From NCBI GenBank assembly GCA_902778455.1, contig CACYXR010000007.1, forward strand, positions 1-64,000: a stretch of DNA of 64,000 nucleotides, written 5' to 3'. The DNA comes from an uncultured Selenomonadaceae bacterium. GTDB lineage: Bacteria > Bacillota > Negativicutes > Selenomonadales > Selenomonadaceae. Shown here in pieces: positions 1-64,000 of the stretch (positions are counted from its first letter, which is position 1; each line of letters opens with the position of its first letter). Both the position numbers and the translations under genes were made by a program. A model generated the notes under the pieces. The model did no database searches, was not told the origin of the DNA, and was given only the letters and a program-made list of their open reading frames with translations.

Positions 1-157
1 ATGATTTGGGGACGTCCCATAAAATGGGCTGTCCAGAAATAGGGGACGTGTGCCTGACCTTACCAAAACCCGTGTCCATTTTCTAGGGTATAGTTTAAAA
101 GACCTGCGGAGTCGTAGAAGGTTATAGACTATGATGAGTAAAGAAGTTTAATTTATT
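1..157. other. Intergenic stretch at window edge, no gene seen
   Basis: No convincing reading frame with a ribosome site was found here. The motif ggggacgt occurs twice, at about 9 and 43, within a GC-rich head that is followed by AT-rich sequence. Such motifs are reminiscent of the ends of small REP- or transposase-linked elements, but that link is only a guess. This stretch also carries the downstream region of the leftmost gene. Confidence 0.3.
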
Positions 158-1693
158 TTACATGACTGCACTATTTTCTGTGCATTTATTATTATGAACG
201 AACCCAATACCAACCGCTTCCCTCAGCTTTTCCCATAGCTTCACCATCGCCAGAGTGTCAAGCCCACAGTACGCGAGCAGGGCTTTTCTTGCTTTGGCGG
301 ATTCTTCGTGCGTCATTTCGCCCAACTGCAGATAGACCGCAGGGGCTTCCACTCCGTTATGGACGCCTTCTAGATTCCCGTAATTTAACTCGTCGTCATC
401 CGGGAACAGCGCCGGCAGTACCTGTTTGATGGACCAGGAGCCGTTCATTTCTCTCATGTAATACTGTTTCGCCCTAAACGGAACGGCGATATCGCAAAAA
501 TTTTCCAGAATATGATTCAGGTCTCCCGCCAAATCCGGAAATTGTGCGGCCAAATCATCAATCACCCTTGTTTCAAAAGCACTGTTATAGGCCACGGTAC
601 AGGCATCTTCCGGGATATCGGCGCATAAACGTTCAGCCAGAGCGCGGCGCGGATCGCTTTCCGGATTTCCGAGGAATTCCAAATGCCTAGGCGCCGCCCC
701 CTCCTCGTCGACGATATGCAGCGAGTACTGGAACGGCAACTGTTGATAAGGGCTGGTACCGTCGTAAAGCGGCACCGCCGGATTGATGGTTTCGAAATCG
801 AGAAAGGCGAGCGGATAGGTGAGCGTTGACAAGAAATCTCGGATGGGCTCAGTCTCGATATGCGGAGGGAGCGAGGGATCCAGTGCATAGCGCACCTGAT
901 ACTGCTGATTTGCAGTCAAATGCCCATCCTTCAAAATCGCCTTGAAAGAAGTGACGCCGTCTTTGAAAAGTTTCATCTTCGTGCTGTTTCTCATCCCGGC
1001 TACGTCAAATACATTTGGAGAAGGAAGATGACCGGTACAGTAGTCAAAGAATCCGCAGCCATAAGGCTTGAAACAGTGCTCGTCCGCGCCGTCTCCCGGC
1101 TCGTCGGTTTGCTTCAGGCAATCGTCGAAACGAAGGATGTTGTCCCGTACCTCATCCTGCATGCCCCGGACTTCATCCGTCATATCCTCCTGGCAGAACA
1201 GCTTGTCCAGCTCGATTCCTCCGTGGCGAACGTAATGGTTATCGATATACACGAGAACGGCGCGGCGCACATCATAGCCCGCCCGGGAAAGCACATAGTA
1301 CTGGAAAGCGACGTCATCGTAATAAACGTCCTTGACGTCGGTCGAGCTCTTGACCTCATAGAGTTCAACAGCGCCGCCGCCCAGATTCCTCAATAAATCG
1401 ACCCGGCAGAACAGCCCTTCATGCTGGAAGGAAGCCTCGGCAATAACCGGGACGCCGCCGTCGATCAGATCCTTGGTTTTTTGTATCATTCCGGGATAAT
1501 CATCCTTCCTGTAAGGGATCTCCTCATACGCGCCAAAAAGGCCGCGTGCCAGTTCCCCGACGTTCGTTCCGTTTGCCAGCACCGCTTCATTCATGCAGCC
1601 GTCGTCATATTCCTCGATTTTGTTGTCCAAGAGCCAGAGCATTTTCGGGCATTGCACGCCTTGACAATAGCGCGTTTTCGAAAGGTGTATCAT
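158..1693 (-). CDS. DUF2779 family nuclease-like protein
   Basis: The 511-residue product has the layout of DUF2779 proteins. The N-terminal part carries Cys10 and Cys15, and near residues 205-220 three more cysteines occur in HCFKPYGCGFFDYC, which recalls the iron-sulfur cysteines of Cas4/Dna2-type nucleases. A PD-(D/E)XK-like active site is visible as CRVDLLRN followed by ELYEVKSS. The C-terminal half starts with AFLDFETINPAVP, the DUF2779 signature, which resembles a DEDD exonuclease fold. A start at 1693 is supported by GGAGG eight bases upstream. Such proteins are often found in mobile or defence regions. The nuclease role is inferred from motifs and its target is unknown. It is the last gene on the accessory side of the window. 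Confidence 0.75.
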   Translation of the reverse strand: MIHLSKTRYCQGVQCPKMLWLLDNKIEEYDDGCMNEAVLANGTNVGELARGLFGAYEEIPYRKDDYPGMIQKTKDLIDGGVPVIAEASFQHEGLFCRVDLLRNLGGGAVELYEVKSSTDVKDVYYDDVAFQYYVLSRAGYDVRRAVLVYIDNHYVRHGGIELDKLFCQEDMTDEVRGMQDEVRDNILRFDDCLKQTDEPGDGADEHCFKPYGCGFFDYCTGHLPSPNVFDVAGMRNSTKMKLFKDGVTSFKAILKDGHLTANQQYQVRYALDPSLPPHIETEPIRDFLSTLTYPLAFLDFETINPAVPLYDGTSPYQQLPFQYSLHIVDEEGAAPRHLEFLGNPESDPRRALAERLCADIPEDACTVAYNSAFETRVIDDLAAQFPDLAGDLNHILENFCDIAVPFRAKQYYMREMNGSWSIKQVLPALFPDDDELNYGNLEGVHNGVEAPAVYLQLGEMTHEESAKARKALLAYCGLDTLAMVKLWEKLREAVGIGFVHNNKCTENSAVM

Positions 1694-1804
1694 ATTATGT
1701 CCTCCTTCGTTATCGCAGTCAGCCGATGCAAAATCTTAATCCATTGTTTCTTTGTCCATAAGTATAACATAGAGGATAGGAAAAATTTTGCATGTCGTAA
1801 AATC

Positions 1805-1832
1805 CAACGGGACGGTATAAACCGCCCCGTTG
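1805..1832 (-). terminator. Hairpin downstream of the AT-rich nuclease gene
   Basis: The arms CAACGGGACGGT and ACCGCCCCGTTG form an almost perfect 12-bp stem with a 4-base loop, in the 286-bp gap between the two leftmost genes. Read on the minus strand it is followed by a short GGATTTTAC stretch, so it is a plausible but weak intrinsic terminator. Confidence 0.5.
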
Positions 1833-1946
1833 ATAATTTGATAAAGTTTCATATTGTTATGGATTTGAAGAGTATTGATTAAAAACTAGAAAAATCCCCT
1901 CTATGTTTTTCCGATACTTTCCATCGACAGTATGTTCTGTCTCACA

Positions 1947-2052
1947 GTTTCAACATATCCTTTTATTTGTTCCATCATGCTACGATATGGTACTGACAGC
2001 CGGGGAGATCCGGAGATGTTTCAACATATCCTTTATTTGTTCCATCATGCTA
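1947..2052. repeat. Imperfect tandem duplication at the nuclease 3' end
   Basis: A 36-bp unit at 1947-1982 recurs as 35 bp at 2018-2052, 71 bp apart, with one A missing in the inner copy (ataaagg against ataaaagg on the minus strand). The inner copy lies inside the nuclease gene. The outer copy, read from SMMEQIKGYVET, would continue in frame for another 15 or so codons and probably represents the original C-terminus. The duplication plus the lost base gives the present gene a different tail. Confidence 0.75.
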
Positions 2053-3593
2053 TTGATAGACTTTTGAAAGACATGCTCATCATACAGACTTTTAGCTGCA
2101 TCATTCATTCTTCTTAAATTTATCTCCTCGTTTGACGCAGACGTATGCAGATATTCCCATACAGGCATTGCATCTGTTTTGAATCTATCTTCATTTGTAT
2201 TTAATATGTGTGCTAATTTTTCTTTAAGTTCCGGACTTCTTTTTTTACCATTCACACAATTATTTTCCTGGGGATTGAACACTAAAAATCCAGCATACAA
2301 ACTTTCCTCGACCTCAATACCAAACCAAAGTTCCAGACCATCGAATCCCAGCTGTACGGAATTGCATTTATAGTATACTCCGGGAAATATTTTTTTTGCT
2401 GCGTATTGTTCAACACAACAACTATAATCTCCCCATTTATCTTGATCATCTTCTCTCATTGCTGGCGGAATTCTTTCCAAATCATAGGAAGCTCCTATTT
2501 TTTGCATTTCTGTATCAAGAACATGAAAAATTTCTTTCACTAACTCCTTACCTGTTCGAATTTTATAGAGCGGCGACTCCTGATATCTTTGTCTAAGTTC
2601 ATTAACAAGAATTTTGGAATCTATCTCTGACAAATATGGTTTGGCAGCAGTCGTCAGTAAAAAGTTTTTCCCACCAAGAAGTTTTGCCAAGTCTTCCAAA
2701 GCAATAGCTTGAATGTCTTCTTCTTTCCTCAACTCTGGTGTCAATAGCTCCACATCGAGGTACATTTCTTCATTAGCCTTATCCTCCCTGATCTTATTTG
2801 ATTTTATGAGGCCTGCGCCTATCACGCCTTTACCCCCATAATAATAAAAAATGTAATCTTCCTGATTAAATTTATTTAGATCAACACCTGCTTCACCGTA
2901 AGCACTAACCCTTCTATTTTTGAACATATCCCAAACCACGTTATTTGTTTTATTGATTATGAATATAATTCCCTTTTTGTCTTTTGGATTTATATGATAG
3001 TCATATGGCTTGGCAAAGAACTCAAAGAACATCTCACCGTGAATATTATATAGACGATAAGGAAGAAAATCAATATCAATTCCTTTATCCTTCCAGTAAG
3101 TTATGGCTTCAATAAGTTTTACATCAGATGAACTGCCCACGATAATCATTATTTGCTTTTGATTAAAATTTTCTCTCGGCAACGGTTTCTCCAATCCGAA
3201 TATAACCTGATGTTCTTCAGCGAGAATATCATTTGCATCTTCCTTTCCCTTATATCCTTTATATAGGCGATCAAGTTCTGTATATTCCTTTCTACCATAT
3301 TTTTGTGTATAGCGCATAATCTGAATGGTAGTATCTTCGTTAACGTTGCTGCGTTTCAACTCGAAAATAACTAAATTTCCCGCTTCATCCAGCGCCAACA
3401 AATCCGGCTCTGGCTGAAACGGGCGTTCCTGAAAGATAGGCATGAGCTGCCCATTTTCCGCATAGAGTTTTCCAAGATTCTGCGCCAGCAAATTTTCGAG
3501 ATCCTTTTCATTATTACCTATATCAGCATAATCATAAAACCTCATCGCCTCCAAAGATAATGTTTTGCCCGCTTGTTTAAATTGATATAACAT
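1980..3593 (-). CDS. PD-(D/E)XK nuclease with NucS-like N-terminal domain
   Basis: This 537-residue protein begins with a region resembling NucS/DUF91-type endonucleases. The active-site pattern is visible as EPDLLALDEAGNLVIFELKRS at about residues 75-95, that is D, then ExK. The remaining 400 residues are unrecognised apart from a C-terminal part that may resemble DUF4268-like nuclease-associated domains. The start at 3593 follows GAGGATGATAAGGT. The gene is strongly AT-rich (many AAA, ATA and TTA codons) compared with the GC-rich core genes, which suggests recent transfer. Its last 20 or so codons come from a tandem duplication and are probably not the ancestral C-terminus. A DNA-cleaving defence role is inferred from the motif and the setting. 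Confidence 0.65.
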   Translation of the reverse strand: MLYQFKQAGKTLSLEAMRFYDYADIGNNEKDLENLLAQNLGKLYAENGQLMPIFQERPFQPEPDLLALDEAGNLVIFELKRSNVNEDTTIQIMRYTQKYGRKEYTELDRLYKGYKGKEDANDILAEEHQVIFGLEKPLPRENFNQKQIMIIVGSSSDVKLIEAITYWKDKGIDIDFLPYRLYNIHGEMFFEFFAKPYDYHINPKDKKGIIFIINKTNNVVWDMFKNRRVSAYGEAGVDLNKFNQEDYIFYYYGGKGVIGAGLIKSNKIREDKANEEMYLDVELLTPELRKEEDIQAIALEDLAKLLGGKNFLLTTAAKPYLSEIDSKILVNELRQRYQESPLYKIRTGKELVKEIFHVLDTEMQKIGASYDLERIPPAMREDDQDKWGDYSCCVEQYAAKKIFPGVYYKCNSVQLGFDGLELWFGIEVEESLYAGFLVFNPQENNCVNGKKRSPELKEKLAHILNTNEDRFKTDAMPVWEYLHTSASNEEINLRRMNDAAKSLYDEHVFQKSINSMMEQIKDMLKHLRISPAVSTIS

Positions 3594-4030
3594 ACCTTAT
3601 CATCCTCTTTGTTTAAAAATAAAGTTCTCTATGTTATCCCTAATTCCCAATCTATCACATTCAATTCATTTCCTATTTCCCGGCAACCATATGCTCCATG
3701 TGATTGTTTTACAAGAGCAGTGTTAGCGGCGCCTCATTCACCATCTCCTTTGCCATCCGCCAACCGTTTTAACGTTTATATTCGCCGCCAATCTCCAAAA
3801 TCCTGCTTCATACATTCACAGCCTTCTCCTCCGCAGCGAGCAGCAGTTCCCTAGTGTACTTGTACGATGATAATTAAACAGTTCCACCGCCTATGCCGCC
3901 ATCTGCTTCGTTGTCGTCGTTCGCCGTAGCCATCGCCACGACTCGCTCCTTCGCCTCGCATATGACGACATATACGGCATCATTTTTCGTTCAAAAATCA
4001 TCGTATCAGTACACTGAATTCAAACGAAGT
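3594..4030. other. Gene-free stretch around the MITE-like element
   Basis: No full-length gene with a ribosome site was found on either strand. It contains the MITE-like element described separately. To its left, on the minus strand, is a short coding-looking stretch containing TRELLLAAEEKAVNV before a stop, which may be a gene remnant interrupted by the element. Confidence 0.4.
3853..4015. mobile_element. MITE-like element with 19-bp inverted ends
   Basis: The 19 bases at 3853-3871 (agtgtacttgtacgatgat) match the reverse complement of 3997-4015 at 17 of 19 positions, enclosing a GC-rich 125-bp core. The size and terminal inverted repeats fit a non-autonomous miniature element. Read on the minus strand, the core has an open stretch beginning TKNDAVYVVICEAKERVV that stops at a TAA just before the left repeat. 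No transposase is present nearby. Confidence 0.55.
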
Positions 4031-4144
4031 TTAGTCGGTATAGGCCCCGCATGAAAGCCGGACGTCTTCGGAAATCTTCAGCCTGTCGATGGTGTCTTTG
4101 ATCTGAAATATGTGCAGGATGCTTTCCTTCCCCTTCACGCTCAT
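4031..4144 (-). CDS. Possible 37-residue ORF after the cluster's last gene
   Basis: An ATG at 4144 begins a 37-codon frame (MSVKGKESILHIFQ... ending CGAYTD) four bases after the stop of the preceding gene. There is no clear ribosome site, so translation would depend on coupling. It could equally be the tail of a broken gene. No family is recognised. Confidence 0.2.
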   Translation of the reverse strand: MSVKGKESILHIFQIKDTIDRLKISEDVRLSCGAYTD

Positions 4145-4148
4145 TAGG

Positions 4149-4787
4149 TTACAAGATGATATGAGAAATCATCTTTCCATCGCACTTTATAAGTGCGTTT
4201 ACGTCCGTTGCCCCGCTTTCCTTTATGACGAAAAGGATCCTGTTCTTGTGTTTCTTGTACCACTTCATCTCATCCAGCCATTGTCCTTCAGCCGGAAGTT
4301 TGAGATTGCAGTCCATAAACACAAACATCAATGACGAAGGGGACAACTGTAGGGAACCTCGGGTAAACGGCAGGAATACGGCCGCATATTCAGACGAGTC
4401 TTTGTCCGTACTCCAGTTTTCCAATAATTTCCGCGTCGGGATATGACGTAATCTCGGAGGACATATCCCGGCTTCATCAGCTGTATTCGACCAATAATAA
4501 TATCCGCAGCGCCGCACGATCAATTTGGGATCATGGAAGCACAGCTTTTCGATGCAGCTCAATATATCCTGAAAATCATCGGGTTGAACGGTCCGGGATG
4601 TGCTGAAAGAAAAAATGACCGAGCTTAATTCCGGCATCATCGTTTCTCCGCCAAACTGCCCTTCGATGCGTCTGCTGGGTGCATAAGAATTGTACCGCGC
4701 AGCCAGCGCGACATTCCTCTTGATGAAGCGGGCCAGTAAACGCCTTCCACCGTCTCTCCACCTTGTCATGCCTGCATTGTCATCCAC
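4149..4787 (-). CDS. Hypothetical protein at the 3' end of the FtsZ-like/AAA+ cluster
   Basis: The 212-residue product is not recognised. It may start at GTG 4787 (upstream GGACGGTGA) or at ATG 4769. The C-terminal third alternates hydrophobic strands and helices (LMFVFMDCNLKLP, then KNRILFVIKESG), which suggests an alpha/beta fold; a degenerate von Willebrand A domain was considered because such proteins accompany AAA+ ATPases, but no metal-site DxSxS motif is visible. It is downstream of one of the three palindrome promoters of the cluster, which argues for shared regulation. The 5' region contains several short overlapping frames, so the gene could be an N-terminally broken remnant. Confidence 0.5.
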   Translation of the reverse strand: MDDNAGMTRWRDGGRRLLARFIKRNVALAARYNSYAPSRRIEGQFGGETMMPELSSVIFSFSTSRTVQPDDFQDILSCIEKLCFHDPKLIVRRCGYYYWSNTADEAGICPPRLRHIPTRKLLENWSTDKDSSEYAAVFLPFTRGSLQLSPSSLMFVFMDCNLKLPAEGQWLDEMKWYKKHKNRILFVIKESGATDVNALIKCDGKMISHIIL

Positions 4788-4793
4788 GATGCT

Positions 4794-4892
4794 TCACCGT
4801 CCTTTTATTCCTTTACCACAACATATCGTTCCCGTATACCCGGAATCTGAATATACCAATTCAATAGTGGCATTAGAGTTATACCCAGCCAT
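4794..4892 (-). CDS. Short ORF between promoter and hypothetical gene
   Basis: An ATG at 4892, preceded by a good ribosome site (GGAAGGAGAATAAGA), opens a 32-codon frame (MAGYNSNATIELVYSD..., ending KGIKGR). It stops six bases before the GTG of the next gene. A second short frame, from ATG 4950 to 4879 (MRDGVSQETVIIAVRK...), overlaps its start. Either this is a true leader peptide with coupled translation, or these are pieces of one longer gene broken by frameshifts. The strong ribosome site favours translation of the 32-codon frame. Confidence 0.4.
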   Translation of the reverse strand: MAGYNSNATIELVYSDSGYTGTICCGKGIKGR

Positions 4893-5040
4893 TCTTATTC
4901 TCCTTCCGCACGGCAATGATTACTGTTTCCTGCGAAACTCCATCCCTCATACACCCGCACGGAATTCCGATGTATCGACAGAAATCAGTTCAGTATAGCA
5001 ATCTTTTCTTCCCCATGTCTTTCATTGTATCTTTATCCCC

Positions 5041-5080
5041 ATTATAAAAAAAGCCACATGCAATATTTTGCACATGGCCT
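5041..5080 (-). promoter_or_regulatory. Cluster promoter P1: palindrome plus TATAAT
   Basis: On the minus strand a dyad centred at 5065.5, with core TGCAATATTTTGCA (plus-strand order, 5059-5072) and imperfect outer arms gccacatg/cacatggc, lies immediately before TATAAT (5046-5041). The dyad centre is 19.5 bp from the hexamer, the same spacing as at the two other palindrome promoters of the cluster. A run of T follows the stem here, so it may also end transcription from the PolC-like gene. No good -35 hexamer is present, which hints at activator-dependent firing. Confidence 0.6.
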
Positions 5081-5126
5081 TTCATTGAAACGATTTTATC
5101 CACGTTGTTACATCATCGCATGACGT

Positions 5127-6494
5127 TTATGTCTTCTTCAGCGCGTCCCGAAAATATTGCCGAATAGCGAACCCCTCCTCCATCATTTCCATCGCTACGA
5201 GAAGCGCGTATTCGTCCTCCTGCGTCCAGCCGTCCGGAGAAAATCCCCTCGTGCTGCTTTCCAACGTGGATATAACGTCGTTCTCCCCATTGGCGATGGA
5301 AAGACAAACCTCTTCGTTAAGCTCTTCCACCGTTTCAAAAAACGCCCGATAGAATTTTCCCTGATCGACGCGCAGCTTGTAATAAAGCAGTCGCCAAGCC
5401 ATGATTGCAGAAGAGATACAATGTGCCATGGGGAACAGGTATCGGATTCGGTTGCAGTAACCGATGAACCACATCGGAACGCCGCGGGAAAGGAGTTCTT
5501 TTTTCTGTTCTTCCGAAAAGCCCTTTCCTTTTCTTATCCGCTCGGCATAAACAAAGGCCGGTTCCCGGTCGAATCCGGCTTTTTTCAAATAAGCAAAGAC
5601 ATCTTCCCGGCAGGTTGGCAATTCATTCTGTGTAATTATGCCGTTCTTAAGCAATCGTTCCCCGTTCCCAAGCCATACGCCCGTCCCGCGGCAAATTGCG
5701 AAAAGCCGTGCTATATCGTAAAGCCCGATGAGCTTGAAATGCGCAAGCACTTTCTCCGCGTATCGCTCCATCAATCCACGGACGCCGACGAAGGAACCGC
5801 CTTGTTGCAGCGTTTCTCCGACGGGCAAAGTATCGGAAGCATCGGCGAGCGGAATCTGTCCGGAGCGTATGCCCGTCAAGGCCGCAAGCCCGGAAAGCTG
5901 ATCTGTCGTTTGAGTCGTCAGCAAATGCAGCGTGGCCGACTCTGAAAATTTCATCTTCAAAACGCCGGTCTGCCCACCGTCCGATATACCTTCGTTTTTC
6001 TGCAAAGCCGCCATAACTACTCCCAATTTTTCGGACGGAATATTGTAATTGAAATCCGCTGAGTAATCGTGGGGAGCGCCATAGAAAAACCACGGTTCCA
6101 GGCCAAAGCCTTCGCCAATCATGGATTTCCCGCAAACGGGACAAACCTTGTCCGGTAGTTCCACACCAACGCGGACGCTCTCCGGCACGTTGAATTCCGA
6201 ATGCTTGCAATGCGCGCAGCGGTAATGAGGCGGCAGTGGATTGATGCCTCCGTTGACGCCTAAGAGATAAGCCAGAAAAGAGTTTCCAAGCGTGCCGCGA
6301 ATAGACACGTCCCCCGCGTCAAGCCCAGCTTTTGTGAAAGCGTCGCTGACAGCAAGCATCAGCACGTCCGCGCCGCATGCCGCAGCGTATTCCAGTTCTT
6401 CCTCGATGCGGTCGCTTACAATCTTCGGCAGAGTGTCACCGTATAGTTCAGCCGCCCGTGCGCGAATTTGTGATTCAAATTGATTTGCGTTCAT
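5127..6494 (-). CDS. PolC-like protein lacking polymerase catalytic residues
   Basis: The 455-residue protein resembles part of the palm/finger region of Gram-positive DNA polymerase III PolC, which is normally about 1400 residues. Residues 65-100 (SIRGTLGNSFLAYLLG, NPLPPHYRCAHCKHSEF) and a second CxxC at 118-121 match the PolC zinc-finger region, and a later stretch (ELPTCREDVFAYLKKAGF, then VRKGKG-like RIRKGKGFSEE, and YLFPMAHCISSAIMAWR) matches its downstream part. The catalytic PDIDLNF motif of PolC reads YSADFNY here, keeping one Asp (about D147) and losing the other, and the LDILGHDD motif reads FKLIGLYD. No PHP or exonuclease domain is present. It is therefore probably not an active polymerase. 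The start at 6494 has GGAGGG upstream. It lies in the operon of the FtsZ-like protein. Confidence 0.7.
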   Translation of the reverse strand: MNANQFESQIRARAAELYGDTLPKIVSDRIEEELEYAAACGADVLMLAVSDAFTKAGLDAGDVSIRGTLGNSFLAYLLGVNGGINPLPPHYRCAHCKHSEFNVPESVRVGVELPDKVCPVCGKSMIGEGFGLEPWFFYGAPHDYSADFNYNIPSEKLGVVMAALQKNEGISDGGQTGVLKMKFSESATLHLLTTQTTDQLSGLAALTGIRSGQIPLADASDTLPVGETLQQGGSFVGVRGLMERYAEKVLAHFKLIGLYDIARLFAICRGTGVWLGNGERLLKNGIITQNELPTCREDVFAYLKKAGFDREPAFVYAERIRKGKGFSEEQKKELLSRGVPMWFIGYCNRIRYLFPMAHCISSAIMAWRLLYYKLRVDQGKFYRAFFETVEELNEEVCLSIANGENDVISTLESSTRGFSPDGWTQEDEYALLVAMEMMEEGFAIRQYFRDALKKT

Positions 6495-6597
6495 TTTTCA
6501 TTCCCTCCATTGAAAGAAGACAGTGTATCTACTATGGACTACTTCAAATCCCCAGGAATATTCACCGTCAGCCATCATATCCCTGTTTTTGCCTTTA

Positions 6598-6684
6598 TTA
6601 CCCAATCAGCAACGCCTGATACTGCCTTTCCAATTTAGAATGAAGTGGCGCATCCTGCAACAGCTTCAGGTACTTTCCGTTGGA
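6598..6684 (-). pseudogene. Relic 3' end of a third FtsZ-like gene
   Basis: The minus strand encodes about 26 codons ending LERQYQALLIG and a stop, matching the C-terminus of the neighbouring FtsZ-like protein (SKQYQALLIGK). The 24 bases at 6601-6624 are identical to 6879-6902. Upstream the frame breaks at once. This is best read as the leftover of a duplicated or recombined FtsZ-like gene. Confidence 0.7.
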
Positions 6685-6750
6685 ACGTTATCACTTATAT
6701 CCTCGACGACAACAAATTTTGTATTTCCTTTCTCGCCTCTGCCTTACTAC

Positions 6751-6876
6751 TCATTCATACAGACAACCATACGCATCAAACCAATAGCAATGCTCTTGGA
6801 CAACCAGCGGATACCGAGCCTCGATGTTGTCCAACAGACTATACTTCGGATCGGACTTTTCCTTGAAATTCCTCAT
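6751..6876 (-). CDS. Small ORF overlapping the FtsZ-like gene stop (ATGA)
   Basis: A 41-codon frame (MRNFKEKSDPKYSLLDN..., ending DAYGCLYE) starts at an ATG that shares ATGA with the stop of the FtsZ-like gene, a usual layout for translational coupling. No family is recognised. It sits just before the relic copy of an FtsZ-like 3' end, so it may have arisen by the same rearrangement, either as the N-terminal piece of a gene or as a chance frame. Confidence 0.35.
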   Translation of the reverse strand: MRNFKEKSDPKYSLLDNIEARYPLVVQEHCYWFDAYGCLYE

Positions 6877-8042
6877 TTCCCAATCAGCAACGCCTGATAC
6901 TGTTTCGACATCGTATGATTGGTCGGCGCAGCCGTCAGCAGCTCCACATGCTTGCCGACAGACTCCCTGACTGTTTGCATCGCCGTGTAAAGTGAGCCGC
7001 ATGTCTCGCGGAAAAACATCGTATCGTCGGGAATCTCAACGCTGAACAGCAACCGTTCCATTCGCCCGAAGCGCTTACTTTTTTGAAGCATAGCCAGCGC
7101 TTCCACAACGGCGTCCTCCGCGTTCCCGGCAATGCCGTAGCCGAAAAACGCTTTCCCCGGCTCCTGCATGAAGTCCTTCAATAACGACGTCGGCATCTTC
7201 ATTCCCGGCAATTCGACAATGTCCCCAATTGCCCGGATCAAATGACAGGCGGTAAATTCCCTGTCCGCCGCAGGAACGTAATCGGAAACGTCCAGCACTA
7301 CGTCCACTTTTCGCGACAACAGACGCGTCAACTGACCGCCCTGTGCCTTTGCGCTGTTTGTTCCCTGCCGAAAAGAGGACAGCACGGCAATCGACACAAT
7401 GTCGAGTTCCCGCGCTACATCACCGATAGCCGCCGCCGTCCGCACAGACATCACATTGTCCACGTCCACCAGCATCGCGACATATTCCCTTGCTTCCAGT
7501 TCTTCCCACAGTCTTGCCAGCGTAATATCCGGCTCGGAAGGAATCGCCAGGAATCTACTCTCAGCCATGCGCCCATACTCCTTGACAGCCACAGGCGCGA
7601 CGCCCGCCGTGTTCGCCCGGAGTTCCCGCCATGTCGGGTAGCTCGTCGAGCCTACGCACGCCACGAGATACGGACGTTTTCTTTCTTCCGGCAAACGGCG
7701 CATCAAAAAGCATTGGCGCAGCGCGTCGCAAAGTTCCTTCTGCCCCTCCGCCACAAAGCAATTCATTTGAAGCCCGCGCTGAATCGGCGTGGAACGCGTG
7801 AAAATGAATTGTACGTCGCTTGGCTGGAAGCAGGATAAGTGCCAATAGAGCTTCTTAAGTGTCTTTTTCCCCAGCTTCCACGGATTCACCACTGCCCCGG
7901 TGCAATGTTCACTGAACAGCGACCTCGGGCTTTGCTCCACACGGACATAATATCGGTCGATTGGCAAAACATTTTCGACAATCTCTCGATACACGTCTTC
8001 CAGGCCGTAAAGGATGATGGTTTCTCGTTCCGTATCGTACAT
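6873..8042 (-). CDS. Degenerate FtsZ/tubulin-like protein 1
   Basis: Starting at ATG 8042 (GGGAGG nine bases upstream) the product is 389 residues. Its middle and C-terminal parts follow FtsZ: residues 186-225 (YVAMLVDVDNVMSVRTAAA...IVSIAVLSS) correspond to the segment that carries the GGGTGTG GTP-binding loop in FtsZ, here replaced by VDNVMSVRT; residues 288-320 (LLKDFMQEPGKAFFGYGIAG) match the FtsZ DVRTVMKNAGTALMGIG segment. The first 120 residues match nothing known to me. GTP binding is therefore doubtful. The gene is the first of an operon with a small ORF and the PolC-like gene, driven by a palindrome promoter. It could be a scaffold, an FtsZ partner or a decoy. The fold assignment is reasonably secure, the role is not. 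Confidence 0.65.
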   Translation of the reverse strand: MYDTERETIILYGLEDVYREIVENVLPIDRYYVRVEQSPRSLFSEHCTGAVVNPWKLGKKTLKKLYWHLSCFQPSDVQFIFTRSTPIQRGLQMNCFVAEGQKELCDALRQCFLMRRLPEERKRPYLVACVGSTSYPTWRELRANTAGVAPVAVKEYGRMAESRFLAIPSEPDITLARLWEELEAREYVAMLVDVDNVMSVRTAAAIGDVARELDIVSIAVLSSFRQGTNSAKAQGGQLTRLLSRKVDVVLDVSDYVPAADREFTACHLIRAIGDIVELPGMKMPTSLLKDFMQEPGKAFFGYGIAGNAEDAVVEALAMLQKSKRFGRMERLLFSVEIPDDTMFFRETCGSLYTAMQTVRESVGKHVELLTAAPTNHTMSKQYQALLIGK

Positions 8043-8108
8043 TTCTATCCCTCCCGTATGGCAGGATTTCCCCTCCTGCGATTCAGCCGCTTTTGTCCCT
8101 TTGCATTT

Positions 8109-8153
8109 ATTATAAACGAGGCCATGTGCAGAATTTTGCACATGGCCTCGTTT
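8109..8153 (-). promoter_or_regulatory. Cluster promoter P2: 17-bp-arm palindrome plus TATAAT
   Basis: Perfect 17-base arms (8114-8130 and 8137-8153) surround a 6-base centre; the core is TGCAGAATTTTGCA at 8127-8140. On the minus strand TATAAT occupies 8114-8109, touching the dyad arm, and the dyad centre (8133.5) is 19.5 bp upstream. The FtsZ-like gene starts 67 bases downstream. The likely binder is a dimeric regulator, perhaps the WYL protein of the cluster. Confidence 0.65.
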
Positions 8154-8220
8154 GAAAAATGATTTTTCACTTATTCCTGAAATTCTCCGCTAGCTTGACT
8201 TGTCAATAATCTGCCCTTGA

Positions 8221-10278
8221 TTATGTGCCGGCAATATCCCGAAACAACTCCCCTAAATCTTCCTCCGTTGGCGCGAAGGAAGCCGCGTCCGCCAGCAAAT
8301 CGCTCTCGTTGTCAAATCCGCAAGACACCATATCGGCGATAGAAACAACTGTGTTTTCCGCAAAATCCCGAAGCGATACCCCTGCGTTTTCTTCTGCCGT
8401 ACGATATCCGCCGTCGAACGAAAAAGGCGCCGCAATCTCAAGGATGTTGTTGCCGAAACGCTCTCTTACCGTCCAAACCCGCCTCGGATAGAGATAAAAT
8501 CCGCAAACGCCTATCGCGTGATAGGATGCCGTACGCAAATACTTTCCCTGAAAAGAATGCCAACGAAAACGTACCGCCCACCGATCCACATGGTAATGGT
8601 TTTCAAGGTGGTCGACATTCCGATACGTGAACCAGACATCTTCCAGCAGCAAGGACTTTTCGGCAAAAATAACGGCGTCGCCGGACTGGACGATGTTGTA
8701 TTCCGGTTTATTGTAATAATCACAGACGATTTCTCCCGCCTTGGAGCGAAGAAACTTCTCTTTGAATTCCTCAAACGCCTCAGGTCGGTGCCACCGTCGC
8801 CAAAAATTCTCTTCAAGCCGGAACCACCGACGTTGAAACTCCTCTATGCTGTCCACAAAAAGCCGAAGCGGCCAATCGCACCACCCCGGCCCACATCGGT
8901 CGTTCAACGTAACCATGGCAATCTTTTTTCGTGTCTGCCCTTTTGTTCCTATGCACCGAACCTTCATGCCCTGCTTTTGACGATGGAACCACGCCAGCTT
9001 TTCCCGCCACGGCCAGAACCGTCCCGTATATCCGTCCTCCCATGGATTCGGTTCTACGTTCCGTAGCACACGGGGTGCGATGCGTTCCAGGTAGGCATTC
9101 CATCGCGTTTCGTCCTTGGCGTTCCTTGCAATCGTTACGCCCGACGAATCATCCAAGTATTCATTGTCCCGAAAAAAACGATCAATATAACTGAGGCCGC
9201 AACCGCCGCGCTCCCACTCCTTTCTCGTTTCGTAGACATCCAACGCTTTTATCCAGCGCCTACAGAAACGGTTTCGTATCATAGTGTAAAAATTCTTTTC
9301 TTCTAGATGATACCCCAAAAACGTCCTCATATAATCCCGGAAATCGTCTACAATTCTCCGTTCCTCATGCGCCTCTGCCCGCGTTTCCAGAGCCGCCGCC
9401 CTCGCTCTCATTCGATTGCGCCTCTGTCTCGGAGTTATCCTTGCCTGAAAGGCCTTTTCTGCAATCGCCTCCGCGATAGTCTGCACGTCTTCTATGGCCA
9501 CCAGAATCATTCCCTTCGCTCGCTTTAACGAGGAATGATAAAGACGGGCGTCATGCTGGAATGCTCTTGTTCCCCAAAGCATGCGATGCACATTGATAAG
9601 ATTCGGCGCATTCCACCGGCTTATATCCCTGCGGAAGGAATACGCCGAGAGGAACATCGACGCCATGGTCTCGACTCTGCCCACATCCCAGCCGCCGATG
9701 TCTCCGTTGAAGCTTCTTGCTCCGCAAAACATCTCGCTCATGTCCGTAACTTTTGATACATTCCAGCGGCCGATATTTCTGTTGAATCGCCTCGCAACGA
9801 AAAACATCCTGCACATATTCGTGACATGCGACACGTCCCAGCGGGCAATATCCCCGTTGAAACGACGCGCCTCGGCAAACATTTCCGACATATCCGTGAC
9901 CTTGGATACATCCCAGCGGCTGATGTCTGCCGCAAAAGCCCTTGCCCCCGCAAACATTCCGCTCATATCGGTAACATTCGACACATCCCAGCAGCTAATA
10001 TCCTCATTGAAGGAAACCGCAACGCGGAACATGTTTTTCATATCCGTAACATTCGATACGTTCCATGAAGAAATTCCCGAAAAATCCGAGCGTACGAAAT
10101 GAAAGCGCAAATCGTTGTCTAATTCCGCCATAAACAATTCACTCATATCCGTAATATGTATAGTATCGATTTTCCCCAGAGAAACAGATTCGTCGTTTAC
10201 GAGTTCCTGCAATTCCGCCTTTGTCCTTGGGCAATATTGATTCCTTTCATTCTTCGATATACGCGAATGATCCGCCAT
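8221..10278 (-). CDS. DUF285 (BspA-type) repeat protein without signal peptide
   Basis: This 685-residue protein has about seven to eight repeats of 33 residues between roughly residues 65 and 290, each following the DUF285 pattern WDVSNVTDMSGMFAGAxxFN. DUF285 repeats are normally found in surface lipoproteins, but here the N-terminus (MADHSRISKNERNQYCPRTK) has no signal sequence, so the protein should be cytoplasmic. The C-terminal 390 residues are rich in Arg, Trp and Phe, with no family I recognise. The start at 10278 is preceded by AGGAG. It lies between the two FtsZ-like genes. A recognition or scaffold surface is a reasonable inference from the repeats. Confidence 0.75.
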   Translation of the reverse strand: MADHSRISKNERNQYCPRTKAELQELVNDESVSLGKIDTIHITDMSELFMAELDNDLRFHFVRSDFSGISSWNVSNVTDMKNMFRVAVSFNEDISCWDVSNVTDMSGMFAGARAFAADISRWDVSKVTDMSEMFAEARRFNGDIARWDVSHVTNMCRMFFVARRFNRNIGRWNVSKVTDMSEMFCGARSFNGDIGGWDVGRVETMASMFLSAYSFRRDISRWNAPNLINVHRMLWGTRAFQHDARLYHSSLKRAKGMILVAIEDVQTIAEAIAEKAFQARITPRQRRNRMRARAAALETRAEAHEERRIVDDFRDYMRTFLGYHLEEKNFYTMIRNRFCRRWIKALDVYETRKEWERGGCGLSYIDRFFRDNEYLDDSSGVTIARNAKDETRWNAYLERIAPRVLRNVEPNPWEDGYTGRFWPWREKLAWFHRQKQGMKVRCIGTKGQTRKKIAMVTLNDRCGPGWCDWPLRLFVDSIEEFQRRWFRLEENFWRRWHRPEAFEEFKEKFLRSKAGEIVCDYYNKPEYNIVQSGDAVIFAEKSLLLEDVWFTYRNVDHLENHYHVDRWAVRFRWHSFQGKYLRTASYHAIGVCGFYLYPRRVWTVRERFGNNILEIAAPFSFDGGYRTAEENAGVSLRDFAENTVVSIADMVSCGFDNESDLLADAASFAPTEEDLGELFRDIAGT

Positions 10279-10299
10279 CTTATATTCTCCTGTTTTTCC

Positions 10300-10336
10300 G
10301 TAAATTTGCTTTCCGATTGGTTAGAAAGCAGTTTAC
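10300..10336 (-). promoter_or_regulatory. Hairpin in the leader of the DUF285 gene
   Basis: GTAAATTTGCTTTC (10300-10313) pairs with GAAAGCAGTTTAC (10324-10336) around a 10-base loop, about 20 bases upstream of the DUF285 ribosome site. It differs from the cluster palindrome. It may be an operator, an attenuator or the end of the upstream transcript. Confidence 0.35.
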
Positions 10337-10400
10337 GACCTGATATCGTCTTGTTTCTCCGACAACAAAAATCTTGCAGACAATACGTCCGTCGCCCACA

Positions 10401-10688
10401 TCATCCGCCATTTCTCTGAATGTTCAAGAGAAGACATGATATCCGTTCATCGCCGTATATCTCCCGTACATTGGGAAGGATTTCGACAATGCTGCCCGGA
10501 TAGCAGAAGTCAAATAAGTGCCCTTTTTCGCTTTCCGCGCGTATGAGGAATCGCCGCTCTCCATCGAGCTCAATATCGCCCATCAAAAAAGCGAGATTCC
10601 GGTGTCGGGCTCCGTCCCAAAAAAGCGTTTCTTTATAGGCAGATTCTTCATCATGCAGCCCCTTTACGTATGCGGGGTAGCCCGCCAC
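10401..10688 (-). CDS. Hypothetical 95-residue protein
   Basis: A small acidic protein (MAGYPAYVKGLHDEESAYKE...) of alternating strand-like segments such as ERRFLIRAES and DERISCLLLNIQ. It starts 12 bases after the stop of the second FtsZ-like gene, so it belongs to that transcript. No family is recognised. A small beta-rich partner of the FtsZ-like protein is possible but unproven. Confidence 0.6.
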   Translation of the reverse strand: MAGYPAYVKGLHDEESAYKETLFWDGARHRNLAFLMGDIELDGERRFLIRAESEKGHLFDFCYPGSIVEILPNVREIYGDERISCLLLNIQRNGG

Positions 10689-10700
10689 TAGCTGCTCCTT

Positions 10701-11564
10701 TCACGATAACTCTGGCAGCGGGTTAGTGGAGGCCAGCATGATGATACGAGAGGGCAAGGAGTCTTCAACCCGCACTGAAAGCACGATTTGAGCGTCGTCC
10801 ATAATCTTATCCACCATGTCCACCGACTCAAAAACGTCAACGATAGCAGTTGTCGGGCTGTTGTCCTCCACGCAAAAAAGCACACGCCGGATTTCCCCCA
10901 CATCTCCTACTTTTGCGGCAATCGTAGCGTCGATAATCTCCTTGACCGTCTTGGCATGTCTCACCTTTTTCGGATTGTCCGTCGGCAGTTGCGCGGAAAT
11001 CATGGACAGGGCAATCCCCGCTGCCGTCTTGGTACGTCGCACATCGTCCGACTTGTCCGTCGACATATATCCCCAGCCTACATACATATTCCCTGCGGCA
11101 CGCACTAGAGAACAAACGTCACTGTAGTCCAGTCCAACCAATCCCGGCCGCTCCAGCATGTGACCGATTCCCTCGATTACGGCAGCAACTCCTTCGGACG
11201 TCGTCGCGTGGCCTGCTGCACACACCTTCGACACGTCCACGACAGCATCGAAAGCCTTGCAAAGCGAAGCGTTCATCGTTTCCCATGTTTTCTTGTCCAA
11301 AAGGGGTACGTTCAGTGCCATGACCACGCTCGGCGTATCCTGCTTTTCCAGCAGTTTCCCGGCACGCTCGATGAGAGCTACGTCATGGGAATCCGCCACA
11401 TCGAAAACCGGAAAGATAAACCCGATTTCGTTTCCCGCCTCCGCTATCTGCTTCTCAAGCTCCGGCGAATCTAAGGCGAGATGCTCCGGTACTTTCCATT
11501 CGGTATAAAGCCCCGAATATTCAAAGTCATTTTTTTCTTTGAGATAAAACCCATAAATCTGCAT
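10701..11564 (-). CDS. Degenerate FtsZ/tubulin-like protein 2
   Basis: The 287-residue product keeps the FtsZ core order. Residues 46-60 (EIGFIFPVFDVADSH) occupy the place of the GTP-binding GGGTGTG loop and have lost it; residues 77-90 (TPSVVMALNVPLLD) match the following strand; residues 139-190 (RPGLVGLDYSDVCSLVRAAG, then YVGWGYMSTD) match FtsZ GLINVDFADVRTVMKNAG and its ALMGIG turn. The tail (EIRRVLFCVEDNSP) matches the FtsZ C-terminal domain. It lacks the N-terminal nucleotide motifs entirely and is short compared with FtsZ (about 350-400). It is a diverged relative of the other FtsZ-like protein in this cluster. It is part of a run with receiver-like, HD and protease genes. Confidence 0.65.
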   Translation of the reverse strand: MQIYGFYLKEKNDFEYSGLYTEWKVPEHLALDSPELEKQIAEAGNEIGFIFPVFDVADSHDVALIERAGKLLEKQDTPSVVMALNVPLLDKKTWETMNASLCKAFDAVVDVSKVCAAGHATTSEGVAAVIEGIGHMLERPGLVGLDYSDVCSLVRAAGNMYVGWGYMSTDKSDDVRRTKTAAGIALSMISAQLPTDNPKKVRHAKTVKEIIDATIAAKVGDVGEIRRVLFCVEDNSPTTAIVDVFESVDMVDKIMDDAQIVLSVRVEDSLPSRIIMLASTNPLPELS

Positions 11565-11597
11565 AATCTTTCCCTCCGTACCGGAAGCGCCGTTCCA

Positions 11598-11933
11598 TCA
11601 CAACCTTAACGGCCATCCATTCTTCTCAATAATTCTCTGCATATTTATCCTTCCGACAGGATTTTCGCTGTGAACGCGAAATACAATGCATGCTTCGGGG
11701 TTATCAAAGGTAAAGCCGGTATCCTCAATCCAATCGAGGATGCGGATGTAATCTCCACCGTCGCTGGAATAGTCACCGGCGTCATGGTCGAGATCCAAAA
11801 GGACGCTTGAGCCGCCCCCCTTCATCGACGCAAGATAAGCAATGACCTCATTTACGCTATAGAATGCAATATCGTAATCTGCCGGTTTAGGCCGAAGGTC
11901 GTCAACCCAAACTTTTACCTCTTTCACTTTCAT
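11598..11933 (-). CDS. Cyclic-phosphate-processing receiver-like protein
   Basis: The 111-residue protein (EVKVWVDDLRPKPADYDIAF, then SVLLDLDHDAGDY) matches the small single-domain family annotated as cyclic-phosphate processing receiver domain, with the acidic VDD and LDLDHD clusters near residues 9-11 and 46-51. Family members are often found next to ligases or nucleotide-processing enzymes; their biochemistry is mostly predicted. It follows the HD gene by 15 bases and precedes the second FtsZ-like gene by 33 bases, so the three are co-transcribed. Confidence 0.7.
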   Translation of the reverse strand: MKVKEVKVWVDDLRPKPADYDIAFYSVNEVIAYLASMKGGGSSVLLDLDHDAGDYSSDGGDYIRILDWIEDTGFTFDNPEACIVFRVHSENPVGRINMQRIIEKNGWPLRL

Positions 11934-11948
11934 GGATTTGCCTTCTTT

Positions 11949-12500
11949 TCATTTCTCCAAGACCATGCTGCTCCATGTATCGGCATATTGCAACAGCAGT
12001 GTCAGCGGCGTTTCGCGCATCGCCACGCTTCGATTATCCTCCACATATTGCCCGTCGTGGTAGACAATCGCCTGCGCTTCCTCTTCCTTCAACGGGAAGC
12101 GCGAAGCAATCAGATAGAGGCTCCGAATCGGAACGTTCAAATACACAAGGTCTTTATTCCAATAGTACGGCTGCTTCCATTTGCTGTCCGGCGAATTTTT
12201 CAGATACAGTGGATTATTCGGCATTCCCACCTTGCCAAGATCGTGCAAAAGCGCGACGACAACGCAGCTTTCATCGCTAATCTCCGGCGCAAGCGTCGCT
12301 TTGAGCTTCAGCAAAGTTTCCGCCACGTTGACGCTGTGCTCCAGTAGCCCTCCTTCCTTGCAGAGATGGAACTTCGTCGAGGCCGGAGCCGTCAGGTATT
12401 CCGTTTCCGTTTCCACGAATTTCATCAGCTCTGCAAATTCCGCCCAACGCTCCGAGACCTTTTCCTTCAGCGCTTCATACCGCGCCGCCAATCCGTCCAT
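11949..12500 (-). CDS. HD-domain phosphohydrolase-like protein
   Basis: This 183-residue protein shows an HD-fold metal site: His in GLLEHSVNVAETLLKL, then the paired LLHDLGKVGMP, and a later Asp in LLLQYADTWSSM. HD proteins hydrolyse phosphomonoesters or diesters of nucleotides, or act as signalling enzymes; the substrate cannot be told from sequence. It begins 23 bases after the FtsH-like gene and ends 15 bases before the receiver-like gene, forming one transcript. Confidence 0.75.
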   Translation of the reverse strand: MDGLAARYEALKEKVSERWAEFAELMKFVETETEYLTAPASTKFHLCKEGGLLEHSVNVAETLLKLKATLAPEISDESCVVVALLHDLGKVGMPNNPLYLKNSPDSKWKQPYYWNKDLVYLNVPIRSLYLIASRFPLKEEEAQAIVYHDGQYVEDNRSVAMRETPLTLLLQYADTWSSMVLEK

Positions 12501-12523
12501 TTCGTTTTTCCTCCCGATTCATG

Positions 12524-13804
12524 TCATGCGCACTGCGTATTCTTGCCTGCAAATTGCTCCCTGATGCTCTGCATCTCCCGGAACGTCACCGTCTTGTGAT
12601 CGAGCAAGGCCTCCGTCACAGCGTCTAGGAACGCCCTGTTCTCGATAATGATCCGTTTGGCAATCTGATAGTACCTTGTAATCTCCGAGGCCATCAGCCT
12701 GTCTTTTCGCTCCAATAGATATGCGGAAGAATTAAATCCCTCAAATGTCTCGAAGCCCAGTGTGCAATTGTTGTCCACCAACACGCTTACCTTATTGAAC
12801 ACCTTGTGCATATCGCCATTGCATCCCATATCCGCCGTCCCATAGACAACTTCCGTTGCGGCTTTCCCCCCGAGACCGGAAATGATATCATGCTCCTGAA
12901 GCTCCTTGGAAGACGAATAGCCCTCGGGAGGGCACAACTTCGTAAATCCCTCGGTGGAGCCGGTATGCCTGCAGACAGAAATGAGCGTCACGATTCCCGG
13001 ATCCAGCACTTCGGCTACAACGGCATGTCCGGCTTCATGCAATGCCGCTTTTTTGGTATCCGCATTGTTCACCGGATTCATGCACTCGGGAGATTCAAAC
13101 ATCATGCGCATATTGGCTTTGACAATATCTTCCTGGTCGATTTTTTCCTTGCCGACAAACCCGGCATAAATTCCGGCCTCGTTGATGACCGTTTCCAGCT
13201 CGGCGCACGATCTGCCTTCCATAAGTCTGGCCAATTCTTCGATATCCACATTGCCCATGATTTGTTTCTGGCTCAAAAAATACGCAATAATCTGCTCGGC
13301 GTCTTTTCCGCTGGGATTATTGACTTCAATCACCTTGTCAAATCTGCCCGCCCTGAGAAGCGAATCCGGCAGGCAATGCTTGTCATTCACGGTAGCCAGT
13401 ACAAAAACGCCCTGCCCTTTGCATTCGTCAATGCACGCCTGTACCGTCACATACTCCTCCGCGTTCGGGTGGTTGGAATCCTCATTGGCAAATTTATCCA
13501 TGTCGTCAAGGAATACGATCACAGGCGATTTTTCCTTTGCCTTTTCAAAGGTTGCCTTTATCTGATTGATAAAGTCGCCGTTCGGCTTGTCCTTGCGGAG
13601 AGTAAACACCTTGCAGCCCGCCTCGGCGATGAAACAATTTGCCATCAGCGTCTTCCCGAGACCGGGCTCTCCGTACAGGAGCAGACCACTCGGCACGTTG
13701 ACCCCCAACTTCAAATATTTCTTCGTATTCTTGATGACGTCCGCAAAGCGGATCAGTTCCATCTTGATGTCGTCATATCCGATGACCTTGTCAAACGCTT
13801 TCAT
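12524..13804 (-). CDS. Soluble FtsH-like AAA+ zinc protease
   Basis: The 426-residue protein joins a AAA+ ATPase domain with an M41 peptidase domain, as in FtsH. Walker A is GEPGLGKT at 45-52, Walker B VIVFLDD at 95-101, and the arginine-finger region LLRAGRFD at 149-156. The zinc site is HEAGH at 256-260, with the third ligand probably Asp331 in GCNGDM, matching the FtsH GASNDL motif. FtsH is normally 600-700 residues with two N-terminal membrane helices; this protein has none, so it should be cytoplasmic. It is likely to unfold and degrade specific proteins. Its genes on both sides suggest that substrates or adaptors include the FtsZ-like and receiver-like proteins. Confidence 0.85.
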   Translation of the reverse strand: MKAFDKVIGYDDIKMELIRFADVIKNTKKYLKLGVNVPSGLLLYGEPGLGKTLMANCFIAEAGCKVFTLRKDKPNGDFINQIKATFEKAKEKSPVIVFLDDMDKFANEDSNHPNAEEYVTVQACIDECKGQGVFVLATVNDKHCLPDSLLRAGRFDKVIEVNNPSGKDAEQIIAYFLSQKQIMGNVDIEELARLMEGRSCAELETVINEAGIYAGFVGKEKIDQEDIVKANMRMMFESPECMNPVNNADTKKAALHEAGHAVVAEVLDPGIVTLISVCRHTGSTEGFTKLCPPEGYSSSKELQEHDIISGLGGKAATEVVYGTADMGCNGDMHKVFNKVSVLVDNNCTLGFETFEGFNSSAYLLERKDRLMASEITRYYQIAKRIIIENRAFLDAVTEALLDHKTVTFREMQSIREQFAGKNTQCA

Positions 13805-13832
13805 GATAACCCTCCCGTTCCTTAGCTACCTT

Positions 13833-14873
13833 TTACCGCTTTTGTTGCTCGCCCTGCTCCCGGCAATACACTTCGTACATCCCCCGCACGATTTCCGCGA
13901 CGCTTTTTCGCAGGCTGTTCGGCGCAAGTACTTCCACATAGTCGCCGTACTGAAGCGCCCAGTATTTCATGGCCATTTCATTGCACCGCACAAGAACTTC
14001 CATCTCGCCGTTCTCCCGTTTCAGGATTTTGAATTCTTTTCCGAACCAGTCCACCAGCGCATCCATCATCCATTCTTCCGTCCGAAGCCGGATTGATATG
14101 ATTCGACCGCTGAACATATAGAAATGCTGGGTAAAGTATTCGGAAAGCGTGGTCGTCTTCAGTTCTTCTATCCGATGCCTATCCTTGACCGGCTCATCCA
14201 AAAGCGCAACGTCCGTCATGCGGTCCAGACGACAGTGCCCTATATTTTCGTGCGGTTCCATATTTCCGACGATGTAATAGCGCCCCTGGCTCAGGATCAT
14301 TTCATAAGGACTGAAGGTATAGAGCTCTTCCTTTTTCGGATGGAAATTGAAGTCTGTATCATAGGTATTGTAGTGGAAGCTGATTTTCTTTCCATCCTCA
14401 ATGGCTTTTTGGATTACGCTGACATTTTTCAATGTCTGCTCGTTGTCAGAGTACGGCATTTTTTTACAATGGCGAAGAAAACGCTCTGCACGCTTTTTGA
14501 AGCTGTGCGAACCCGCCGAAAACAGACGTTCAATCAGCCCTTTCGCCTGTTTCTGCGAAATGTTCCGAGAAAAAAGCACGCCGTCAATCAGCATACGAAG
14601 TTCAGCGTCCGTAAATTCCTGCGGTTCTTTCTTGATATAGCAGCCCACTTTTTTCCTGACGATCGGATAGCCATCCTCCTGCAGCATCCGGATATAAGTA
14701 TGCAAGGAACGCGTACTGCACGGAACCTCGTATTGGTTCTGCAAAAGCTCAATGATTTTCTTTCGCTGCAACAAATGATTTTCACTTGAATAATTACGTA
14801 AAATCTCCAGGATGTAGAGAACCTTAAGCAGATTATTTTTGGCCATTCCGCCCTCTTTTTCCATTTCTCCCAT
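13833..14873 (-). CDS. WYL-domain transcription regulator
   Basis: The 346-residue protein has an N-terminal winged-helix region (residues about 12-75, with CSTRSLHTYIRMLQEDG as recognition helix) and a WYL domain at about 155-245 (KISFHYNTYDTDFNF, then FSPYEMILSQGRYYIVG). WYL regulators sense ligands such as nucleotides or single-stranded DNA and are common in defence regions. It lies between the CbbX-like and FtsH-like genes. It is the only DNA-binding regulator in the cluster and so the best candidate to bind the three cluster palindromes. Starts at 14873, 14864 and 14846 are possible; none has a strong ribosome site. Confidence 0.8.
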   Translation of the reverse strand: MGEMEKEGGMAKNNLLKVLYILEILRNYSSENHLLQRKKIIELLQNQYEVPCSTRSLHTYIRMLQEDGYPIVRKKVGCYIKKEPQEFTDAELRMLIDGVLFSRNISQKQAKGLIERLFSAGSHSFKKRAERFLRHCKKMPYSDNEQTLKNVSVIQKAIEDGKKISFHYNTYDTDFNFHPKKEELYTFSPYEMILSQGRYYIVGNMEPHENIGHCRLDRMTDVALLDEPVKDRHRIEELKTTTLSEYFTQHFYMFSGRIISIRLRTEEWMMDALVDWFGKEFKILKRENGEMEVLVRCNEMAMKYWALQYGDYVEVLAPNSLRKSVAEIVRGMYEVYCREQGEQQKR

Positions 14874-14964
14874 GTTCTTCGCCGGTATCCCGGCTTCCCC
14901 CTTTCACTTATAAAAGTCTTTTCACCTGTAATTTTATCAAACGCGGCAAAGGATTGCACCCGCT

Positions 14965-17010
14965 TTATACGAACCCGATGCCGATGCTCTTTTTCGCGTA
15001 GCGGTCGGAAAGATTAACCTCAAAATCGACAGGAGCCAGCTTCAAAAGCTCGTCGCGCGTCATCGGCTGCCCATTGCTTTCGGTCATGATACGCTGGGAC
15101 TGCTTCAGGATCGCCTGCTCCAATAGATTGCGGGCAAATCTGCCGTTGCCGAATTCCTTTTCCGCGCACGCTGCCCGGAAGACGTCCCGACACCGAGCGA
15201 GAATCGGATCGTCCAGCTCATAGCCCCGCTCCTTCGCCATCAGCGAAAGAATCTGAATCAACTCATCGGCGTCGTAGTCCGGGAAATCCACATGGAACGC
15301 GATGCGGCTCCGAAGGCCCTCGTTCCTTGCAAGGAAGCCTTTCATCTTGTCCTTGTATCCGGCGAAAATGACAATCACGCTGTCGCGCTGATTTTCCATT
15401 TCCTGCACGATGGTATTGATGGCCTCGTCTCCGTAAAGGCCGTCTTTGCCGTCGACAAGAGAATAGGCTTCGTCGATGAACAGGACGCCGCCCCGCGCCT
15501 CCTTGAATTTCCTTTTGACCTGCGGAGCCGTCCAACCGACATACATGCCGACAAGGTCGCTGCGTCCGCACTCGACGAAGGTTCCGCTGTCCAGCACTCC
15601 CTCTTTTTTCAATATTTCCGCCAAAAGCCGTGCAACGGTGGTCTTCGCGCTGCCAGGGTTACCGGTGAAGATCATGTGCATCGAGCTCCTCTGCTTTGCG
15701 AGCCCGACCTCCGAGCGCATCTTCTGCACCTTGTTCGCCGCGATGATCTGGTCGATGATTTTCTTCACCTCCGTAAGACCGACCATCTCCTGCAAGCGTT
15801 CATAGGCCTCACCCTTCGTCTTTTTCTTCTCCGTCGTTACATAGGTCGCCGCCTTGTAAGCTTGGTAAAGTTTGTTCTTCAGCCCGTCCTTATAAAAACG
15901 GTTAAAAATCCCGTAGAGCTCCGAAGTTGTGAACGTCGTTTTCTCCCCGAGGGAATCCTCGATTTCTTTTTTGTCCATCACCTCAAAATCCGCCTCTTTG
16001 ACGAGACGGCGCAGATATCCTGCGGCATCCTTCCTGTTCCCCGCCCCCTCGCTGATCGCGACAACATCAATGTGTTCCTCCACCTTTGCCATCAGGGAAG
16101 GCGTGAAGCCCGGATTGTCGGTGCGTTCAATAAAAATACAAAGATCGTTCTGGTGATACTTTTTGATAAGATCGGAAATAAACTCCGTAACCCGTTCATA
16201 GGCCGAAGCGTAATTCGCGTGTTCCTCATTGGATCCTCGCAGTTCAATCACCAGCGCCGTGCCGGCCGCCTGCCGAAAGAGATTTTCCAGATCGCTCTCG
16301 TCATAGCAGCCCTCCTTGATCTCACTGATGACCGCAAGCCGGCGGCTAACCAAGCGCTCGCACGAATAGAGTGCTTCGGTCAGCAGCCGCGCAATCATCA
16401 TAGCAGTCTCCTGATTTCCGGCGACAATCTTATAATGCACAGGATGACCGTGAAAACGACGTACGTTCTTGTCCGAATAAATACGCGCCAATTCGTCTAA
16501 AAGGCTCCGGTCCGCAAGGAGCTCCTTCGCGCGGGACATCGCCGCTTTCTTCGTCAATGCGTCCGCTTCCTGCAGTTCCTCCCGCAGTTTGAACTGGTTG
16601 TTCTCGAAATAATCGATTTCGATATTGCACAGCGCCCGTCGGCAATCTGCGAGATAATTCGCATCATCCGCCTTCTGCACAGATTTTTGAAACTCCTTGG
16701 CAGTCAGCTCGCGTAATCCGGAAACGGAAAACGATTTCACGCCTCCTTTTTCCTTCAGCGCCGTCTTCAGTATCTCTTGCAGCCCCTGTACGGACGCCTT
16801 TTCCTTTTCACTGAACGCGGCGGCCATGTGCCATGCGTGAGGGCTGCCGCTGCTGATGAACACATATCTCGCATCATCATTTTCTTCCCAAAGAGAATCA
16901 TTGACGCCGGCCACAGCATTCCAGCCTTCCCTGCGGGTCGCCGCACAGGCTTTCTCCAATGTCTCTTCCCCCTCGTATTTGCACTCCAGCTTAAAACCAT
17001 AAAACAACAT
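14965..17010 (-). CDS. CbbX/SpoVK-type AAA+ ATPase with a degenerate first AAA region
   Basis: With ATG at 17010 (AGGAGG ten bases upstream) the product is 681 residues. The C-terminal half is a classic CbbX/SpoVK AAA+ domain: Walker A GNPGSAKT at 450-457, Walker B GVLFIDEA at 508-515, and a sensor-2 helix FGNGRFARNLLEQA. Residues about 190-350 look like another AAA fold whose Walker A is lost (VAGNQETAMMIARLL), as in tandem AAA+ proteins with one inactive ring. The first 190 residues are specific to this protein. It is the first gene of the cluster, under a palindrome promoter. CbbX relatives remodel or release bound ligands from partner proteins; remodelling of the FtsZ-like proteins is a possible job. 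Confidence 0.8.
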   Translation of the reverse strand: MLFYGFKLECKYEGEETLEKACAATRREGWNAVAGVNDSLWEENDDARYVFISSGSPHAWHMAAAFSEKEKASVQGLQEILKTALKEKGGVKSFSVSGLRELTAKEFQKSVQKADDANYLADCRRALCNIEIDYFENNQFKLREELQEADALTKKAAMSRAKELLADRSLLDELARIYSDKNVRRFHGHPVHYKIVAGNQETAMMIARLLTEALYSCERLVSRRLAVISEIKEGCYDESDLENLFRQAAGTALVIELRGSNEEHANYASAYERVTEFISDLIKKYHQNDLCIFIERTDNPGFTPSLMAKVEEHIDVVAISEGAGNRKDAAGYLRRLVKEADFEVMDKKEIEDSLGEKTTFTTSELYGIFNRFYKDGLKNKLYQAYKAATYVTTEKKKTKGEAYERLQEMVGLTEVKKIIDQIIAANKVQKMRSEVGLAKQRSSMHMIFTGNPGSAKTTVARLLAEILKKEGVLDSGTFVECGRSDLVGMYVGWTAPQVKRKFKEARGGVLFIDEAYSLVDGKDGLYGDEAINTIVQEMENQRDSVIVIFAGYKDKMKGFLARNEGLRSRIAFHVDFPDYDADELIQILSLMAKERGYELDDPILARCRDVFRAACAEKEFGNGRFARNLLEQAILKQSQRIMTESNGQPMTRDELLKLAPVDFEVNLSDRYAKKSIGIGFV

Positions 17011-17040
17011 CACACAACACCTCCTGCTTTTTTCACATTC

Positions 17041-17085
17041 ATCATAACAGAAGCGAGGTGCAAAATTTTGCACCTCGCTTCTGTT
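17041..17085 (-). promoter_or_regulatory. Cluster promoter P3: perfect 40-bp palindrome plus TATGAT
   Basis: Positions 17046-17085 form a perfect dyad without loop (20-base arms aacagaagcgaggtgcaaaa and its complement); the core is TGCAAAATTTTGCA at 17059-17072. On the minus strand TATGAT occupies 17046-17041, and the dyad centre (17065.5) is 19.5 bp upstream of it. The AAA+ gene starts 31 bases later. The dyad lies 16 bases after addA, but no run of T follows it, so an operator is more likely than a terminator. Confidence 0.65.
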
Positions 17086-17100
17086 GCTCAAAATATTTTT

Positions 17101-20100
17101 TTACATAGCAATCGTACTGCCGTCGGACAAGCAATAAATAAATTTCTCGTCGACCTTCATACCCGTGATTTCCTGGATGGCTCGCACATACAAATCGAGC
17201 TGCTTTTGATAGCGTTTTCGGATCAGTTCCGGCTTTGTGGCGCGATCCGTTTTGTAGTCAAGCAGTATGATTCGCCCCTCCGCGTCCTCGAAAAACACGT
17301 CGATCGTTCCCTGCAAGAAGATTTCGTCCTGTCCGGACGCCTTCGGCTCCATCTCGGAGGCGGGAATCAACAAACTGAACGGCTGCTCGCGCCAACACCG
17401 TTTCGCGGCTTTCATACGACGTCCGACCGGCGAAGCGAAGAATTTCGCAATCGGCGGGACGTTCACGGCGCGCCCTTCCTCCTCGGTCAATATCCCATCC
17501 TTCACAAAAGCGTCCAGTTGGTTTTCGATATCCGCTTCGTCCAGCGAACCGTCCAGCCGCAGATTTTGCATGACGCCGTGCATCAGCGTCCCAAAAACGA
17601 CGCCGCCTTTGGGGATTTCTTCCGCTTGCAGGAATTCGGGCGGCGGGAAATCCCTTTCGATATCGTCCGCATTGACTTCCGATATTTCCACCCCCGGCGG
17701 CGCCGGGAACGAAAACTCCGCCTGCTCTTCCGAACGACGTTTGATTTCCGTGACGGTCATTTTGGCCGGGATGTCCGCGTAATACTCATAGCCCCAAGAC
17801 AACGCGGAAGCCCTCTCGCTGTTTTCCGTTATGGGAAGCGGCTCCAGCTTCCGTATATGTTCCGTCCACTCGTCGGCGGGCGCCTCGTTGTCCTCCTCCG
17901 CCTGCGACGGCGGCGCAGCAACAAACCGCAAATCAAAATTTGGCTCTCCGAATATTGACGAAGGATAATCAATCTGCGGCAGCTCCGAAACGCCCGCCTC
18001 ATCGCGAAGCGTCTCCCCAGCTGTCTCATCCCGTGCCAAAGCCGGCCCGATCCAATCCAGCCAACTGTTCGCTCCGAGCACAGCATGCCCCGGAAGCGCC
18101 GTTTCTTTTCGATCCGTATAACGGCACCATGCTTTCGCGCATTTCTCGACGGAGGATTTGACGCTGCCGACGAGAATCAGCTTTTCCCTTGCCCGCGTCA
18201 TTGCGACATAAAGGATGCGCAGTTCCTCAGCCCTCGCTTCGTTCTGTATGGCTTCCTTCATGGCGCGCCACGCAATGGTCGGGTACTGCCAGGTCAGCGT
18301 TTCCTCCGTTCTCGTGCAGTACATGCCGATTCCCAGATTTTTATGGACCAAAACCTTTTTCTGTACATCCCGGAAATTGAGCTGCTTTGATAAATCGGCA
18401 ATCACCACCACGGGAAATTCCAGTCCCTTGCTTTTATGCACGGTCATGATGCGGACTACATCCTCTTTTTCCCCGAGCGTACGCGCAACGGAAAGATCGG
18501 TGTCGCGGTCCTTCATCTGCCGGACAAACTGCAGGAAACGGAAAAGTCCGCGGAAATTCGTCTTCTCATAGTCGGAGGCCCGATCCACCAACATTCGGAG
18601 ATTGGCCTGCCGCACAAGACCGCCGGGCTGCGCCCCGACGTAATCGTAATAGCCCGTATCACGGTAGAGCTGCCAAAGCAGCTCCGGAACGCCGACGCGC
18701 CGCGACAGCTTCCGCCACTTGCCCAGTTTTTCCAAAAACTTAGCCGCTTTCCCTTGCACATCCGTTTCGGCCTTCGCGGAAAGCGCCGTGTAAAAATCCG
18801 GCGCGTCGTCTGCTTCGACACGGATTTCCGCCAACTCCTCCGCCGTCATGTCCCCGATCATCGAATGCAGCACCGCCGCCAGCGGAATATCCTGATGCGC
18901 GTTGTCGATGACGGCGAGCAGCGCGAGGATAAGGCTCACTTCCTTTTCCTCGAAATATCCGGCGTCCGCTTCCGCATAGGCGGGAATGTCATGGGCGCGC
19001 AGCTTTTCAAGGAGGACTTGCGCTTTCCCCTTTACCGCGCGCAAAAGCACGGCCATGTCCTGCCAACGGACGTGACGGTATTCTTTCTTGTCCTTGTCGT
19101 AAACGAAAACGCCGCTGTCCTTCAGCTCCCGAAGCTTTTGGGCAATGATTTCCGCCTCGGCCCCGAAGCCTTTCAATTCTTCCGTTTCATCGTCTTTAAG
19201 CGCGTCGCTTTTCCTGACGAGCAGCAATTCCACCGGCGCGCCAGCGAAGCTTTTCTCTTCTGTCGCAGGATAATCCGCTTTCGGATAAAGGGCGGCGCGC
19301 TCATCATATGAGAGTTCCGTTTCCGGCTCCATCATGAGCTGGGCAAAGAGGAAATTGACCGCCGCCAGCACTTCCTTCCGGCTCCGATAATTCTCGCTGA
19401 GCTCGATGCACGCGCCGTGTCCCCCTTGCTGCCGGTAATCGTTCTGCTTTTCGATAAACAGCGTCGGGTCTGCAAGACGAAAACGATAGATGCTCTGCTT
19501 GACGTCGCCGACCATGAAAAGATTGCGGCCGTCTGTGATTTTTCCGAGAATTGCCTCCTGCACGCCGTTCGTGTCCTGGTATTCATCTACCATGATTTCC
19601 TTGTAGCGTTTTTTGATTGCAGCCAGCGTTTCCTCCCGATTCAGCACGGCAAGAGCAAAATGCTCCAAATCGCCGAAGTCCAGCGCCGTTTTTTTCCGCT
19701 TTGCCGCGTCGAAGGCCTCGATAAACTCCAATGTGAGGCGGCAAAGCTCCACTGTATCCGTGCCGGCAACGCGCAAATCCTCCAGCAGGGATTCTTCCGA
19801 TTCGGAAAAATACGTGCCCTTCAGCTCTTTCAGCGGCTCCTTGATTTGATCATTGCGCCCGTCAGAATAAAACGCCGTCGTCTCATTGTCCAGCTCCATG
19901 CCTTTCGGTTTTGTGAGAGGCGGGAATCGGGGAGATATCTTCGAGAACGCCTCCTGCATGGTTGCCCAGTTGTCCGTCTCCGCCGCGTTGGAAAGATTCT
20001 CGATCAATTCGCCGTCTTTCACAAAGGTATCTGCATATTTCGTGATTCCATCTGTTTCGGCCTGTTCGCAGAAATACTTTGCGGCCTCCCCGCATGCCTT

Positions 20101-20766
20101 TAGTGTCCGAACGATCTTGTCTTTCAGATACGGATACCACGCAGCCTGCCTGATACTTCCCTGTCCCCACTGGGGAACAATCTTGGCAGCGTCGTCCAGC
20201 CAAGCTTGCGGGTTCGGCTGGCTTTCCGCGAATGTATGCAAATCCAATACCATCCCGTAAAGAGCCGTATCATCGCGATCCGATCCGTAGCTTCTGACGA
20301 AACGCAAAAAGTCCGCGTCCTGTTTATCGTATTTCCGCTCGAACACCTCCCGGACTACCCTTTGCCGAATCAATTCCCGCTCCTGCTCATTGAGCAGGCG
20401 GTATTTCGGATCGACGTCGATTGCCGTGAAGTTTTCTCGGATCAGCCGCTGGCAAAAGGAGTGCAATGTGGAAATGGATGCATTGGAAAGAAGCACGAGC
20501 TGATGGGCAAGCTCCGGATGATTCCCAAGCTCGTCCGTCAGCTTCTTCTCGATGCGCTCGCGCATTTCCGCCGCCGCCGCGTTTGTGAATGTGACAACCA
20601 ACAGCTCGTCAATCCGGTATTTGCCGGCAATGATGTTTTGAACAATCCTTTCCACCAGTGTGTAAGTCTTTCCCGATCCCGCCGCCGCAGAAACAATCAG
20701 GTTTTGGCCGCTCTCTTGGATGGCGCGAAGCTGGCCCGAAGACGGCGCGTTATTCTGCTTTCCCAA
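17101..20766 (-). CDS. addA: ATP-dependent helicase/nuclease subunit A
   Basis: AddA is the UvrD-type helicase and nuclease subunit of AddAB, which resects double-strand breaks for recombination and degrades foreign DNA. Walker A is SAAAGSGKT at 26-34; further helicase motifs include VVTFTNAAAAEMRERI, IMVDEYQDTN, GDVKQSIYRFR, MTVHKSKGLEF and LYVAMTRAREKLI. The C-terminal nuclease site is GTIDVFFEDAEG followed by LLDYKTDR. I place the start at TTG 20766, which follows AGGAGGGG by six bases and overlaps addB by 17 bp. This gives 1221 residues, normal for the family. The gene ends next to the AAA+ cluster promoter. Confidence 0.95.
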   Translation of the reverse strand: MGKQNNAPSSGQLRAIQESGQNLIVSAAAGSGKTYTLVERIVQNIIAGKYRIDELLVVTFTNAAAAEMRERIEKKLTDELGNHPELAHQLVLLSNASISTLHSFCQRLIRENFTAIDVDPKYRLLNEQERELIRQRVVREVFERKYDKQDADFLRFVRSYGSDRDDTALYGMVLDLHTFAESQPNPQAWLDDAAKIVPQWGQGSIRQAAWYPYLKDKIVRTLKACGEAAKYFCEQAETDGITKYADTFVKDGELIENLSNAAETDNWATMQEAFSKISPRFPPLTKPKGMELDNETTAFYSDGRNDQIKEPLKELKGTYFSESEESLLEDLRVAGTDTVELCRLTLEFIEAFDAAKRKKTALDFGDLEHFALAVLNREETLAAIKKRYKEIMVDEYQDTNGVQEAILGKITDGRNLFMVGDVKQSIYRFRLADPTLFIEKQNDYRQQGGHGACIELSENYRSRKEVLAAVNFLFAQLMMEPETELSYDERAALYPKADYPATEEKSFAGAPVELLLVRKSDALKDDETEELKGFGAEAEIIAQKLRELKDSGVFVYDKDKKEYRHVRWQDMAVLLRAVKGKAQVLLEKLRAHDIPAYAEADAGYFEEKEVSLILALLAVIDNAHQDIPLAAVLHSMIGDMTAEELAEIRVEADDAPDFYTALSAKAETDVQGKAAKFLEKLGKWRKLSRRVGVPELLWQLYRDTGYYDYVGAQPGGLVRQANLRMLVDRASDYEKTNFRGLFRFLQFVRQMKDRDTDLSVARTLGEKEDVVRIMTVHKSKGLEFPVVVIADLSKQLNFRDVQKKVLVHKNLGIGMYCTRTEETLTWQYPTIAWRAMKEAIQNEARAEELRILYVAMTRAREKLILVGSVKSSVEKCAKAWCRYTDRKETALPGHAVLGANSWLDWIGPALARDETAGETLRDEAGVSELPQIDYPSSIFGEPNFDLRFVAAPPSQAEEDNEAPADEWTEHIRKLEPLPITENSERASALSWGYEYYADIPAKMTVTEIKRRSEEQAEFSFPAPPGVEISEVNADDIERDFPPPEFLQAEEIPKGGVVFGTLMHGVMQNLRLDGSLDEADIENQLDAFVKDGILTEEEGRAVNVPPIAKFFASPVGRRMKAAKRCWREQPFSLLIPASEMEPKASGQDEIFLQGTIDVFFEDAEGRIILLDYKTDRATKPELIRKRYQKQLDLYVRAIQEITGMKVDEKFIYCLSDGSTIAM

Positions 20767-23700
20767 TTCCGTTCCCCTCCTTCCTCTCCTTCTCCTGCAT
20801 AAAATCAATCTTATTGTCCAGCTCCCGATACTTGAACTGCCCCAGCTTCAGATCGAACCCGCAAACGTCGCCATAGGGGCAATAGGTACAGGCATTTATG
20901 CTGTTCATTTGGAACGGGGTAATCTCGACGTCGCCCGAAAGCACCTTTTCCCCCGCCTCCCGCAATTTTCCTATCGTGTGCGCCGCCAGCGCTTCAAATT
21001 CCTTCTCCGCCTTGACGTTGGCCTTGCTGTACCCGCTGATCTCCCCATTGTCTTTCAACTTGACGCAGAGATATTGATTGCTTCCGTCAATCGTTCTGAT
21101 GATCTTCGCGTCGCCGAGCAGCCATCCTTTCATGCGGAGCGCGCTGATCAAGGCTTCTTCCGCCTTCTCGCGGCTCATTTTGCAGCCGCCGCTCATGACG
21201 GGATTTTTCAGCATACAGTACAACACCCCGGCGGGACGCGGCTCGCCCTTTGCGCGTTTCGACAAAAACCTCTTCGCAACTTCCATATACGTCAATAGCT
21301 GGAGCCGTAACCCGTAGTACACTTCAGGCAGGGACAAATTCTCGCTGCCGGTCTTGTAATCGATGACGAGGAAATACGACTGCCGCTCGCCCTTCTCATT
21401 ATCTACCGTCCCGCAATCGATGCGGTCAATCTGCCCGGTAATGTCCAGCTTTACGCCGCTGCCGGGAATCGTCCACGACATCAACTCTCCCGCCCATGTC
21501 CCTTCGCCGAAGGACAACTCGAAAAAGCGGGGAACAAATCCGCTGGCGCCGTTCCAGGCCGAAAGGCGCGAAAGCGAACTTTCCGCCGTGTCCGCGATAC
21601 GCGCGGCAATATCTTGATACTGCGCCGTACTGGCGAGGATAGCATTTCGCGTGTCGGCAGCCGCGTCTGCCATCGCCCCCTGCACAAACGCCTTGCGCTC
21701 GTCAGCCGAAACGCTCGACCACCGGCGTTTTTCCTGCCGCATTTTTTCCCCGAAACTGCGCATCATGCCATGGAGCAACATCCCCAGCTCCGGCGGGCGA
21801 AAACCATATTCCGCCCGTTCTTCGAGCCGCAGCCCGTTCTGCGCGAAATGCCAGAACGGGCATTTATAATACCGCTCGAATCGAGTCACGCTGCCGGACA
21901 TTTTATTGTCCCGCGTAAAAATGCGTTTCGCCAAGAGCGGCGGAAGCTTGGATTCGGTTTCCCGCGCAAAAAGGCCTTGCAAGATCACCGTCAAGCGTTC
22001 GGGTATATGACCGACTGCCCAATTGTAAACCTCGCCCCAAGCGCCGCGCTTGCTCTCGTCGGGAAGCGCCACATATTCCCGAAGCAGGGGAACAAGGCGC
22101 GACACGGCACGATTTCCCGTCGAGAACAGAAGCTTCTCCTCCCGCTCCTGCGTCATGCCCTCCAGGGGGACGCCGTCGATCTCGATGGCCGGCAAAAGCT
22201 TCAGCAGGCGCGTGACGACGGACGACCGCCCGACGCCTTTTCCTTCGCTGTCCGCCAGTGCATAGGATACCCACAGATATTCCCGCGCTTCCGTAAAGCC
22301 GTGGTACAAAAGATAATTCTCGCCGCAGCTTTCCTCCTCCGACGTTTTCGCGAGCTCCAGCCGCACTTCATTCTTTTTCGCGGCAATCAGCGCTCTGTCC
22401 GCGTCCGACAGGATGCCGCCCGGCGACGGACGCCTCGGCATGACGCCGTCGTTCGCGCCGAGAATGAATAGTGCCCGAACATTGTTCAAACTGTTCTGGT
22501 CGAAATCGGCAATCGTCACCGAGTCGATTTTCTGGGGAATCAGCGACAATTCCAGAGCGTCCAGCCCATCCGCAAGAATCTCCGCGTAATCGGACTGTGA
22601 AATCTTTTCCTCGCCGCTGACGGACGCCATCTGGTCGAAAAGCTCCGAGACCGCCTGCCAGATCATGCGGTGCTCCTTTGCTTCCTCCAAATTTCCCGAC
22701 GCCTCTGCTTCCCGGGTCCAGCGAGTCAGCGTCTCCCGCACATGAAGCTTATCGAGGAAATCGCACAGAGCACGCGTCTTGTCCCGAACACTTTCGGACT
22801 TCAAAGCGTCCGACAACGCCAAAAACGGTTCCGCCGTTTTTTGACGGATCTCGTTGACCGATTGCAGAAACGCTTTGGCAGTTTCCGGCTCAAGCCCGCG
22901 CCGGTGCAGATACGGCCACTCCTTTTTCCAGCTGTTTTCACCGCGAATGCCGAACTCGAGCACATAGTTTTCCAAAATGTCCGCCTCATTGTTCGTCAGC
23001 GGCAGCAAATCCGTTTTGACGCAGCGAAACACGTCGTCGTAAGCCCAGTCGTCCGTCACGGTTTCCAATGCCGAGCGGACAAGCTCCGCCAGCGGGTGAC
23101 GAACGCCCGCCCGCTTCCTGTCCGTAAAATACGGAATCCCGTATTCCTTCAGCGTAAACTCCAAAAGCTCGCCGTAGTTCTCGCTGTCGCGAAGCAAAAT
23201 CCCGATGTCGCGCCAACGGAAGCCTTCCTCGCGGCACAGGCGTATGATTTCCGCGCCCGCCGCTTCCATTTCGAGCCGCCGCGTCGCCGCCTCCGTGACA
23301 TGCACGCCTTGCGCACTTTTTTCGCCCTTTTCTTCGCGGACAGGATAATCAAACAACCCCCGCTCCACAGCGGCAATGCCCTGCGCGTCCGTACCGAAAC
23401 GCTGTTGGGCGTCCAATACTTTCACAGTATAGGCAATCCCCATTTCCTCCGACATTCGCTTCAGGTCTTGGAGCGTGTGCGCGGCGCGATAGAAAAGCTC
23501 CGACGGCGCAACCTTTTCACGGACGGAAACGTCCGCTCCCATCGGAAGCGTAATATGCACTTTGTCCGCCGTCTGCAGGAACGCTCGGAGCACTTCTTTT
23601 TCCTGCGGGTTGAAAAACACGAAGCCGTCCAGCCAGACCTCCGCCCCCGCGAAACCGTTGCCTTTCAATACGGCGTCCGCCAGTTTCGCCATGCGGTCCT

Positions 23701-24226
23701 CAGCGTCCTCAAAGCGGTTCTCGGTCTCCTGCAAAAAATCCCCGTAAAGCAAAGCCAGGTCTTTCAGCTTTTTACTTAAATAGCTGTCATCGACAATGGA
23801 CGCCGCCTCCTTGAGATTTTCCGGCGTGCCTCGATAGCTTTTAAGCTCCTCGATCATTTCCGAAAGGGAAGCCGTGAAGCCGCGCTGTCCTGCGCTCCGC
23901 GCGAGGACGGAGAGATCATCTGCGCGTTTCCCGACGATTTTCTTCAGAATCAGACGTTTCCCGATTTCCGTCATTCGCGGCAAACGGCTTTTGCCCGACG
24001 CCCTCCATGCCAGTCGGCGGAACCCGGACACGAAGGCACGCATCGTTCCCCGTCCCTGCGTCCGCGAGACGAGTTCCCGTTCCGCTTGGTATGTCATATG
24101 TTCCGGAACTACCAGAAGCAGCAGATTCCCCAATGACTCCCGCTCCATCGCGTCGCGCATCGCGCGAAGGCAGGACTCGGTCTTCCCCGTTTCCGCACGC
24201 CCCAATATGAACTCAAGCTTCTCCAT
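20750..24226 (-). CDS. addB: ATP-dependent helicase/nuclease subunit B
   Basis: AddB partners AddA in break resection and Chi recognition. The 1158-residue product has an N-terminal Walker A (GRAETGKT at 9-16), a C-terminal nuclease site (GQIDRID and FLVIDYKTGSENL), and the four cysteines of its iron-sulfur cluster, one in RYYKCPFWHF and three in ACTYCPYGDVCGF. The start at ATG 24226 is preceded by GGAGGG. addB and addA are translationally coupled. Confidence 0.95.
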   Translation of the reverse strand: MEKLEFILGRAETGKTESCLRAMRDAMERESLGNLLLLVVPEHMTYQAERELVSRTQGRGTMRAFVSGFRRLAWRASGKSRLPRMTEIGKRLILKKIVGKRADDLSVLARSAGQRGFTASLSEMIEELKSYRGTPENLKEAASIVDDSYLSKKLKDLALLYGDFLQETENRFEDAEDRMAKLADAVLKGNGFAGAEVWLDGFVFFNPQEKEVLRAFLQTADKVHITLPMGADVSVREKVAPSELFYRAAHTLQDLKRMSEEMGIAYTVKVLDAQQRFGTDAQGIAAVERGLFDYPVREEKGEKSAQGVHVTEAATRRLEMEAAGAEIIRLCREEGFRWRDIGILLRDSENYGELLEFTLKEYGIPYFTDRKRAGVRHPLAELVRSALETVTDDWAYDDVFRCVKTDLLPLTNNEADILENYVLEFGIRGENSWKKEWPYLHRRGLEPETAKAFLQSVNEIRQKTAEPFLALSDALKSESVRDKTRALCDFLDKLHVRETLTRWTREAEASGNLEEAKEHRMIWQAVSELFDQMASVSGEEKISQSDYAEILADGLDALELSLIPQKIDSVTIADFDQNSLNNVRALFILGANDGVMPRRPSPGGILSDADRALIAAKKNEVRLELAKTSEEESCGENYLLYHGFTEAREYLWVSYALADSEGKGVGRSSVVTRLLKLLPAIEIDGVPLEGMTQEREEKLLFSTGNRAVSRLVPLLREYVALPDESKRGAWGEVYNWAVGHIPERLTVILQGLFARETESKLPPLLAKRIFTRDNKMSGSVTRFERYYKCPFWHFAQNGLRLEERAEYGFRPPELGMLLHGMMRSFGEKMRQEKRRWSSVSADERKAFVQGAMADAAADTRNAILASTAQYQDIAARIADTAESSLSRLSAWNGASGFVPRFFELSFGEGTWAGELMSWTIPGSGVKLDITGQIDRIDCGTVDNEKGERQSYFLVIDYKTGSENLSLPEVYYGLRLQLLTYMEVAKRFLSKRAKGEPRPAGVLYCMLKNPVMSGGCKMSREKAEEALISALRMKGWLLGDAKIIRTIDGSNQYLCVKLKDNGEISGYSKANVKAEKEFEALAAHTIGKLREAGEKVLSGDVEITPFQMNSINACTYCPYGDVCGFDLKLGQFKYRELDNKIDFMQEKERKEGNGIGKAE

Positions 24227-24258
24227 GTTTCCCTCCTGTCGAAGTGTGAAGATAAACC

Positions 24259-24286
24259 TATCCCCCGGCGCCTTAGCCGGGGGATA
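24259..24286 (-). terminator. Hairpin after the serine acetyltransferase gene
   Basis: Arms TATCCCCCGGC and GCCGGGGGATA form a perfect 11-bp stem with a 6-base loop in the 65 bp between the acetyltransferase stop and addB. The T-run after it on the minus strand is weak (GGTTTATC). Confidence 0.6.
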
Positions 24287-24291
24287 AGTTT

Positions 24292-25248
24292 TCAGATCGT
24301 ATAGAACCATGCACCGGGAGCGATATCATGCTCACAGAATGCTTCCCCGTCGCGCTCGTCGAGCTGAAGTTCCTGATTCTTGATGCTGACCCGCGTATTC
24401 GGCCTGATGGACTGTGTGATAAAGGAATTGCCCCCGATTACGGAATTACGCCCGATGACAGTCTCACCGCCGAGGATGGATGCGCCGGAATATATCGTCA
24501 CATTGTCCTCAATGGTCGGATGGCGCTTGACGCCCTTGAGCTTCTGCCCGCCGCGGGTTGAGAGCGCACCGATGGTCACGCCCTGATAGAGCTTGACCCG
24601 TTCCCCGATAATGGACGTCTCCCCGATAACGACGCCCGTTGCATGATCGATGAAAAAATAGCGTCCGATGGTCGCACCGGGGTGAATGTCCACACCGGTA
24701 CGGCTGTGCGCGTATTCCGTCATCATGCGCGGAATCAGCGGCACTTTAAGAACAAAAAGCTCATGAGCGATACGGTAAATCGTGATTGCCAAAAGCCCCG
24801 GATAGGCAAGCACGATCTCTTCCATACTTTTCGCCGCCGGATCGCCGTCAAAGGCCGCTTCGAGATCCGTGTTTACTATGTCACGCAGCGCGGGAATACG
24901 GTGCAGAAATGCGAAGGCAAGCCGCATGGCTTCCCGATGGATGACAGGCTCGTCCACGGGGGCATAGGCGGGCAGCCCGCAGAGAGCGGCCCCGATTTGA
25001 CGACTGAGCTGAAACTCGATTTCCTCGATAAAGAAAGACATGCTCCGTTCCATGTTGTATGGCGTGGCGGTCTGATTGCGGTAATAGCCGGGGAAAAGGA
25101 TTCGCAGCAGTTGCTGCAATATATTGATTACGGCGTCCTCATCCACCTCCGTGGAAACGTCCTGTTGATCGATGGCACGATCCCGGGTGTAGTCGGCCAG
25201 GATTTCCCGCACGACGTTTTGGATCTCGTTTTCTCTGGCAAGTCCCAT
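24292..25248 (-). CDS. cysE: Serine O-acetyltransferase (EpsC/CysE type)
   Basis: Serine acetyltransferase makes O-acetylserine from serine and acetyl-CoA for cysteine synthesis. The C-terminal half is a left-handed beta-helix of hexapeptide repeats, with the family hallmark TGVDIHPGATIGRYFFIDHA and GVTIGA, TIYSGASILGG. The N-terminal 150 residues are helical. At 318 residues it matches the longer EpsC-type group rather than the 270-residue enteric CysE. No cysK is adjacent. A hairpin follows the stop. Confidence 0.88.
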   Translation of the reverse strand: MGLARENEIQNVVREILADYTRDRAIDQQDVSTEVDEDAVINILQQLLRILFPGYYRNQTATPYNMERSMSFFIEEIEFQLSRQIGAALCGLPAYAPVDEPVIHREAMRLAFAFLHRIPALRDIVNTDLEAAFDGDPAAKSMEEIVLAYPGLLAITIYRIAHELFVLKVPLIPRMMTEYAHSRTGVDIHPGATIGRYFFIDHATGVVIGETSIIGERVKLYQGVTIGALSTRGGQKLKGVKRHPTIEDNVTIYSGASILGGETVIGRNSVIGGNSFITQSIRPNTRVSIKNQELQLDERDGEAFCEHDIAPGAWFYTI

Positions 25249-25373
25249 AGTAAACTTCCTTTCCGAATATTTGCCTCAGTTTTATATTCTCTTGGAATTA
25301 TATTCCCTCAAAAGCGTCAACGTCAAGGAAAGGAAAACGTGGTATACTAAATTTGATATTGGAGGGTAAATTT

Positions 25374-25877
25374 ATGAAAGAAAACAACACGCACTGCGTC
25401 GGATTGCTCCCCAGCGTAGATTCCCGCGCCCGCATTCTGATTCTCGGCTCCATGCCCGGCGCGGCGTCCCTCGCGGCACAGGAATATTACGCCCATCCGG
25501 CGAACCGCTTTTGGCCGCTGATGGCGCAGCTCTTAGACGAAAAGCAGACGCCTTCGGACTACGATGCGAAAATTGCCATGCTGCATCGCCATCACATCGC
25601 GCTCTGGGACGCCATCGACACTTGCGACCGCGAGGGCAGCCTTGACTCCGACATTCGCAACGTAAAAGCCAACGACTTCACCGCATTCTTAAAAAAATGG
25701 CCGTCCATCCGCACCATCGGACTGAACGGCGGCAAAGCTTACGCGACGTTTGCAAAACACAATCAGCCGCTTTTGTCGCGCCCTGATCTGCGTATCCTGA
25801 AGCTCCCGTCCACCAGCCCCGCAAACGCGCGCTGGCGCATGGAAAATCTGCTCGAAGCTTGGCACGTCTTGTTTTGA
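25374..25877 (+). CDS. DNA-deoxyinosine glycosylase (UDG superfamily)
   Basis: This 167-residue protein belongs to the uracil-DNA glycosylase superfamily group that removes hypoxanthine from DNA. The active-site region is LILGSMPGAASLAAQEYYAH with HPANRFWPLM after it, and the second motif is LKLPSTSPAN. The start at 25374 follows GGAGGG and a TATACT hexamer at 25343-25348. It is divergently placed from the acetyltransferase gene and stands alone. Confidence 0.85.
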   Translation: MKENNTHCVGLLPSVDSRARILILGSMPGAASLAAQEYYAHPANRFWPLMAQLLDEKQTPSDYDAKIAMLHRHHIALWDAIDTCDREGSLDSDIRNVKANDFTAFLKKWPSIRTIGLNGGKAYATFAKHNQPLLSRPDLRILKLPSTSPANARWRMENLLEAWHVLF

Positions 25878-26017
25878 TTGTCAAAATGTCCTACGCCGAA
25901 AGCCCCATTGTTGATTTCTTTCAGAAAATAATGGGAAATCGGCTTTTATTGTGAACGCAACCTATGATATAATATCAAGAGATATTGGCGATTATTGCCT
26001 TCAAAGGAGGAATTACC

Positions 26018-27085
26018 TTGCGATCCATTCCCGTAGAAGAGCTTCAGCCCGGCATGATCCTCGCTCGCTCCATTATCAACGATGAAATGATGGTCATCCT
26101 TTCCGAGGGTACGCTCCTCTCCAAAGCACATATTACGCGTCTTGCCTTTCTCGATATACCGCTGGTCTACGTCAAGGACGAATACGAACTCAGCGAAGCC
26201 TTCCAAAATGTGTCGGCACTGTTTGACGACGGCAGTGCTTTCGTTTCCGAATACAAGGACGTCATCCACGAAGCGCGTTCGATTTTCGAGGAAGCAAAGA
26301 GCAGCGGCAAAGCACCGGTCGAGAAATCTAAAGTAGTCATCAAGGACACGATTGCACCGATGGCGAAGCAAAGCGGCGTCATGGATTACCTCCTTGAGGT
26401 CAACCATCTCGCGGCCGATGTCTATAACCACTCGGTGCGCGTCTCGATTCTCGCTGGCGTTCTCGCGAAATGGATGCACCTGTCCCAAAAAGAAACGCAG
26501 GACGTCATTCTCGCGGGCTTCCTGCATGATATCGGAAAAACGAAATTCCCGGAGCGACTGCTTGACAAGCGCGTGGAAACATTGACCGAGGACGAGCGCG
26601 AAGCCTATGAGCAGCATACTGTCGACGGGCAAATGATTCTTTCCGCAAGCCCGGAGCTTCCTGAAGGCGTAAAACGCGCGGCGCTCCAGCATCACGAAGC
26701 GATGGACGGCAGCGGATTCCCGTTCGGCATCGGCGGAAACGACATCCATTTGTTCGCACGCATGATTGCGCTGGCCGATCTGTACGACAACATCACAACA
26801 GAGCGTGAAGGCTTCCGCAAGGAAACGCCCTTTGCCGCCATCGACAAGATTACGGCGGAAATGTACTCAAAACTCGATCCCGGCGTCTGTGTCCCGTTCC
26901 TGACCAACCTGAAGGATTCCTTCCTCGGCTCCCGCGTCTATCTTTCCAACGGCCTCTCCGGCACGATCGTGCATTACGCAAACGATTACGCTGCGCGACC
27001 GATGATCCGAGTCATGGATACCGAGCTGCTCGACCTGAACGCATTCCCCGACGTCCAGATCGTGGAATACAATCCGAAAGACTGA
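26018..27085 (+). CDS. HD-GYP domain protein
   Basis: The likely start is TTG 26018, seven bases after AAGGAGG, giving 355 residues. The HD-GYP domain (about residues 125-300) shows HSVRVSILAG, FLHDIGKTKFP, HTVDGQMIL and HHEAMDGSGFP; the last holds the GYP-type signature as GSGFP. Such domains hydrolyse c-di-GMP. An N-terminal 110 residues and a C-terminal 60 residues are extra, with the N-terminal DUF3391-like opening (IPVEELQPGMILARSI). No receiver domain is present. A hairpin terminator follows. Confidence 0.88.
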   Translation: MRSIPVEELQPGMILARSIINDEMMVILSEGTLLSKAHITRLAFLDIPLVYVKDEYELSEAFQNVSALFDDGSAFVSEYKDVIHEARSIFEEAKSSGKAPVEKSKVVIKDTIAPMAKQSGVMDYLLEVNHLAADVYNHSVRVSILAGVLAKWMHLSQKETQDVILAGFLHDIGKTKFPERLLDKRVETLTEDEREAYEQHTVDGQMILSASPELPEGVKRAALQHHEAMDGSGFPFGIGGNDIHLFARMIALADLYDNITTEREGFRKETPFAAIDKITAEMYSKLDPGVCVPFLTNLKDSFLGSRVYLSNGLSGTIVHYANDYAARPMIRVMDTELLDLNAFPDVQIVEYNPKD

Positions 27086-27100
27086 TATAAAACATTGAAA

Positions 27101-27126
27101 TCCCGGCACATCATTCCGTGCCGGGA
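27101..27126 (+). terminator. Intrinsic terminator of the HD-GYP gene
   Basis: TCCCGGCAC and GTGCCGGGA form a 9-bp stem with an 8-base loop, followed by TTTTTCTT, 15 bases after the stop. Confidence 0.85.
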
Positions 27127-27160
27127 TTTTTCTTATTTCCTTCCCAATAATTATCATCGC

Positions 27161-27194
27161 AAAAAAACGAGGCCGTCGCTTGTACGACGGCCTC
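27161..27194 (-). terminator. Intrinsic terminator of the HU gene
   Basis: GAGGCCGTCG (27169-27178) pairs with CGACGGCCTC (27185-27194), loop of six, and on the minus strand a run of seven T follows at 27167-27161. Confidence 0.88.
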
Positions 27195-27208
27195 ATCTTC
27201 AGGATTTC

Positions 27209-27526
27209 TTATTTCTTCTTCTTGGCAGGAGCCTTCTTCGCGGCAGCCTTCTTCGCGTTGACAAAATCCTTGAACGCCGGGCTGGCTTTGAAGGCCGGCA
27301 GCTTCGCTGCTGCAATCTTGATCTCCTCGCCCGTCTGCGGGTTGCGGCCCGTACGAGCAGCGCGGTTGGAAATCTTGAACGTACCGAAGCCCAGGAACGG
27401 AACCGTGTCGCCCTTCTTCAGCGCATCCTTAATTACCTCGATGGCAGCTGCGGTGACAGCCTGCGCATCCTTTTGGGAAACCCCAGCCTTCGCAGCGGTT
27501 GCTTTGATGAAATCTGCCTTCTTCAA
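27209..27526 (-). CDS. hup: HU family DNA-binding protein
   Basis: The 105-residue protein is a typical HU (MKKADFIKATAAKAGVSQKD, FGTFKISNRAARTGRNPQTG), a histone-like dimer that bends DNA. It differs from the usual 90 residues by a C-terminal tail rich in Lys and Ala (AKKAAAKKAPAKKKK), which should add nonspecific DNA binding. The start codon is TTG, preceded by GAGGG. An extended -10 promoter (TG-A-TATAAT at 27586-27578, minus strand) lies about 50 bases upstream. Confidence 0.93.
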   Translation of the reverse strand: MKKADFIKATAAKAGVSQKDAQAVTAAAIEVIKDALKKGDTVPFLGFGTFKISNRAARTGRNPQTGEEIKIAAAKLPAFKASPAFKDFVNAKKAAAKKAPAKKKK

Positions 27527-27577
27527 GAAAATACCCTCTTTCTTTTAATGTTCGGCATAGATTGCCTTGTTGCGTGC

Positions 27578-27586
27578 ATTATATCA
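27578..27586 (-). promoter_or_regulatory. Extended -10 promoter of the HU gene
   Basis: On the minus strand TGATATAAT fits an extended -10 element 50 bases upstream of the HU start; no consensus -35 is seen. The surrounding 150 bases are AT-rich. Confidence 0.6.
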
Positions 27587-27770
27587 CACCAATTGTGCTT
27601 TGCATATAGGTTGTTGCAGATTTTTTTAAATTTTTTCCCGAAAATACGGGTTTTTTTGCAAAAAAATCGTTTTCAGGACAGAATTGACGCCGATTTCTAA
27701 CCAATTATCATAAAAAATCCTTGTCAAGCAAAGAAAAAATACAGAAACAAACGGCACAAAAACAGTTTCC

Positions 27771-27799
27771 TTGACAGGCGCGGACTATTATATTAGTAT
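27771..27799 (+). promoter_or_regulatory. Promoter of typA
   Basis: TTGACA at 27771-27776 and TAGTAT at 27794-27799 are 17 bp apart, 57 bases before the typA start. The 329-bp gap between HU and typA otherwise holds only AT-rich leader sequence. Confidence 0.8.
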
Positions 27800-27855
27800 A
27801 GTAAAGCTGAATTTTATCATATATATGAAAGAAACACAGGAGGCAACCAGACAGC

Positions 27856-29685
27856 ATGAGCACGAACGAAAAACTGAGGAATGTGGCAATCATTGCGCAC
27901 GTCGACCACGGCAAGACGACGCTGGTGGACGCGATGCTGAAACAGAGCCATGTGTTCCGCGCCAACGAGCAGGTCGCGGAACGCGTGATGGATTCGGGGG
28001 ATATCGAGCGTGAGCGCGGCATCACGATTCTCTCAAAGCATACCGCCGTCATGTATAAGGATATCAAAATCAATATCGTCGATACGCCGGGCCACGCGGA
28101 TTTCGGCGGTGAGGTCGAGCGCGTGCTGAATCTCGTCGACGGCGTCCTGCTTCTGGTGGACGCTTTCGAAGGGCCGATGCCGCAGACGAAGTATGTGCTT
28201 CGCAAAGCTTTGGAGCAGAAACTGAAGCCCATCGTGGTCATCAACAAGATCGACCGCCCCGACCAGCGCGTGGACGACGTTTACGACGAGGTGCTGGAGC
28301 TTTTCATGGAACTGGGCGCGGACGATGACCAGCTTGATTTCCCCGTCGTGTACTGCGCGGCCCGCGACGGCATCGCGAAGCTGGACATGGGCGACGACAG
28401 CGACAACCTTGTGCCGCTGATGGATACCATCATCAAGGAAATTCCCGCGCCGAAAGGCAACGAGGACGGTCCTCTGCAGCTGATGGTGACGACGCTGGAC
28501 GCCGACGAGTACGTGGGCAAGGTGGCCATCGGTCGTGTCATGCGCGGTGCGGCGAAGCCGAACCAGAACGTGGTGCTTCTCGGCGGCGACGGCGAAACGA
28601 AGGCGAAAATCGCGAAGGTTTTCGTCTATCAGGGCTTGAAGCGCGTGGAAACCGAAAGCGCGGGCATCGGTGAGATTGTCGCGCTGACGGGTCTCGGCGA
28701 CGTACGCATCGGTCAGACGGTGGCCGACGCGGAAAGCCCCGAAGCGCTGCCTACCATCAATATCGACGAGCCGACGCTTTCCATGACCTTCGGCGTCAAC
28801 ACCAGCCCCTTCGCCGGCCGTGAAGGGCAGTTCGTGACCTCCCGCCATATCCGCGACCGCCTGTTCAAGGAAGTGGAGACGAACGTGGCGCTTCGCGTCG
28901 AAGAAACGGACTCGGCGGACACCTTCAAGGTTTCGGGCCGCGGCGAGCTGCATCTTTCCATCCTGATCGAGACGATGCGCCGCGAAGGCTATGAGCTGCA
29001 GGTCGGCAAACCGGAAGTCATCTACAAGACCATCAACGGGCAGAAATGCGAGCCGATGGAGAATCTGACCGTCGAAGTGCCGCAGGAATACATGGGCACG
29101 GTCATGGAGCTTCTCGGCAAGCGCAAGGCCGAGCTTTCCAATATGAACGAAGGCAACGGCTATATGCGCATGGAATTCATCATCCCGGCGCGCGGGCTGA
29201 TCGGTTTCCGTTCGGAGCTTTTGACCAGCACGAAAGGCAACGGCATAATGAGCCATATTTTCCACGGCTATGCGCCGTATAAGGGCGATATGGAAGGCCG
29301 CGAGCACGGCTCCCTCGTCGCCTTCGAGCAGGGCGAGACGACGGGCTACGGCATTTACACCTTGCAGGATCGCGGCACGATGTTCATCTCCCCTGGCCAA
29401 ATGGTCTACGAGGGCATGATCGTCGGCGAGAACTCCCGCGAACTGGATATCGACATCAATCCCTGCAAGCAGAAGCACGTCTCGAATATGCGGACCTCCT
29501 CCTCCGACGAGGCAATCCGCCTGACGCCACCGCGCATTTTGAGCCTGGAGCAGGCGCTGGAATATATCAAGGAAGACGAACTGGTGGAAGTCACACCGCA
29601 AAACGTCCGTCTCCGCAAGGCCGTCCTCGACCACACGACCCGCGGCAGGACACGTAAAAACGCGGTGAAGGCGGCACGGGCGTAG
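27856..29685 (+). CDS. typA: Translational GTPase TypA/BipA
   Basis: TypA is a ribosome-binding GTPase of the EF-G family that assists ribosome assembly and stress growth. Its 609 residues include G1 (AHVDHGKTT), the switch region [11 protein letters not shown]3 ([12 protein letters not shown]), and G4 (NKIDRPD). The C-terminal domain with [16 protein letters not shown] and [13 protein letters not shown] is typical. The start at 27856 follows AGGAGG, with a well-spaced promoter upstream and a strong terminator downstream, so it is a single-gene unit. Confidence 0.97.
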
Positions 29686-29762
29686 TGTATCCAGCCTTTC
29701 TCTTTGAGGTTCCCCGGACGGGGAGTCTCAACGGGGAAGGCCAATTTCATGAAAATCCTATG

Positions 29763-29791
29763 AAAAAATTTCCCGTCAAGGGAAATTTTTT
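29763..29791 (+). terminator. Terminator of typA
   Basis: AAAAAATTTCCC and GGGAAATTTTTT form a 12-bp stem with a 5-base loop, 77 bases after typA; the symmetric A/T flanks make it able to work in both directions. The next gene on the plus strand has its own promoter just after it. Confidence 0.85.
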
Positions 29792-29792
29792 C

Positions 29793-29821
29793 TTGCATCA
29801 AAAGGAAAAATGCTGTATAGT
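29793..29821 (+). promoter_or_regulatory. Promoter of sepF
   Basis: TTGCAT (29793-29798) and TATAGT (29816-29821) are 17 bp apart, giving a leader of about 165 bases before sepF. The leader contains an unsupported 26-codon frame (from ATG 29855) and several short inverted stretches, but no riboswitch class that I recognise. Confidence 0.6.
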
Positions 29822-29992
29822 GTAGAATACCATCAATAGCAATACGGTATTATAATGCTCGAATGGGGATTCGGGCACAAGCTTCGCGAAAGCAGGGGCA
29901 TGGTTCCATGTTTTCCGGATTGGGGAATCCGATGAAGCAAAAAACGTAGGGGAAGTACCAAGGGGAAAAAGGGCAGTGGAGGCGGAGTAATC

Positions 29993-30487
29993 ATGTGGGG
30001 ATTGGACAAGCTCAGCAAACTGATTGATCTCGGGGAAGATGACGAGTTCGAAGACGAGGAATTTGACGAAATCGAAGAAGAAAGCGAAGACGCTCAAATG
30101 GCAGCAGTTGCCAGTGCCGCCCCTGTCGCGGCGGCGACAACGGCGGCAACGCAGAAGGCGGCTCATGTTGCGCCGCAGAAGGCAGCGCAGACGGCGCGTC
30201 CCAAACTTACGGTGCATACGACGAAAACGCCGGAATTGGCGGTGGAAATCCATGTGCCGTCGAATTTCGACCAGGTCGCCCGCATTGCGGACGATTTGTT
30301 GGCAAATCGTGCGGCTGTCGTGAATTATGAGCGCGTGGATGTGCCCGAACAGCGCAGAATTTGCGATTTCATCAACGGCGTTTCTTACGTCCTCGACTGC
30401 GAAGCGCGCCGCATTTCCGATATCATGGTATTATATGTGCCCAGCGGCGTCGATGTAGCAACGGCGAAACCGATGCAGCGGCAGTAA
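29993..30487 (+). CDS. sepF: Cell division protein SepF
   Basis: SepF binds FtsZ polymers and anchors them to the membrane in Firmicutes. The 164-residue product starts with a membrane-binding amphipathic helix region (MWGLDKLSKLIDL), followed by an acidic block (EDEEFDEIEEESED), an Ala-rich linker, and the globular domain (residues about 75-155: IHVPSNFDQVARIADDLL, then VVNYERVDVPEQRRICDF). It is transcribed alone here, with a promoter and a terminator of its own. The usual yggS neighbour is absent. Confidence 0.93.
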   Translation: MWGLDKLSKLIDLGEDDEFEDEEFDEIEEESEDAQMAAVASAAPVAAATTAATQKAAHVAPQKAAQTARPKLTVHTTKTPELAVEIHVPSNFDQVARIADDLLANRAAVVNYERVDVPEQRRICDFINGVSYVLDCEARRISDIMVLYVPSGVDVATAKPMQRQ

Positions 30488-30501
30488 GGAAAACAAATCA
30501 A

Positions 30502-30532
30502 AAACCCATCCGTTTATTTTGCGGATGGGTTT
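30502..30532 (+). terminator. Terminator between sepF and mtnA
   Basis: AAACCCATCCG and CGGATGGGTTT form an 11-bp stem followed by TTCTTATTC. It lies between converging genes and can serve both strands. Confidence 0.88.
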
Positions 30533-30549
30533 TCTTATTCCTGTTATTC

Positions 30550-31602
30550 TTATTTCAACGACTCCGAAAACGGCGGATAATGCACGCCTTTCTCGGTTAT
30601 AATCGCGGTAATCAGGTCTGCGTCGGTGACGTCGAAGGCGGGATTGAATACCTTGATATTTTCCGGCGCCATTCGCTCCTTATACCACATCGTCGTGACT
30701 TCCTCCGCCGGGCGCTGCTCGATCTTGATGTCCTTCCCCGTCGGCGTGTTCATATCAATCGTTGAGGATGGCGCGCAGATATAGAACGGTACGCCGAAGC
30801 GTTTTGCTGCGATAGCCAGCGGGAACGTACCGATTTTGTTGGCCGCGTCGCCGTTCGCCGCCACGCGGTCGGCGCCGGTGAATACCGCGTCAACCCAGCC
30901 GTTTCTCATGGCCGACGCCGCCATGCCGTCGCAAAGCAGCGTCACGTCCATGCCCGCCTCGGAAAGCTCGTATGCGGTCAGCCGTGCGCCTTGCAAAAGC
31001 GGGCGCGTCTCGTCGCAAAAAATCCGGAAGCCGTAGCCGCGCTCATGACCGAGATACATCGGCGCCGTAGCCGTACCGTAGCGGCTTGTCGCAAGCTGCC
31101 CCGCGTTGCAGTGCGTCAAGAGCCCCATACCGGGTTTCAAAAGCGAAAGACCGTGTTCGCCGATCTTTCGGCACATTTCGATATCCTCCGCCTGTATGGC
31201 TCTTGCCTCCGCCAGCAGGCGCTTTTTTATTTCCGAAACGCTTGTCCCCTGCCCCGCTTCGACAATTTTCCCCATACGCGCCAGCGCCCAGGAAAGATTG
31301 ACCGCCGTCGGACGGGAAGAGTTCAGGTATTCCCTCGCCTCGGCAAATTTTTTCGCGAAAACGCCGTAATCCTCGGCGTCGATTTCTTTCGCCGCGAGAT
31401 ATATCCCGTAGGCCGCCGCAACGCCGATAGCCGGAGCGCCGCGCACCTGCAGCAGATAAATCGCGTCCCAGATCTCCTCCTGTGTCGTCAGCCGAAGGAT
31501 TTTCTTCTCGTTCGGCAGACGCGTCTGGTCAATGATGACGAGAGCCGAAGACGCGTCGTCCAAGGAAACTGTCTCAAAGCCCAGTTTATTTGCATTCGTC
31601 AT
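30550..31602 (-). CDS. mtnA: S-methyl-5-thioribose-1-phosphate isomerase
   Basis: MtnA converts methylthioribose-1-phosphate to the ribulose form in methionine salvage. Its 350 residues carry family motifs RGAPAIGVAAAYGI, LTHCNAGQLAT (Cys active site), DGMAASAM and FTGADRVAANGD. Its start shares ATGA with the end of the lipid kinase gene, so they are coupled. No other methionine salvage gene is adjacent, though metK is in this window. Confidence 0.93.
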   Translation of the reverse strand: MTNANKLGFETVSLDDASSALVIIDQTRLPNEKKILRLTTQEEIWDAIYLLQVRGAPAIGVAAAYGIYLAAKEIDAEDYGVFAKKFAEAREYLNSSRPTAVNLSWALARMGKIVEAGQGTSVSEIKKRLLAEARAIQAEDIEMCRKIGEHGLSLLKPGMGLLTHCNAGQLATSRYGTATAPMYLGHERGYGFRIFCDETRPLLQGARLTAYELSEAGMDVTLLCDGMAASAMRNGWVDAVFTGADRVAANGDAANKIGTFPLAIAAKRFGVPFYICAPSSTIDMNTPTGKDIKIEQRPAEEVTTMWYKERMAPENIKVFNPAFDVTDADLITAIITEKGVHYPPFSESLK

Positions 31603-32495
31603 GCTTCTCCCTCCGTCATCGTATAAATACGGATTGCACGCTGGATCGTGTCAACGTGAAGCGGCAGCATCGGCCCGCGCTCGCCGTCGAGATCGCTTTC
31701 CACCGGTTCGTCCGCCTCCACGGAAAAAGATTTTGCCTGGATATGCAGCAGATTTTTTTCGTCCGGTTTGATATTGCCGGAAACGACGTCTTTCGCCAGT
31801 GCCATGAACTCCGTGATGCCGGAGTCCTTTGCCACAAGAAGATCCAGCTTCCCGTCGTCGATTTTCGCGTCCGCCGCCACATTCTGCATACTGCCCGCAA
31901 CAGAGCTGTTGACAATGACGAAAAGATACGCACCCGTTTCGAATTTTACACCGTCGGCGTCGATATGCAGATGGAGCGTGTGCAGCTTCGGTATCTCGCC
32001 GAGCCCGCGCAGATAATACGCCATCTTCCCCATCGCGTGCTTCAGCCGCACATCGACCTCATGGGCCACGGAGGTCAACGCTCCCGCGCTGGCCACATTG
32101 ATGAAATATTCCCCGTTGGCGCAGCCCACGTCCACCGCGCGGGAAACGTCATCGACGATGCAGTCGAAATACGCCTCAAGGTCGTTGTTGACGCCGAGAT
32201 AGGTGGCGAAATCGTTTGACGTGCCGCTGCCGATGATGCCGATGGGAAACGAAAACTTTTCCCGCATCAGCACATTGACGACCTCGTGAAGTGTCCCGTC
32301 GCCGCCCGCCGCCAAAACGCCTTCCGGCTGGATTTCACGTAGAAAATCCGCCATCTGCAAATTATCCCCGGGGCTCGTCCGATACGGCACCAAAACAGTC
32401 CGCCGCCGCTGGAACGCCTCAATGATCGTGTCGAGACTGTGACGGAAGGTCGCGTGACCCGACACGGGATTATAGACAAGAACATATCGTTTCAT
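31599..32495 (-). CDS. YegS/DagK-like lipid kinase
   Basis: This 298-residue protein has the lipid/diacylglycerol kinase catalytic domain: VYNPVSGHATFR at the N-terminus, the GGDGT motif in AAGGDGTLHEVVNVL, and the IGSGTSNDFATYLG phosphate-binding turn. It likely phosphorylates diacylglycerol or a related lipid at the membrane. The C-terminal half has the beta-sandwich of the family. It lies 3 bases after the flippase gene and overlaps mtnA by four bases. Confidence 0.88.
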   Translation of the reverse strand: MKRYVLVYNPVSGHATFRHSLDTIIEAFQRRRTVLVPYRTSPGDNLQMADFLREIQPEGVLAAGGDGTLHEVVNVLMREKFSFPIGIIGSGTSNDFATYLGVNNDLEAYFDCIVDDVSRAVDVGCANGEYFINVASAGALTSVAHEVDVRLKHAMGKMAYYLRGLGEIPKLHTLHLHIDADGVKFETGAYLFVIVNSSVAGSMQNVAADAKIDDGKLDLLVAKDSGITEFMALAKDVVSGNIKPDEKNLLHIQAKSFSVEADEPVESDLDGERGPMLPLHVDTIQRAIRIYTMTEGEA

Positions 32496-32498
32496 GAT

Positions 32499-34148
32499 TT
32501 ATTGCTCCGCCTCCGGCATCTTGAATACGCCGATTTTCCGCAGGAACCGGATGAAAGTATGGCCGACCATCGGCACCCGCTCCATGTCCTCTTCACCGAT
32601 GCCTCCGATCACGAGCATGGCGGCGATATAGACCGCGCAGCCGACAAACGTCGCGCCGAAAGTGGATACCGCATTGATGCCCCACGCCGCGAAAGTCGTA
32701 TCATAGAACAGCTTCACGGCAATCGCCATAACGACGGAAGCGCAGCACGCCTTGAACAGATGCTTCCACTCCATCGAGCAGCCGACGTATTTGTAGATAA
32801 AAAACATATTGATGAACGCCGCGACGCCCATGTCCGCCGCCGTCGCAAAGGCCGCGCCGAGGATGCCCAGCGTCGGGATAGCCGTCAATGTCCAGTTCAG
32901 GATTACCTTCGCCACCGCCGCCAAAATCATATTAACCATCGGAATCGTCGGATGACCGAGTCCCTGCAAGATCCCCGTCGAGACCTGATGAAGCCCCAAA
33001 AGCACGATGCTGAAGGAGCATGCCCAAACCGCAGGCCCCGCGCCCGGCGCGCTGTAAATCAACGTCGAGATCGGCGTCGCCAGCATCAGCACGATAATGA
33101 ACGCCGGAAAGCAGACAAAATGCGAAATGCGGATGCCCGCGGCGGACTGCTCGTAAATACGCGCCTTATCCCCCACTGCCCGCGCCTCGGACAGCGCGGG
33201 AATGATGCTGACCGCCAGCGACGCCGTGATAATCGTCGAAAGATTGATCAGCGGCACCGCCATGCCCGTCAGATACCCGAAAAGCTCCGTCGCCTGATTC
33301 ACCGTGTAGCCCGCAACTTCAAGCCGTTGAGGCACGATGGCGAGATCAAGGTTCGACACGACGGGAAGCATGATGCTCGCCGCCGAAACGGGAAGCGCCA
33401 GCTTGAACAGCCGGTGCAGGATTTTCCAGCAGGATTCCTGCTCGACGTCCGCCTTCGGCAAAAGTTCCTCCGGCGTATAATCGCGCCGGATGTCGCGGTC
33501 AAGCTGCCAATGATACCAGACCAGAACAATCAGGCCCGTCACAGCGCCCGCACAGGCACCGAAGCTGGCGCCTGCCGCCGCATACTCCAGCCCCATCGGC
33601 AAAAACAGCCGCGCCAACAGCACCATCGTAATCACGCGGAAAATCTGCTCGACGATCTGGGAAACCGCCGTCGGCGTCATGCGCTGCCAGCCCTGCAAAT
33701 AACCCCGGGAACTGGCCAGAAGCGTCACGAAAAAAATGGCCGGAGCCAGCACCACAACGGAATAATAGGCCCGCGGGTCGCGGATAAATTGATACTCAAT
33801 CAACCATCCGGCGCCGAAATACGTCAAGAGCGAGAACAGGACGCCGGTCACCAGCATGAGCACCATCGAGATATGGAATACGCGCCGCGCACCCCAAATG
33901 TCCTTGAGAGCCACACGCTCCGCCGTGATGATCGAGATCGCGACAGGCACCCCTGCCGTCGAAACAGAAAGCGCGAAAAAGTAGATTGGGAACGCCATCT
34001 GGTACAGGCCGATTCCTTCTCCGCCCAACACCCGCGAAACGAAAATCCAGTTCAGAGAGCCGATGATTTTTACGACGATGCCGGCAACCGTCAGGATAAA
34101 CGTGCCCTTCATCAGGGACTCGCCCTTCGTGGACTTGTTCTCCTCCAT
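32499..34148 (-). CDS. Polysaccharide/lipid-II-type flippase (SpoVB-like MOP family)
   Basis: The 549-residue integral membrane protein has about 14 hydrophobic segments and opens with LMKGTFILTVAGIVVKIIGS, a pattern of the SpoVB/MurJ-type MOP exporters. These proteins flip lipid-linked saccharides across the inner membrane for wall or surface polymer synthesis. I chose ATG 34148, which has AGAGGTGA upstream; a longer 5' extension would have no ribosome site. Whether it moves lipid II or another precursor cannot be told from the sequence. Confidence 0.85.
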   Translation of the reverse strand: MEENKSTKGESLMKGTFILTVAGIVVKIIGSLNWIFVSRVLGGEGIGLYQMAFPIYFFALSVSTAGVPVAISIITAERVALKDIWGARRVFHISMVLMLVTGVLFSLLTYFGAGWLIEYQFIRDPRAYYSVVVLAPAIFFVTLLASSRGYLQGWQRMTPTAVSQIVEQIFRVITMVLLARLFLPMGLEYAAAGASFGACAGAVTGLIVLVWYHWQLDRDIRRDYTPEELLPKADVEQESCWKILHRLFKLALPVSAASIMLPVVSNLDLAIVPQRLEVAGYTVNQATELFGYLTGMAVPLINLSTIITASLAVSIIPALSEARAVGDKARIYEQSAAGIRISHFVCFPAFIIVLMLATPISTLIYSAPGAGPAVWACSFSIVLLGLHQVSTGILQGLGHPTIPMVNMILAAVAKVILNWTLTAIPTLGILGAAFATAADMGVAAFINMFFIYKYVGCSMEWKHLFKACCASVVMAIAVKLFYDTTFAAWGINAVSTFGATFVGCAVYIAAMLVIGGIGEEDMERVPMVGHTFIRFLRKIGVFKMPEAEQ

Positions 34149-34295
34149 TGCCGTCACCTCTCTTTGCAAAATTGCTTTTTTTCTATATAATGGACAGGGA
34201 AGACATTTCCCGTTATGAATCTCCATACATAAAGGAAATTATATCATTTATCTGTTACAGTTTCCAGTAGAAACGGCAAAATTCGAGGTATCCTT

Positions 34296-35054
34296 ATGAA
34301 AATCAATTTGATTCGCTTTGATATGAAGGTCGGACGCAACAAGCCGGAAAACATCATCCACAGGGAAAACGACTGCCCGTTCTGCCATCCCGAAGGGCTG
34401 ACGGACATTTACGCAACAGACGAAGGCGGGATCATCCTGCTGAAAAACAAATTCGACGTCCTTGAAAACGCTGACCAGCTCGTGCTAGTCGAGACAGACC
34501 GCTGCGGCGTCGATATGCCCGATTACACCGTCGAGCACATGCGCCGTGTCACCCGTTTCGGCGTCTCGAAATGGCTGGAAATGGAAGCCAGCGGAAAATA
34601 CAGCGCCGTCATCTTCTTCAAGAACCACGGTCACCTGTCCGGCGGCACCATGCGCCACGCCCACATGCAGCTTGTCGGTTTCCGGGGCGCCGACCCGTCG
34701 CTTTTCCCGGACGTCGAAGATTTCGAGGGACTGACCATCGTCGAAAAAGACGGCGCCCTTCTGAACGCCGCCACTCGCCCCCGCCTCGGTTTCGGAGAAT
34801 TCAACCTGATTGCCAATCCCAACGCGCTGGATGACCTCGCCGACCTCATGCAAAAAACGGTCGCCTACGTCTGCGACCGTTTCAAGAAAAGCCAGGACAG
34901 CTACAATATCTTCTTTTATCACGCGGGCGAAAAAATCGCGGCCAAAATCATGCCCCGCTTCCCCACCTCCCCGCTCCTGATCGGCTACGACCTAAGAATC
35001 CTCCCCAGCAACCTGCCGGAAATCGTCGAGGACTTCCGGAAAAATTATTTGTAA
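34296..35054 (+). CDS. DUF4931 (HIT-like) protein
   Basis: The 252-residue protein belongs to DUF4931, a relative of galactose-1-phosphate uridylyltransferases in the HIT superfamily. It has an N-terminal NDCPFCHPEG zinc-like cysteine pair and the catalytic-type HAHMQLVG histidine motif at about residues 123-130, plus FFKNHGHLSGG. The substrate is not known. It is a single gene with a terminator just downstream. Confidence 0.75.
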   Translation: MKINLIRFDMKVGRNKPENIIHRENDCPFCHPEGLTDIYATDEGGIILLKNKFDVLENADQLVLVETDRCGVDMPDYTVEHMRRVTRFGVSKWLEMEASGKYSAVIFFKNHGHLSGGTMRHAHMQLVGFRGADPSLFPDVEDFEGLTIVEKDGALLNAATRPRLGFGEFNLIANPNALDDLADLMQKTVAYVCDRFKKSQDSYNIFFYHAGEKIAAKIMPRFPTSPLLIGYDLRILPSNLPEIVEDFRKNYL

Positions 35055-35061
35055 AGAAATC

Positions 35062-35095
35062 AACCGCCGATAAGCATGACAGCATATCGGCGGTT
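35062..35095 (+). terminator. Terminator of the DUF4931 gene
   Basis: AACCGCCGATA and TATCGGCGGTT form an 11-bp stem with a 12-base loop, followed by TCTCTTCG; it lies between converging genes. Confidence 0.8.
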
Positions 35096-35118
35096 TCTCT
35101 TCGTTTCCAACCTTGGAT

Positions 35119-35541
35119 TCATTCCATACCGTTTTCCCCAAACTTCTCCACCATTTTCGCAGGCGAAATCACAAAATCTTTTGCGGGATAATGACGCAAA
35201 TTTCCCGTAACAAGATAGGCGTAGATATCCTGTCTAGCCCATGCCACTTCGTAAAATACACGGTCATCAGGATCGGGAAAAACCTCGTTAGTCATTACAG
35301 TTTTGACAATCACACCATATTTTTGTATTGCTCGAAAAACCGTCTGAATATCCGATTGGGGCAAATGAAATTTTTCGCGATGCAGTACATCATCATATTC
35401 TTGAAAAATCTCTTCGCAATACAACGGAACGATTCTTCCCCCAACAAGTTCATTCAATATGACAACCGGCGGAGAGAGCCTATTTCGCGACCAAATCCCC
35501 GATAGAATCACATTCGTATCAATCACCGCAGAGTATTTCAT
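35119..35541 (-). CDS. PIN-domain toxin of a toxin-antitoxin pair
   Basis: The 140-residue protein has the PIN fold: an N-terminal VIDTNVILSG with the first catalytic Asp, YEEIFQEYDDVL acidic residues in the middle, and DPDDRVFYEVA. PIN toxins are ribonucleases that cut tRNA, rRNA or mRNA when free of the antitoxin. It shares ATGA with the antitoxin gene. The end region (PAKDFVISPAKMVEKFG) matches the subfamily annotated as toxin component, PIN family. Confidence 0.88.
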   Translation of the reverse strand: MKYSAVIDTNVILSGIWSRNRLSPPVVILNELVGGRIVPLYCEEIFQEYDDVLHREKFHLPQSDIQTVFRAIQKYGVIVKTVMTNEVFPDPDDRVFYEVAWARQDIYAYLVTGNLRHYPAKDFVISPAKMVEKFGENGME

Positions 35542-35828
35542 GCGCGCGCCTTTCTTGCTCGGCGTGCCTCATGAATCTCGGCGTTGATTTCATCCAGCGA
35601 CATATCCGGCTGCTTGGAGGCAGCACGACGAAGTGAGGCCACGGCTTCCAGCGCTTCCTCCCGTGTAACGTCGGCGCTGACTTCAAAGGGGATTTTTCTC
35701 TCTCGGGACAGCTTCTTAGCAAAAATGGTAAACGCCGTCGTCATCGACATGCCCATTTCCTTGCAGATTGCCTCCACGTCCCGCTTGAGCGCGGCGTCCA
35801 TCCGAAAATTCACCATTACCTGTTCCAT
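35538..35828 (-). CDS. RelB/DinJ-type antitoxin
   Basis: The 96-residue product opens with VMVNFRMDAALKRDVEAICK, the ribbon-helix-helix region of RelB/DinJ antitoxins, which binds its own promoter and neutralises the toxin with its C-terminal part. I prefer ATG 35828 because GGAGGG lies six bases upstream; ATG 35834 would abut the ribosome site. It is coupled to the PIN toxin. RelB/DinJ is more often paired with RelE/YafQ toxins, so the pairing with a PIN protein is somewhat mixed. Confidence 0.88.
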   Translation of the reverse strand: MEQVMVNFRMDAALKRDVEAICKEMGMSMTTAFTIFAKKLSRERKIPFEVSADVTREEALEAVASLRRAASKQPDMSLDEINAEIHEARRARKARA

Positions 35829-35934
35829 CTCCATCCCTCCTTGCCATTATCTTAAAAGTGCGCAATTATATTGTCAAGAAGTTTCTTTACAATGCAAAGC
35901 AAAATTACTGTTGATGCCATCATGTCACAAAAAT

Positions 35935-35970
35935 GCCGCCGACAGTCCCGATGAACTGCCAGCGGCTTTT
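35935..35970 (-). terminator. Terminator after the M18 peptidase gene
   Basis: GCCGCCGACAG and CTGCCAGCGGC make a bulged stem; a run of T follows on the plus strand and of A precedes on it, so it could stop transcription from the minus-strand peptidase gene (gtgacA...TTTT) or from the plus side. Confidence 0.6.
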
Positions 35971-35981
35971 TTATATCTTCT

Positions 35982-37394
35982 TCACGCTTCGACGAGGAAT
36001 GCCTTGTATCCTTTCGTCACCTCGTACAAATCCACGATACTTGTGACTTCCCACGGCGCGTGCATCGACAGCACCGGGACGCCGCAGTCGATGACCTGCA
36101 TCCCATAGAGCGACATGATATAGGCAATCGTGCCGCCGCCGCCGAGATCGACCTTTCCGAGCTCCGCCGTCTGGAACCGCACCTTGTGCTTATCCATCAT
36201 GGCTCGAAGCTCGGCGATATATTCCGCGTTCGCGTCGTTGGAGCCGGACTTGCCCCGCGAGCCCGTGAACTTGTTGAACACCATGCCGCCGCCGAGATAG
36301 GCGACATTTTTTTTGTCGAAAGCGCTGGCGTAAAGCGGATCGAAGCCGGAGCTGACGTCCGAGGAGAGCATCTTGGAATTCGCCAGCGCGCGGCGGAGCC
36401 GAAGATCTCCCTTTTCCCCCATGGCCTCCATCAATTCCGCCAGCGTGTTCTCGAAAAATCTCGACTGCATGCCCGTCGCGCCGACGCTGCCGATTTCCTC
36501 TTTATCCACCAACAGGCAGCACGCCGTGCGCGTCGTCTTTTTCGTCTCCAGCATCGCACGCAGCGACGTGAACGCGCAGACGCGGTCGTCCTGGCCGTAG
36601 CCAAGGGTCATGCTGCGGTCGAAGCCCATGGCGCGGGCGCGTCCTGCGGGAACCAGAGTCAGCTCCGCTGAAATGAAATCTTCCTTCGTGATATTGTACT
36701 TCGCGGAAAGAATCGCGAGGACGCCCGCCTTGACCGCGTTTTTCTCCTCGTCGGGCAGCGGCAGGTTGCCGACGAGAATGTCGAGTTTTTCCCCTTCGAC
36801 GACTTTCGTCGCCCGCTTCTCCATCTGCTCCTGCGCCAGATGGATCAAAAGGTCGGTAACACAGAAAACAGGATCATCCTCGTTCTCGCCAATGGTAATA
36901 TCCAGCGTCTTTCCGTCTTTTTTCACCACGACGCCATGCAGCGCCAGGGGAATCGTCACCCACTGATATTTCTTGATGCCGCCGTAGTAATGGGTATCAA
37001 GGAACGCCATGCCGCCGTCCTCATAGAGCGGATTCTGCTTGAGATCGAGGCGGCAGGTGTCGATATGGGCGCCGAGAATGGCAAGCCCGTCCTCGATGGG
37101 GCGCGTTCCAATCTGGAACAGCGCTACCGTCTTTTTCATGCCAACGGCGTATACCTTGTCTCCCGCTTTCAGCTTCTTCCTTTTGCGTATCGCTTCGGAT
37201 AATTCAATATAGCCCGCCGCCTTTGCCATGCGGACCGTCTCCGCCGCGCTTTCCCGCTCCGTCTTGCAGTCGGAGATAAAGCCGCGGTAATCGTCTGCCA
37301 GCGCGTAGACCTTTTTCTTCTCCGCCTCCGTGTAAGTATTCCAGACATGAATTTCCTGCTCGTCGTTTTTCTTCTTCGTCTTCTTGTCAGCCAT
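35982..37394 (-). CDS. M18 family aminopeptidase
   Basis: The 470-residue protein is a two-zinc aminopeptidase of the M18 family (similar to aspartyl aminopeptidase ApeA/LAP4). Metal-ligand motifs include GAHIDTCRLD, LVDKEEIGSVGATG, SSDVSSGFDP and LSMHAPWEVTS (the C-terminal His). Start at 37394 shares its first bases with the end of dus. Such enzymes trim N-terminal residues in the cytoplasm. A 25-residue N-terminal Lys-rich extension precedes the domain. Confidence 0.88.
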   Translation of the reverse strand: MADKKTKKKNDEQEIHVWNTYTEAEKKKVYALADDYRGFISDCKTERESAAETVRMAKAAGYIELSEAIRKRKKLKAGDKVYAVGMKKTVALFQIGTRPIEDGLAILGAHIDTCRLDLKQNPLYEDGGMAFLDTHYYGGIKKYQWVTIPLALHGVVVKKDGKTLDITIGENEDDPVFCVTDLLIHLAQEQMEKRATKVVEGEKLDILVGNLPLPDEEKNAVKAGVLAILSAKYNITKEDFISAELTLVPAGRARAMGFDRSMTLGYGQDDRVCAFTSLRAMLETKKTTRTACCLLVDKEEIGSVGATGMQSRFFENTLAELMEAMGEKGDLRLRRALANSKMLSSDVSSGFDPLYASAFDKKNVAYLGGGMVFNKFTGSRGKSGSNDANAEYIAELRAMMDKHKVRFQTAELGKVDLGGGGTIAYIMSLYGMQVIDCGVPVLSMHAPWEVTSIVDLYEVTKGYKAFLVEA

Positions 37395-38370
37395 TTTTAT
37401 CTTCTCCCGCTTTTTTTATCATATTCTCGACAATCCTGTGAAAATCTTCCCGAGTCTCCGCATGGTTGAAAGCGTCGCGAAGATTCCCGCCGCCCACCAT
37501 GCCCTTTGTGTACCATGTGGCATGCTTACGCATTTCCCGCGCGCCGATATAATCGCCCTTGTATTGAATCAACATATCAAGATGGCGCAAAATCAGCGCG
37601 CCTCTCTCGGCGATGGTCGGCGGCGGAAGTTCGACGCCCGTTTCCAAAAAAGAACGGAAAACGCGAAAAATCCACGGATTCCCTTGTGCCGCACGTCCGA
37701 TCATCACGCCGTCGCACCCCGTCTCACGGAACACGCGCGCAAGGTCAGCCGTTGTTCGGATATCCCCATTGGCAATGACCGGGACTTTCACCGCGCGTTT
37801 GACCGCCGCGATCATGCTCCAATCCGCGTGGCCTTTATAATATTGCTCCCGCGTGCGCCCATGCACGGCGATGGCCGCAACGCCAGCCGCCTCGGCCCGC
37901 TTCGCCATTTCCACGGCGACAATGCTCGACGCATCCCAACCAATCCGCATTTTCACTGTCACAGGGAGCTTCGTCGCTTTGGCCAAAGCGGCGAGAATTC
38001 TCTCCGCCAGCTCCGGCTCCTTCAAAAGCGCAGAGCCCGCGCCGTTCTTCACGATTTTCGGCGCAGGACAGCCCATATTGAAATCAATCACGTCCGCGCA
38101 GCCGAGACTTTCCACGTAAGCCGCCGCTTCCGCGACCGGCTCGGGGCGCGCGCCGAAAAGCTGCATGGCCAAAGGACGCTCTTCCGGTACCGTCTCCAGC
38201 ATCGCTAATGTCTTTTCGTTTCGGAAATGAATGCCGAGCACGCTGACCATTTCCGCGAACGCCATCGCGCAGCCCATTTCATGCGCGAGAATTCGATACG
38301 GCGTATCGGTCACGCCCGCCATCGGCGCGAGGAAAACCGGCGTCGGAAAATCGAGGTTCCCGATTTTCAT
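37387..38370 (-). CDS. dus: tRNA-dihydrouridine synthase
   Basis: Dus reduces uridines in tRNA with FMN and NADPH. The 327-residue product has the TIM-barrel landmarks [20 protein letters not shown], the active-site [41 protein letters not shown], and the FMN-phosphate site [10 protein letters not shown] with [16 protein letters not shown] set the start at ATG 38370, which shares ATGA with the coaX stop. The operon runs birA, coaX, dus, M18 peptidase. Confidence 0.93.
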
Positions 38371-39185
38371 TGCGCTTTCTTGTCCTCGCATTTTTTCTCG
38401 TCGGATTTCTTGTCGTCCGCCGAGAGATTGCGCTCGTAAAGCACCCGAAGTCCGGTCAGCGTCAGGAAATTGTCCACCTTGTCGATGGTCTTCGACTCCC
38501 GCGAGATCATCCGCGCCATTCCGCCCGTCGCAATGACCTTCATCTCCTGCTTCATTTCTGCCTTGATCCGCCGCACGATTTCGTCGATCTGCCCGACGAA
38601 GCCGAAAATCACGCCGGCCTGCATGCCCGTCACCGTATTCTTGCATATGACGGTCTTCGGCGTCACCAGCGCGACACGCGGAAGCTGGGCCGCCCGCTGG
38701 AACAGCGCCTCGGTGGAAATGCCGATGCCCGGCGCGATGACGCCGCCGAGATAATCACCGTTCGTGTCCACGATGTCAAAGGTCGTCGCCGTCCCGATGT
38801 CCACAACGATCAGCGGCCCGCCGTATTGTTCGAACGCACCGACGGAATTGACGATACGATCCGCACCGATTTCCCGCGGGTTCTCGTAACGGAGACGTAT
38901 GCCCGTCTTGATACCCGGCCCCACGATCAGCGGACGCAGGTGGAAATACCGCTCGCACATCTTGACCAGCGGCACCACGAGCGGCGGCACCACCGACGAA
39001 ATGATGATCGCGTCGATATCCGTCATGCGAATTCCCTGAAAGCGGAACAAATCGTTAATCAGCATGCCGTACTCGTCGCCGGTCTTCTGCCGGTCGGTCG
39101 AAATGCGCCAGTGCTTCATCAGACGCTTGCCCTCATATGTGCCGAGCACGATATTGCTGTTGCCGATGTCGAAAACCAAAAGCAT
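38367..39185 (-). CDS. coaX: Type III pantothenate kinase
   Basis: CoaX phosphorylates pantothenate, the first step of coenzyme A synthesis, and is insensitive to CoA feedback. The 272-residue protein has the ASKHA-fold motifs [29 protein letters not shown] and [13 protein letters not shown], and ends in a lysine-rich tail ([16 protein letters not shown]) that is not typical and probably disordered. It lies between birA and dus. Confidence 0.93.
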
Positions 39186-39203
39186 AGCTTTCCTCCAAAA
39201 ATT

Positions 39204-40181
39204 TTATTTTTTCCTCGGACGAATGGAAACATCCCCCGCCAATACGCGGCGGCGTCCCTCGATTGTGTCGATCAGGAGCGCGCCGTCCTCGTCGATATCC
39301 ACCGCCGTTCCGACGAACGTCTCCTTGACGCCGATCACATTGACCTCCTGCCCCAGCGTCACGGAATACTTCCGCCATTCGTCCAGCACCGCGCCAAAGC
39401 CGTCCTTTTCAATGCGCAGGTATAACTCGTCCATCGCTTCCAGCACGCGCTCAAAAAGCTCCTGCCGATTTACGTTGCCGCCGCGCAGCATAGAAAGCGA
39501 CGTCGCGATATCCCTGACATCCTCCGGGAAATCCTCCGGCCAAAGATTCACATTGATGCCGGTGCCGATGACCACATAATTGACGCGCTCCATTTCTGCG
39601 CTCATTTCCGTCAGGATACCGACGAGCTTCTTCCCGTTTTTGTCGAGCACATCATTTGGCCACTTGATGCCGACGGAAAAGCCCATATCCTTCATCGCCC
39701 GGACAACCGCCACCGCCGCCATCAGCGTGCATTTCGGCGCCTCCTGCGGCAAGAACGACGGCCTAAGCACAACGGAAAACCAAACCCCTTTCCGCGAGGG
39801 CGAAAACCATCCGCGGGAAAGCCGCCCCTTTCCGGCGCCCTGCGCCTCCGCAACGACCACCGTGCCGTCCGGCGTCCCTTCCATCGCAAGCCGCTTCGCT
39901 TCGTTGTTCGAGGACGGAATTTCATCATAATGAATCAGCGTCCGCCCGATGACTTTCGTCCGAAGCATCGGCTGAATTTCCTGCGGCAGCAAAAGATCGG
40001 GCGTATCGATCAACGAATACCCTTTCCGCGCGTGGCTTTCAATCTCATAGCCTGCCGCCTTCAGCGCCCGGATATGCTTCCAGACCGCCGTACGCGAAAC
40101 ACCAAGGCATCCTGCGATTTCCTCTCCGGAAATATAGCCATCGCCTGTCGCACGCAACAATGCGAGAACTTTCTTCTGCAA
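39204..40181 (-). CDS. birA: Biotin operon repressor / biotin-protein ligase
   Basis: BirA attaches biotin to carboxylase subunits and represses biotin genes. The 325-residue product starts with a winged helix (ISGEEIAGCLGVSRTAVWKH at about 18-37) and continues with the ligase: TVVVAEAQGAGKGRLSRGW around residue 110, WPNDVLDKNGKKLVGILTE and the C-terminal SH3-like domain. The TTG at 40181 follows GGGGGAG and is the best start. It is the first gene of the birA-coaX-dus-peptidase run. Confidence 0.92.
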   Translation of the reverse strand: MQKKVLALLRATGDGYISGEEIAGCLGVSRTAVWKHIRALKAAGYEIESHARKGYSLIDTPDLLLPQEIQPMLRTKVIGRTLIHYDEIPSSNNEAKRLAMEGTPDGTVVVAEAQGAGKGRLSRGWFSPSRKGVWFSVVLRPSFLPQEAPKCTLMAAVAVVRAMKDMGFSVGIKWPNDVLDKNGKKLVGILTEMSAEMERVNYVVIGTGINVNLWPEDFPEDVRDIATSLSMLRGGNVNRQELFERVLEAMDELYLRIEKDGFGAVLDEWRKYSVTLGQEVNVIGVKETFVGTAVDIDEDGALLIDTIEGRRRVLAGDVSIRPRKK

Positions 40182-40386
40182 AACAACTCCCCCTCTTTCA
40201 TAACGGAAACACTGAACACTTCCCGCCTTATTCATCGTTTCCCAAGGGTCTTTTTCAAAAATAAATCATTTTCATATTATAATATTAATTACGCCGCAAT
40301 TATACATTTTTTTCAATTCCTCCGCAACTTTACAAACGCGAGGAAAATCATTAAAATATCCAAAGCACGGAAAGGAAGGACTCCAA

Positions 40387-40878
40387 ATGAACACAAAAAT
40401 ATTCCGCAGCCTGCTTTTTGCATTGCTGCTGCTGCTGCCGACAGCCACCGCCCTCGCGGGACGACCGGATATTTCCTGCGACAAGCAGACCTTCGACATC
40501 TTCACCGGCCGCTACCTGCTCGACGGCAATGTACGCGTCGCCGAAAAGGATCGCGCCGTCACCGCCGATCATGCCCAGGTCAGTCTGATTACGCAGGAAG
40601 TCTGGGCACAGGGGAATGTAACGCTGCTTCAGGAAGGATATACCTTCCGTGGTGAAGACCTTTACGTGGAAGGCAGAGGACATATCGCCCACCTGAAACA
40701 GGATATTCTCTTCCAGCGCGGCGATCTCACCATCCAAGCAGACGACGTCGTCTTCAACTGGGACACGAAAATTGCCGAATGCACAGGAAACGTGACGCGC
40801 ATCTTAGCAGGAGAAAAGAGAAACCTCTCGCGCCTCGTTTACAATGTGGCAACGGAAGAAATCGTCAGCGAGGAATAA
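40387..40878 (+). CDS. OstA/LptA-like periplasmic protein
   Basis: The 163-residue protein has a clear signal peptide (MNTKIFRSLLFALLLLLPTA, cleavage after ALA) followed by an OstA-type beta-jellyroll pattern (YLLDGNVRVAEKDRAVTADH, then VWAQGNVTLLQEGYTFRGED). LptA proteins bridge the periplasm and carry lipopolysaccharide to the outer membrane, so this marks an envelope with an outer membrane. lptB/lptC are not adjacent, so it may be an accessory member of the family. A terminator follows. Confidence 0.82.
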   Translation: MNTKIFRSLLFALLLLLPTATALAGRPDISCDKQTFDIFTGRYLLDGNVRVAEKDRAVTADHAQVSLITQEVWAQGNVTLLQEGYTFRGEDLYVEGRGHIAHLKQDILFQRGDLTIQADDVVFNWDTKIAECTGNVTRILAGEKRNLSRLVYNVATEEIVSEE

Positions 40879-40892
40879 AAATAATTGCATCA

Positions 40893-40935
40893 AAAAACGG
40901 AACGTTTCGGGATTCGCCTTAAACGTTCCGTTTTT
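40893..40935 (+). terminator. Terminator between the OstA gene and the RND pump gene
   Basis: AAAAACGGAACGTTT and AAACGTTCCGTTTTT form a perfect 15-bp stem with a 13-base loop. It lies between converging genes and can act on both strands. Confidence 0.88.
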
Positions 40936-40937
40936 AT

Positions 40938-43900
40938 TTACGCTCCACTTGCCCCGGCTTCCCTTTTCTCCCGGTATTCCTCGACCAACATATAAACCAG
41001 CGGCACGACGACCAGCGTCAGCAGCGTCGAAGTTGTAAGACCGCCGATCAGCACGACGCCCATGGACTGACGGAGCTCCGCACCCTCACCGATACCGAGC
41101 GCCACAGGCAGCATACCGAGAAGCGTCGAAAGCGTCGTCATCAGGATCGGACGCAAACGGAGCGAGCAGGCTTCCAAAATCGCGTCGCGGATTCCCATCC
41201 CCTTCTCCCGCGCCTGGTTCGCGTAGTCGATCAGCAGGATCGCATTTTTCGTCACAAGCCCCAACAGCATCGTGAAGCCGATAACGGACATCATATTCGC
41301 CGTCTGGTCCGCGACGAGAAGACCAAGCACCGCGCCGATAATCGCGAAAGGCAGGCTCATCATGATAATCAGCGGCTGGGACAAGCTCTCGAACTCGGCG
41401 GCAAGCACCATGTAAATCAGCACGATTGCCAAAACGATAGCCTTGACAACCTCGCCGAAAATACGGCTCATCATATCGGACTGGCCGATCATTTTCGCGC
41501 GGTAGCCGATATCCATGTTGAGCGCCGGAATATAGTCGCTCTGGATTTTTTGCAGCAAATCGCCGGGAGACGTGCCGACAGTGTCGGCATAAACGGCAAT
41601 CTGCCTTTGACGTCCCTCGCGGTTGATACGGGTCGGGCCGGATTCCAGCGTGACCTCCGCGATATCGCCGAGACGGATAAAGCTGCCGTTCGACGTCGAG
41701 ACGCGCAGGTTCTTTACGTCATCGACAGTCCGGCGGTTTGCCTTCTCCATCTGGAAAATGATGTCATAGTCGTTGTTGCCGATGGTATACGAATTCCTCG
41801 TGCTCTTCCCCTGGAACGCGTACTGCACCACCGATCCGACCGAGGAATTGTCCAGCCCAAGGCGGCTCGCCTTGAGTTGATCGAGACGGATCACGATTTC
41901 CGGTTCAGCGTCATTGCCTTGAATTTCCACGTCCGTTGCGCCGGGGAATCCTCGAATCATATCCGCAAGCTCGTTCGCGTAGCGCATCAGGTATTCAAGA
42001 TCACTGCCGCGAAGGCCGATCTGCACCGGCCTCGACTCGCCGCGTCCCCCGCCGCCGCCCTGGTTCGTAACAACGGTAACCTGCATCTCGCCCACGGAGG
42101 AAAATTTCTTGCGCAAATCGGTCATGATTTCCTGCATACTGCGTTTCCGCTCATCGGAAGGATACAGCTTTACGTCGATACCGCCTTCGTTGACCGGCGT
42201 GCGAACGCCGCCGATTCGCGTCGCGGCGACGCGTACCTCAGGCATAGCCGCAATTTCCTGCTCCAGGGGCTGCACGAGACGCGCCATGCGCTCCAGGCTC
42301 GTGCCCGGAGGCGCCTTGACGTTCACGCTGAACTCGCCGGAATCATAGACCGGCTGCAGCTCTATACCCAGGAACGGAAACAGAGCGAAATTCAGGAGCA
42401 GTGTCGCAAACGACGCCGCGATGAATTTCTTCGGATGACCGATGGCAAAATGCATCAACTGGTCGTAGAATTCCCGCAGGGAATCAAAAGCCGCCTCAAA
42501 CCGTTCCAGCAGCCATTCAATAAACGGCGGGCGCAAGGACTTCGACGTATCCTCCTTGGTCGGGTCCTTCAGCCAATGCGCCGACACCATCGGCGTCAGC
42601 GTATAAGCGGACATCGTGGAGAAAGCAAGCGCGAAAGCGACAGTCAGGCCGAACTGCTTGAAATACTGTCCGACCACCTCGCCCATCGAACCGATCGGCA
42701 CAAAAACCGCCATCAGAGACATGGACGTGGCGAGAATCGCCAGCACCAATTCCTTTGTGGCGTCCGCCGCTGCCGCCATCGGCTTTTTCCCCATCTCGAT
42801 ATGGCGGAAAACATTCTCGACCAGGACGATCGCGTCGTCAATCAAAAAGCCCACCGCCAGCGAAAGCCCCATCAGAGACATATTGTTCAGCGTGAAATCC
42901 ATCAGCCGCATCAGATAGAACGTGGCAATAATGGAGGTCGGGATTGCAAGGCCGCCGATAATGGTCGCCCGAAGATCCTGTAAAAACATATAGGTAATCG
43001 CCAATGCGAGGAAACCGCCGAACAGGATCGTGTTCCAAACATCGGCGACATTCGAACGGATATAGCGCGACTGGTCGCGGGTGATGTCCACGCGGATATC
43101 CGGCGGCAGATCATTTTCCTGCAGTGTCTTCAATGCGGCGTTCACACGGTCGACAACCTCGACGGTATTCGTCCGGGACTGCTTTCGGACGAATACGATG
43201 ACGCAGGGAATACCGTTCGCCCGGGAATACGTCTCCTCGTCCTCCCAGGTATCCTCCACCTCGGCCACATCAGTGAGCATGACCGGCTTCCCGTCATGGC
43301 TGGCGACGACAATCTGCTTGAAATCGTCAATGCTGTAAAACTTTCCCACCGTACGGACGGTAATGGTATTCTGCCCGTCTCGGATTTTTCCGCCCGGCGT
43401 GTTGTAGTTCGCCGCGTTGACCTGCTGCAGCACCGTCTGGATGGAAATTCCGTAGGCCTTCAGCTTCTCCGGCATCATGTGGATCTTCATCGCGCGGGAA
43501 CTGGCGCCGACCACCGTCGCCTCCGCCACGCCGTCAAGCTGCTGCAGCTCATCCACCACAAGGTCATCCACAAGGCGGCGAACCTCCTGCGGCGGACGTA
43601 CATCCGAAGCGAAGGTATAGGCCGCAATGGCCTGCGAAGACGTGTCGAAATTCTGCACCGTCGGCTCGTCGATGTCATCCGGCAAACGGCGGCGCACCGT
43701 CGCGACTTTCTCGCGCACCTCGCTGGCCATCGCCTTCGGATCGACGCCGATATCAAATTCCAGCACTGTCTGGGAAAAGCCCTCGCGAATCGTCGAGGTG
43801 ATGGTCTTGATGCCGGAAACCTGGCTGACGCGGTTCTCGATCGGTTTCGTGATCAGCGTTTCCATTTCCTCCGGCGCAGTGCCCTCGTAAGTCACCGTCA

Positions 43901-44033
43901 CGCCGACCAACGGCAGATCGACGTCAGGATACAGGTCGACGCCGAGCTCCGGGTACGAGCGTATTCCGAAAACGACCAGCACGAGAATGAACATCGTCGT
44001 GAATACAGGCCGCTTGATAAAGGTTTCAATCAT
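40938..44033 (-). CDS. RND multidrug efflux transporter (HAE1/AcrB type)
   Basis: The 1031-residue protein is an inner-membrane proton-driven exporter of the AcrB/MexB family. The first helix follows MIETFIKRPVFTTMFILVLV; the proton-relay Asp pair is in FLIDDAIVLVENVFRH of TM4; and both halves carry FAIIGAVLG-like helices and large periplasmic loops (VTYEGTAPEEMETLITKPI). The second copy of the pattern (LLGLVTKNAILLIDYANQAR) is intact. It would pass drugs or other amphiphiles through the adjacent adaptor to an outer-membrane channel; no TolC-like gene is in view. The adaptor gene precedes it by 12 bases. Confidence 0.93.
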   Translation of the reverse strand: MIETFIKRPVFTTMFILVLVVFGIRSYPELGVDLYPDVDLPLVGVTVTYEGTAPEEMETLITKPIENRVSQVSGIKTITSTIREGFSQTVLEFDIGVDPKAMASEVREKVATVRRRLPDDIDEPTVQNFDTSSQAIAAYTFASDVRPPQEVRRLVDDLVVDELQQLDGVAEATVVGASSRAMKIHMMPEKLKAYGISIQTVLQQVNAANYNTPGGKIRDGQNTITVRTVGKFYSIDDFKQIVVASHDGKPVMLTDVAEVEDTWEDEETYSRANGIPCVIVFVRKQSRTNTVEVVDRVNAALKTLQENDLPPDIRVDITRDQSRYIRSNVADVWNTILFGGFLALAITYMFLQDLRATIIGGLAIPTSIIATFYLMRLMDFTLNNMSLMGLSLAVGFLIDDAIVLVENVFRHIEMGKKPMAAAADATKELVLAILATSMSLMAVFVPIGSMGEVVGQYFKQFGLTVAFALAFSTMSAYTLTPMVSAHWLKDPTKEDTSKSLRPPFIEWLLERFEAAFDSLREFYDQLMHFAIGHPKKFIAASFATLLLNFALFPFLGIELQPVYDSGEFSVNVKAPPGTSLERMARLVQPLEQEIAAMPEVRVAATRIGGVRTPVNEGGIDVKLYPSDERKRSMQEIMTDLRKKFSSVGEMQVTVVTNQGGGGGRGESRPVQIGLRGSDLEYLMRYANELADMIRGFPGATDVEIQGNDAEPEIVIRLDQLKASRLGLDNSSVGSVVQYAFQGKSTRNSYTIGNNDYDIIFQMEKANRRTVDDVKNLRVSTSNGSFIRLGDIAEVTLESGPTRINREGRQRQIAVYADTVGTSPGDLLQKIQSDYIPALNMDIGYRAKMIGQSDMMSRIFGEVVKAIVLAIVLIYMVLAAEFESLSQPLIIMMSLPFAIIGAVLGLLVADQTANMMSVIGFTMLLGLVTKNAILLIDYANQAREKGMGIRDAILEACSLRLRPILMTTLSTLLGMLPVALGIGEGAELRQSMGVVLIGGLTTSTLLTLVVVPLVYMLVEEYREKREAGASGA

Positions 44034-44045
44034 AAATAATCTTCC

Positions 44046-45179
44046 TTACTTATTCCCTTCCTCTTCGAGGCGATCCACGACTTTCACCTTGCTGCCCTCG
44101 CGGAGCTTATTCTGCCCGCCGACAATCACGAGATCGTTTTCGGTGATGCCGTCGAAAATCTCCACGAGATCGTCGCCGATATAGCCGGTAGTGACGACGC
44201 GGCGCACCGCCGTTTCATTCTCGACGACATAAACCGTGCGCTGGTCGTCGCGCATCACGATGGCCGAAAACGGCACAGTCATCATATTTTCCTTCGCCTT
44301 CGTCGTAATGACCGCGTCCGCGTAAACGCCGCCCTTCAAGCGTCCGTCCCGATTGTCGATGGAAACCTCCGCCTCAAAGGTGCGCGAGGCGCTGTCCGCC
44401 ACCGGCGCCACCCGCGTAATCACACCGCGCGCCGATTTGTCGTCGCCAGCCATTGAGGGAATCGTAAAGTCCACCGTCCCCCCGGGCGCTACACTGGCAA
44501 CGTATCCTTCCGGAACGTCGATTTTTGCCAACAGCGTCGAAATGTCGGCAATGTTGAAAAGCGCAGTGCCGACCTTTGCGTAATAGCCTTCCTGATAATA
44601 CCGCTTCTGGATAATGCCCGCCCGCGGCGTCGAGACCGTCGTCCCGCCGAGCCTGGACCGGGCCGCGTCCAGTGCGCCCTGCGCCGCGTCCAGCTTCGCC
44701 GCCGCGTTCGCATGAGCAAAACGCAAATGGTCTACCGATTCCTGCGACACTGCGCCGTCCATCAAAAGCTTTTCATATCGCTCCAGATCCATTGCCGTCT
44801 TTTCGAGATTCGTCTGCGCGTCCACATAGGCGCCTTCCGCAGCCAGATACGCCGCCGACATATCCTTCTGCTCCAGCACGACGAGATCGTCCCCCGCCGC
44901 GACAGCCTGCCCTTCCTGCACCAAGACGCGCTCGATACGCCCGTCCACCTTCGCGGCGACATCCGCCTGCCAGATCGGCTGCAGCGTGCCGGAGAACCGG
45001 ATCTTCGGCACCACCGTCTGCCGCTTCGGATGCTCGGCCACGACGGAAACCACCGTACCCTGACGGCTCTTCTGCGCCTTCTCGCTGCGCCCCATGATAT
45101 TTTGCGCCACGCGAAAACCGACGATTGCCACCAACACAACCGCCAATATCAAAAAAATACGCGACTTGCCCGATTTCAT
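44046..45179 (-). CDS. RND efflux periplasmic adaptor (membrane fusion protein)
   Basis: The 377-residue protein has an N-terminal anchor (FLILAVVLVAIVGFRVAQNI), a biotinyl-lipoyl-like hybrid (VDGRIERVLVQEGQAVAAGD), a coiled-coil hairpin (about 95-155) and beta-barrel domain (GYVASVAPGGTVDFTIPS), the layout of AcrA-type adaptors. It links the RND pump to the outer membrane. GAGGGA precedes ATG 45179. A very long perfect hairpin lies upstream, between this gene and ruvB. Confidence 0.92.
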   Translation of the reverse strand: MKSGKSRIFLILAVVLVAIVGFRVAQNIMGRSEKAQKSRQGTVVSVVAEHPKRQTVVPKIRFSGTLQPIWQADVAAKVDGRIERVLVQEGQAVAAGDDLVVLEQKDMSAAYLAAEGAYVDAQTNLEKTAMDLERYEKLLMDGAVSQESVDHLRFAHANAAAKLDAAQGALDAARSRLGGTTVSTPRAGIIQKRYYQEGYYAKVGTALFNIADISTLLAKIDVPEGYVASVAPGGTVDFTIPSMAGDDKSARGVITRVAPVADSASRTFEAEVSIDNRDGRLKGGVYADAVITTKAKENMMTVPFSAIVMRDDQRTVYVVENETAVRRVVTTGYIGDDLVEIFDGITENDLVIVGGQNKLREGSKVKVVDRLEEEGNK

Positions 45180-45282
45180 TTCTTTCCCTCACAATCTTGC
45201 CCATACATTCCTCGATGCGATATATCTTTCGACGCCGTTTCCCATTTTCCTTTGATTCAAGGAAAGTTTAATCTATTTTTAA

Positions 45283-45331
45283 GAAAAAGGAACTGTCCAT
45301 GAAGATTCTCTTCATGGACAGTTCCTTTTTC
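45283..45331. terminator. 23-bp perfect hairpin between ruvB and the RND operon
   Basis: Positions 45283-45305 and 45309-45331 form a perfect 23-bp stem with a 3-base loop. It starts with GAAAAAGG and ends with CCTTTTTC, so a run of T follows the GC part on either strand. It is 20 bp after the ruvB stop and about 100 bp before the adaptor start, fitting a bidirectional terminator, with unusually strong pairing. Confidence 0.8.
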
Positions 45332-45350
45332 TGCTGTATTTTATCCTTTC

Positions 45351-46388
45351 TTATTCGAACAGCGAAACCGTAGTTTCATCTTCCGTTCCCGGATACGGGA
45401 TCTTCATGTGCTCATATCCTGCGCGTGTCACTACGCGTCCTCTTGGCGTCCGCATCAGGAATCCCAACTGGATCAGGAACGGTTCGTAAACGTCAGTGAT
45501 GGTGTCGGCTTCTTCGCTGATGGCCGCCGCCATTGTTTCCAGCCCTACCGGACCGCCGCCGAATTTCTCGATCATCGTCAACAGCATCCGACGATCCATA
45601 CGGTCGAGGCCGATCTTGTCGACCTCCAGACGAACGAGAGCTTCGTCCGCAAGTTTTGAGGTGATTACACCGTCGCCTTTGACCTGCGCGAAGTCACGAA
45701 CCCGCTTCAGCAGGCGGTTGGCCACGCGCGGCGTTCCCCGCGAGCGTCTGGCGATTTCCATGGCCCCGTCCGCTTCGATCTCGATTTTCAGGATTTCCGC
45801 CGCCCGCTTGATGATTTCCACGAGGGATTCCGGCTTGTAATATTCGAGCCGCAGCGACACGCCGAAGCGGTCTCTGAGCGGCGCCGCCAGCGCGCCTTCT
45901 CTCGTCGTAGCGCCAACCAGCGTGAACGGCGCGATATCAAGGCGTATCGACCGCGCGCTCGGACCTTTGCCAATGATGATATCCAGCGCGAAATCCTCCA
46001 TCGCGGAGTACAGCACTTCCTCGACGCTGCGGGACAGGCGATGGATTTCGTCGATAAACAGGACGTCCTTCTCGCCGAGATTCGTCAAGAGCGCGGCCAA
46101 ATCGCCCGACCGCTCGATGGCGGGACCGCTGGTCACGCGGAAATTCACGCCCATCTCGTTGGCAATGATTGCCGCCAGCGTCGTCTTGCCCAGTCCCGGA
46201 GGTCCGGAAAGAAGCACATGGTCCAGCGCTTCCCCGCGCTTCATTGCGGCCTGGATAAAAACGGACAGATTTTCCTTCGCTTTGTCCTGCCCGATATATT
46301 CGCGGAATTTTCGCGGACGCAGGCTGAACTGCCAGTCGTCGGAGGGCTGCTCCTCCTTGGCCACGATGCGGCCTTCCTGTTCTTCCAC
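45351..46388 (-). CDS. ruvB: Holliday junction branch-migration motor RuvB
   Basis: RuvB is the AAA+ ring that drives RuvA-bound Holliday junctions. The 345-residue product has [20 protein letters not shown], Walker [12 protein letters not shown], Walker [12 protein letters not shown], the sensor [20 protein letters not shown] and the C-terminal winged-helix RTPRGRVVT. Its GTG start immediately follows the ruvA stop, and the order ruvC-ruvA-ruvB is normal. Confidence 0.97.
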
Positions 46389-46988
46389 TTATTGCTTCCT
46401 CCCCGCGAATTCCTTCAACGCAAACTTGACCGCATCCTCTGTGGAAACCGGTTCCTTGATGCGGCGCAGGACGGAGGCAATCTCCGCCTGCGAATAGCCG
46501 AGCGACGAAAGCGCCGCAGCCGCGTCGGAAAGATGATCGCTGCCGATTTCCTCCGCCGGGGCTTCAAACTCTCCTTCCGCGCCGTCAAGCTCCGCCGCTT
46601 TATCCTTCAGTTCCAAAATCATGCGCTCCGCCGATTTCTTGCCCACGCCCGGCAGCTTGGTCAAAACGGCGACCTGTTTTCCGTGGATTGCCTGAAACAG
46701 TTTGCTCACGGTAATGGACGACAGGATGCCGAGCGCCACCTTCGGCCCGATACCGGAAACGGAGATCAGCATCTCGAATCCCTGATATTCCTCCTGACTC
46801 TCAAATCCGAAAAGCGTCAGCGCATCCTCACGCACGGAAAGATGCGTGTAGAGCATGGCGTCTTCCCCTATTTTCAGCCGGCTTCGTGTCGACGTGGGAA
46901 TAAACACGCGATATCCGACCCCGCCGACGTCCAAAAGGCAGTAATCCGCCAGCAGTTGAACAACCTTTCCCCGCAAAAATCCGATCAT
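46389..46988 (-). CDS. ruvA: Holliday junction DNA-binding protein RuvA
   Basis: RuvA binds four-way junctions as a tetramer. The 199-residue product begins MIGFLRGKVVQLLADYCLLD and has helix-hairpin-helix motifs (ISVSGIGPKVALGILS, LPGVGKKSAERMILELKDK), then a flexible linker and a C-terminal RuvB-binding domain (DAAAALSSLGYSQAEIASVL). It lies 16 bases after ruvC and abuts ruvB. Confidence 0.97.
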   Translation of the reverse strand: MIGFLRGKVVQLLADYCLLDVGGVGYRVFIPTSTRSRLKIGEDAMLYTHLSVREDALTLFGFESQEEYQGFEMLISVSGIGPKVALGILSSITVSKLFQAIHGKQVAVLTKLPGVGKKSAERMILELKDKAAELDGAEGEFEAPAEEIGSDHLSDAAAALSSLGYSQAEIASVLRRIKEPVSTEDAVKFALKEFAGRKQ

Positions 46989-47004
46989 ACCGCTGTTTTT
47001 CCTC

Positions 47005-47499
47005 CTATCGGTTTCTCCATTCCGGACTGTCCATGCAGTGCAGCGCGCAAATCGCGACCGCCAGTGCGTCCGCCGTATCGTCCGGTTTCGGCGGCTCGGG
47101 CAGGTTCAGAAGCTTTGTTACCATGTAAATCACCTGCTCCTTTGTCGCTTTCCCGTAACCTGTCACCGACTGCTTAACCTGAAGCGGCGTCCGCTCAACG
47201 ATTTCCAGGTTGTTTTTCGCCGCGGCCAACAGAACCACGCCCCGCGCCTGCCCGACGGGAATCGCCGTCGTCACGTTGCGATTGAAAAAAAGCTGCTCGA
47301 CCCCCATCGCGTCGGGCTTATATTTTTTGATCAGAGCGTCAATCTCGTCGTAAAGCTTCATCAGCCGATCCTGCATCCGCGCTTTCGCGCTCGTCGTGAC
47401 GGAGCCGTATTCATGGGGAATCAATCGGCTCCCCTGCCCCGCCTCGACAAATCCGTATCCGCAAATCGCCGTGCCCGGATCAATCCCAAGTACCAGCAA
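47005..47499 (-). CDS. ruvC: Crossover junction endodeoxyribonuclease RuvC
   Basis: RuvC cuts Holliday junctions. I place the start at TTG 47499, seven bases after AAGGTGGGA, giving the usual short N-terminus (LLVLGIDPGTAICGYGF) with the first catalytic Asp; the alternative GTG at 47511 would sit on the ribosome site. Other active-site residues are in MGVEQLFFNRNVTTA and KPDDTADALAVAICAL. It is the first gene of ruvCAB. Confidence 0.95.
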   Translation of the reverse strand: MLVLGIDPGTAICGYGFVEAGQGSRLIPHEYGSVTTSAKARMQDRLMKLYDEIDALIKKYKPDAMGVEQLFFNRNVTTAIPVGQARGVVLLAAAKNNLEIVERTPLQVKQSVTGYGKATKEQVIYMVTKLLNLPEPPKPDDTADALAVAICALHCMDSPEWRNR

Positions 47500-47571
47500 A
47501 AAATTTCCCACCTTCAGAACAGAGTTTGTTCTATATTTCTATATCGAAGTGTCAAAAACATCTCATCCGCC

Positions 47572-47618
47572 GATAACGCGGTCTCCCTTCCACTCAAGCG
47601 GAAGGCAGGGACGTTATC
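47572..47618 (-). ncRNA. Structured leader upstream of ruvCAB
   Basis: GATAACG (47572-47578) pairs with CGTTATC (47612-47618) and encloses an inner stem CCTTCC/GGAAGG (47586-47605), with short unpaired flanks. Such a nested hairpin about 70 bases before ruvC is unusual. It may be an attenuator, or the end of the recJ transcript; no T-run follows on the minus strand. Confidence 0.35.
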
Positions 47619-47688
47619 AATTATTGATTGCGGCTTGTTTATTATATCATAATTTCTAAATTATGTATCTATGTTCGCTTTTTTATTT

Positions 47689-49638
47689 CTACCGTTCTAT
47701 GACACTCTTTCGGTACGTCTCTGAATCCTCCAGATGCAGTTTCTGCTTTGGCGTCGACGCAAGACGATACCCCTCGTCCTCCCGCAGAATAAGCCCCAAT
47801 TCCTCGAACACTTTGAGCGCGGCCTTCATCGTGTTTTCGGACGTGCCGCACTGCTTCGCCAAGCTCCCAATCTTCCCGGAAATCTTCGTCATTTTTTTCA
47901 GCGCGAGATAAATGCCGCCGAGAATTTCCCGAGACAGTGCCGGACCTCGTCTTTCAGAGGAACGAAGCTCCGCCAGTTTGCACTGCACCGTAATTTTTCC
48001 GTTCCACTCGTTGAACTCAGGTATATAGGCGATATCGACGGGGCCGCGGTCTACCATGACGCCTTTTTCGTACATATTCCAGCCAATAGCTTGAATCGTT
48101 TGCGCTCCGGCATCCATATAAAATTTCAAATGCTGCCCTTCACGTCCTATCGCCCGGACGTCGAATCCTTCCACGCCGAAGCAGCCGAAAAGCGGGCGCG
48201 GATTTGCCATTCCGTAAGGCTCAAGATAGGAAAGCTCCGTCACAAGCCCGGTCGTTATTTCCTCCGGTCGAAGCTCTGTTTCCAATGCAAGACAGGGAAC
48301 ATAGTCTTCCTCAGTCATATGTTCTTCCGCGTAAGCGTCCAGTGCCTGACGAAGCGCGTCAATATTCTCCGGCAGCACCGTAAGTCCCGCCGCCATTTCA
48401 TGACCGCCGAACCGCACCAGCGTATCCTTCGCCGCCGTCAGCGCATCGAAAAGATGAAAGCCTTTGATGCTGCGGCACGAACCTTTCCCCTCGCCGTCCA
48501 AAAGGCTGACGACAATCGTCGGACGATAATAGAGGTCGACGAGGCGCGAAGCGACGATGCCGATGACCCCCGGATGCCAGTCCGCCCCGACGACAACAAG
48601 GGTTTTCGCCGCCGCCGTATCCACGGAAGCGAGCTGCTTTTTCGCCTGCTCCAGAATATCAGCCTCGACCTGTTGACGCTCGGCGTTTAATTCATTCAGC
48701 ATCAGCGCGATATCTTTCGCCTTGTTTTCGTCTTCTGTGAGCAACAGCTCGACGCCGCGCATCGCCGTTTCGAGACGGCCTGCGGCGTTCAGCCTCGGCG
48801 CCAGCATGAAGCCGACCTGCCCGCTCAATATTTCCTTCCCGGCGAGCCCCGCTGCCTCAATCAACTGCTGCAAGCCTTTAAGCTTCGTTTCCTTCATGCA
48901 GGCGAGGCCGAGCTTTACAAGCTTGCGGTTTTCCGAAAGCAGCGGCACGATATCGGCAACTGTGCCAAGAGCAACGATTTCCAAATCGTCCTCAAACTCC
49001 TCGCCGCGAAGCTCGCGGAAAAGTGCCTGGCAGAGCTTGAAAGCAACGCCGACGCCGGCCAGATCCTTGAACGGGTAACCGCAATCCGCGCGGTGAGGGT
49101 CGACAACCGCCGCCGCGTCGGGAATCGTCTCCCCCGGCAAATGATGATCGGTGACGACGATATCAATCACGCCGCGCACCGCTTCGATTTCCGCCGTGCC
49201 GGCAATACCGCAGTCCACAGTCACGACGAGCCCCGCGCCGTCGTCCGCGATTTTTTTCAGTGACTCCGGATGGAGCCCGTAGCCCTCCTGCCTGGCCGGG
49301 ATATAATAATCCGCCACGGCGCCGAGCCGACGAAGCGCGCGCACGAGAAGCGTCGTCGCGGTAATGCCGTCCACGTCGTAATCGCCGTACACGACAATTT
49401 TCTCCGAAGACTCTATTGCCTGGCGAATCCGCGACACCGCACGATCCATATCCTTCATCAGGAACGGATCGTAATACGCCTGAAGGCTCTCCGGATGCAA
49501 AAACGCCTTTGCTTCCTGCACGTCCGTGATATCCCGCCGACGCAATATACCCGCGAGGAACGGCGAAATGCCGAGCTGCCTGGCAAACACTTTATCCGAT
49601 TCGTCCGTTTTTCCTACGATTGTCCATTTCTTACGCAA
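47689..49638 (-). CDS. recJ: Single-stranded-DNA-specific exonuclease RecJ
   Basis: RecJ is a 5'-3' single-strand exonuclease for recombination and mismatch repair. The product has the DHH phosphoesterase motifs VVYGDYDVDGITATTLL, VVTVDCGIAG, VVTDHHLPGE and the DHHA1 motif VRFGGHEMAAGLTVL. I place the start at TTG 49638, which is four bases after GGGGGAAG; the upstream ATG 49653 has no ribosome site. This gives 649 residues, longer than E. coli RecJ, with an extra C-terminal 90-residue segment typical of Firmicute RecJ. It follows secF. Confidence 0.93.
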   Translation of the reverse strand: MRKKWTIVGKTDESDKVFARQLGISPFLAGILRRRDITDVQEAKAFLHPESLQAYYDPFLMKDMDRAVSRIRQAIESSEKIVVYGDYDVDGITATTLLVRALRRLGAVADYYIPARQEGYGLHPESLKKIADDGAGLVVTVDCGIAGTAEIEAVRGVIDIVVTDHHLPGETIPDAAAVVDPHRADCGYPFKDLAGVGVAFKLCQALFRELRGEEFEDDLEIVALGTVADIVPLLSENRKLVKLGLACMKETKLKGLQQLIEAAGLAGKEILSGQVGFMLAPRLNAAGRLETAMRGVELLLTEDENKAKDIALMLNELNAERQQVEADILEQAKKQLASVDTAAAKTLVVVGADWHPGVIGIVASRLVDLYYRPTIVVSLLDGEGKGSCRSIKGFHLFDALTAAKDTLVRFGGHEMAAGLTVLPENIDALRQALDAYAEEHMTEEDYVPCLALETELRPEEITTGLVTELSYLEPYGMANPRPLFGCFGVEGFDVRAIGREGQHLKFYMDAGAQTIQAIGWNMYEKGVMVDRGPVDIAYIPEFNEWNGKITVQCKLAELRSSERRGPALSREILGGIYLALKKMTKISGKIGSLAKQCGTSENTMKAALKVFEELGLILREDEGYRLASTPKQKLHLEDSETYRKSVIER

Positions 49639-49659
49639 AGAGACTTCCCCCATAACAGA

Positions 49660-49691
49660 AAAGGCACACGGGAAAACTCTCGTGTACCTTT
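49660..49691 (-). terminator. Hairpin between secF and recJ
   Basis: AAAGGCACACG and CGTGTACCTTT pair with one mismatch around a 10-base loop, and on the minus strand CCTTTTCTG follows. It may weaken read-through from secDF into recJ. Confidence 0.55.
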
Positions 49692-49704
49692 CATTTTCCC
49701 AGCT

Positions 49705-50607
49705 TTACTTTACCCGCGCCTTTTTCGCTTCATTCCAGTTGCGAAGCGTAACCCAAAGCGGGCTTGCGACGAAAATCGAGGAGTAGCAGCCGCTAAAGAA
49801 CCCGATGAGCAGCGCAAAGGAAAAATCCTTCGTCGTATCGCCGCCGAACCAGTACAGCGCGAACGTCGTGAACAACACCGTGAGAACCGTATACAGGGAT
49901 CGCGTCAGGGTTTGGTAAATACTTCGGTTCGCCAGCTCGACGATGTCCCCGCCGCGCCGAAAATGAAGGCGCAGATTTTCACGAATCCTATCGAAAATAA
50001 CGATGGTATCGTTGATCGAATAGCCGACAATCGTCAACAGCGCTGCGACGAAGGAAGAATCCACCTGTTTCTGCAAAATCGAGAATACGCCGAGCACCAC
50101 GAGCACGTCGTGGATCAGCGCCAGCACCGCCGCGATGCCGAAACGGAACTCAAAGCGGAACGAGACATAAGCGACAATCAAGAGCCAGGACAGCAGCGTC
50201 GCCATCGCCGCGTTCATCAAAAGCTCCGCGCCCATCGTCGCGCCAACCTTTTCCTCACGAAGCACCGCGTAATTTCCGAGCTTTTCTTTCAGCGAAGCCA
50301 TGATTGCCTTGCGCTCGTTTTCCTCGAGATCGACGGTGCGGATCATGACGTCCCGCGCCTCCGTTGCCGAGCTTTCGTCGCCGGAAAGCTGGATCATGCT
50401 GTTGTCAAGATTATATCCTTTCATGACCTCGCGTACCTGGCCGATACCGACTTTATCGTCAAAGCGCAGCTCGATGATCGTGCCGCCCGTGAAGTCGATG
50501 CCGAAATTGAATCCCCTGACCACCATCGAAACGATGCCGGGGATAATCACGCAAAGGGAAAGGAAATACCAAATCTTTCTGTGTCCAACGATATCAAAAT
50601 TACGCAC
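49705..50607 (-). CDS. secF: Protein translocase subunit SecF
   Basis: SecF forms the SecDF complex that uses the proton gradient to help export through SecYEG. The 300-residue product has six membrane segments, the P4-type head region (FDDKVGIGQVREVMKGYNLD) and conserved IDFTGGTIIELRF and VGYSINDTIVIFDRIRENL. It overlaps secD by eight bases. Confidence 0.95.
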   Translation of the reverse strand: MRNFDIVGHRKIWYFLSLCVIIPGIVSMVVRGFNFGIDFTGGTIIELRFDDKVGIGQVREVMKGYNLDNSMIQLSGDESSATEARDVMIRTVDLEENERKAIMASLKEKLGNYAVLREEKVGATMGAELLMNAAMATLLSWLLIVAYVSFRFEFRFGIAAVLALIHDVLVVLGVFSILQKQVDSSFVAALLTIVGYSINDTIVIFDRIRENLRLHFRRGGDIVELANRSIYQTLTRSLYTVLTVLFTTFALYWFGGDTTKDFSFALLIGFFSGCYSSIFVASPLWVTLRNWNEAKKARVK

Positions 50608-51844
50608 GCTTCACACCCCCTTCCGTCGCCGGCGCAGCCTTTGCGCCGTAAACAAACGGGTTCGTGAAGATATTTGCCCCGATCAGCAGCTTCAGCATGA
50701 ATTGCGTCAGAGAAATCGCCGTAATCATGCTCAAAACGACGCCGAGCCCCAGCGTGATTGCGAAACCGCGAATCGAACCGGTGCCGAACATGAACAATAC
50801 AATCGACGCGATAATCGTCGTGATATTCGAGTCGAAAATCGTTGTGAACGCGCGCTTGAAGCCAGAATTCATCGCCGCGCGGAGCGTCTTGCCCGTCAAG
50901 TATTCCTCCTTGAAATGCTCGAAAATCAGCACATTCGCATCCACCGCCATGCCGATGGAGAGGATGATACCCGCCACGCCCGGCAGCGTCAGCGTCGCGT
51001 CGAGGAATTTCAGCGCCGCGAGAAGCATCAGCACATACGCCATCAGGCTGATATCCGCGATAAAACCGGAAAGCCGATAGAAAAGGAGCATGAAAATGAG
51101 CACCGCGCCGATGCCCACCGCGAACGCGAACTCGCTCTTGTCCTTCGAGTCCTGTCCCAGCGTCGGGCCAACGGTGCGCGTCTCGATGATGTTGACCTTG
51201 ACCGGGAGCGCGCCGCTTCGCAGGAGAATCGCAAGGTTATGCGCTTCCTCCAACGTGCGCGAACCGGTGATAACGGCTTTGCCGCCGAGAATCGGTTCCT
51301 TGACGTTCGGCGCGGTCAGTACCTCGCCGTCCAGCAGGATCGCAATCGTACGCCCCACGTTTTTCGTCGTCAGGTCGGCGAATTTCTGCCCGCCCTCGTC
51401 GCTGAATTCCAGTGCGACGAGATTCTGTCCGGACTGGTCAGTCTGTTCCTTCGCGTCCTTGAGATCGGTGCCCGTCAGCACTGTGTTCCCCGCTTCGTCT
51501 TTGAATTCCAGCATCGCCGTCTTGCCGATGACCTGAATCGCCTTGTCCGGATCCTTGATTCCCGGCAGCTCGACGATAATGCGCCGCGCGCCCTGCCTCT
51601 GGATGATCGGCTCAGTCAATCCCAGCTCATTGACGCGCTTTTCCATGATACGGACAACGCGCTGCATTGCGTCGTCGTTCACCTGCGCCTCTTCGGTATC
51701 CTCCGCCTCGAGGACGACGTGGGTACCGCCCTGCAGGTCAAGTCCCTGCCGGATCGAATAGGCCAGCGGCGAAACGAACGTGATGAATAGTCCCACAATC
51801 GCCGCAATGACAATCAGCAGCTTGCCAAATTCTTCTTTTCTCAA
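50600..51844 (-). CDS. secD: Protein translocase subunit SecD
   Basis: SecD (414 residues) pairs with SecF. The order is first membrane helix (LLIVIAAIVGLFITFVSPLA), a periplasmic head with GLDLQGGTHVVLEAEDTEEA and RIIVELPGIKDPDKAIQVIG, then five membrane segments including GMAVDANVLIFEHFKEEYLTG, the conserved D519-type proton site. It follows the phosphatase gene by 21 bases. Confidence 0.95.
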   Translation of the reverse strand: MRKEEFGKLLIVIAAIVGLFITFVSPLAYSIRQGLDLQGGTHVVLEAEDTEEAQVNDDAMQRVVRIMEKRVNELGLTEPIIQRQGARRIIVELPGIKDPDKAIQVIGKTAMLEFKDEAGNTVLTGTDLKDAKEQTDQSGQNLVALEFSDEGGQKFADLTTKNVGRTIAILLDGEVLTAPNVKEPILGGKAVITGSRTLEEAHNLAILLRSGALPVKVNIIETRTVGPTLGQDSKDKSEFAFAVGIGAVLIFMLLFYRLSGFIADISLMAYVLMLLAALKFLDATLTLPGVAGIILSIGMAVDANVLIFEHFKEEYLTGKTLRAAMNSGFKRAFTTIFDSNITTIIASIVLFMFGTGSIRGFAITLGLGVVLSMITAISLTQFMLKLLIGANIFTNPFVYGAKAAPATEGGVKRA

Positions 51845-51865
51845 CGATAGTTCCTTCCCTTCTTC

Positions 51866-52588
51866 TTATGCTTCCATAACCGGAATCGGGTACGACGCCG
51901 ACAAAAAGCCGACGCCCGCGTTTTCCGCCTTGTCCGGCGCCACGCCGAGCACCGCCACCGTCATATCCTCGGATGGCTGTTCCTGATCGAGTTCCAGCGC
52001 GTAATCGAGGATATTTTTCGCAATGAAGGCAGCGTCCTCCGCCGGATTTCCGCGGACAATCTCCCACAGCTTCTCTTCCTCGAAATGCGCGCCCCCGCGC
52101 TTTTTCCCTGCCGTGCGAATGCCCTCGCTGACAGCGACGAGAATCATGCCCTGCGCCAACGGCAGCTCGTAGGTCTGCGGATTGACGTTGCGGCTCATGC
52201 CCAGCGCCGTCGCCTCGTCGTCATAGACCGTCTCATATTCCTCAGTCCAGACATAGACAGGCGTCTGCCCGCTTCGGCCGATAGCCACCGACTCCGTCTC
52301 CGCGTCCACGCCGAAAATCGTCAATGCACAGGCGACCTTCCGGTCCTTCATTTCATAAAGCTCGTCGTGAACGGCGCGCGCAACGGCGTCGTTTTCCTTT
52401 CCCTCCAGCACAAGGCTTCGGGCACGCTGCGTGACCCATCGGCTCGTCTGCTGAGCGGCGGCCGTGTTCCCATGTCCGTCCGACAAAATCAGCGTCATGC
52501 CGCCCCGCCGTTCAACGAGGCTGTGGCTGTCGCCGCAGTATTCGGCTCCATTTTTCGCGATACTCGCGATTCCAATCTTGATTTCCAT
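51866..52588 (-). CDS. PP2C/SpoIIE-type phosphatase-like protein
   Basis: The 240-residue protein resembles the PP2C/SpoIIE Ser/Thr phosphatase fold: IAKNGAEYCGDSHSLVERRG, TLILSDGHGN (metal Asp pair), and DMTVAVLGV near the end with the last metal-binding Asp. Such proteins dephosphorylate signalling partners. It lies between fthC and secD, a position where a phosphatase is often seen in this lineage. Substrate unknown. Confidence 0.72.
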   Translation of the reverse strand: MEIKIGIASIAKNGAEYCGDSHSLVERRGGMTLILSDGHGNTAAAQQTSRWVTQRARSLVLEGKENDAVARAVHDELYEMKDRKVACALTIFGVDAETESVAIGRSGQTPVYVWTEEYETVYDDEATALGMSRNVNPQTYELPLAQGMILVAVSEGIRTAGKKRGGAHFEEEKLWEIVRGNPAEDAAFIAKNILDYALELDQEQPSEDMTVAVLGVAPDKAENAGVGFLSASYPIPVMEA

Positions 52589-52609
52589 ACTTGCTTACCA
52601 CCAAACTGC

Positions 52610-53198
52610 CTATTGCTTTTTTGCTTTGAAAACACCTTGCTCCGTCACGATCCAGTCGACGCCGCAATCATAAGACTCCCGCGGAATCCTTTCCTCGATC
52701 TGGCATTGGAACGCCAACGCGATTCTTGCCGCCTGCTCCGCCTTTGGCAAAAAAGCGTCATAATAGCCACCGCCCATGCCGAGCCGCGCTCCGTCCAATC
52801 CGAAAGCCACGCCGGGCACAAGCACGCAGTCGATTTCCTGCGGCGGCACTATAATTCGATGTTCCTCTTTTACCGTCAAAATATGATACGCGCCGTATTC
52901 CAATGCGTCCATCGACGGCACCAGCACCGCTTCCATCATGCGTTTTCCCGTGACAAACGGAATCGCGACCCGCTTGCCCATGCCGAGTAATGAAGAAATC
53001 AGCGTTTCCGTCTGTACCTCGTCCTCCATCGCCGCATAGGCAAAAACCGTCCGCGCCCGTTTCAAGGCTTCAAGTGAAAGGACTTGTTCCGTTATCGCCG
53101 CGCTGTACGCCGCTCGTTTTTCCTCCGTCAGCGTCCGCCGTGCGGCGAGGATTCGCTTCCGCAAGCCCCGCTTCCGTGTTCCGGCTTCGTCGTTATTC

Positions 53199-53206
<8 letters not shown>
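52610..53206 (-). CDS. fthC: 5-formyltetrahydrofolate cyclo-ligase
   Basis: This 198-residue enzyme converts 5-formyl-THF to 5,10-methenyl-THF using ATP. Recognised features are LRKRILAARRTLTEEKRAAYS at the N-terminus, VFAYAAMEDEVQTETLI, and the signature CVLVPGVAFGLDGARLGMGGGYYDAFL. It overlaps yajC by eight bases. Confidence 0.92.
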
Positions 53207-54717
<1,511 letters not shown>

Positions 54718-54728
54718 TCAACGTTAAA

Positions 54729-54757
54729 ATTATACAGCTTTTTTCCGTATCCCGCAA
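54729..54757 (-). promoter_or_regulatory. Promoter of the tgt-yajC-sec run
   Basis: On the minus strand TTGCGG (54757-54752) and TATAAT (54734-54729) are 17 bp apart, about 50 bases before the tgt start. Confidence 0.75.
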
Positions 54758-54817
54758 GGAACATATAGTGCAAATCGGAATCCAGTAATATCAATCATTT
54801 CAGCACTGTTAAAAACA

Positions 54818-54882
54818 GAATAGGACGCCGATATTATGCGACAGCTGCCGACGCGCGGGAAATAGTCGGCTGCGGCCTATTC
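54818..54882. repeat. Structured 65-bp intergenic element
   Basis: GAATAGG (54818-54824) and CCTATTC (54876-54882) frame an inner imperfect stem CAGCTGCCGAC/GTCGGCTG. This could be a small repeat element or a transcript structure upstream of tgt. No match elsewhere in this window was seen. Confidence 0.4.
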
Positions 54883-54887
54883 CAATA

Positions 54888-54911
54888 AAAAAAGCCCCGC
54901 TGCAGCGGGGC
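54888..54911 (-). terminator. Terminator of the NHLM-like secretion gene
   Basis: GCCCCGCTG and CAGCGGGGC form a perfect 9-bp dyad with no loop at 54894-54911, followed on the minus strand by a run of T at 54893-54888. It is about 75 bases after the stop. Confidence 0.8.
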
Positions 54912-54986
54912 AAAGTCAAATTATTGTTTCTAAATCAAACTGGCAAAAATAATAGAAAGCGTCATCTTTTCCTTTATATCCATAAT

Positions 54987-55943
54987 CTATCTGCTCCGGA
55001 GCCATTGGCTGATCTTGTAGAAAACCTTCTCGATCGGCGGCTCCCGCTCGATGACGATGGAGCCGGTGCAGAAGCTGCCCGCCGTGATTGGGCGGTGCTT
55101 GCCTACCACGGAAGTCCAGAGGTAGCCCGATTCGGAGCTTTCATCCTTCACCAGGTCGAACTTTACTTCCACCGCCGCGCCGCCGCCCTGGGAAAGCACG
55201 TATTGGGCGAGCTGGGCGTTGCCGAGGCCCTTCCGGACGCCCTCGGCGGAAATCGGGTATTGGGAAACGCTCTTCACCACGCCGATCAGGCTGCCCGTCT
55301 GGGTGACGTCCACGCCGTTCGGCGCCAGCTGGATCGTCATGCCCGGCTCCACGCGCTTGCCCTTGTCCACGGGAATGTAGAAAACGCCGGTGAGCTCGTC
55401 GCGGTTCTGCGTCAGGCGCACGGAGCAGACCGGGCTTCCCGGCTGCAGCAGCTCGCCCTCGGCCGCCATGACTTCGTCCACCACGCCGTCGTAATCGGAG
55501 TATATATCTTCCCGGGCCGCTTGCTGATGGCGCTTCGCGTCATACTGATAGACGCGTCCCTGCACGTCCCGGTCGTTTACCGCCAGTTCCGTGCCGTACT
55601 GCGCCATGCGGGTGTCCGCCGACTGCTCCGGCTGTTCCATGTGGGCGACCAGCTGTCCCTTGTGGACATGGTCTCCGGTCTGGACGTAAAGCTCGGTCAC
55701 TTTCCCGCCCGCCGTATGGGTGATGTTCACGACGCCCGCCGAATCGAGGATCAGTCCCTTGCCGTCGGCTTTTTCCGTGAAGGAGCCGTAGAAGGACCAA
55801 AGCACGATGGCGAAGCAGAGCACGGCGATGGAGATCAGCCCCATCCAGCCCACGGGGCCGGTGATGCGGATCATGGTGTCGAGTTTTTCCGGGGAGCGCA
55901 GCTTGTCGAGGGCGGCGCGGTTGAAGATTTGGTCGTTGGTCAT
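54987..55943 (-). CDS. NHLM-type bacteriocin secretion HlyD-family protein
   Basis: The 318-residue protein matches the HlyD-family proteins annotated as NHLM/NHLP bacteriocin system secretion protein: one N-terminal membrane anchor (WMGLISIAVLCFAIVLWSFY), followed by a lipoyl-like segment (GKVTELYVQTGDHVHKGQLV) and a beta domain. In known systems it works with a peptidase-containing ABC transporter to export ribosomal peptides; no ABC gene is in this window. It overlaps the second adaptor gene by four bases. Confidence 0.7.
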   Translation of the reverse strand: MTNDQIFNRAALDKLRSPEKLDTMIRITGPVGWMGLISIAVLCFAIVLWSFYGSFTEKADGKGLILDSAGVVNITHTAGGKVTELYVQTGDHVHKGQLVAHMEQPEQSADTRMAQYGTELAVNDRDVQGRVYQYDAKRHQQAAREDIYSDYDGVVDEVMAAEGELLQPGSPVCSVRLTQNRDELTGVFYIPVDKGKRVEPGMTIQLAPNGVDVTQTGSLIGVVKSVSQYPISAEGVRKGLGNAQLAQYVLSQGGGAAVEVKFDLVKDESSESGYLWTSVVGKHRPITAGSFCTGSIVIEREPPIEKVFYKISQWLRSR

Positions 55944-57133
55944 TTTGCCGCGCCTCCTTCCGTTGCTCCCGCTTCGGATTCATCCAATATGATTTCCGCA
56001 TGGACGCCGTCCGCAAGGCCTTCCATGCCACTGGTCACGACGATTTCTCCTTCGGACAGGCCGGACAGGACTTCGATATAGGAGCCGTCGTTCGTTCCCG
56101 TCCGCACGGTGCGGCGCTCGATGGTGCCGTCGTCCTTCGCGACGAAGACCGCCGTGTTCGAGCTGTCAGTCATCGCGGACAGCGGCACGGCCATCGCGTT
56201 GTGGCTCCGCTTCGACTGGAAGCTGACGCCGCCGTATGTCTGCGGCTCCAAAAGCCCGGAACGGTTGTCCACCTGCCAGAGGATATTGCGCATGGCGGCC
56301 GGTTCGTTGAGAGGCGGGGTGATCTGCGCGATGGTGGCGATGAAGGTCTGCTGGCTTCCAAGGTTGCCCGCCGCGTAGTCGGTGCCGTAGACCTTCTTGA
56401 AGTCCTTGCTCTGGAAAACCAGTTCCGCTTCCTGTCCGATGGTCAGATAGCGGGCGTCTTCGTCCGCCACCGGTGCGCTGAAATAGAGGAAACGGAAATC
56501 GCCGACGAGGGCCAGGGACGTCCCGGCCTGCACATAGGCGCCCTGCTGGCGGTAGAGTACGAGCACTTTGCCGTCGATCGGGGCGACGACTTGCTGACGC
56601 GATTCCTGCACGCCGAGCTGGGCGGCCTTCGCTTCGGCCACGCTGAGACTGGACTGGGCCGAGAAGTACGCGGCCTCCGCCTCGTCAAACTGCTGGGCGG
56701 AAGCGGCGTCGCTCGCCTTCAGGATCTGATAGCGGTTGTAGTTGTTCTCCGCCCGCTTCAGCTCCGCCTGGGCCCGCAGGATATTCGACTCCGCTTCCTG
56801 CCGCTGGAGCGGGATATTCTCATTTTCAAGGGTGAAAATGACGTCGCCGCGCCGAACGAAAGTCCCCTTCGGCGCAAGCCCCTCCACGATCCGCCCGTCC
56901 ACGAGCGCCACCGCGTCGGCCATGTCATTGGAAAAAAGATTGACCGCGTGCACTGTGAGACGCGGACTGATGCGGCGCGTCGAGGCCTTCGCGCCGTGCA
57001 GCGTCAGCCGCCGTTCCTCCATACGCCGCGTGATCTGGTATTCTCCCCGTTCGTTGAGCCACGCGCCGTAAAAGATCGCTCCCAGCGAAAGCGCCAGCAC
57101 GATCCCCAGTCCCGCCATGAAATATCTTTTCAT
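55940..57133 (-). CDS. Periplasmic adaptor (HlyD/AcrA type)
   Basis: I take the start at ATG 57133, seven bases after GGAGAG, giving 397 residues. The product has an N-terminal anchor (FMAGLGIVLALSLGAIFYGA), a coiled-coil hairpin (NILRAQAELKRAENNYNRYQ), the lipoyl half (VVAPIDGKVLVLYRQQGAYV) and an RND-type C-terminal barrel (GTIERRTVRTGTNDGSYIEV). Paired with the NHLM secretion protein, it probably forms part of a transport complex across the envelope. No transporter or channel gene is adjacent, so the pair is orphaned here or functions with a transporter elsewhere. Confidence 0.75.
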   Translation of the reverse strand: MKRYFMAGLGIVLALSLGAIFYGAWLNERGEYQITRRMEERRLTLHGAKASTRRISPRLTVHAVNLFSNDMADAVALVDGRIVEGLAPKGTFVRRGDVIFTLENENIPLQRQEAESNILRAQAELKRAENNYNRYQILKASDAASAQQFDEAEAAYFSAQSSLSVAEAKAAQLGVQESRQQVVAPIDGKVLVLYRQQGAYVQAGTSLALVGDFRFLYFSAPVADEDARYLTIGQEAELVFQSKDFKKVYGTDYAAGNLGSQQTFIATIAQITPPLNEPAAMRNILWQVDNRSGLLEPQTYGGVSFQSKRSHNAMAVPLSAMTDSSNTAVFVAKDDGTIERRTVRTGTNDGSYIEVLSGLSEGEIVVTSGMEGLADGVHAEIILDESEAGATEGGAAK

Positions 57134-57196
57134 ATTTTTGCTCTCCATTACATAAAATAAAAAACCGGAGATCAAAGAACTCTTTATCCTTCACCA

Positions 57197-57457
57197 TTAC
57201 GATCTTTCAAAAAGACATTTTTTCTCCGGGGTATAAGGGACACCCTTCTTCATGATTATGACATTCGACAGGAACTGCTCCTTTATTGCATCCCGAGCCT
57301 CTTTCGTGACATGCTCCGCGACACTCTTCATGCTTTCCTCATAGGGCATGCCGCCGCAGAGCGCCGTCGTCCAGCTGCTTGCGCTGCAGCGTGACAAGTT
57401 CCATATTTGTTTTTCGCGCAGTTCGTTAAAGTCGACGCCATAAGCATAAGCAATCAT
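57197..57457 (-). CDS. Hypothetical 86-residue frame, possibly degenerate
   Basis: The frame from ATG 57457 (MIAYAYGVDFNELREKQ..., ending KKCLFERS) has no ribosome site at 57457 or at the inner Met before PYEESMKSVAEHV. It is 63 bases upstream of the adaptor gene. It may be a remnant of an export-operon gene or a real small protein. I cannot assign a family. Confidence 0.3.
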   Translation of the reverse strand: MIAYAYGVDFNELREKQIWNLSRCSASSWTTALCGGMPYEESMKSVAEHVTKEARDAIKEQFLSNVIIMKKGVPYTPEKKCLFERS

Positions 57458-57692
57458 ATAGAAAATAACCTATTTTAATAATTTTATCGCAAATATGCCA
57501 TAAGAGCAACTGTAGTTATATGAATTAATTGTTTTACGGCCAGAAAGCCAAAAAGGAGAAGCTTCCGACTTCCTGGTAGGGGAAATTCAACGTGCAGACA
57601 TTCCCGCATTGACTCATGGTACTGTTTGCGGGCACGGATATTATAGTATCCATCAGCCAAGGCGTTCCGAATTTGAAAAACAGGCATAAAAA
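57458..57692. other. Gene-free stretch upstream of the adaptor pair
   Basis: A 67-codon minus-strand frame from about 57687 (MPVFQIRNALADGYYNIRAR...) exists but lies on the metK terminator and has no ribosome site. The segment is AT-rich and shows no other gene. Confidence 0.35.
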
Positions 57693-57714
57693 ACCGGCAG
57701 CCGAAACTGCCGGT
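57686..57714 (-). terminator. Terminator of metK
   Basis: ACCGGCAG (57693-57700) pairs with CTGCCGGT (57707-57714), loop of six; on the minus strand a run of T follows at 57692-57687. Confidence 0.85.
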
Positions 57715-57764
57715 CTGAAATTATTTTTCCTTCGATGGAACACTAAAATATATGTTTTTCAATA

Positions 57765-58955
57765 TCAAAGACCTGCCTGTTTTTTCAAGTCTTCCGCCTT
57801 ATCCGTGTGCTCCCACGGCAGGTCGATATCGGTACGTCCGAAGTGGCCGTAGGCCGCTGTCTGGGCGTAAATCGGGCGGCGCAGGTTCAGCGTCTTGATG
57901 ATGCCCGCCGGACGCAGGTCGAAATTCTTCTCGACGAGCTCGGCAATCTTGCTGTCGTCGATCTTGCCCGTGCCGAAGGTCTCAACGCGCACCGAGACCG
58001 GGCGCGCAACGCCGATGGCGTAAGCAAGCTGAATCTCGCAGCGGTCCGCGAGCCCAGCCGCGACGATATTCTTCGCCACATAGCGCGCCGCGTAAGCTGC
58101 CGAACGGTCCACCTTCGTTGGATCCTTGCCGGAAAACGCGCCGCCGCCGTGCCGGGCCATGCCGCCGTACGTGTCGACGATAATCTTGCGCCCCGTGAGA
58201 CCGGAATCGCCCTGCGGGCCGCCGATGACGAACTTGCCCGTCGGGTTGATGAAATACTTGGTCGAATCGGACAAAAGTTCCTTCGGAACAATGACCTTGA
58301 TGACCTTTTCCAGCATATCCTTCTTGATCTGCTCCTGCGTGACGTCGGGATCGTGCTGCGTCGAGATGACGACAGTCTCGACCTCGACAGGCTTGCCGTC
58401 CTCGTAAGCGACCGTCACCTGCGTCTTGCCGTCCGGACGCAGATACTTGAGCTCGCCGTTCTTCCTGACCTCGGTCAGACGATAAGCCAGCTTATGCGCC
58501 AGCGAAATCGGCAGCGGCATCAGCTCCGGCGTCTCGTTCGCCGCATAGCCGAACATCATGCCCTGATCGCCCGCTCCGATTGCGTCAATCGCGTCCATCT
58601 CGCCCGCTTTCGCCTCAAATGCCTTGTCGACGCCGAGAGCGATATCCGCCGACTGCTCGTCAATCGAAACAAGAATACCGCAGGTCTTGTAATCAAAGCC
58701 GTAGTTCGCGTCGGTATAGCCGATGCGCTCCACCGTGTCGCGGATAATCTTCGGGATATCGATGTAGCATTTCGTCGAGATTTCGCCGACGACATGCACC
58801 TGCCCGGTCGTGACCAGCGTCTCCGCCGCCACACGTCCCATCGGATCCTGCTCCATGATCGCATCGAGAATGCTGTCCGAGATCTGGTCCGCCATCTTGT
58901 CGGGGTGCCCCTCCGTCACCGACTCCGACGTAAAGAGAATACGATTTTTTGCCAT
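57765..58955 (-). CDS. metK: S-adenosylmethionine synthase
   Basis: MetK makes SAM from methionine and ATP. The 396-residue product carries the standard motifs [50 protein letters not shown] and the metal-binding DGKTQVTV. It is controlled by a SAM-I riboswitch upstream, so it is expected to be off when SAM is plentiful. It forms its own transcript with a promoter at 59234-59262. Confidence 0.97.
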
Positions 58956-59060
58956 TTTGCGCCTCCTTGCGGGCCTAGCCCGCGCTTCAAATTATGCGGC
59001 CTTTGCCGCCCCTATGCTTCGCCAAATAAAGCCCGCCGCGCAAATTCCGTAAAATGAAAA

Positions 59061-59089
59061 TCCCGGCTCTCCTAGGATGAGAGCCGGGA
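59061..59089 (-). terminator. SAM riboswitch terminator hairpin
   Basis: TCCCGGCTCTC (59061-59071) pairs with GAGAGCCGGGA (59079-59089); on the minus strand it is followed by TTTTCATTTT. It is the off-state terminator of the S-box leader, directly after the riboswitch. Confidence 0.85.
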
Positions 59090-59097
59090 AAACCTTT

Positions 59098-59211
59098 TCT
59101 CTCATCTTATAGGCTTTGGAAATTTCCTGCCTAAAGGAATTGGCACCTTTTTGATTGCTCAATGGTTGCCGCAGTTTCATCGGGCCATTCCCTCCGCTGC
59201 TCTTGATGAGT
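59098..59211 (-). ncRNA. SAM-I (S-box) riboswitch upstream of metK
   Basis: On the minus strand the S-box landmarks appear in order: CTCATCAAGAG, GGAGGGAATGGCCCGATGAA, CGGCAACC, GGTGCCAATTCC, and the closing GATGAGAG. These match the conserved core of the SAM-I riboswitch, which binds S-adenosylmethionine and lets a terminator form. The terminator hairpin is right after it and metK follows, as in other Firmicutes. Confidence 0.95.
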
Positions 59212-59233
59212 CTTTATTCAGCTTTATGCGATT

Positions 59234-59262
59234 AGGATACATGATTGACGGACGATTGTCAA
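59234..59262 (-). promoter_or_regulatory. Promoter of the metK riboswitch transcript
   Basis: On the minus strand TTGACA (59262-59257) and TATCCT (59239-59234) are 17 bp apart, about 25 bases before the first riboswitch base. Confidence 0.85.
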
Positions 59263-59290
59263 GGAAAAAACGAACCGCGTTCAACTTTGT

Positions 59291-59914
59291 TTACCCGACA
59301 ATCTTCTCAAAATCCGACGCCGGATGCTTGCAGATCGGACAGATAAATCCGTCCGGCAGCTCCTCGCCCACATATTCGTAGCCGCAGACCTTGCAGCGCC
59401 AGATCGTCTTCCCTTGCGCCGCCTTGCTCACGGGCTGGGGTTTCGGCTTGATGCTCGACTGATAATAGGCATAAGTCGCCGAAGGCACGTCAGTGAACAC
59501 ATCCATATCGGTGACCGATGCGAGGAAGATCGTGTGGGTACCGACGTCAATCTGCTGCGTCACATAAGCGGAAATATATCCGTTCGTTCCCTGCGTGACC
59601 GCTAATGTCTCATTCGCCACGCGCTTTTTCCCGTCGAACATCAGGAACTTGTCCGCATCGCGCCCCGACTGGAATCCGAACCGCTTGAACAGCGAAAAAT
59701 CCGCCTGCTCGCTTAGAATCGACACTGTGAACTTTTTCGTCGCCGCGACCATATCGTGAGTCAGATTCAGCTTGTTGACCGCGATCGTGATCTGGTTCGG
59801 CTCCGTCGTGACCTGGCCCGCCGTATTGATAATGCAGCCGTTGTCCTTGCCGTCCTGCCGCGCAGACAGCACAAAAAGCCCATAGGAAAGATTGTACATC
59901 GCCTTGCTGTTCAT
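59291..59914 (-). CDS. Flavin reductase-rubredoxin fusion (high-molecular-weight rubredoxin)
   Basis: The 207-residue protein joins an N-terminal FMN-binding flavin-reductase-like domain (about 1-150: MYNLSYGLFVLSARQDGKDN, TTEPNQITIAVNKLN) to a C-terminal rubredoxin (WRCKVCGYEYVGEELPDGF and CPICKHPASDFEKI) with four Cys iron ligands. Such Hrb-type proteins move electrons to flavodiiron oxygen or NO reductases in anaerobes. The start at 59914 has GGAGG upstream. Together with the absence of aerobic genes it supports an anaerobic host. Confidence 0.9.
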   Translation of the reverse strand: MNSKAMYNLSYGLFVLSARQDGKDNGCIINTAGQVTTEPNQITIAVNKLNLTHDMVAATKKFTVSILSEQADFSLFKRFGFQSGRDADKFLMFDGKKRVANETLAVTQGTNGYISAYVTQQIDVGTHTIFLASVTDMDVFTDVPSATYAYYQSSIKPKPQPVSKAAQGKTIWRCKVCGYEYVGEELPDGFICPICKHPASDFEKIVG

Positions 59915-60088
59915 TTCGTTACCTCCGTTCGCAAAACTTCCCGCAAACTTTCGACGATATTATATTCCATTTTTCTCCCTTTTTTTCCTGCCTGTTGTAA
60001 AAAAATTCAAACACCTCTTTCTCTGCCTTCACGAATATGATAATATAATGAAGTCAAAACAGACACAAAAACGCAGGGGGGAATCGTC

Positions 60089-61252
60089 ATGCAAAAGGAA
60101 GAACTGATTCAGCTTTTACGCGATCCCGATATTTGCCAGGAAATTTTCCTGATCGTAAAAAACGGCGGAAAACCGGCCTCGCCGGCTGACGTGAACAAGC
60201 TTGCCGCCATCAAGAGCCAGCTTCACAAGGTTGTCCCCCAGAAACAGGCGGCCAAATCCGACGCGGACAAGCTGGCCGCAATCAAGGCCATGCTGCACAA
60301 AAAGGCCGAGGAAGAATCCCAGAAAGCGCAGGGCGTTGTGGATGCCTATGCGACGATGGACGCGCTGTCGAAAGAGCTTTCCCCCGATAAGGGCCTCGAT
60401 ATGTCAACGATCAAGGACGAGGACGAGGACAGCGTTTCCGGGGTACCGTCGGATGTGGACGGTTCCTTTGCCAACAAGCTCGCGTTGCTCCGCAATCAAG
60501 TACAGAAGACGAACGAGGAACGCTCCGCGGAAAGGAAAGCTGCCGCGGAGAAAAAAGCTTCTGTCAGCGCGGCGGAAAAATACACCTTCGTGTTGGAGCG
60601 TCCCTGCCCTATCTGCGGGCGGGACACGCATGTGGTCAAGTGCAAGTCCCGGCTCATCGCCGAAACCACAGACCTCGACCTCTGCATTCATTACAAGGAT
60701 TTCAACCCGTACCTGTACCGCGTATGGGCCTGCGAGCATTGCGGCTTCGCCGCCGACGAGCAAAAGTTCACCCGCCGGATACCGGAAAAGACCCGGGATA
60801 AGATAATGGGATTTCTGCAGACGGCGAACCTCGCCATGCCATTTGTCGAAGAACGAACATCCGAGCAAGCCATCCAATATCTTGAAATGGCAATCCTGTT
60901 CAACGAGCTGGCCGATCCGTCGCCGAACCGCCGCGGCAATCTCTACCTGATTATGGCGTGGATTTACCGCTATGACGGCAACACGGAAAAAGAAATGGCC
61001 GCGCTGGACAAGGCGGCTGAGCTTTTCGATCAGTCGCTGGAAACGGAAAGCTACCCGGTGGACAAGATGTCCGACACGATGGCAACGTATCTGACCGGCG
61101 CAATCCATGTCATGCGCAAGGACTACGACAAAGCGACGCGCCATTTGAGCCGCATCATCAGCAATCAAGCCCTTCGTTCTACTTCGCCGAAGCTGTTTGA
61201 AATGGCGCGCGATATGTGGCAGGATATCAAGAACGCGAAAGAAAAAGGCTGA
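60089..61252 (+). CDS. DUF2225 protein
   Basis: The 387-residue protein has the DUF2225 domain in its C-terminal two thirds, with two zinc-type cysteine pairs (RPCPICGRDTH and WACEHCGFAADE) and a TPR-like helical tail (AIQYLEMAILFNEL). Its function is unknown in the family. The N-terminal 150 residues are charged and carry three similar short helices (NKLAAIKSQLHK at about 36-47, DKLAAIKAMLHK at about 61-72, NKLALLRNQVQK at about 129-140). GGGGGGAATCGTC precedes the start; a TATAATATAAT stretch lies 50 bases upstream. A transporter gene follows after 15 bases. Confidence 0.82.
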   Translation: MQKEELIQLLRDPDICQEIFLIVKNGGKPASPADVNKLAAIKSQLHKVVPQKQAAKSDADKLAAIKAMLHKKAEEESQKAQGVVDAYATMDALSKELSPDKGLDMSTIKDEDEDSVSGVPSDVDGSFANKLALLRNQVQKTNEERSAERKAAAEKKASVSAAEKYTFVLERPCPICGRDTHVVKCKSRLIAETTDLDLCIHYKDFNPYLYRVWACEHCGFAADEQKFTRRIPEKTRDKIMGFLQTANLAMPFVEERTSEQAIQYLEMAILFNELADPSPNRRGNLYLIMAWIYRYDGNTEKEMAALDKAAELFDQSLETESYPVDKMSDTMATYLTGAIHVMRKDYDKATRHLSRIISNQALRSTSPKLFEMARDMWQDIKNAKEKG

Positions 61253-61267
61253 TAGGAGGATTTTCCG

Positions 61268-62623
61268 TTGGAACAGTTTTCATCCCGGCTCGGCTTTATC
61301 CTGATTTCCGCCGGCTGCGCAATCGGGCTCGGCAACGTATGGCGATTCCCGTTCATTACGGGACGATACGGCGGCGCGTCCTTCGTTCTGATTTATCTCG
61401 CGTTTCTCGTGCTTCTCGGACTTCCCGTCATGATGGCGGAATTCGCCGTCGGACGCGCCAGCGGCCGCAGCGTCATGGGTTCTTTCAACGAACTGGAACC
61501 TGAAGGCACGAAATGGCATTGGTTCCGTCATATCGCATTGGCGGGAAATTTCCTGCTGATGATGTTTTATACGACAGTCGCCGGCTGGATGCCGTACTAT
61601 CTTTACAAGACATTGGCAGGGGGCTTTGACGGGCTCTCACCGGAAGGCGTCGGCGGCGTATTCGGAGCTCTGCTTTCCGACCCGACGACCATGACCGCTT
61701 ATATGGTCGCGACGGTCGTGCTTTGCGGCGGCGTCTGTTACCTCGGAGTGCAAAACGGCGTCGAGCAGGCCGGAAAATGGATCATGGGCGCGCTGTTCGT
61801 GCTGATGATCCTGTTGGCCGGAAACTCGCTGTTTCTCCCCGGCGTCGGCGAGGGACTGTCCTATTATTTTCTGCCGAATTTTGAGCGATTCATGCAGGAC
61901 GGCCCGATTGCCGTCGTCAACGCCGCGATGGGACAGGCGTTCTTCACGCTGAGCCTCGGCATCGGCGCGCTGGCGATTTTCGGCAGCTACATCGGGAAAG
62001 AAAAGAGCCTTGCAGGCGAAGCGATCTGGATTACGATCCTCGATACCGTTGTCGCGCTGATGTCGGGCCTGATTATTTTCCCCGCCTGCTTCAGCTACGG
62101 CGTCAGTCCCACCGCAGGACCTAACCTGATTTTCGTCGCGCTGCCGAACGTGTTCAATCACATGCCTTTCGGACGATTCTGGGGCGGCATGTTCTTCCTG
62201 TTCATGACGTTTGCGTCTTACTCCACGGTCATCGCGGTTTTCGAGAACCTGACAAGCTGCCTGATCGACTACACAGGCGCCAGCCGCAAGACGGTGGTCA
62301 AGTGGGGCATACCGGTCATCATCCTGCTGTCACTTCCCTGCGCCCTTGGCTTCAACGTATGGTCCTCCTTCGCCCCGCTCGGGCCGGGAACCTGCGTGCT
62401 TGACCTCGAGGACTTCATATTGAGCAACAACATCCTGCCCATCGGCAGCCTGATTTATCTGACCTTCTGCACAAGCCGCTACGGTTGGGGCTGGAAAAAA
62501 TTCTTCGCCGAGGTCAACACCGGCGACGGAATCAAGCTGCCGAAGGGCGTGCAGTTCTACATGACATGGATTCTCCCGCTGATCATCCTCTGGCTCTTCA
62601 TCAGCGGCTATCTGTTCAAGTAA
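61268..62623 (+). CDS. Neurotransmitter:sodium symporter (NSS) family transporter
   Basis: The 451-residue protein belongs to the NSS/LeuT-type sodium-coupled amino-acid transporters. It starts with SSRLGFILISAGCAIGLGNV and WRFPFITGRYGG, the first helix and unwound sodium/substrate site, and has eleven to twelve membrane segments. The TTG start (61268) follows GATAGGAGG. Substrate is probably an amino acid or tryptophan-type compound, unproven. It is co-transcribed with the DUF2225 gene. Confidence 0.9.
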   Translation: MEQFSSRLGFILISAGCAIGLGNVWRFPFITGRYGGASFVLIYLAFLVLLGLPVMMAEFAVGRASGRSVMGSFNELEPEGTKWHWFRHIALAGNFLLMMFYTTVAGWMPYYLYKTLAGGFDGLSPEGVGGVFGALLSDPTTMTAYMVATVVLCGGVCYLGVQNGVEQAGKWIMGALFVLMILLAGNSLFLPGVGEGLSYYFLPNFERFMQDGPIAVVNAAMGQAFFTLSLGIGALAIFGSYIGKEKSLAGEAIWITILDTVVALMSGLIIFPACFSYGVSPTAGPNLIFVALPNVFNHMPFGRFWGGMFFLFMTFASYSTVIAVFENLTSCLIDYTGASRKTVVKWGIPVIILLSLPCALGFNVWSSFAPLGPGTCVLDLEDFILSNNILPIGSLIYLTFCTSRYGWGWKKFFAEVNTGDGIKLPKGVQFYMTWILPLIILWLFISGYLFK

Positions 62624-62627
62624 TATA

Positions 62628-62761
62628 GCCCTCCCCTATGGGGAGGGGGGACCGCCGCAGGCGGTGGGTGAGGTCTCCCGCAACGTTGACAAAACCTCAA
62701 CCGTTAGCCTTCGGTTACCAAGAAATATGCCACTGGCATATTTCTCCTCTCAAGGGGAAGG
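62628..62761. repeat. 134-bp palindrome-rich repeat element
   Basis: The segment has outer ends ccctccccta and ctcaaggggaagg, with an inner run of hairpins: ccctcccctatggggaggg, accgccgcaggcggt, and gaaatatgccactggcatat. This sort of element (a GTGAGGTC core between GGGAGG ends) recurs in many Firmicute chromosomes as a mobile repeat; only one copy is in the window. It is between the transporter gene and a terminator. Confidence 0.6.
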
Positions 62762-62770
62762 CAAATCAAA

Positions 62771-62809
62771 AAAGCAAGCCTGACATTTTTCGTCGGGCTT
62801 GCTTTTTTT
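62771..62809 (+). terminator. Terminator between the transporter and mutS2
   Basis: AAAGCAAGCCTGAC and GTCGGGCTTGCTTT form a 14-bp stem (one G-U pair), followed by TTTTT. It is suited to both converging genes. Confidence 0.88.
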
Positions 62810-62814
62810 GTGTC

Positions 62815-64000
62815 TTATTTCAGTTTTACCACCGTCGCGCCGAGGCCGCCCTCGTCCATGTCCGCGAAGGCAAATGAACGGACGCTCCTGTGATTTTTCA
62901 GGTACTCGTGGATTCCCTTGCGGAGCGCGCCGGTGCCTTTGCCGTGGATTACGAGGATATCCTTCAGCCCCGCAAGCTGCGCGTCGTCGATGAATTTCGA
63001 GACGAGCTGCTCCCCCTCGTCGACGAGACAGCCGCGAATGTCGATTTCCCGATGGACGGAGGATGTCTTCTCGAGCAGGGTGCCGGACGCGATCGCCGCG
63101 CTGTTGCCGCGCTCCGGCTGTTCCTTTTTCGCGCGGGCAGCGAAGCGGCAGGCGTCCGCCTTGACCGTCGTGGTCATTCCTCCGATCTGCACGAAGATTT
63201 CCTTTCCCTTCGTTTCCAGCACCGTACCCTTTTGGTCAAGCGAAACGATATAAACCTGATCGCCGGCGTGAAGCTTGGCTACGTCCACTTTCTCGCGATA
63301 GGCGGGATTCGACGAAAAACCGGGGCGCGTCTCTTCGGCCATTTCCTTCAGCCGTCCCCTTGCTTCCTGCATAGCGGTGTTGCGGCTTTTTTCATCCTGT
63401 TCCTTCGCCTGCTCCTTCAGGCTTTGGATAATCTCCTCTGCCTCCCGCCGTGTGCGCCGCACCATCGCCGCGCTCTCATTTTTCGCTTTTCTCAGGATTT
63501 CCGTTTTCTTCCGCGTGACCTCGTCCTTGAGCTTTTGCCATTTTGCCTCCAATTCCTTCGCACGCTCGCTCCGTTCGGCAATTTCCGCGTTTTTCTGCTC
63601 ATAAAGGATTTTTTCACGCTCCAAAGCACCGACGACTTTTTCGAACTGCGCGTGGTCGGCGCGAATCAATGCTTCCGCGCGCAATAAGATTGATTTAGGC
63701 AGCCCCAGTCGCGCGCTGATGGCGAACGCATTGCTTGCGCCGGGAATCCCCAGCAGCAGCCGATATGTCGGGCGCAGAGTCTTCGCATCAAACTCCACAC
63801 AGGCATTTTCGATTCCGCTCTGCGTATAGGCAAATGTTTTCAACTCGGAATAATGCGTGGTGGCGACAACCGAAGCGCGAATTTCATGCAGCCGCTCCAG
63901 GATCGCCATGGCGAGAGCCGCCCCCTCCTCCGGGTCGGTGCCCGCGCCGATCTCGTCCAGCAGCAACAAATCGTCCCGTTCCGCCTCGTCAAGGATTTTC
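62815..64000 (-). CDS. mutS2: Endonuclease MutS2, 3' part
   Basis: Only the C-terminal part is in the window; the frame continues beyond 64000. Residues after the window edge start at KILDEAERDDLLLLDEIGAG, the Walker B region, then THYSELKTFAYT (H-loop), a long coiled coil (about 130-230), and the Smr endonuclease domain (REIDIRGCLVDEGEQLVSKF, then VIHGKGTGALRKGI). MutS2 acts on recombination intermediates and stalled ribosomes. Confidence 0.93.
   Translation of the reverse strand, partial: KILDEAERDDLLLLDEIGAGTDPEEGAALAMAILERLHEIRASVVATTHYSELKTFAYTQSGIENACVEFDAKTLRPTYRLLLGIPGASNAFAISARLGLPKSILLRAEALIRADHAQFEKVVGALEREKILYEQKNAEIAERSERAKELEAKWQKLKDEVTRKKTEILRKAKNESAAMVRRTRREAEEIIQSLKEQAKEQDEKSRNTAMQEARGRLKEMAEETRPGFSSNPAYREKVDVAKLHAGDQVYIVSLDQKGTVLETKGKEIFVQIGGMTTTVKADACRFAARAKKEQPERGNSAAIASGTLLEKTSSVHREIDIRGCLVDEGEQLVSKFIDDAQLAGLKDILVIHGKGTGALRKGIHEYLKNHRSVRSFAFADMDEGGLGATVVKLK

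Follow-up and report, generated by a model that had tools for sequence, protein, structure and literature searches.

Islands of Selenomonadaceae carrying cut-down copies of host division and replication proteins beside WYL and HD genes: possible bait for phage proteins

WYL regulators of the BrxR type are described in PMC9122601 as co-locating with defence systems, and according to PMC3594737 the targets of phage proteins are DnaI, DnaN, FtsH and RecBCD, with FtsZ being hit either directly or indirectly. In guard or decoy immunity, as outlined in PMC12409349 for PARIS, for retrons activated by RecBCD inhibitors and for Panoptes, a stand-in for the target senses phage anti-host or anti-defence proteins. 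The cRec domain and its WYL links are defined in PMC7824862. The window studied here, a stretch of 64,000 nucleotides from a Schwartzia-like member of the Selenomonadaceae, a family widespread in the rumen, resembles WYL-controlled defence islands (BrxR, CapW) in having a WYL regulator, matched by PADLOC WYL models, beside nuclease and conflict genes. It differs from them in that no BREX, CBASS or CRISPR set was recognised among ten of its proteins and its cargo consists of FtsZ and replication proteins copied from the host. With the cREC/NAD-ADP-ribose gene sets it shares cREC and WYL, and among related loci a PARG gene lies near HD and WYL in L142 and an ADP-ribosylglycohydrolase gene occurs in L150; here, however, these elements are coupled to FtsZ and PolC copies. 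A likeness to guard and decoy systems, namely the sensing of phage proteins via a stand-in for their target, is predicted. The lure in those systems is a sensor protein, a RecBCD-watching retron or a decoy nucleotide; in the window, a set of cut-down housekeeping copies would take its place. No paper on a combination of WYL or HD genes with housekeeping copies was found in the open-access literature searched. The best reading of the locus is a putative WYL-controlled conflict island with variable slots that would hold host-protein bait.

All island genes of the window lie on the minus strand, in agreement with the single direction of transcription in the original prediction, and run from 17091 to 5127. 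A tandem-AAA protein (14965..17091) is followed by a WYL-domain regulator (13833..14873), an FtsH-like protease (12524..13804), an HD-domain protein (11949..12500), a cREC_REC (cyclic-phosphate processing receiver) protein (11598..11933; 57.1 bits, cut-off 27), FtsZ1 (10701..11564), a 95-aa ORF (10401..10688), a DUF285 (PARCEL repeat) protein whose C-terminal half has no assigned family (8221..10278), FtsZ2 (6873..8141, with the ATG start probably at 8045) and a PolC piece (5127..6494). The WYL, HD, receiver-like and DUF285 genes, all proposed earlier, were each matched by domain models, and the same searches matched no family to the 95-aa ORF. The WYL protein contained WYL and WCX domains above cut-off and matched a PADLOC WYL model at 3.8e-29; for a DNA-binding helix-turn-helix, there was only an HTH_11 match at E 0.16. 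The frames are separated by 91 bases (AAA/WYL), 28 (WYL/FtsH), 23 (FtsH/HD), 15 (HD/cREC), 33 (cREC/FtsZ1) and 12 (FtsZ1/95-aa ORF), and further along by 122 (95-aa ORF/DUF285), 79 (DUF285/FtsZ2), 378 (FtsZ2/PolC) and 339 (PolC/ORF 4149..4787). Of the features examined, only the short gaps point to a possible common regulation of the genes. Comparison of the ten proteins with PADLOC-DB completed no defence system and gave matches to shared domains only: the AAA domains of IetA, TRIP13, mad8, DolB and BrxC, the WYL domain, a Cas3-type HD domain and one weak Cas1 match. Two further minus-strand genes are possibly part of the island, a putative nuclease (1980..3593; weak NucS_C match below cut-off) and a DUF2779 protein (158..1693), relatives of which lie near WYL genes in L022, L073, L076, L077 and L082.

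The tandem-AAA protein more likely starts with the ATG at 17010, as its homologs do. The first half of this protein has, by eye, an AAA-like look without a Walker A motif, and the second half is SpoVK/CbbX-like and carries Walker A. It is this second half that resembles CbbX (Rubisco activase), SpoVK and EccA, and the three solved sequences found at E <= 1e-10 were CbbX, CbbX and EccA1. The earlier designation as a CbbX-type AAA+ ATPase thus describes this half of the protein, but the scores stay under the equivalog cut-offs: 248 bits against 459 for CbbX and 273.9 bits against 423 for SpoVK (TIGR02881, 422.95). The protein lies under all three equivalog cut-offs, EccA included, and differs from these families also by its extra first half. 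The FtsH-like protein contains both a Walker A motif and an HEXXH motif (GEPGLGKT and HEAGH). Its TIGR01241 score was 205.9 bits against a cut-off of 600, and the match begins at model position 160, so that the N-terminal part of FtsH, with the membrane portion, is missing. The proposed soluble FtsH-like protease was therefore borne out by the presence of AAA and Peptidase_M41 domains without this part.

FtsZ1 belongs to the type of copy called FtsZ-D below. Alone, it matched the FtsZ model TIGR00065 at E 0.0019 and 17.6 bits, against a cut-off of 295.2, and it matched profile A3, which itself contains FtsZ1, at E 7e-64. It has no GTP signature (FPVFDVADSHDVAL), and the Asn of its T7 loop is changed to Gly. 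Its fold model was of low confidence (mean pLDDT 52); the 50 matches listed for it were FtsZ at TM 0.4-0.5, a result biased by the FtsZ rows in the input alignment. Two close relatives only were found in a large protein database, and none in phage records. FtsZ2 gave no TIGR00065 match; profile-profile comparison with FtsZ (E 7.6e-5 over 223 columns, probability 62) indicated a remote relation only. Its relatives were confined to its own genome among 100 genomes and to two proteins in the large database. The original prediction of two FtsZ-like proteins without the GTP loop was correct in that the signature GGGTGTG is replaced by FPVFDVADSHDVALIE and AMLVDVDNVMSVRTAA in FtsZ1 and FtsZ2, respectively; the assignment to FtsZ is profile-supported for FtsZ1 and remote for FtsZ2. 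A third FtsZ relic had been proposed at 4149..4787 (minus strand). This ORF showed no similarity to FtsZ (probability 0.1), the proposal was rejected, and membership of the ORF in the island is unsure.

FtsZ copies were also collected from other genomes of the family. Their positions come from a search of 30 genomes outside genus g12; L011 and L045 were left out as FtsZ matches, and later searches used a profile free of two non-FtsZ frames of L002. Housekeeping FtsZ is the origin of the copies, but the FtsZ-D copies differ from it by loss of the GTP signature, FtsZ1 lying far under the equivalog cut-off. In 18 of 20 FtsZ-D rows, the C-terminal half was more FtsZ-like than the GTP half, and the opposite trend was seen in 7 of 7 other rows among those listed. 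The T7 aspartates are retained and the GTP pocket is gone. PMC11938149 presents the C-terminal face of FtsZ as the shared target of SulA and MciZ and, by modelling, of MinC. By its sequence, FtsZ-D appears to have lost the GTP face and to be better preserved on the C-terminal face, to which SulA and MciZ attach; phage inhibitors would likely bind the same face. In a second type, FtsZ-P, 9 of the 11 copies still carry the GTP signature.

The PolC-like protein of the window matched the PolC model at 602-746 and 925-1128, on either side of the catalytic core. It reads SADFNYN at the catalytic-aspartate (PDID) site and scored 215.5 bits with TIGR01405 (cut-off 1043). The earlier description of a PolC-like protein without polymerase aspartates was accurate, the DxD being replaced and the catalytic core missing. 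Housekeeping PolC is the origin of the PolC copies; the short ones differ from it by lack of the core and of the DxD, lost in 6 of 6, and that of the window lies far under the equivalog cut-off. Long PolC copies lost the PHP histidines in 6 of 7 cases and kept PDID in 5 of 7. All three 565-aa DnaE copies have PEFKLGY in place of PDFDIDF, and neither these copies nor the PHP-only pieces extend into the second half of the enzyme. The DnaE copy matched 8 viral loci, the best of which (L199) is a normal 1132-aa DnaE with PDIDIDF. The DnaA copies of L129 and L114 have no domain IV, the PcrA copy is an N-terminal piece without Walker A, and the DnaB copy of L022 is a C-terminal part alone. Most kinds of copy have therefore demonstrably lost parts for GTP binding, catalysis or DNA binding. 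The extra PolC of L147, L149 and L150 had all checked motifs intact (its frame is split in L149), and Walker A is retained in the DnaA copies and in three DnaB copies. That some copies are not dead (FtsZ-P, long PolC, the PolC of L147, L149 and L150, DnaA and DnaB) counts against the bait reading.

The main rival of that reading is dominant-negative growth arrest, which we consider unlikely. The copies would be regulated poisons, released when WYL control lifts, and the infected cell would stop before the phage matures; tail-less or GTP-dead FtsZ would cap or jam filaments, oligomers would be spoiled by DnaA that lacks the DNA-binding domain and by DnaB that lacks the N-terminal half, and dead polymerases would stall forks. 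The same features of the copies that suggest bait fit such poisons, and this also counts against the bait reading. FtsZ-D, with T7 aspartates and no GTP pocket, is what would be expected of an end cap, and DnaA without domain IV and DnaB as a C-terminal part alone also agree with the poison explanation. The 565-aa DnaE copies and PHP-only pieces, ending where they do, fit poorly, as does the second PolC of L147, L149 and L150, which appears from its motifs to be fully active; moreover, a poison would have no need of the nuclease and ADP-ribose genes. The intact second PolC, like the GTP loop kept in most FtsZ-P, is rather what would be expected if the copies were stand-ins. Insensitive to phage or toxin inhibitors, such spare division and replication proteins would let the cell carry on, and many of them would since have decayed. 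The stand-in explanation is quite improbable, since short PolC, 565-aa DnaE and FtsZ-D are unable to do the job and yet are maintained by selection.

The HD gene, the best island marker, is present in 31 of 189 genomes of the family. Its protein had no relative among solved structures; relatives occurred in 35 phage records, with 32-36% identity among the 12 matches listed. HD genes were found on 36 contigs (39 rows), of which 31 were examined (left out: G053:C71, whose coordinates equal those of G027:C47, and G171:C261, G177:C84, G008:C22 and G107:C56); the HD position in L129 was set by hand. An extra copy of FtsZ, PolC, DnaE, DnaA, DnaB or PcrA lay within 10 kb at 20 of these 31 places, in 18 genomes. 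The 20 places are not independent because some loci are near-copies (L114/L137). No extra copy was present at the other 11 (L142-L145, L148, L152, L153, L155-L157 and L160); the DnaE of L148 (G114), normal-looking and with an intact motif, was taken as housekeeping and the locus left uncounted. The DnaE genes beside the tandem AAA in L149 and L150, each the sole DnaE-type row of its genome, were likewise taken as housekeeping. The DnaB of L016 and L132 (two overlapping frames) may be housekeeping; L016 was counted anyway through its FtsZ copies. The window's own genome holds a second pair of FtsZ-P and short PolC (L174).

At least 80 tandem-AAA loci were found, and 79 were counted, L083 having no long AAA frame; an AddA match in L007 and the housekeeping DnaA genes at L012 and L055 were taken out by hand. 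Extra copies occurred at 9 of 29 loci with WYL or HD within 10 kb and at 0 of 50 without (Fisher p 4.9e-5). Thus, the gene combination exceeds chance. L138 keeps the window's relative order of WYL, FtsH, HD, FtsZ-D and PolC and holds the only full-length relative of the soluble FtsH that was encountered, half-length matches being found in L074, L075 and L077. The constant part of the island is WYL and HD, not AAA and FtsH. The survey of gene neighbourhoods therefore strongly supported the predicted conflict system of degenerate housekeeping paralogs in that the copies recur beside WYL and HD in other genera, under selection and after repeated capture, but not the place given in it to the AAA and FtsH genes. 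The role of decoy or sensor that the original prediction proposed for the copies would be compatible with these findings. Homologs outside this neighbourhood, which were to speak against the prediction, were found in part: the AAA gene lacks WYL and HD at 50 of 79 loci, and some FtsZ relatives also lie elsewhere. Nucleases and ADP-ribose enzymes occur among the neighbour genes. The HD places without an extra copy, the 20 of 29 tandem-AAA loci that have WYL or HD and no copy, the 50 tandem-AAA loci without WYL and HD, the FtsZ copies distant from WYL and HD, the near-copies among the loci and the finding of just two close FtsZ1 relatives count against the bait reading.

The dN/dS ratio was 0.13-0.45 in the cut-down copy classes where it was measurable and far under 1 in every class measured. 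Purifying selection thus acts on the cut-down copies. This makes it barely credible that the islands are a neutral scrapyard, a permissive hotspot next to WYL genes where duplicates fall into decay, as the many truncations and the broken frames (the tandem AAA of L155, the PolC of L149) would suggest; the same copy classes also recur in several genera, and the Asn-to-Gly change is common to 12 of 20 FtsZ-D rows. In trees, the extra PolC of L147, L149 and L150 grouped with the housekeeping PolC of that genus (support 100/100) and that of genome G222 with its own housekeeping PolC (100/99). FtsZ-P had at least two origins in a tree that included the 8 of 13 housekeeping FtsZ stretches with a usable frame. 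These groupings indicate repeated capture of PolC and of FtsZ from the host's own lineage. Such capture would suit the need of a dominant-negative copy to bind the host's own partners. It speaks against the view that the islands are the replication and partition module carried by an integrated element, with proteins related to those of the host by happenstance, since the extra PolC copies nest within their own host lineage. Several islands do sit between housekeeping genes, and a gene resembling, by eye, a plasmid replication initiator lies near some of them, but the replication proteins are truncated or dead, a pattern scan found no tandem AAA in viral contigs, and FtsZ1 is absent from phage records; this origin is very unlikely.

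We return to the bait reading, to which we assign a probability of about 0.4: in the Selenomonadaceae islands (18 genomes), the cut-down copies of host proteins beside WYL and/or HD are predicted to be bait for phage proteins. Until infection is signalled, the WYL protein would keep expression of the island at a low level. The bait would retain the surface to which the attacker binds and be unable to perform the job of the real protein. Once bound by a phage protein, it would soak up the attacker and may hand it over to, or activate, enzymes of the island: the HD protein, the tandem AAA motor, the soluble FtsH protease, the nucleases and the ADP-ribose enzymes. Somewhat more tentatively, the islands may represent an immunity class of bait arrays, in which the cell's own division and replication genes would be repeatedly copied into WYL-controlled islands and disabled. 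The copies would be exchangeable lures, sensing or absorbing phage proteins directed against FtsZ, PolC, DnaE, DnaA, DnaB or PcrA, and HD, AAA, protease and nuclease would form a common executioner arm.

If the dominant-negative explanation were true instead, the copies would be naturally occurring, regulated poisons that act on the machinery of division and replication. If the bait reading is true, the islands would be a new bacterial way of detecting or blunting phage infection, and the plant-style decoy idea would reach bacteria in its most literal form. FtsZ, PolC and DnaA are wanted as antibiotic targets, and each bait would be a ready hook with which to fish for new phage inhibitors of them. 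The bait slots would form a readable record of the host proteins attacked by the phages of these bacteria.

The window belongs to genome G000 (2.6 Mb), of which it is contig C7, and had ruminant Schwartzia MAGs as its nearest named relatives. From about 17.0 kb downwards, its minus strand carried genes for a tandem-AAA protein (14965–17091), a WYL protein (13833–14873), a soluble FtsH-like protease (12524–13804), an HD protein (11949–12500), cREC (11598–11933), FtsZ1 (10701–11564), a 95-aa ORF, a DUF285 protein (8221–10278), FtsZ2 (6873–8141) and PolC-short (5127–6494). Each gap between the first seven genes was at most 91 bases, which suggests that they may share one transcript. In a Schwartzia MAG (locus L004), a tandem-AAA protein with 93% identity to that of the window was likewise encoded directly after addAB. 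Matches of the window's proteins to PADLOC models did not add up to any complete system. The C-terminal half of the DUF285 protein, approximately 400 aa after the repeats, had no family match, and an ordinary SAM riboswitch (RF00162) was located at 59099–59212 (minus strand).

A search with profile A2, a part of the tandem-AAA protein, returned at least 80 loci, chiefly from Selenomonadaceae (matches in 78 of 189 genomes) and also from Lachnospiraceae, Oscillospiraceae and a few others. The commonest partner cluster of the tandem-AAA gene was WYL (32 of 114 stretches, duplicates included). The HD protein, found in 31 of the 189 family genomes, is a more telling marker of the island than the tandem-AAA protein. 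HD places were examined on 31 of 36 contigs, the window among them; an extra copy of FtsZ, PolC, DnaE, DnaA, DnaB or PcrA lay within 10 kb of HD in 20 places from 18 genomes, and none of these six was found within that distance in the other 11. Among the tandem-AAA loci in the matches listed, such copies occurred in 9 of 29 with WYL or HD within 10 kb versus 0 of 50 without (p = 4.9e-5), the latter serving as a built-in control that covers a single gene family and not whole genomes, and the loci being MAG contigs with edges, some related to one another.

The content of these islands varied. Locus L138 had the order WYL, c97, FtsH, HD, an FtsZ copy without the GTP signature (FtsZ-D) and an 896-aa PolC. 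In L139 and L140, an FtsZ-D copy accompanied WYL and HD, together with two or three pieces of PolC. In L158, two DnaA pieces were followed by an FtsZ copy of the kind that mostly keeps the GTP loop (FtsZ-P), HD, an Mrr-type nuclease, a 565-aa DnaE, a second HD, tandem AAA and WYL. L129, which has HD and tandem AAA, carried FtsZ in three copies, a DnaA lacking domain IV and a PcrA fragment from the N-terminal end; L136 contained three DnaE/PolC-type copies, and L151 the C-terminal part of DnaB with FtsZ-D. Lachnospiraceae loci were similar, with a DnaB part in L022 and DnaB and DnaA parts in L082. What is claimed as new is this anatomy, namely, WYL/HD islands that recur and hold captured division and replication proteins in cut-down form; no publication on it was found in the open-access literature searched.

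Several arrangements were observed besides. In two Selenomonas genomes (L159 and L160), WYL-AAA-HD lay between similar flanks with an FtsZ copy in only one, whose position appears to be a variable slot. At L146 (3604–8302), WYL and an FtsZ-D copy lay beside two genes for Hsp70-like proteins of 550 and 527 aa, which may be a further class of housekeeping copy. In distant clostridia (L062, L064, L065, L066, L074, L075 and L077), ClpP-like genes were at or near tandem AAA; by eye, L074, L075 and L077 combined one with an FtsH-like AAA protein with a differing second half and a phosphatase-like protein.

The original prediction of FtsZ-like proteins without the GTP loop was borne out for FtsZ1, which lacks the GTP signature and whose T7 loop reads PGLVGLDYSDV versus PGLINLDFADV in housekeeping FtsZ (Asn to Gly, both Asp kept). 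FtsZ2 proved only remotely related to FtsZ, and the supposed third relic, ORF 4149–4787, had no FtsZ similarity. Predicted fold models of FtsZ1 and FtsZ2 were of poor quality. The FtsZ copies sorted into the two kinds. The GGGxGxG loop was kept in 9 of 11 FtsZ-P linked to WYL, HD, AAA or PolC-short, and six aligned FtsZ-P ended before the housekeeping tail. The GTP signature was absent from FtsZ-D (20 rows), 12 of which shared the Asn-to-Gly change. The C-terminal half was closer than the GTP half to the FtsZ of the window's genome in 18 of the 20 FtsZ-D rows, with one tie and one reverse, two rows having almost no GTP half to compare; the opposite pattern was found in 7 of 7 FtsZ-P and housekeeping rows among those listed. 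FtsZ-P had at least two origins in the tree, one grouping with its own genus's housekeeping FtsZ (100/99). FtsZ-D fell on one side (99/97), and its single origin is unsure because the branches were long.

A second FtsZ-P and PolC-short pair lay at a contig end of the window's own genome (L174, 10248–12652; C25), which cuts off its further neighbours. Further FtsZ copies (L115, L116, L117, L118, L121 and L124) were distant from WYL/HD; some such copies adjoined vWA-, PP2C- and kinase-looking genes, tentatively a TerY-P-like set, or TPR-like repeats, all judged by eye. An FtsZ C-terminal piece adjoining tandem AAA (L108, 2940–3776) was, judged by eye, apparently fused to a RidA-like domain, and genus g12, which holds Quinella loci, had up to 10 FtsZ matches per genome among the matches listed.

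As had been proposed, PolC-short lacks the polymerase aspartates: KVPDIDLNFSG reads YSADFNYNIPS, and the protein aligned to PolC on both sides of the catalytic core and not within it. PolC copies formed a grade from intact (L147, L150 and, in two frames, L149) through 683–928 aa, with PHP histidines gone in 6 of 7 and PDID retained in 5 of 7, to PolC-short, with DxD absent from 6 of 6. The 565-aa DnaE copies ended half way, PEFKLGY replacing PDFDIDF in 3 of 3. The DnaA copies of L129 and L114 lacked domain IV and kept Walker A, and that of L082 was truncated at the opposite end. Judging by sequence, some copies are not dead, yet all are cut down apart from the three intact PolC genes. In L147 (3923–8367) and L150 (15578–19899), a WYL piece of approximately 208 aa, which corresponded to the window's WYL in the C-terminal part alone, shared four bases with the end of the intact second polC, an arrangement suggestive of joint translation. 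A DnaB adjoining tandem AAA (L016, 11673–13002), copy or housekeeping gene, was split by a frame change near Walker A.

By the Nei-Gojobori method, with several far pairs saturated and many dS values above 1, dN/dS was 0.22–0.38 for FtsZ-D, 0.22–0.31 for the 565-aa DnaE, 0.14–0.18 for long PolC, 0.15–0.23 for PolC-short, 0.29–0.45 for PHP pieces, 0.13–0.22 for FtsZ-P and 0.09 for the intact second PolC, compared with 0.03–0.09 for HD. These values point to the cut-down copies being working proteins that evolve faster than their HD neighbour.

BrxR-type WYL proteins are described as repressors of defence genes with a likely ligand site (PMC9122601), and other WYL proteins as activators; the definition of cREC rests on its association with WYL-containing NAD/ADP-ribose and cyclic-nucleotide systems (PMC7824862). 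Island neighbours elsewhere included PD-(D/E)XK and Mrr-type nucleases, a weak uracil-DNA-glycosylase match, PARG and ADP-ribosylglycohydrolase. Alongside these WYL, cREC, nuclease and ADP-ribose genes, the cut-down copies of host targets may most simply be read as bait. Phage proteins are reported to attack DnaI, DnaN, FtsH and RecBCD, and FtsZ directly or indirectly (PMC3594737). The part kept by FtsZ-D is the C-terminal face, described as the SulA and MciZ binding site, with MinC modelled there (PMC11938149). The next-ranked explanation is that the copies themselves cause dominant-negative arrest; the truncations of FtsZ, DnaA and DnaB would fit this, but that of DnaE fits less well and intact PolC does not. 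If the copies are bait, their engagement may set off the HD, AAA, FtsH or nuclease parts.

In the PolC tree, extra copies of one genus grouped with that genus's housekeeping PolC (100/100), and the extra copy of genome G222 with its own PolC (100/99); Schwartzia-type long copies and PolC-short were on separate branches. That copies were captured from their own lineage argues that likeness to the host's present-day protein matters for them.
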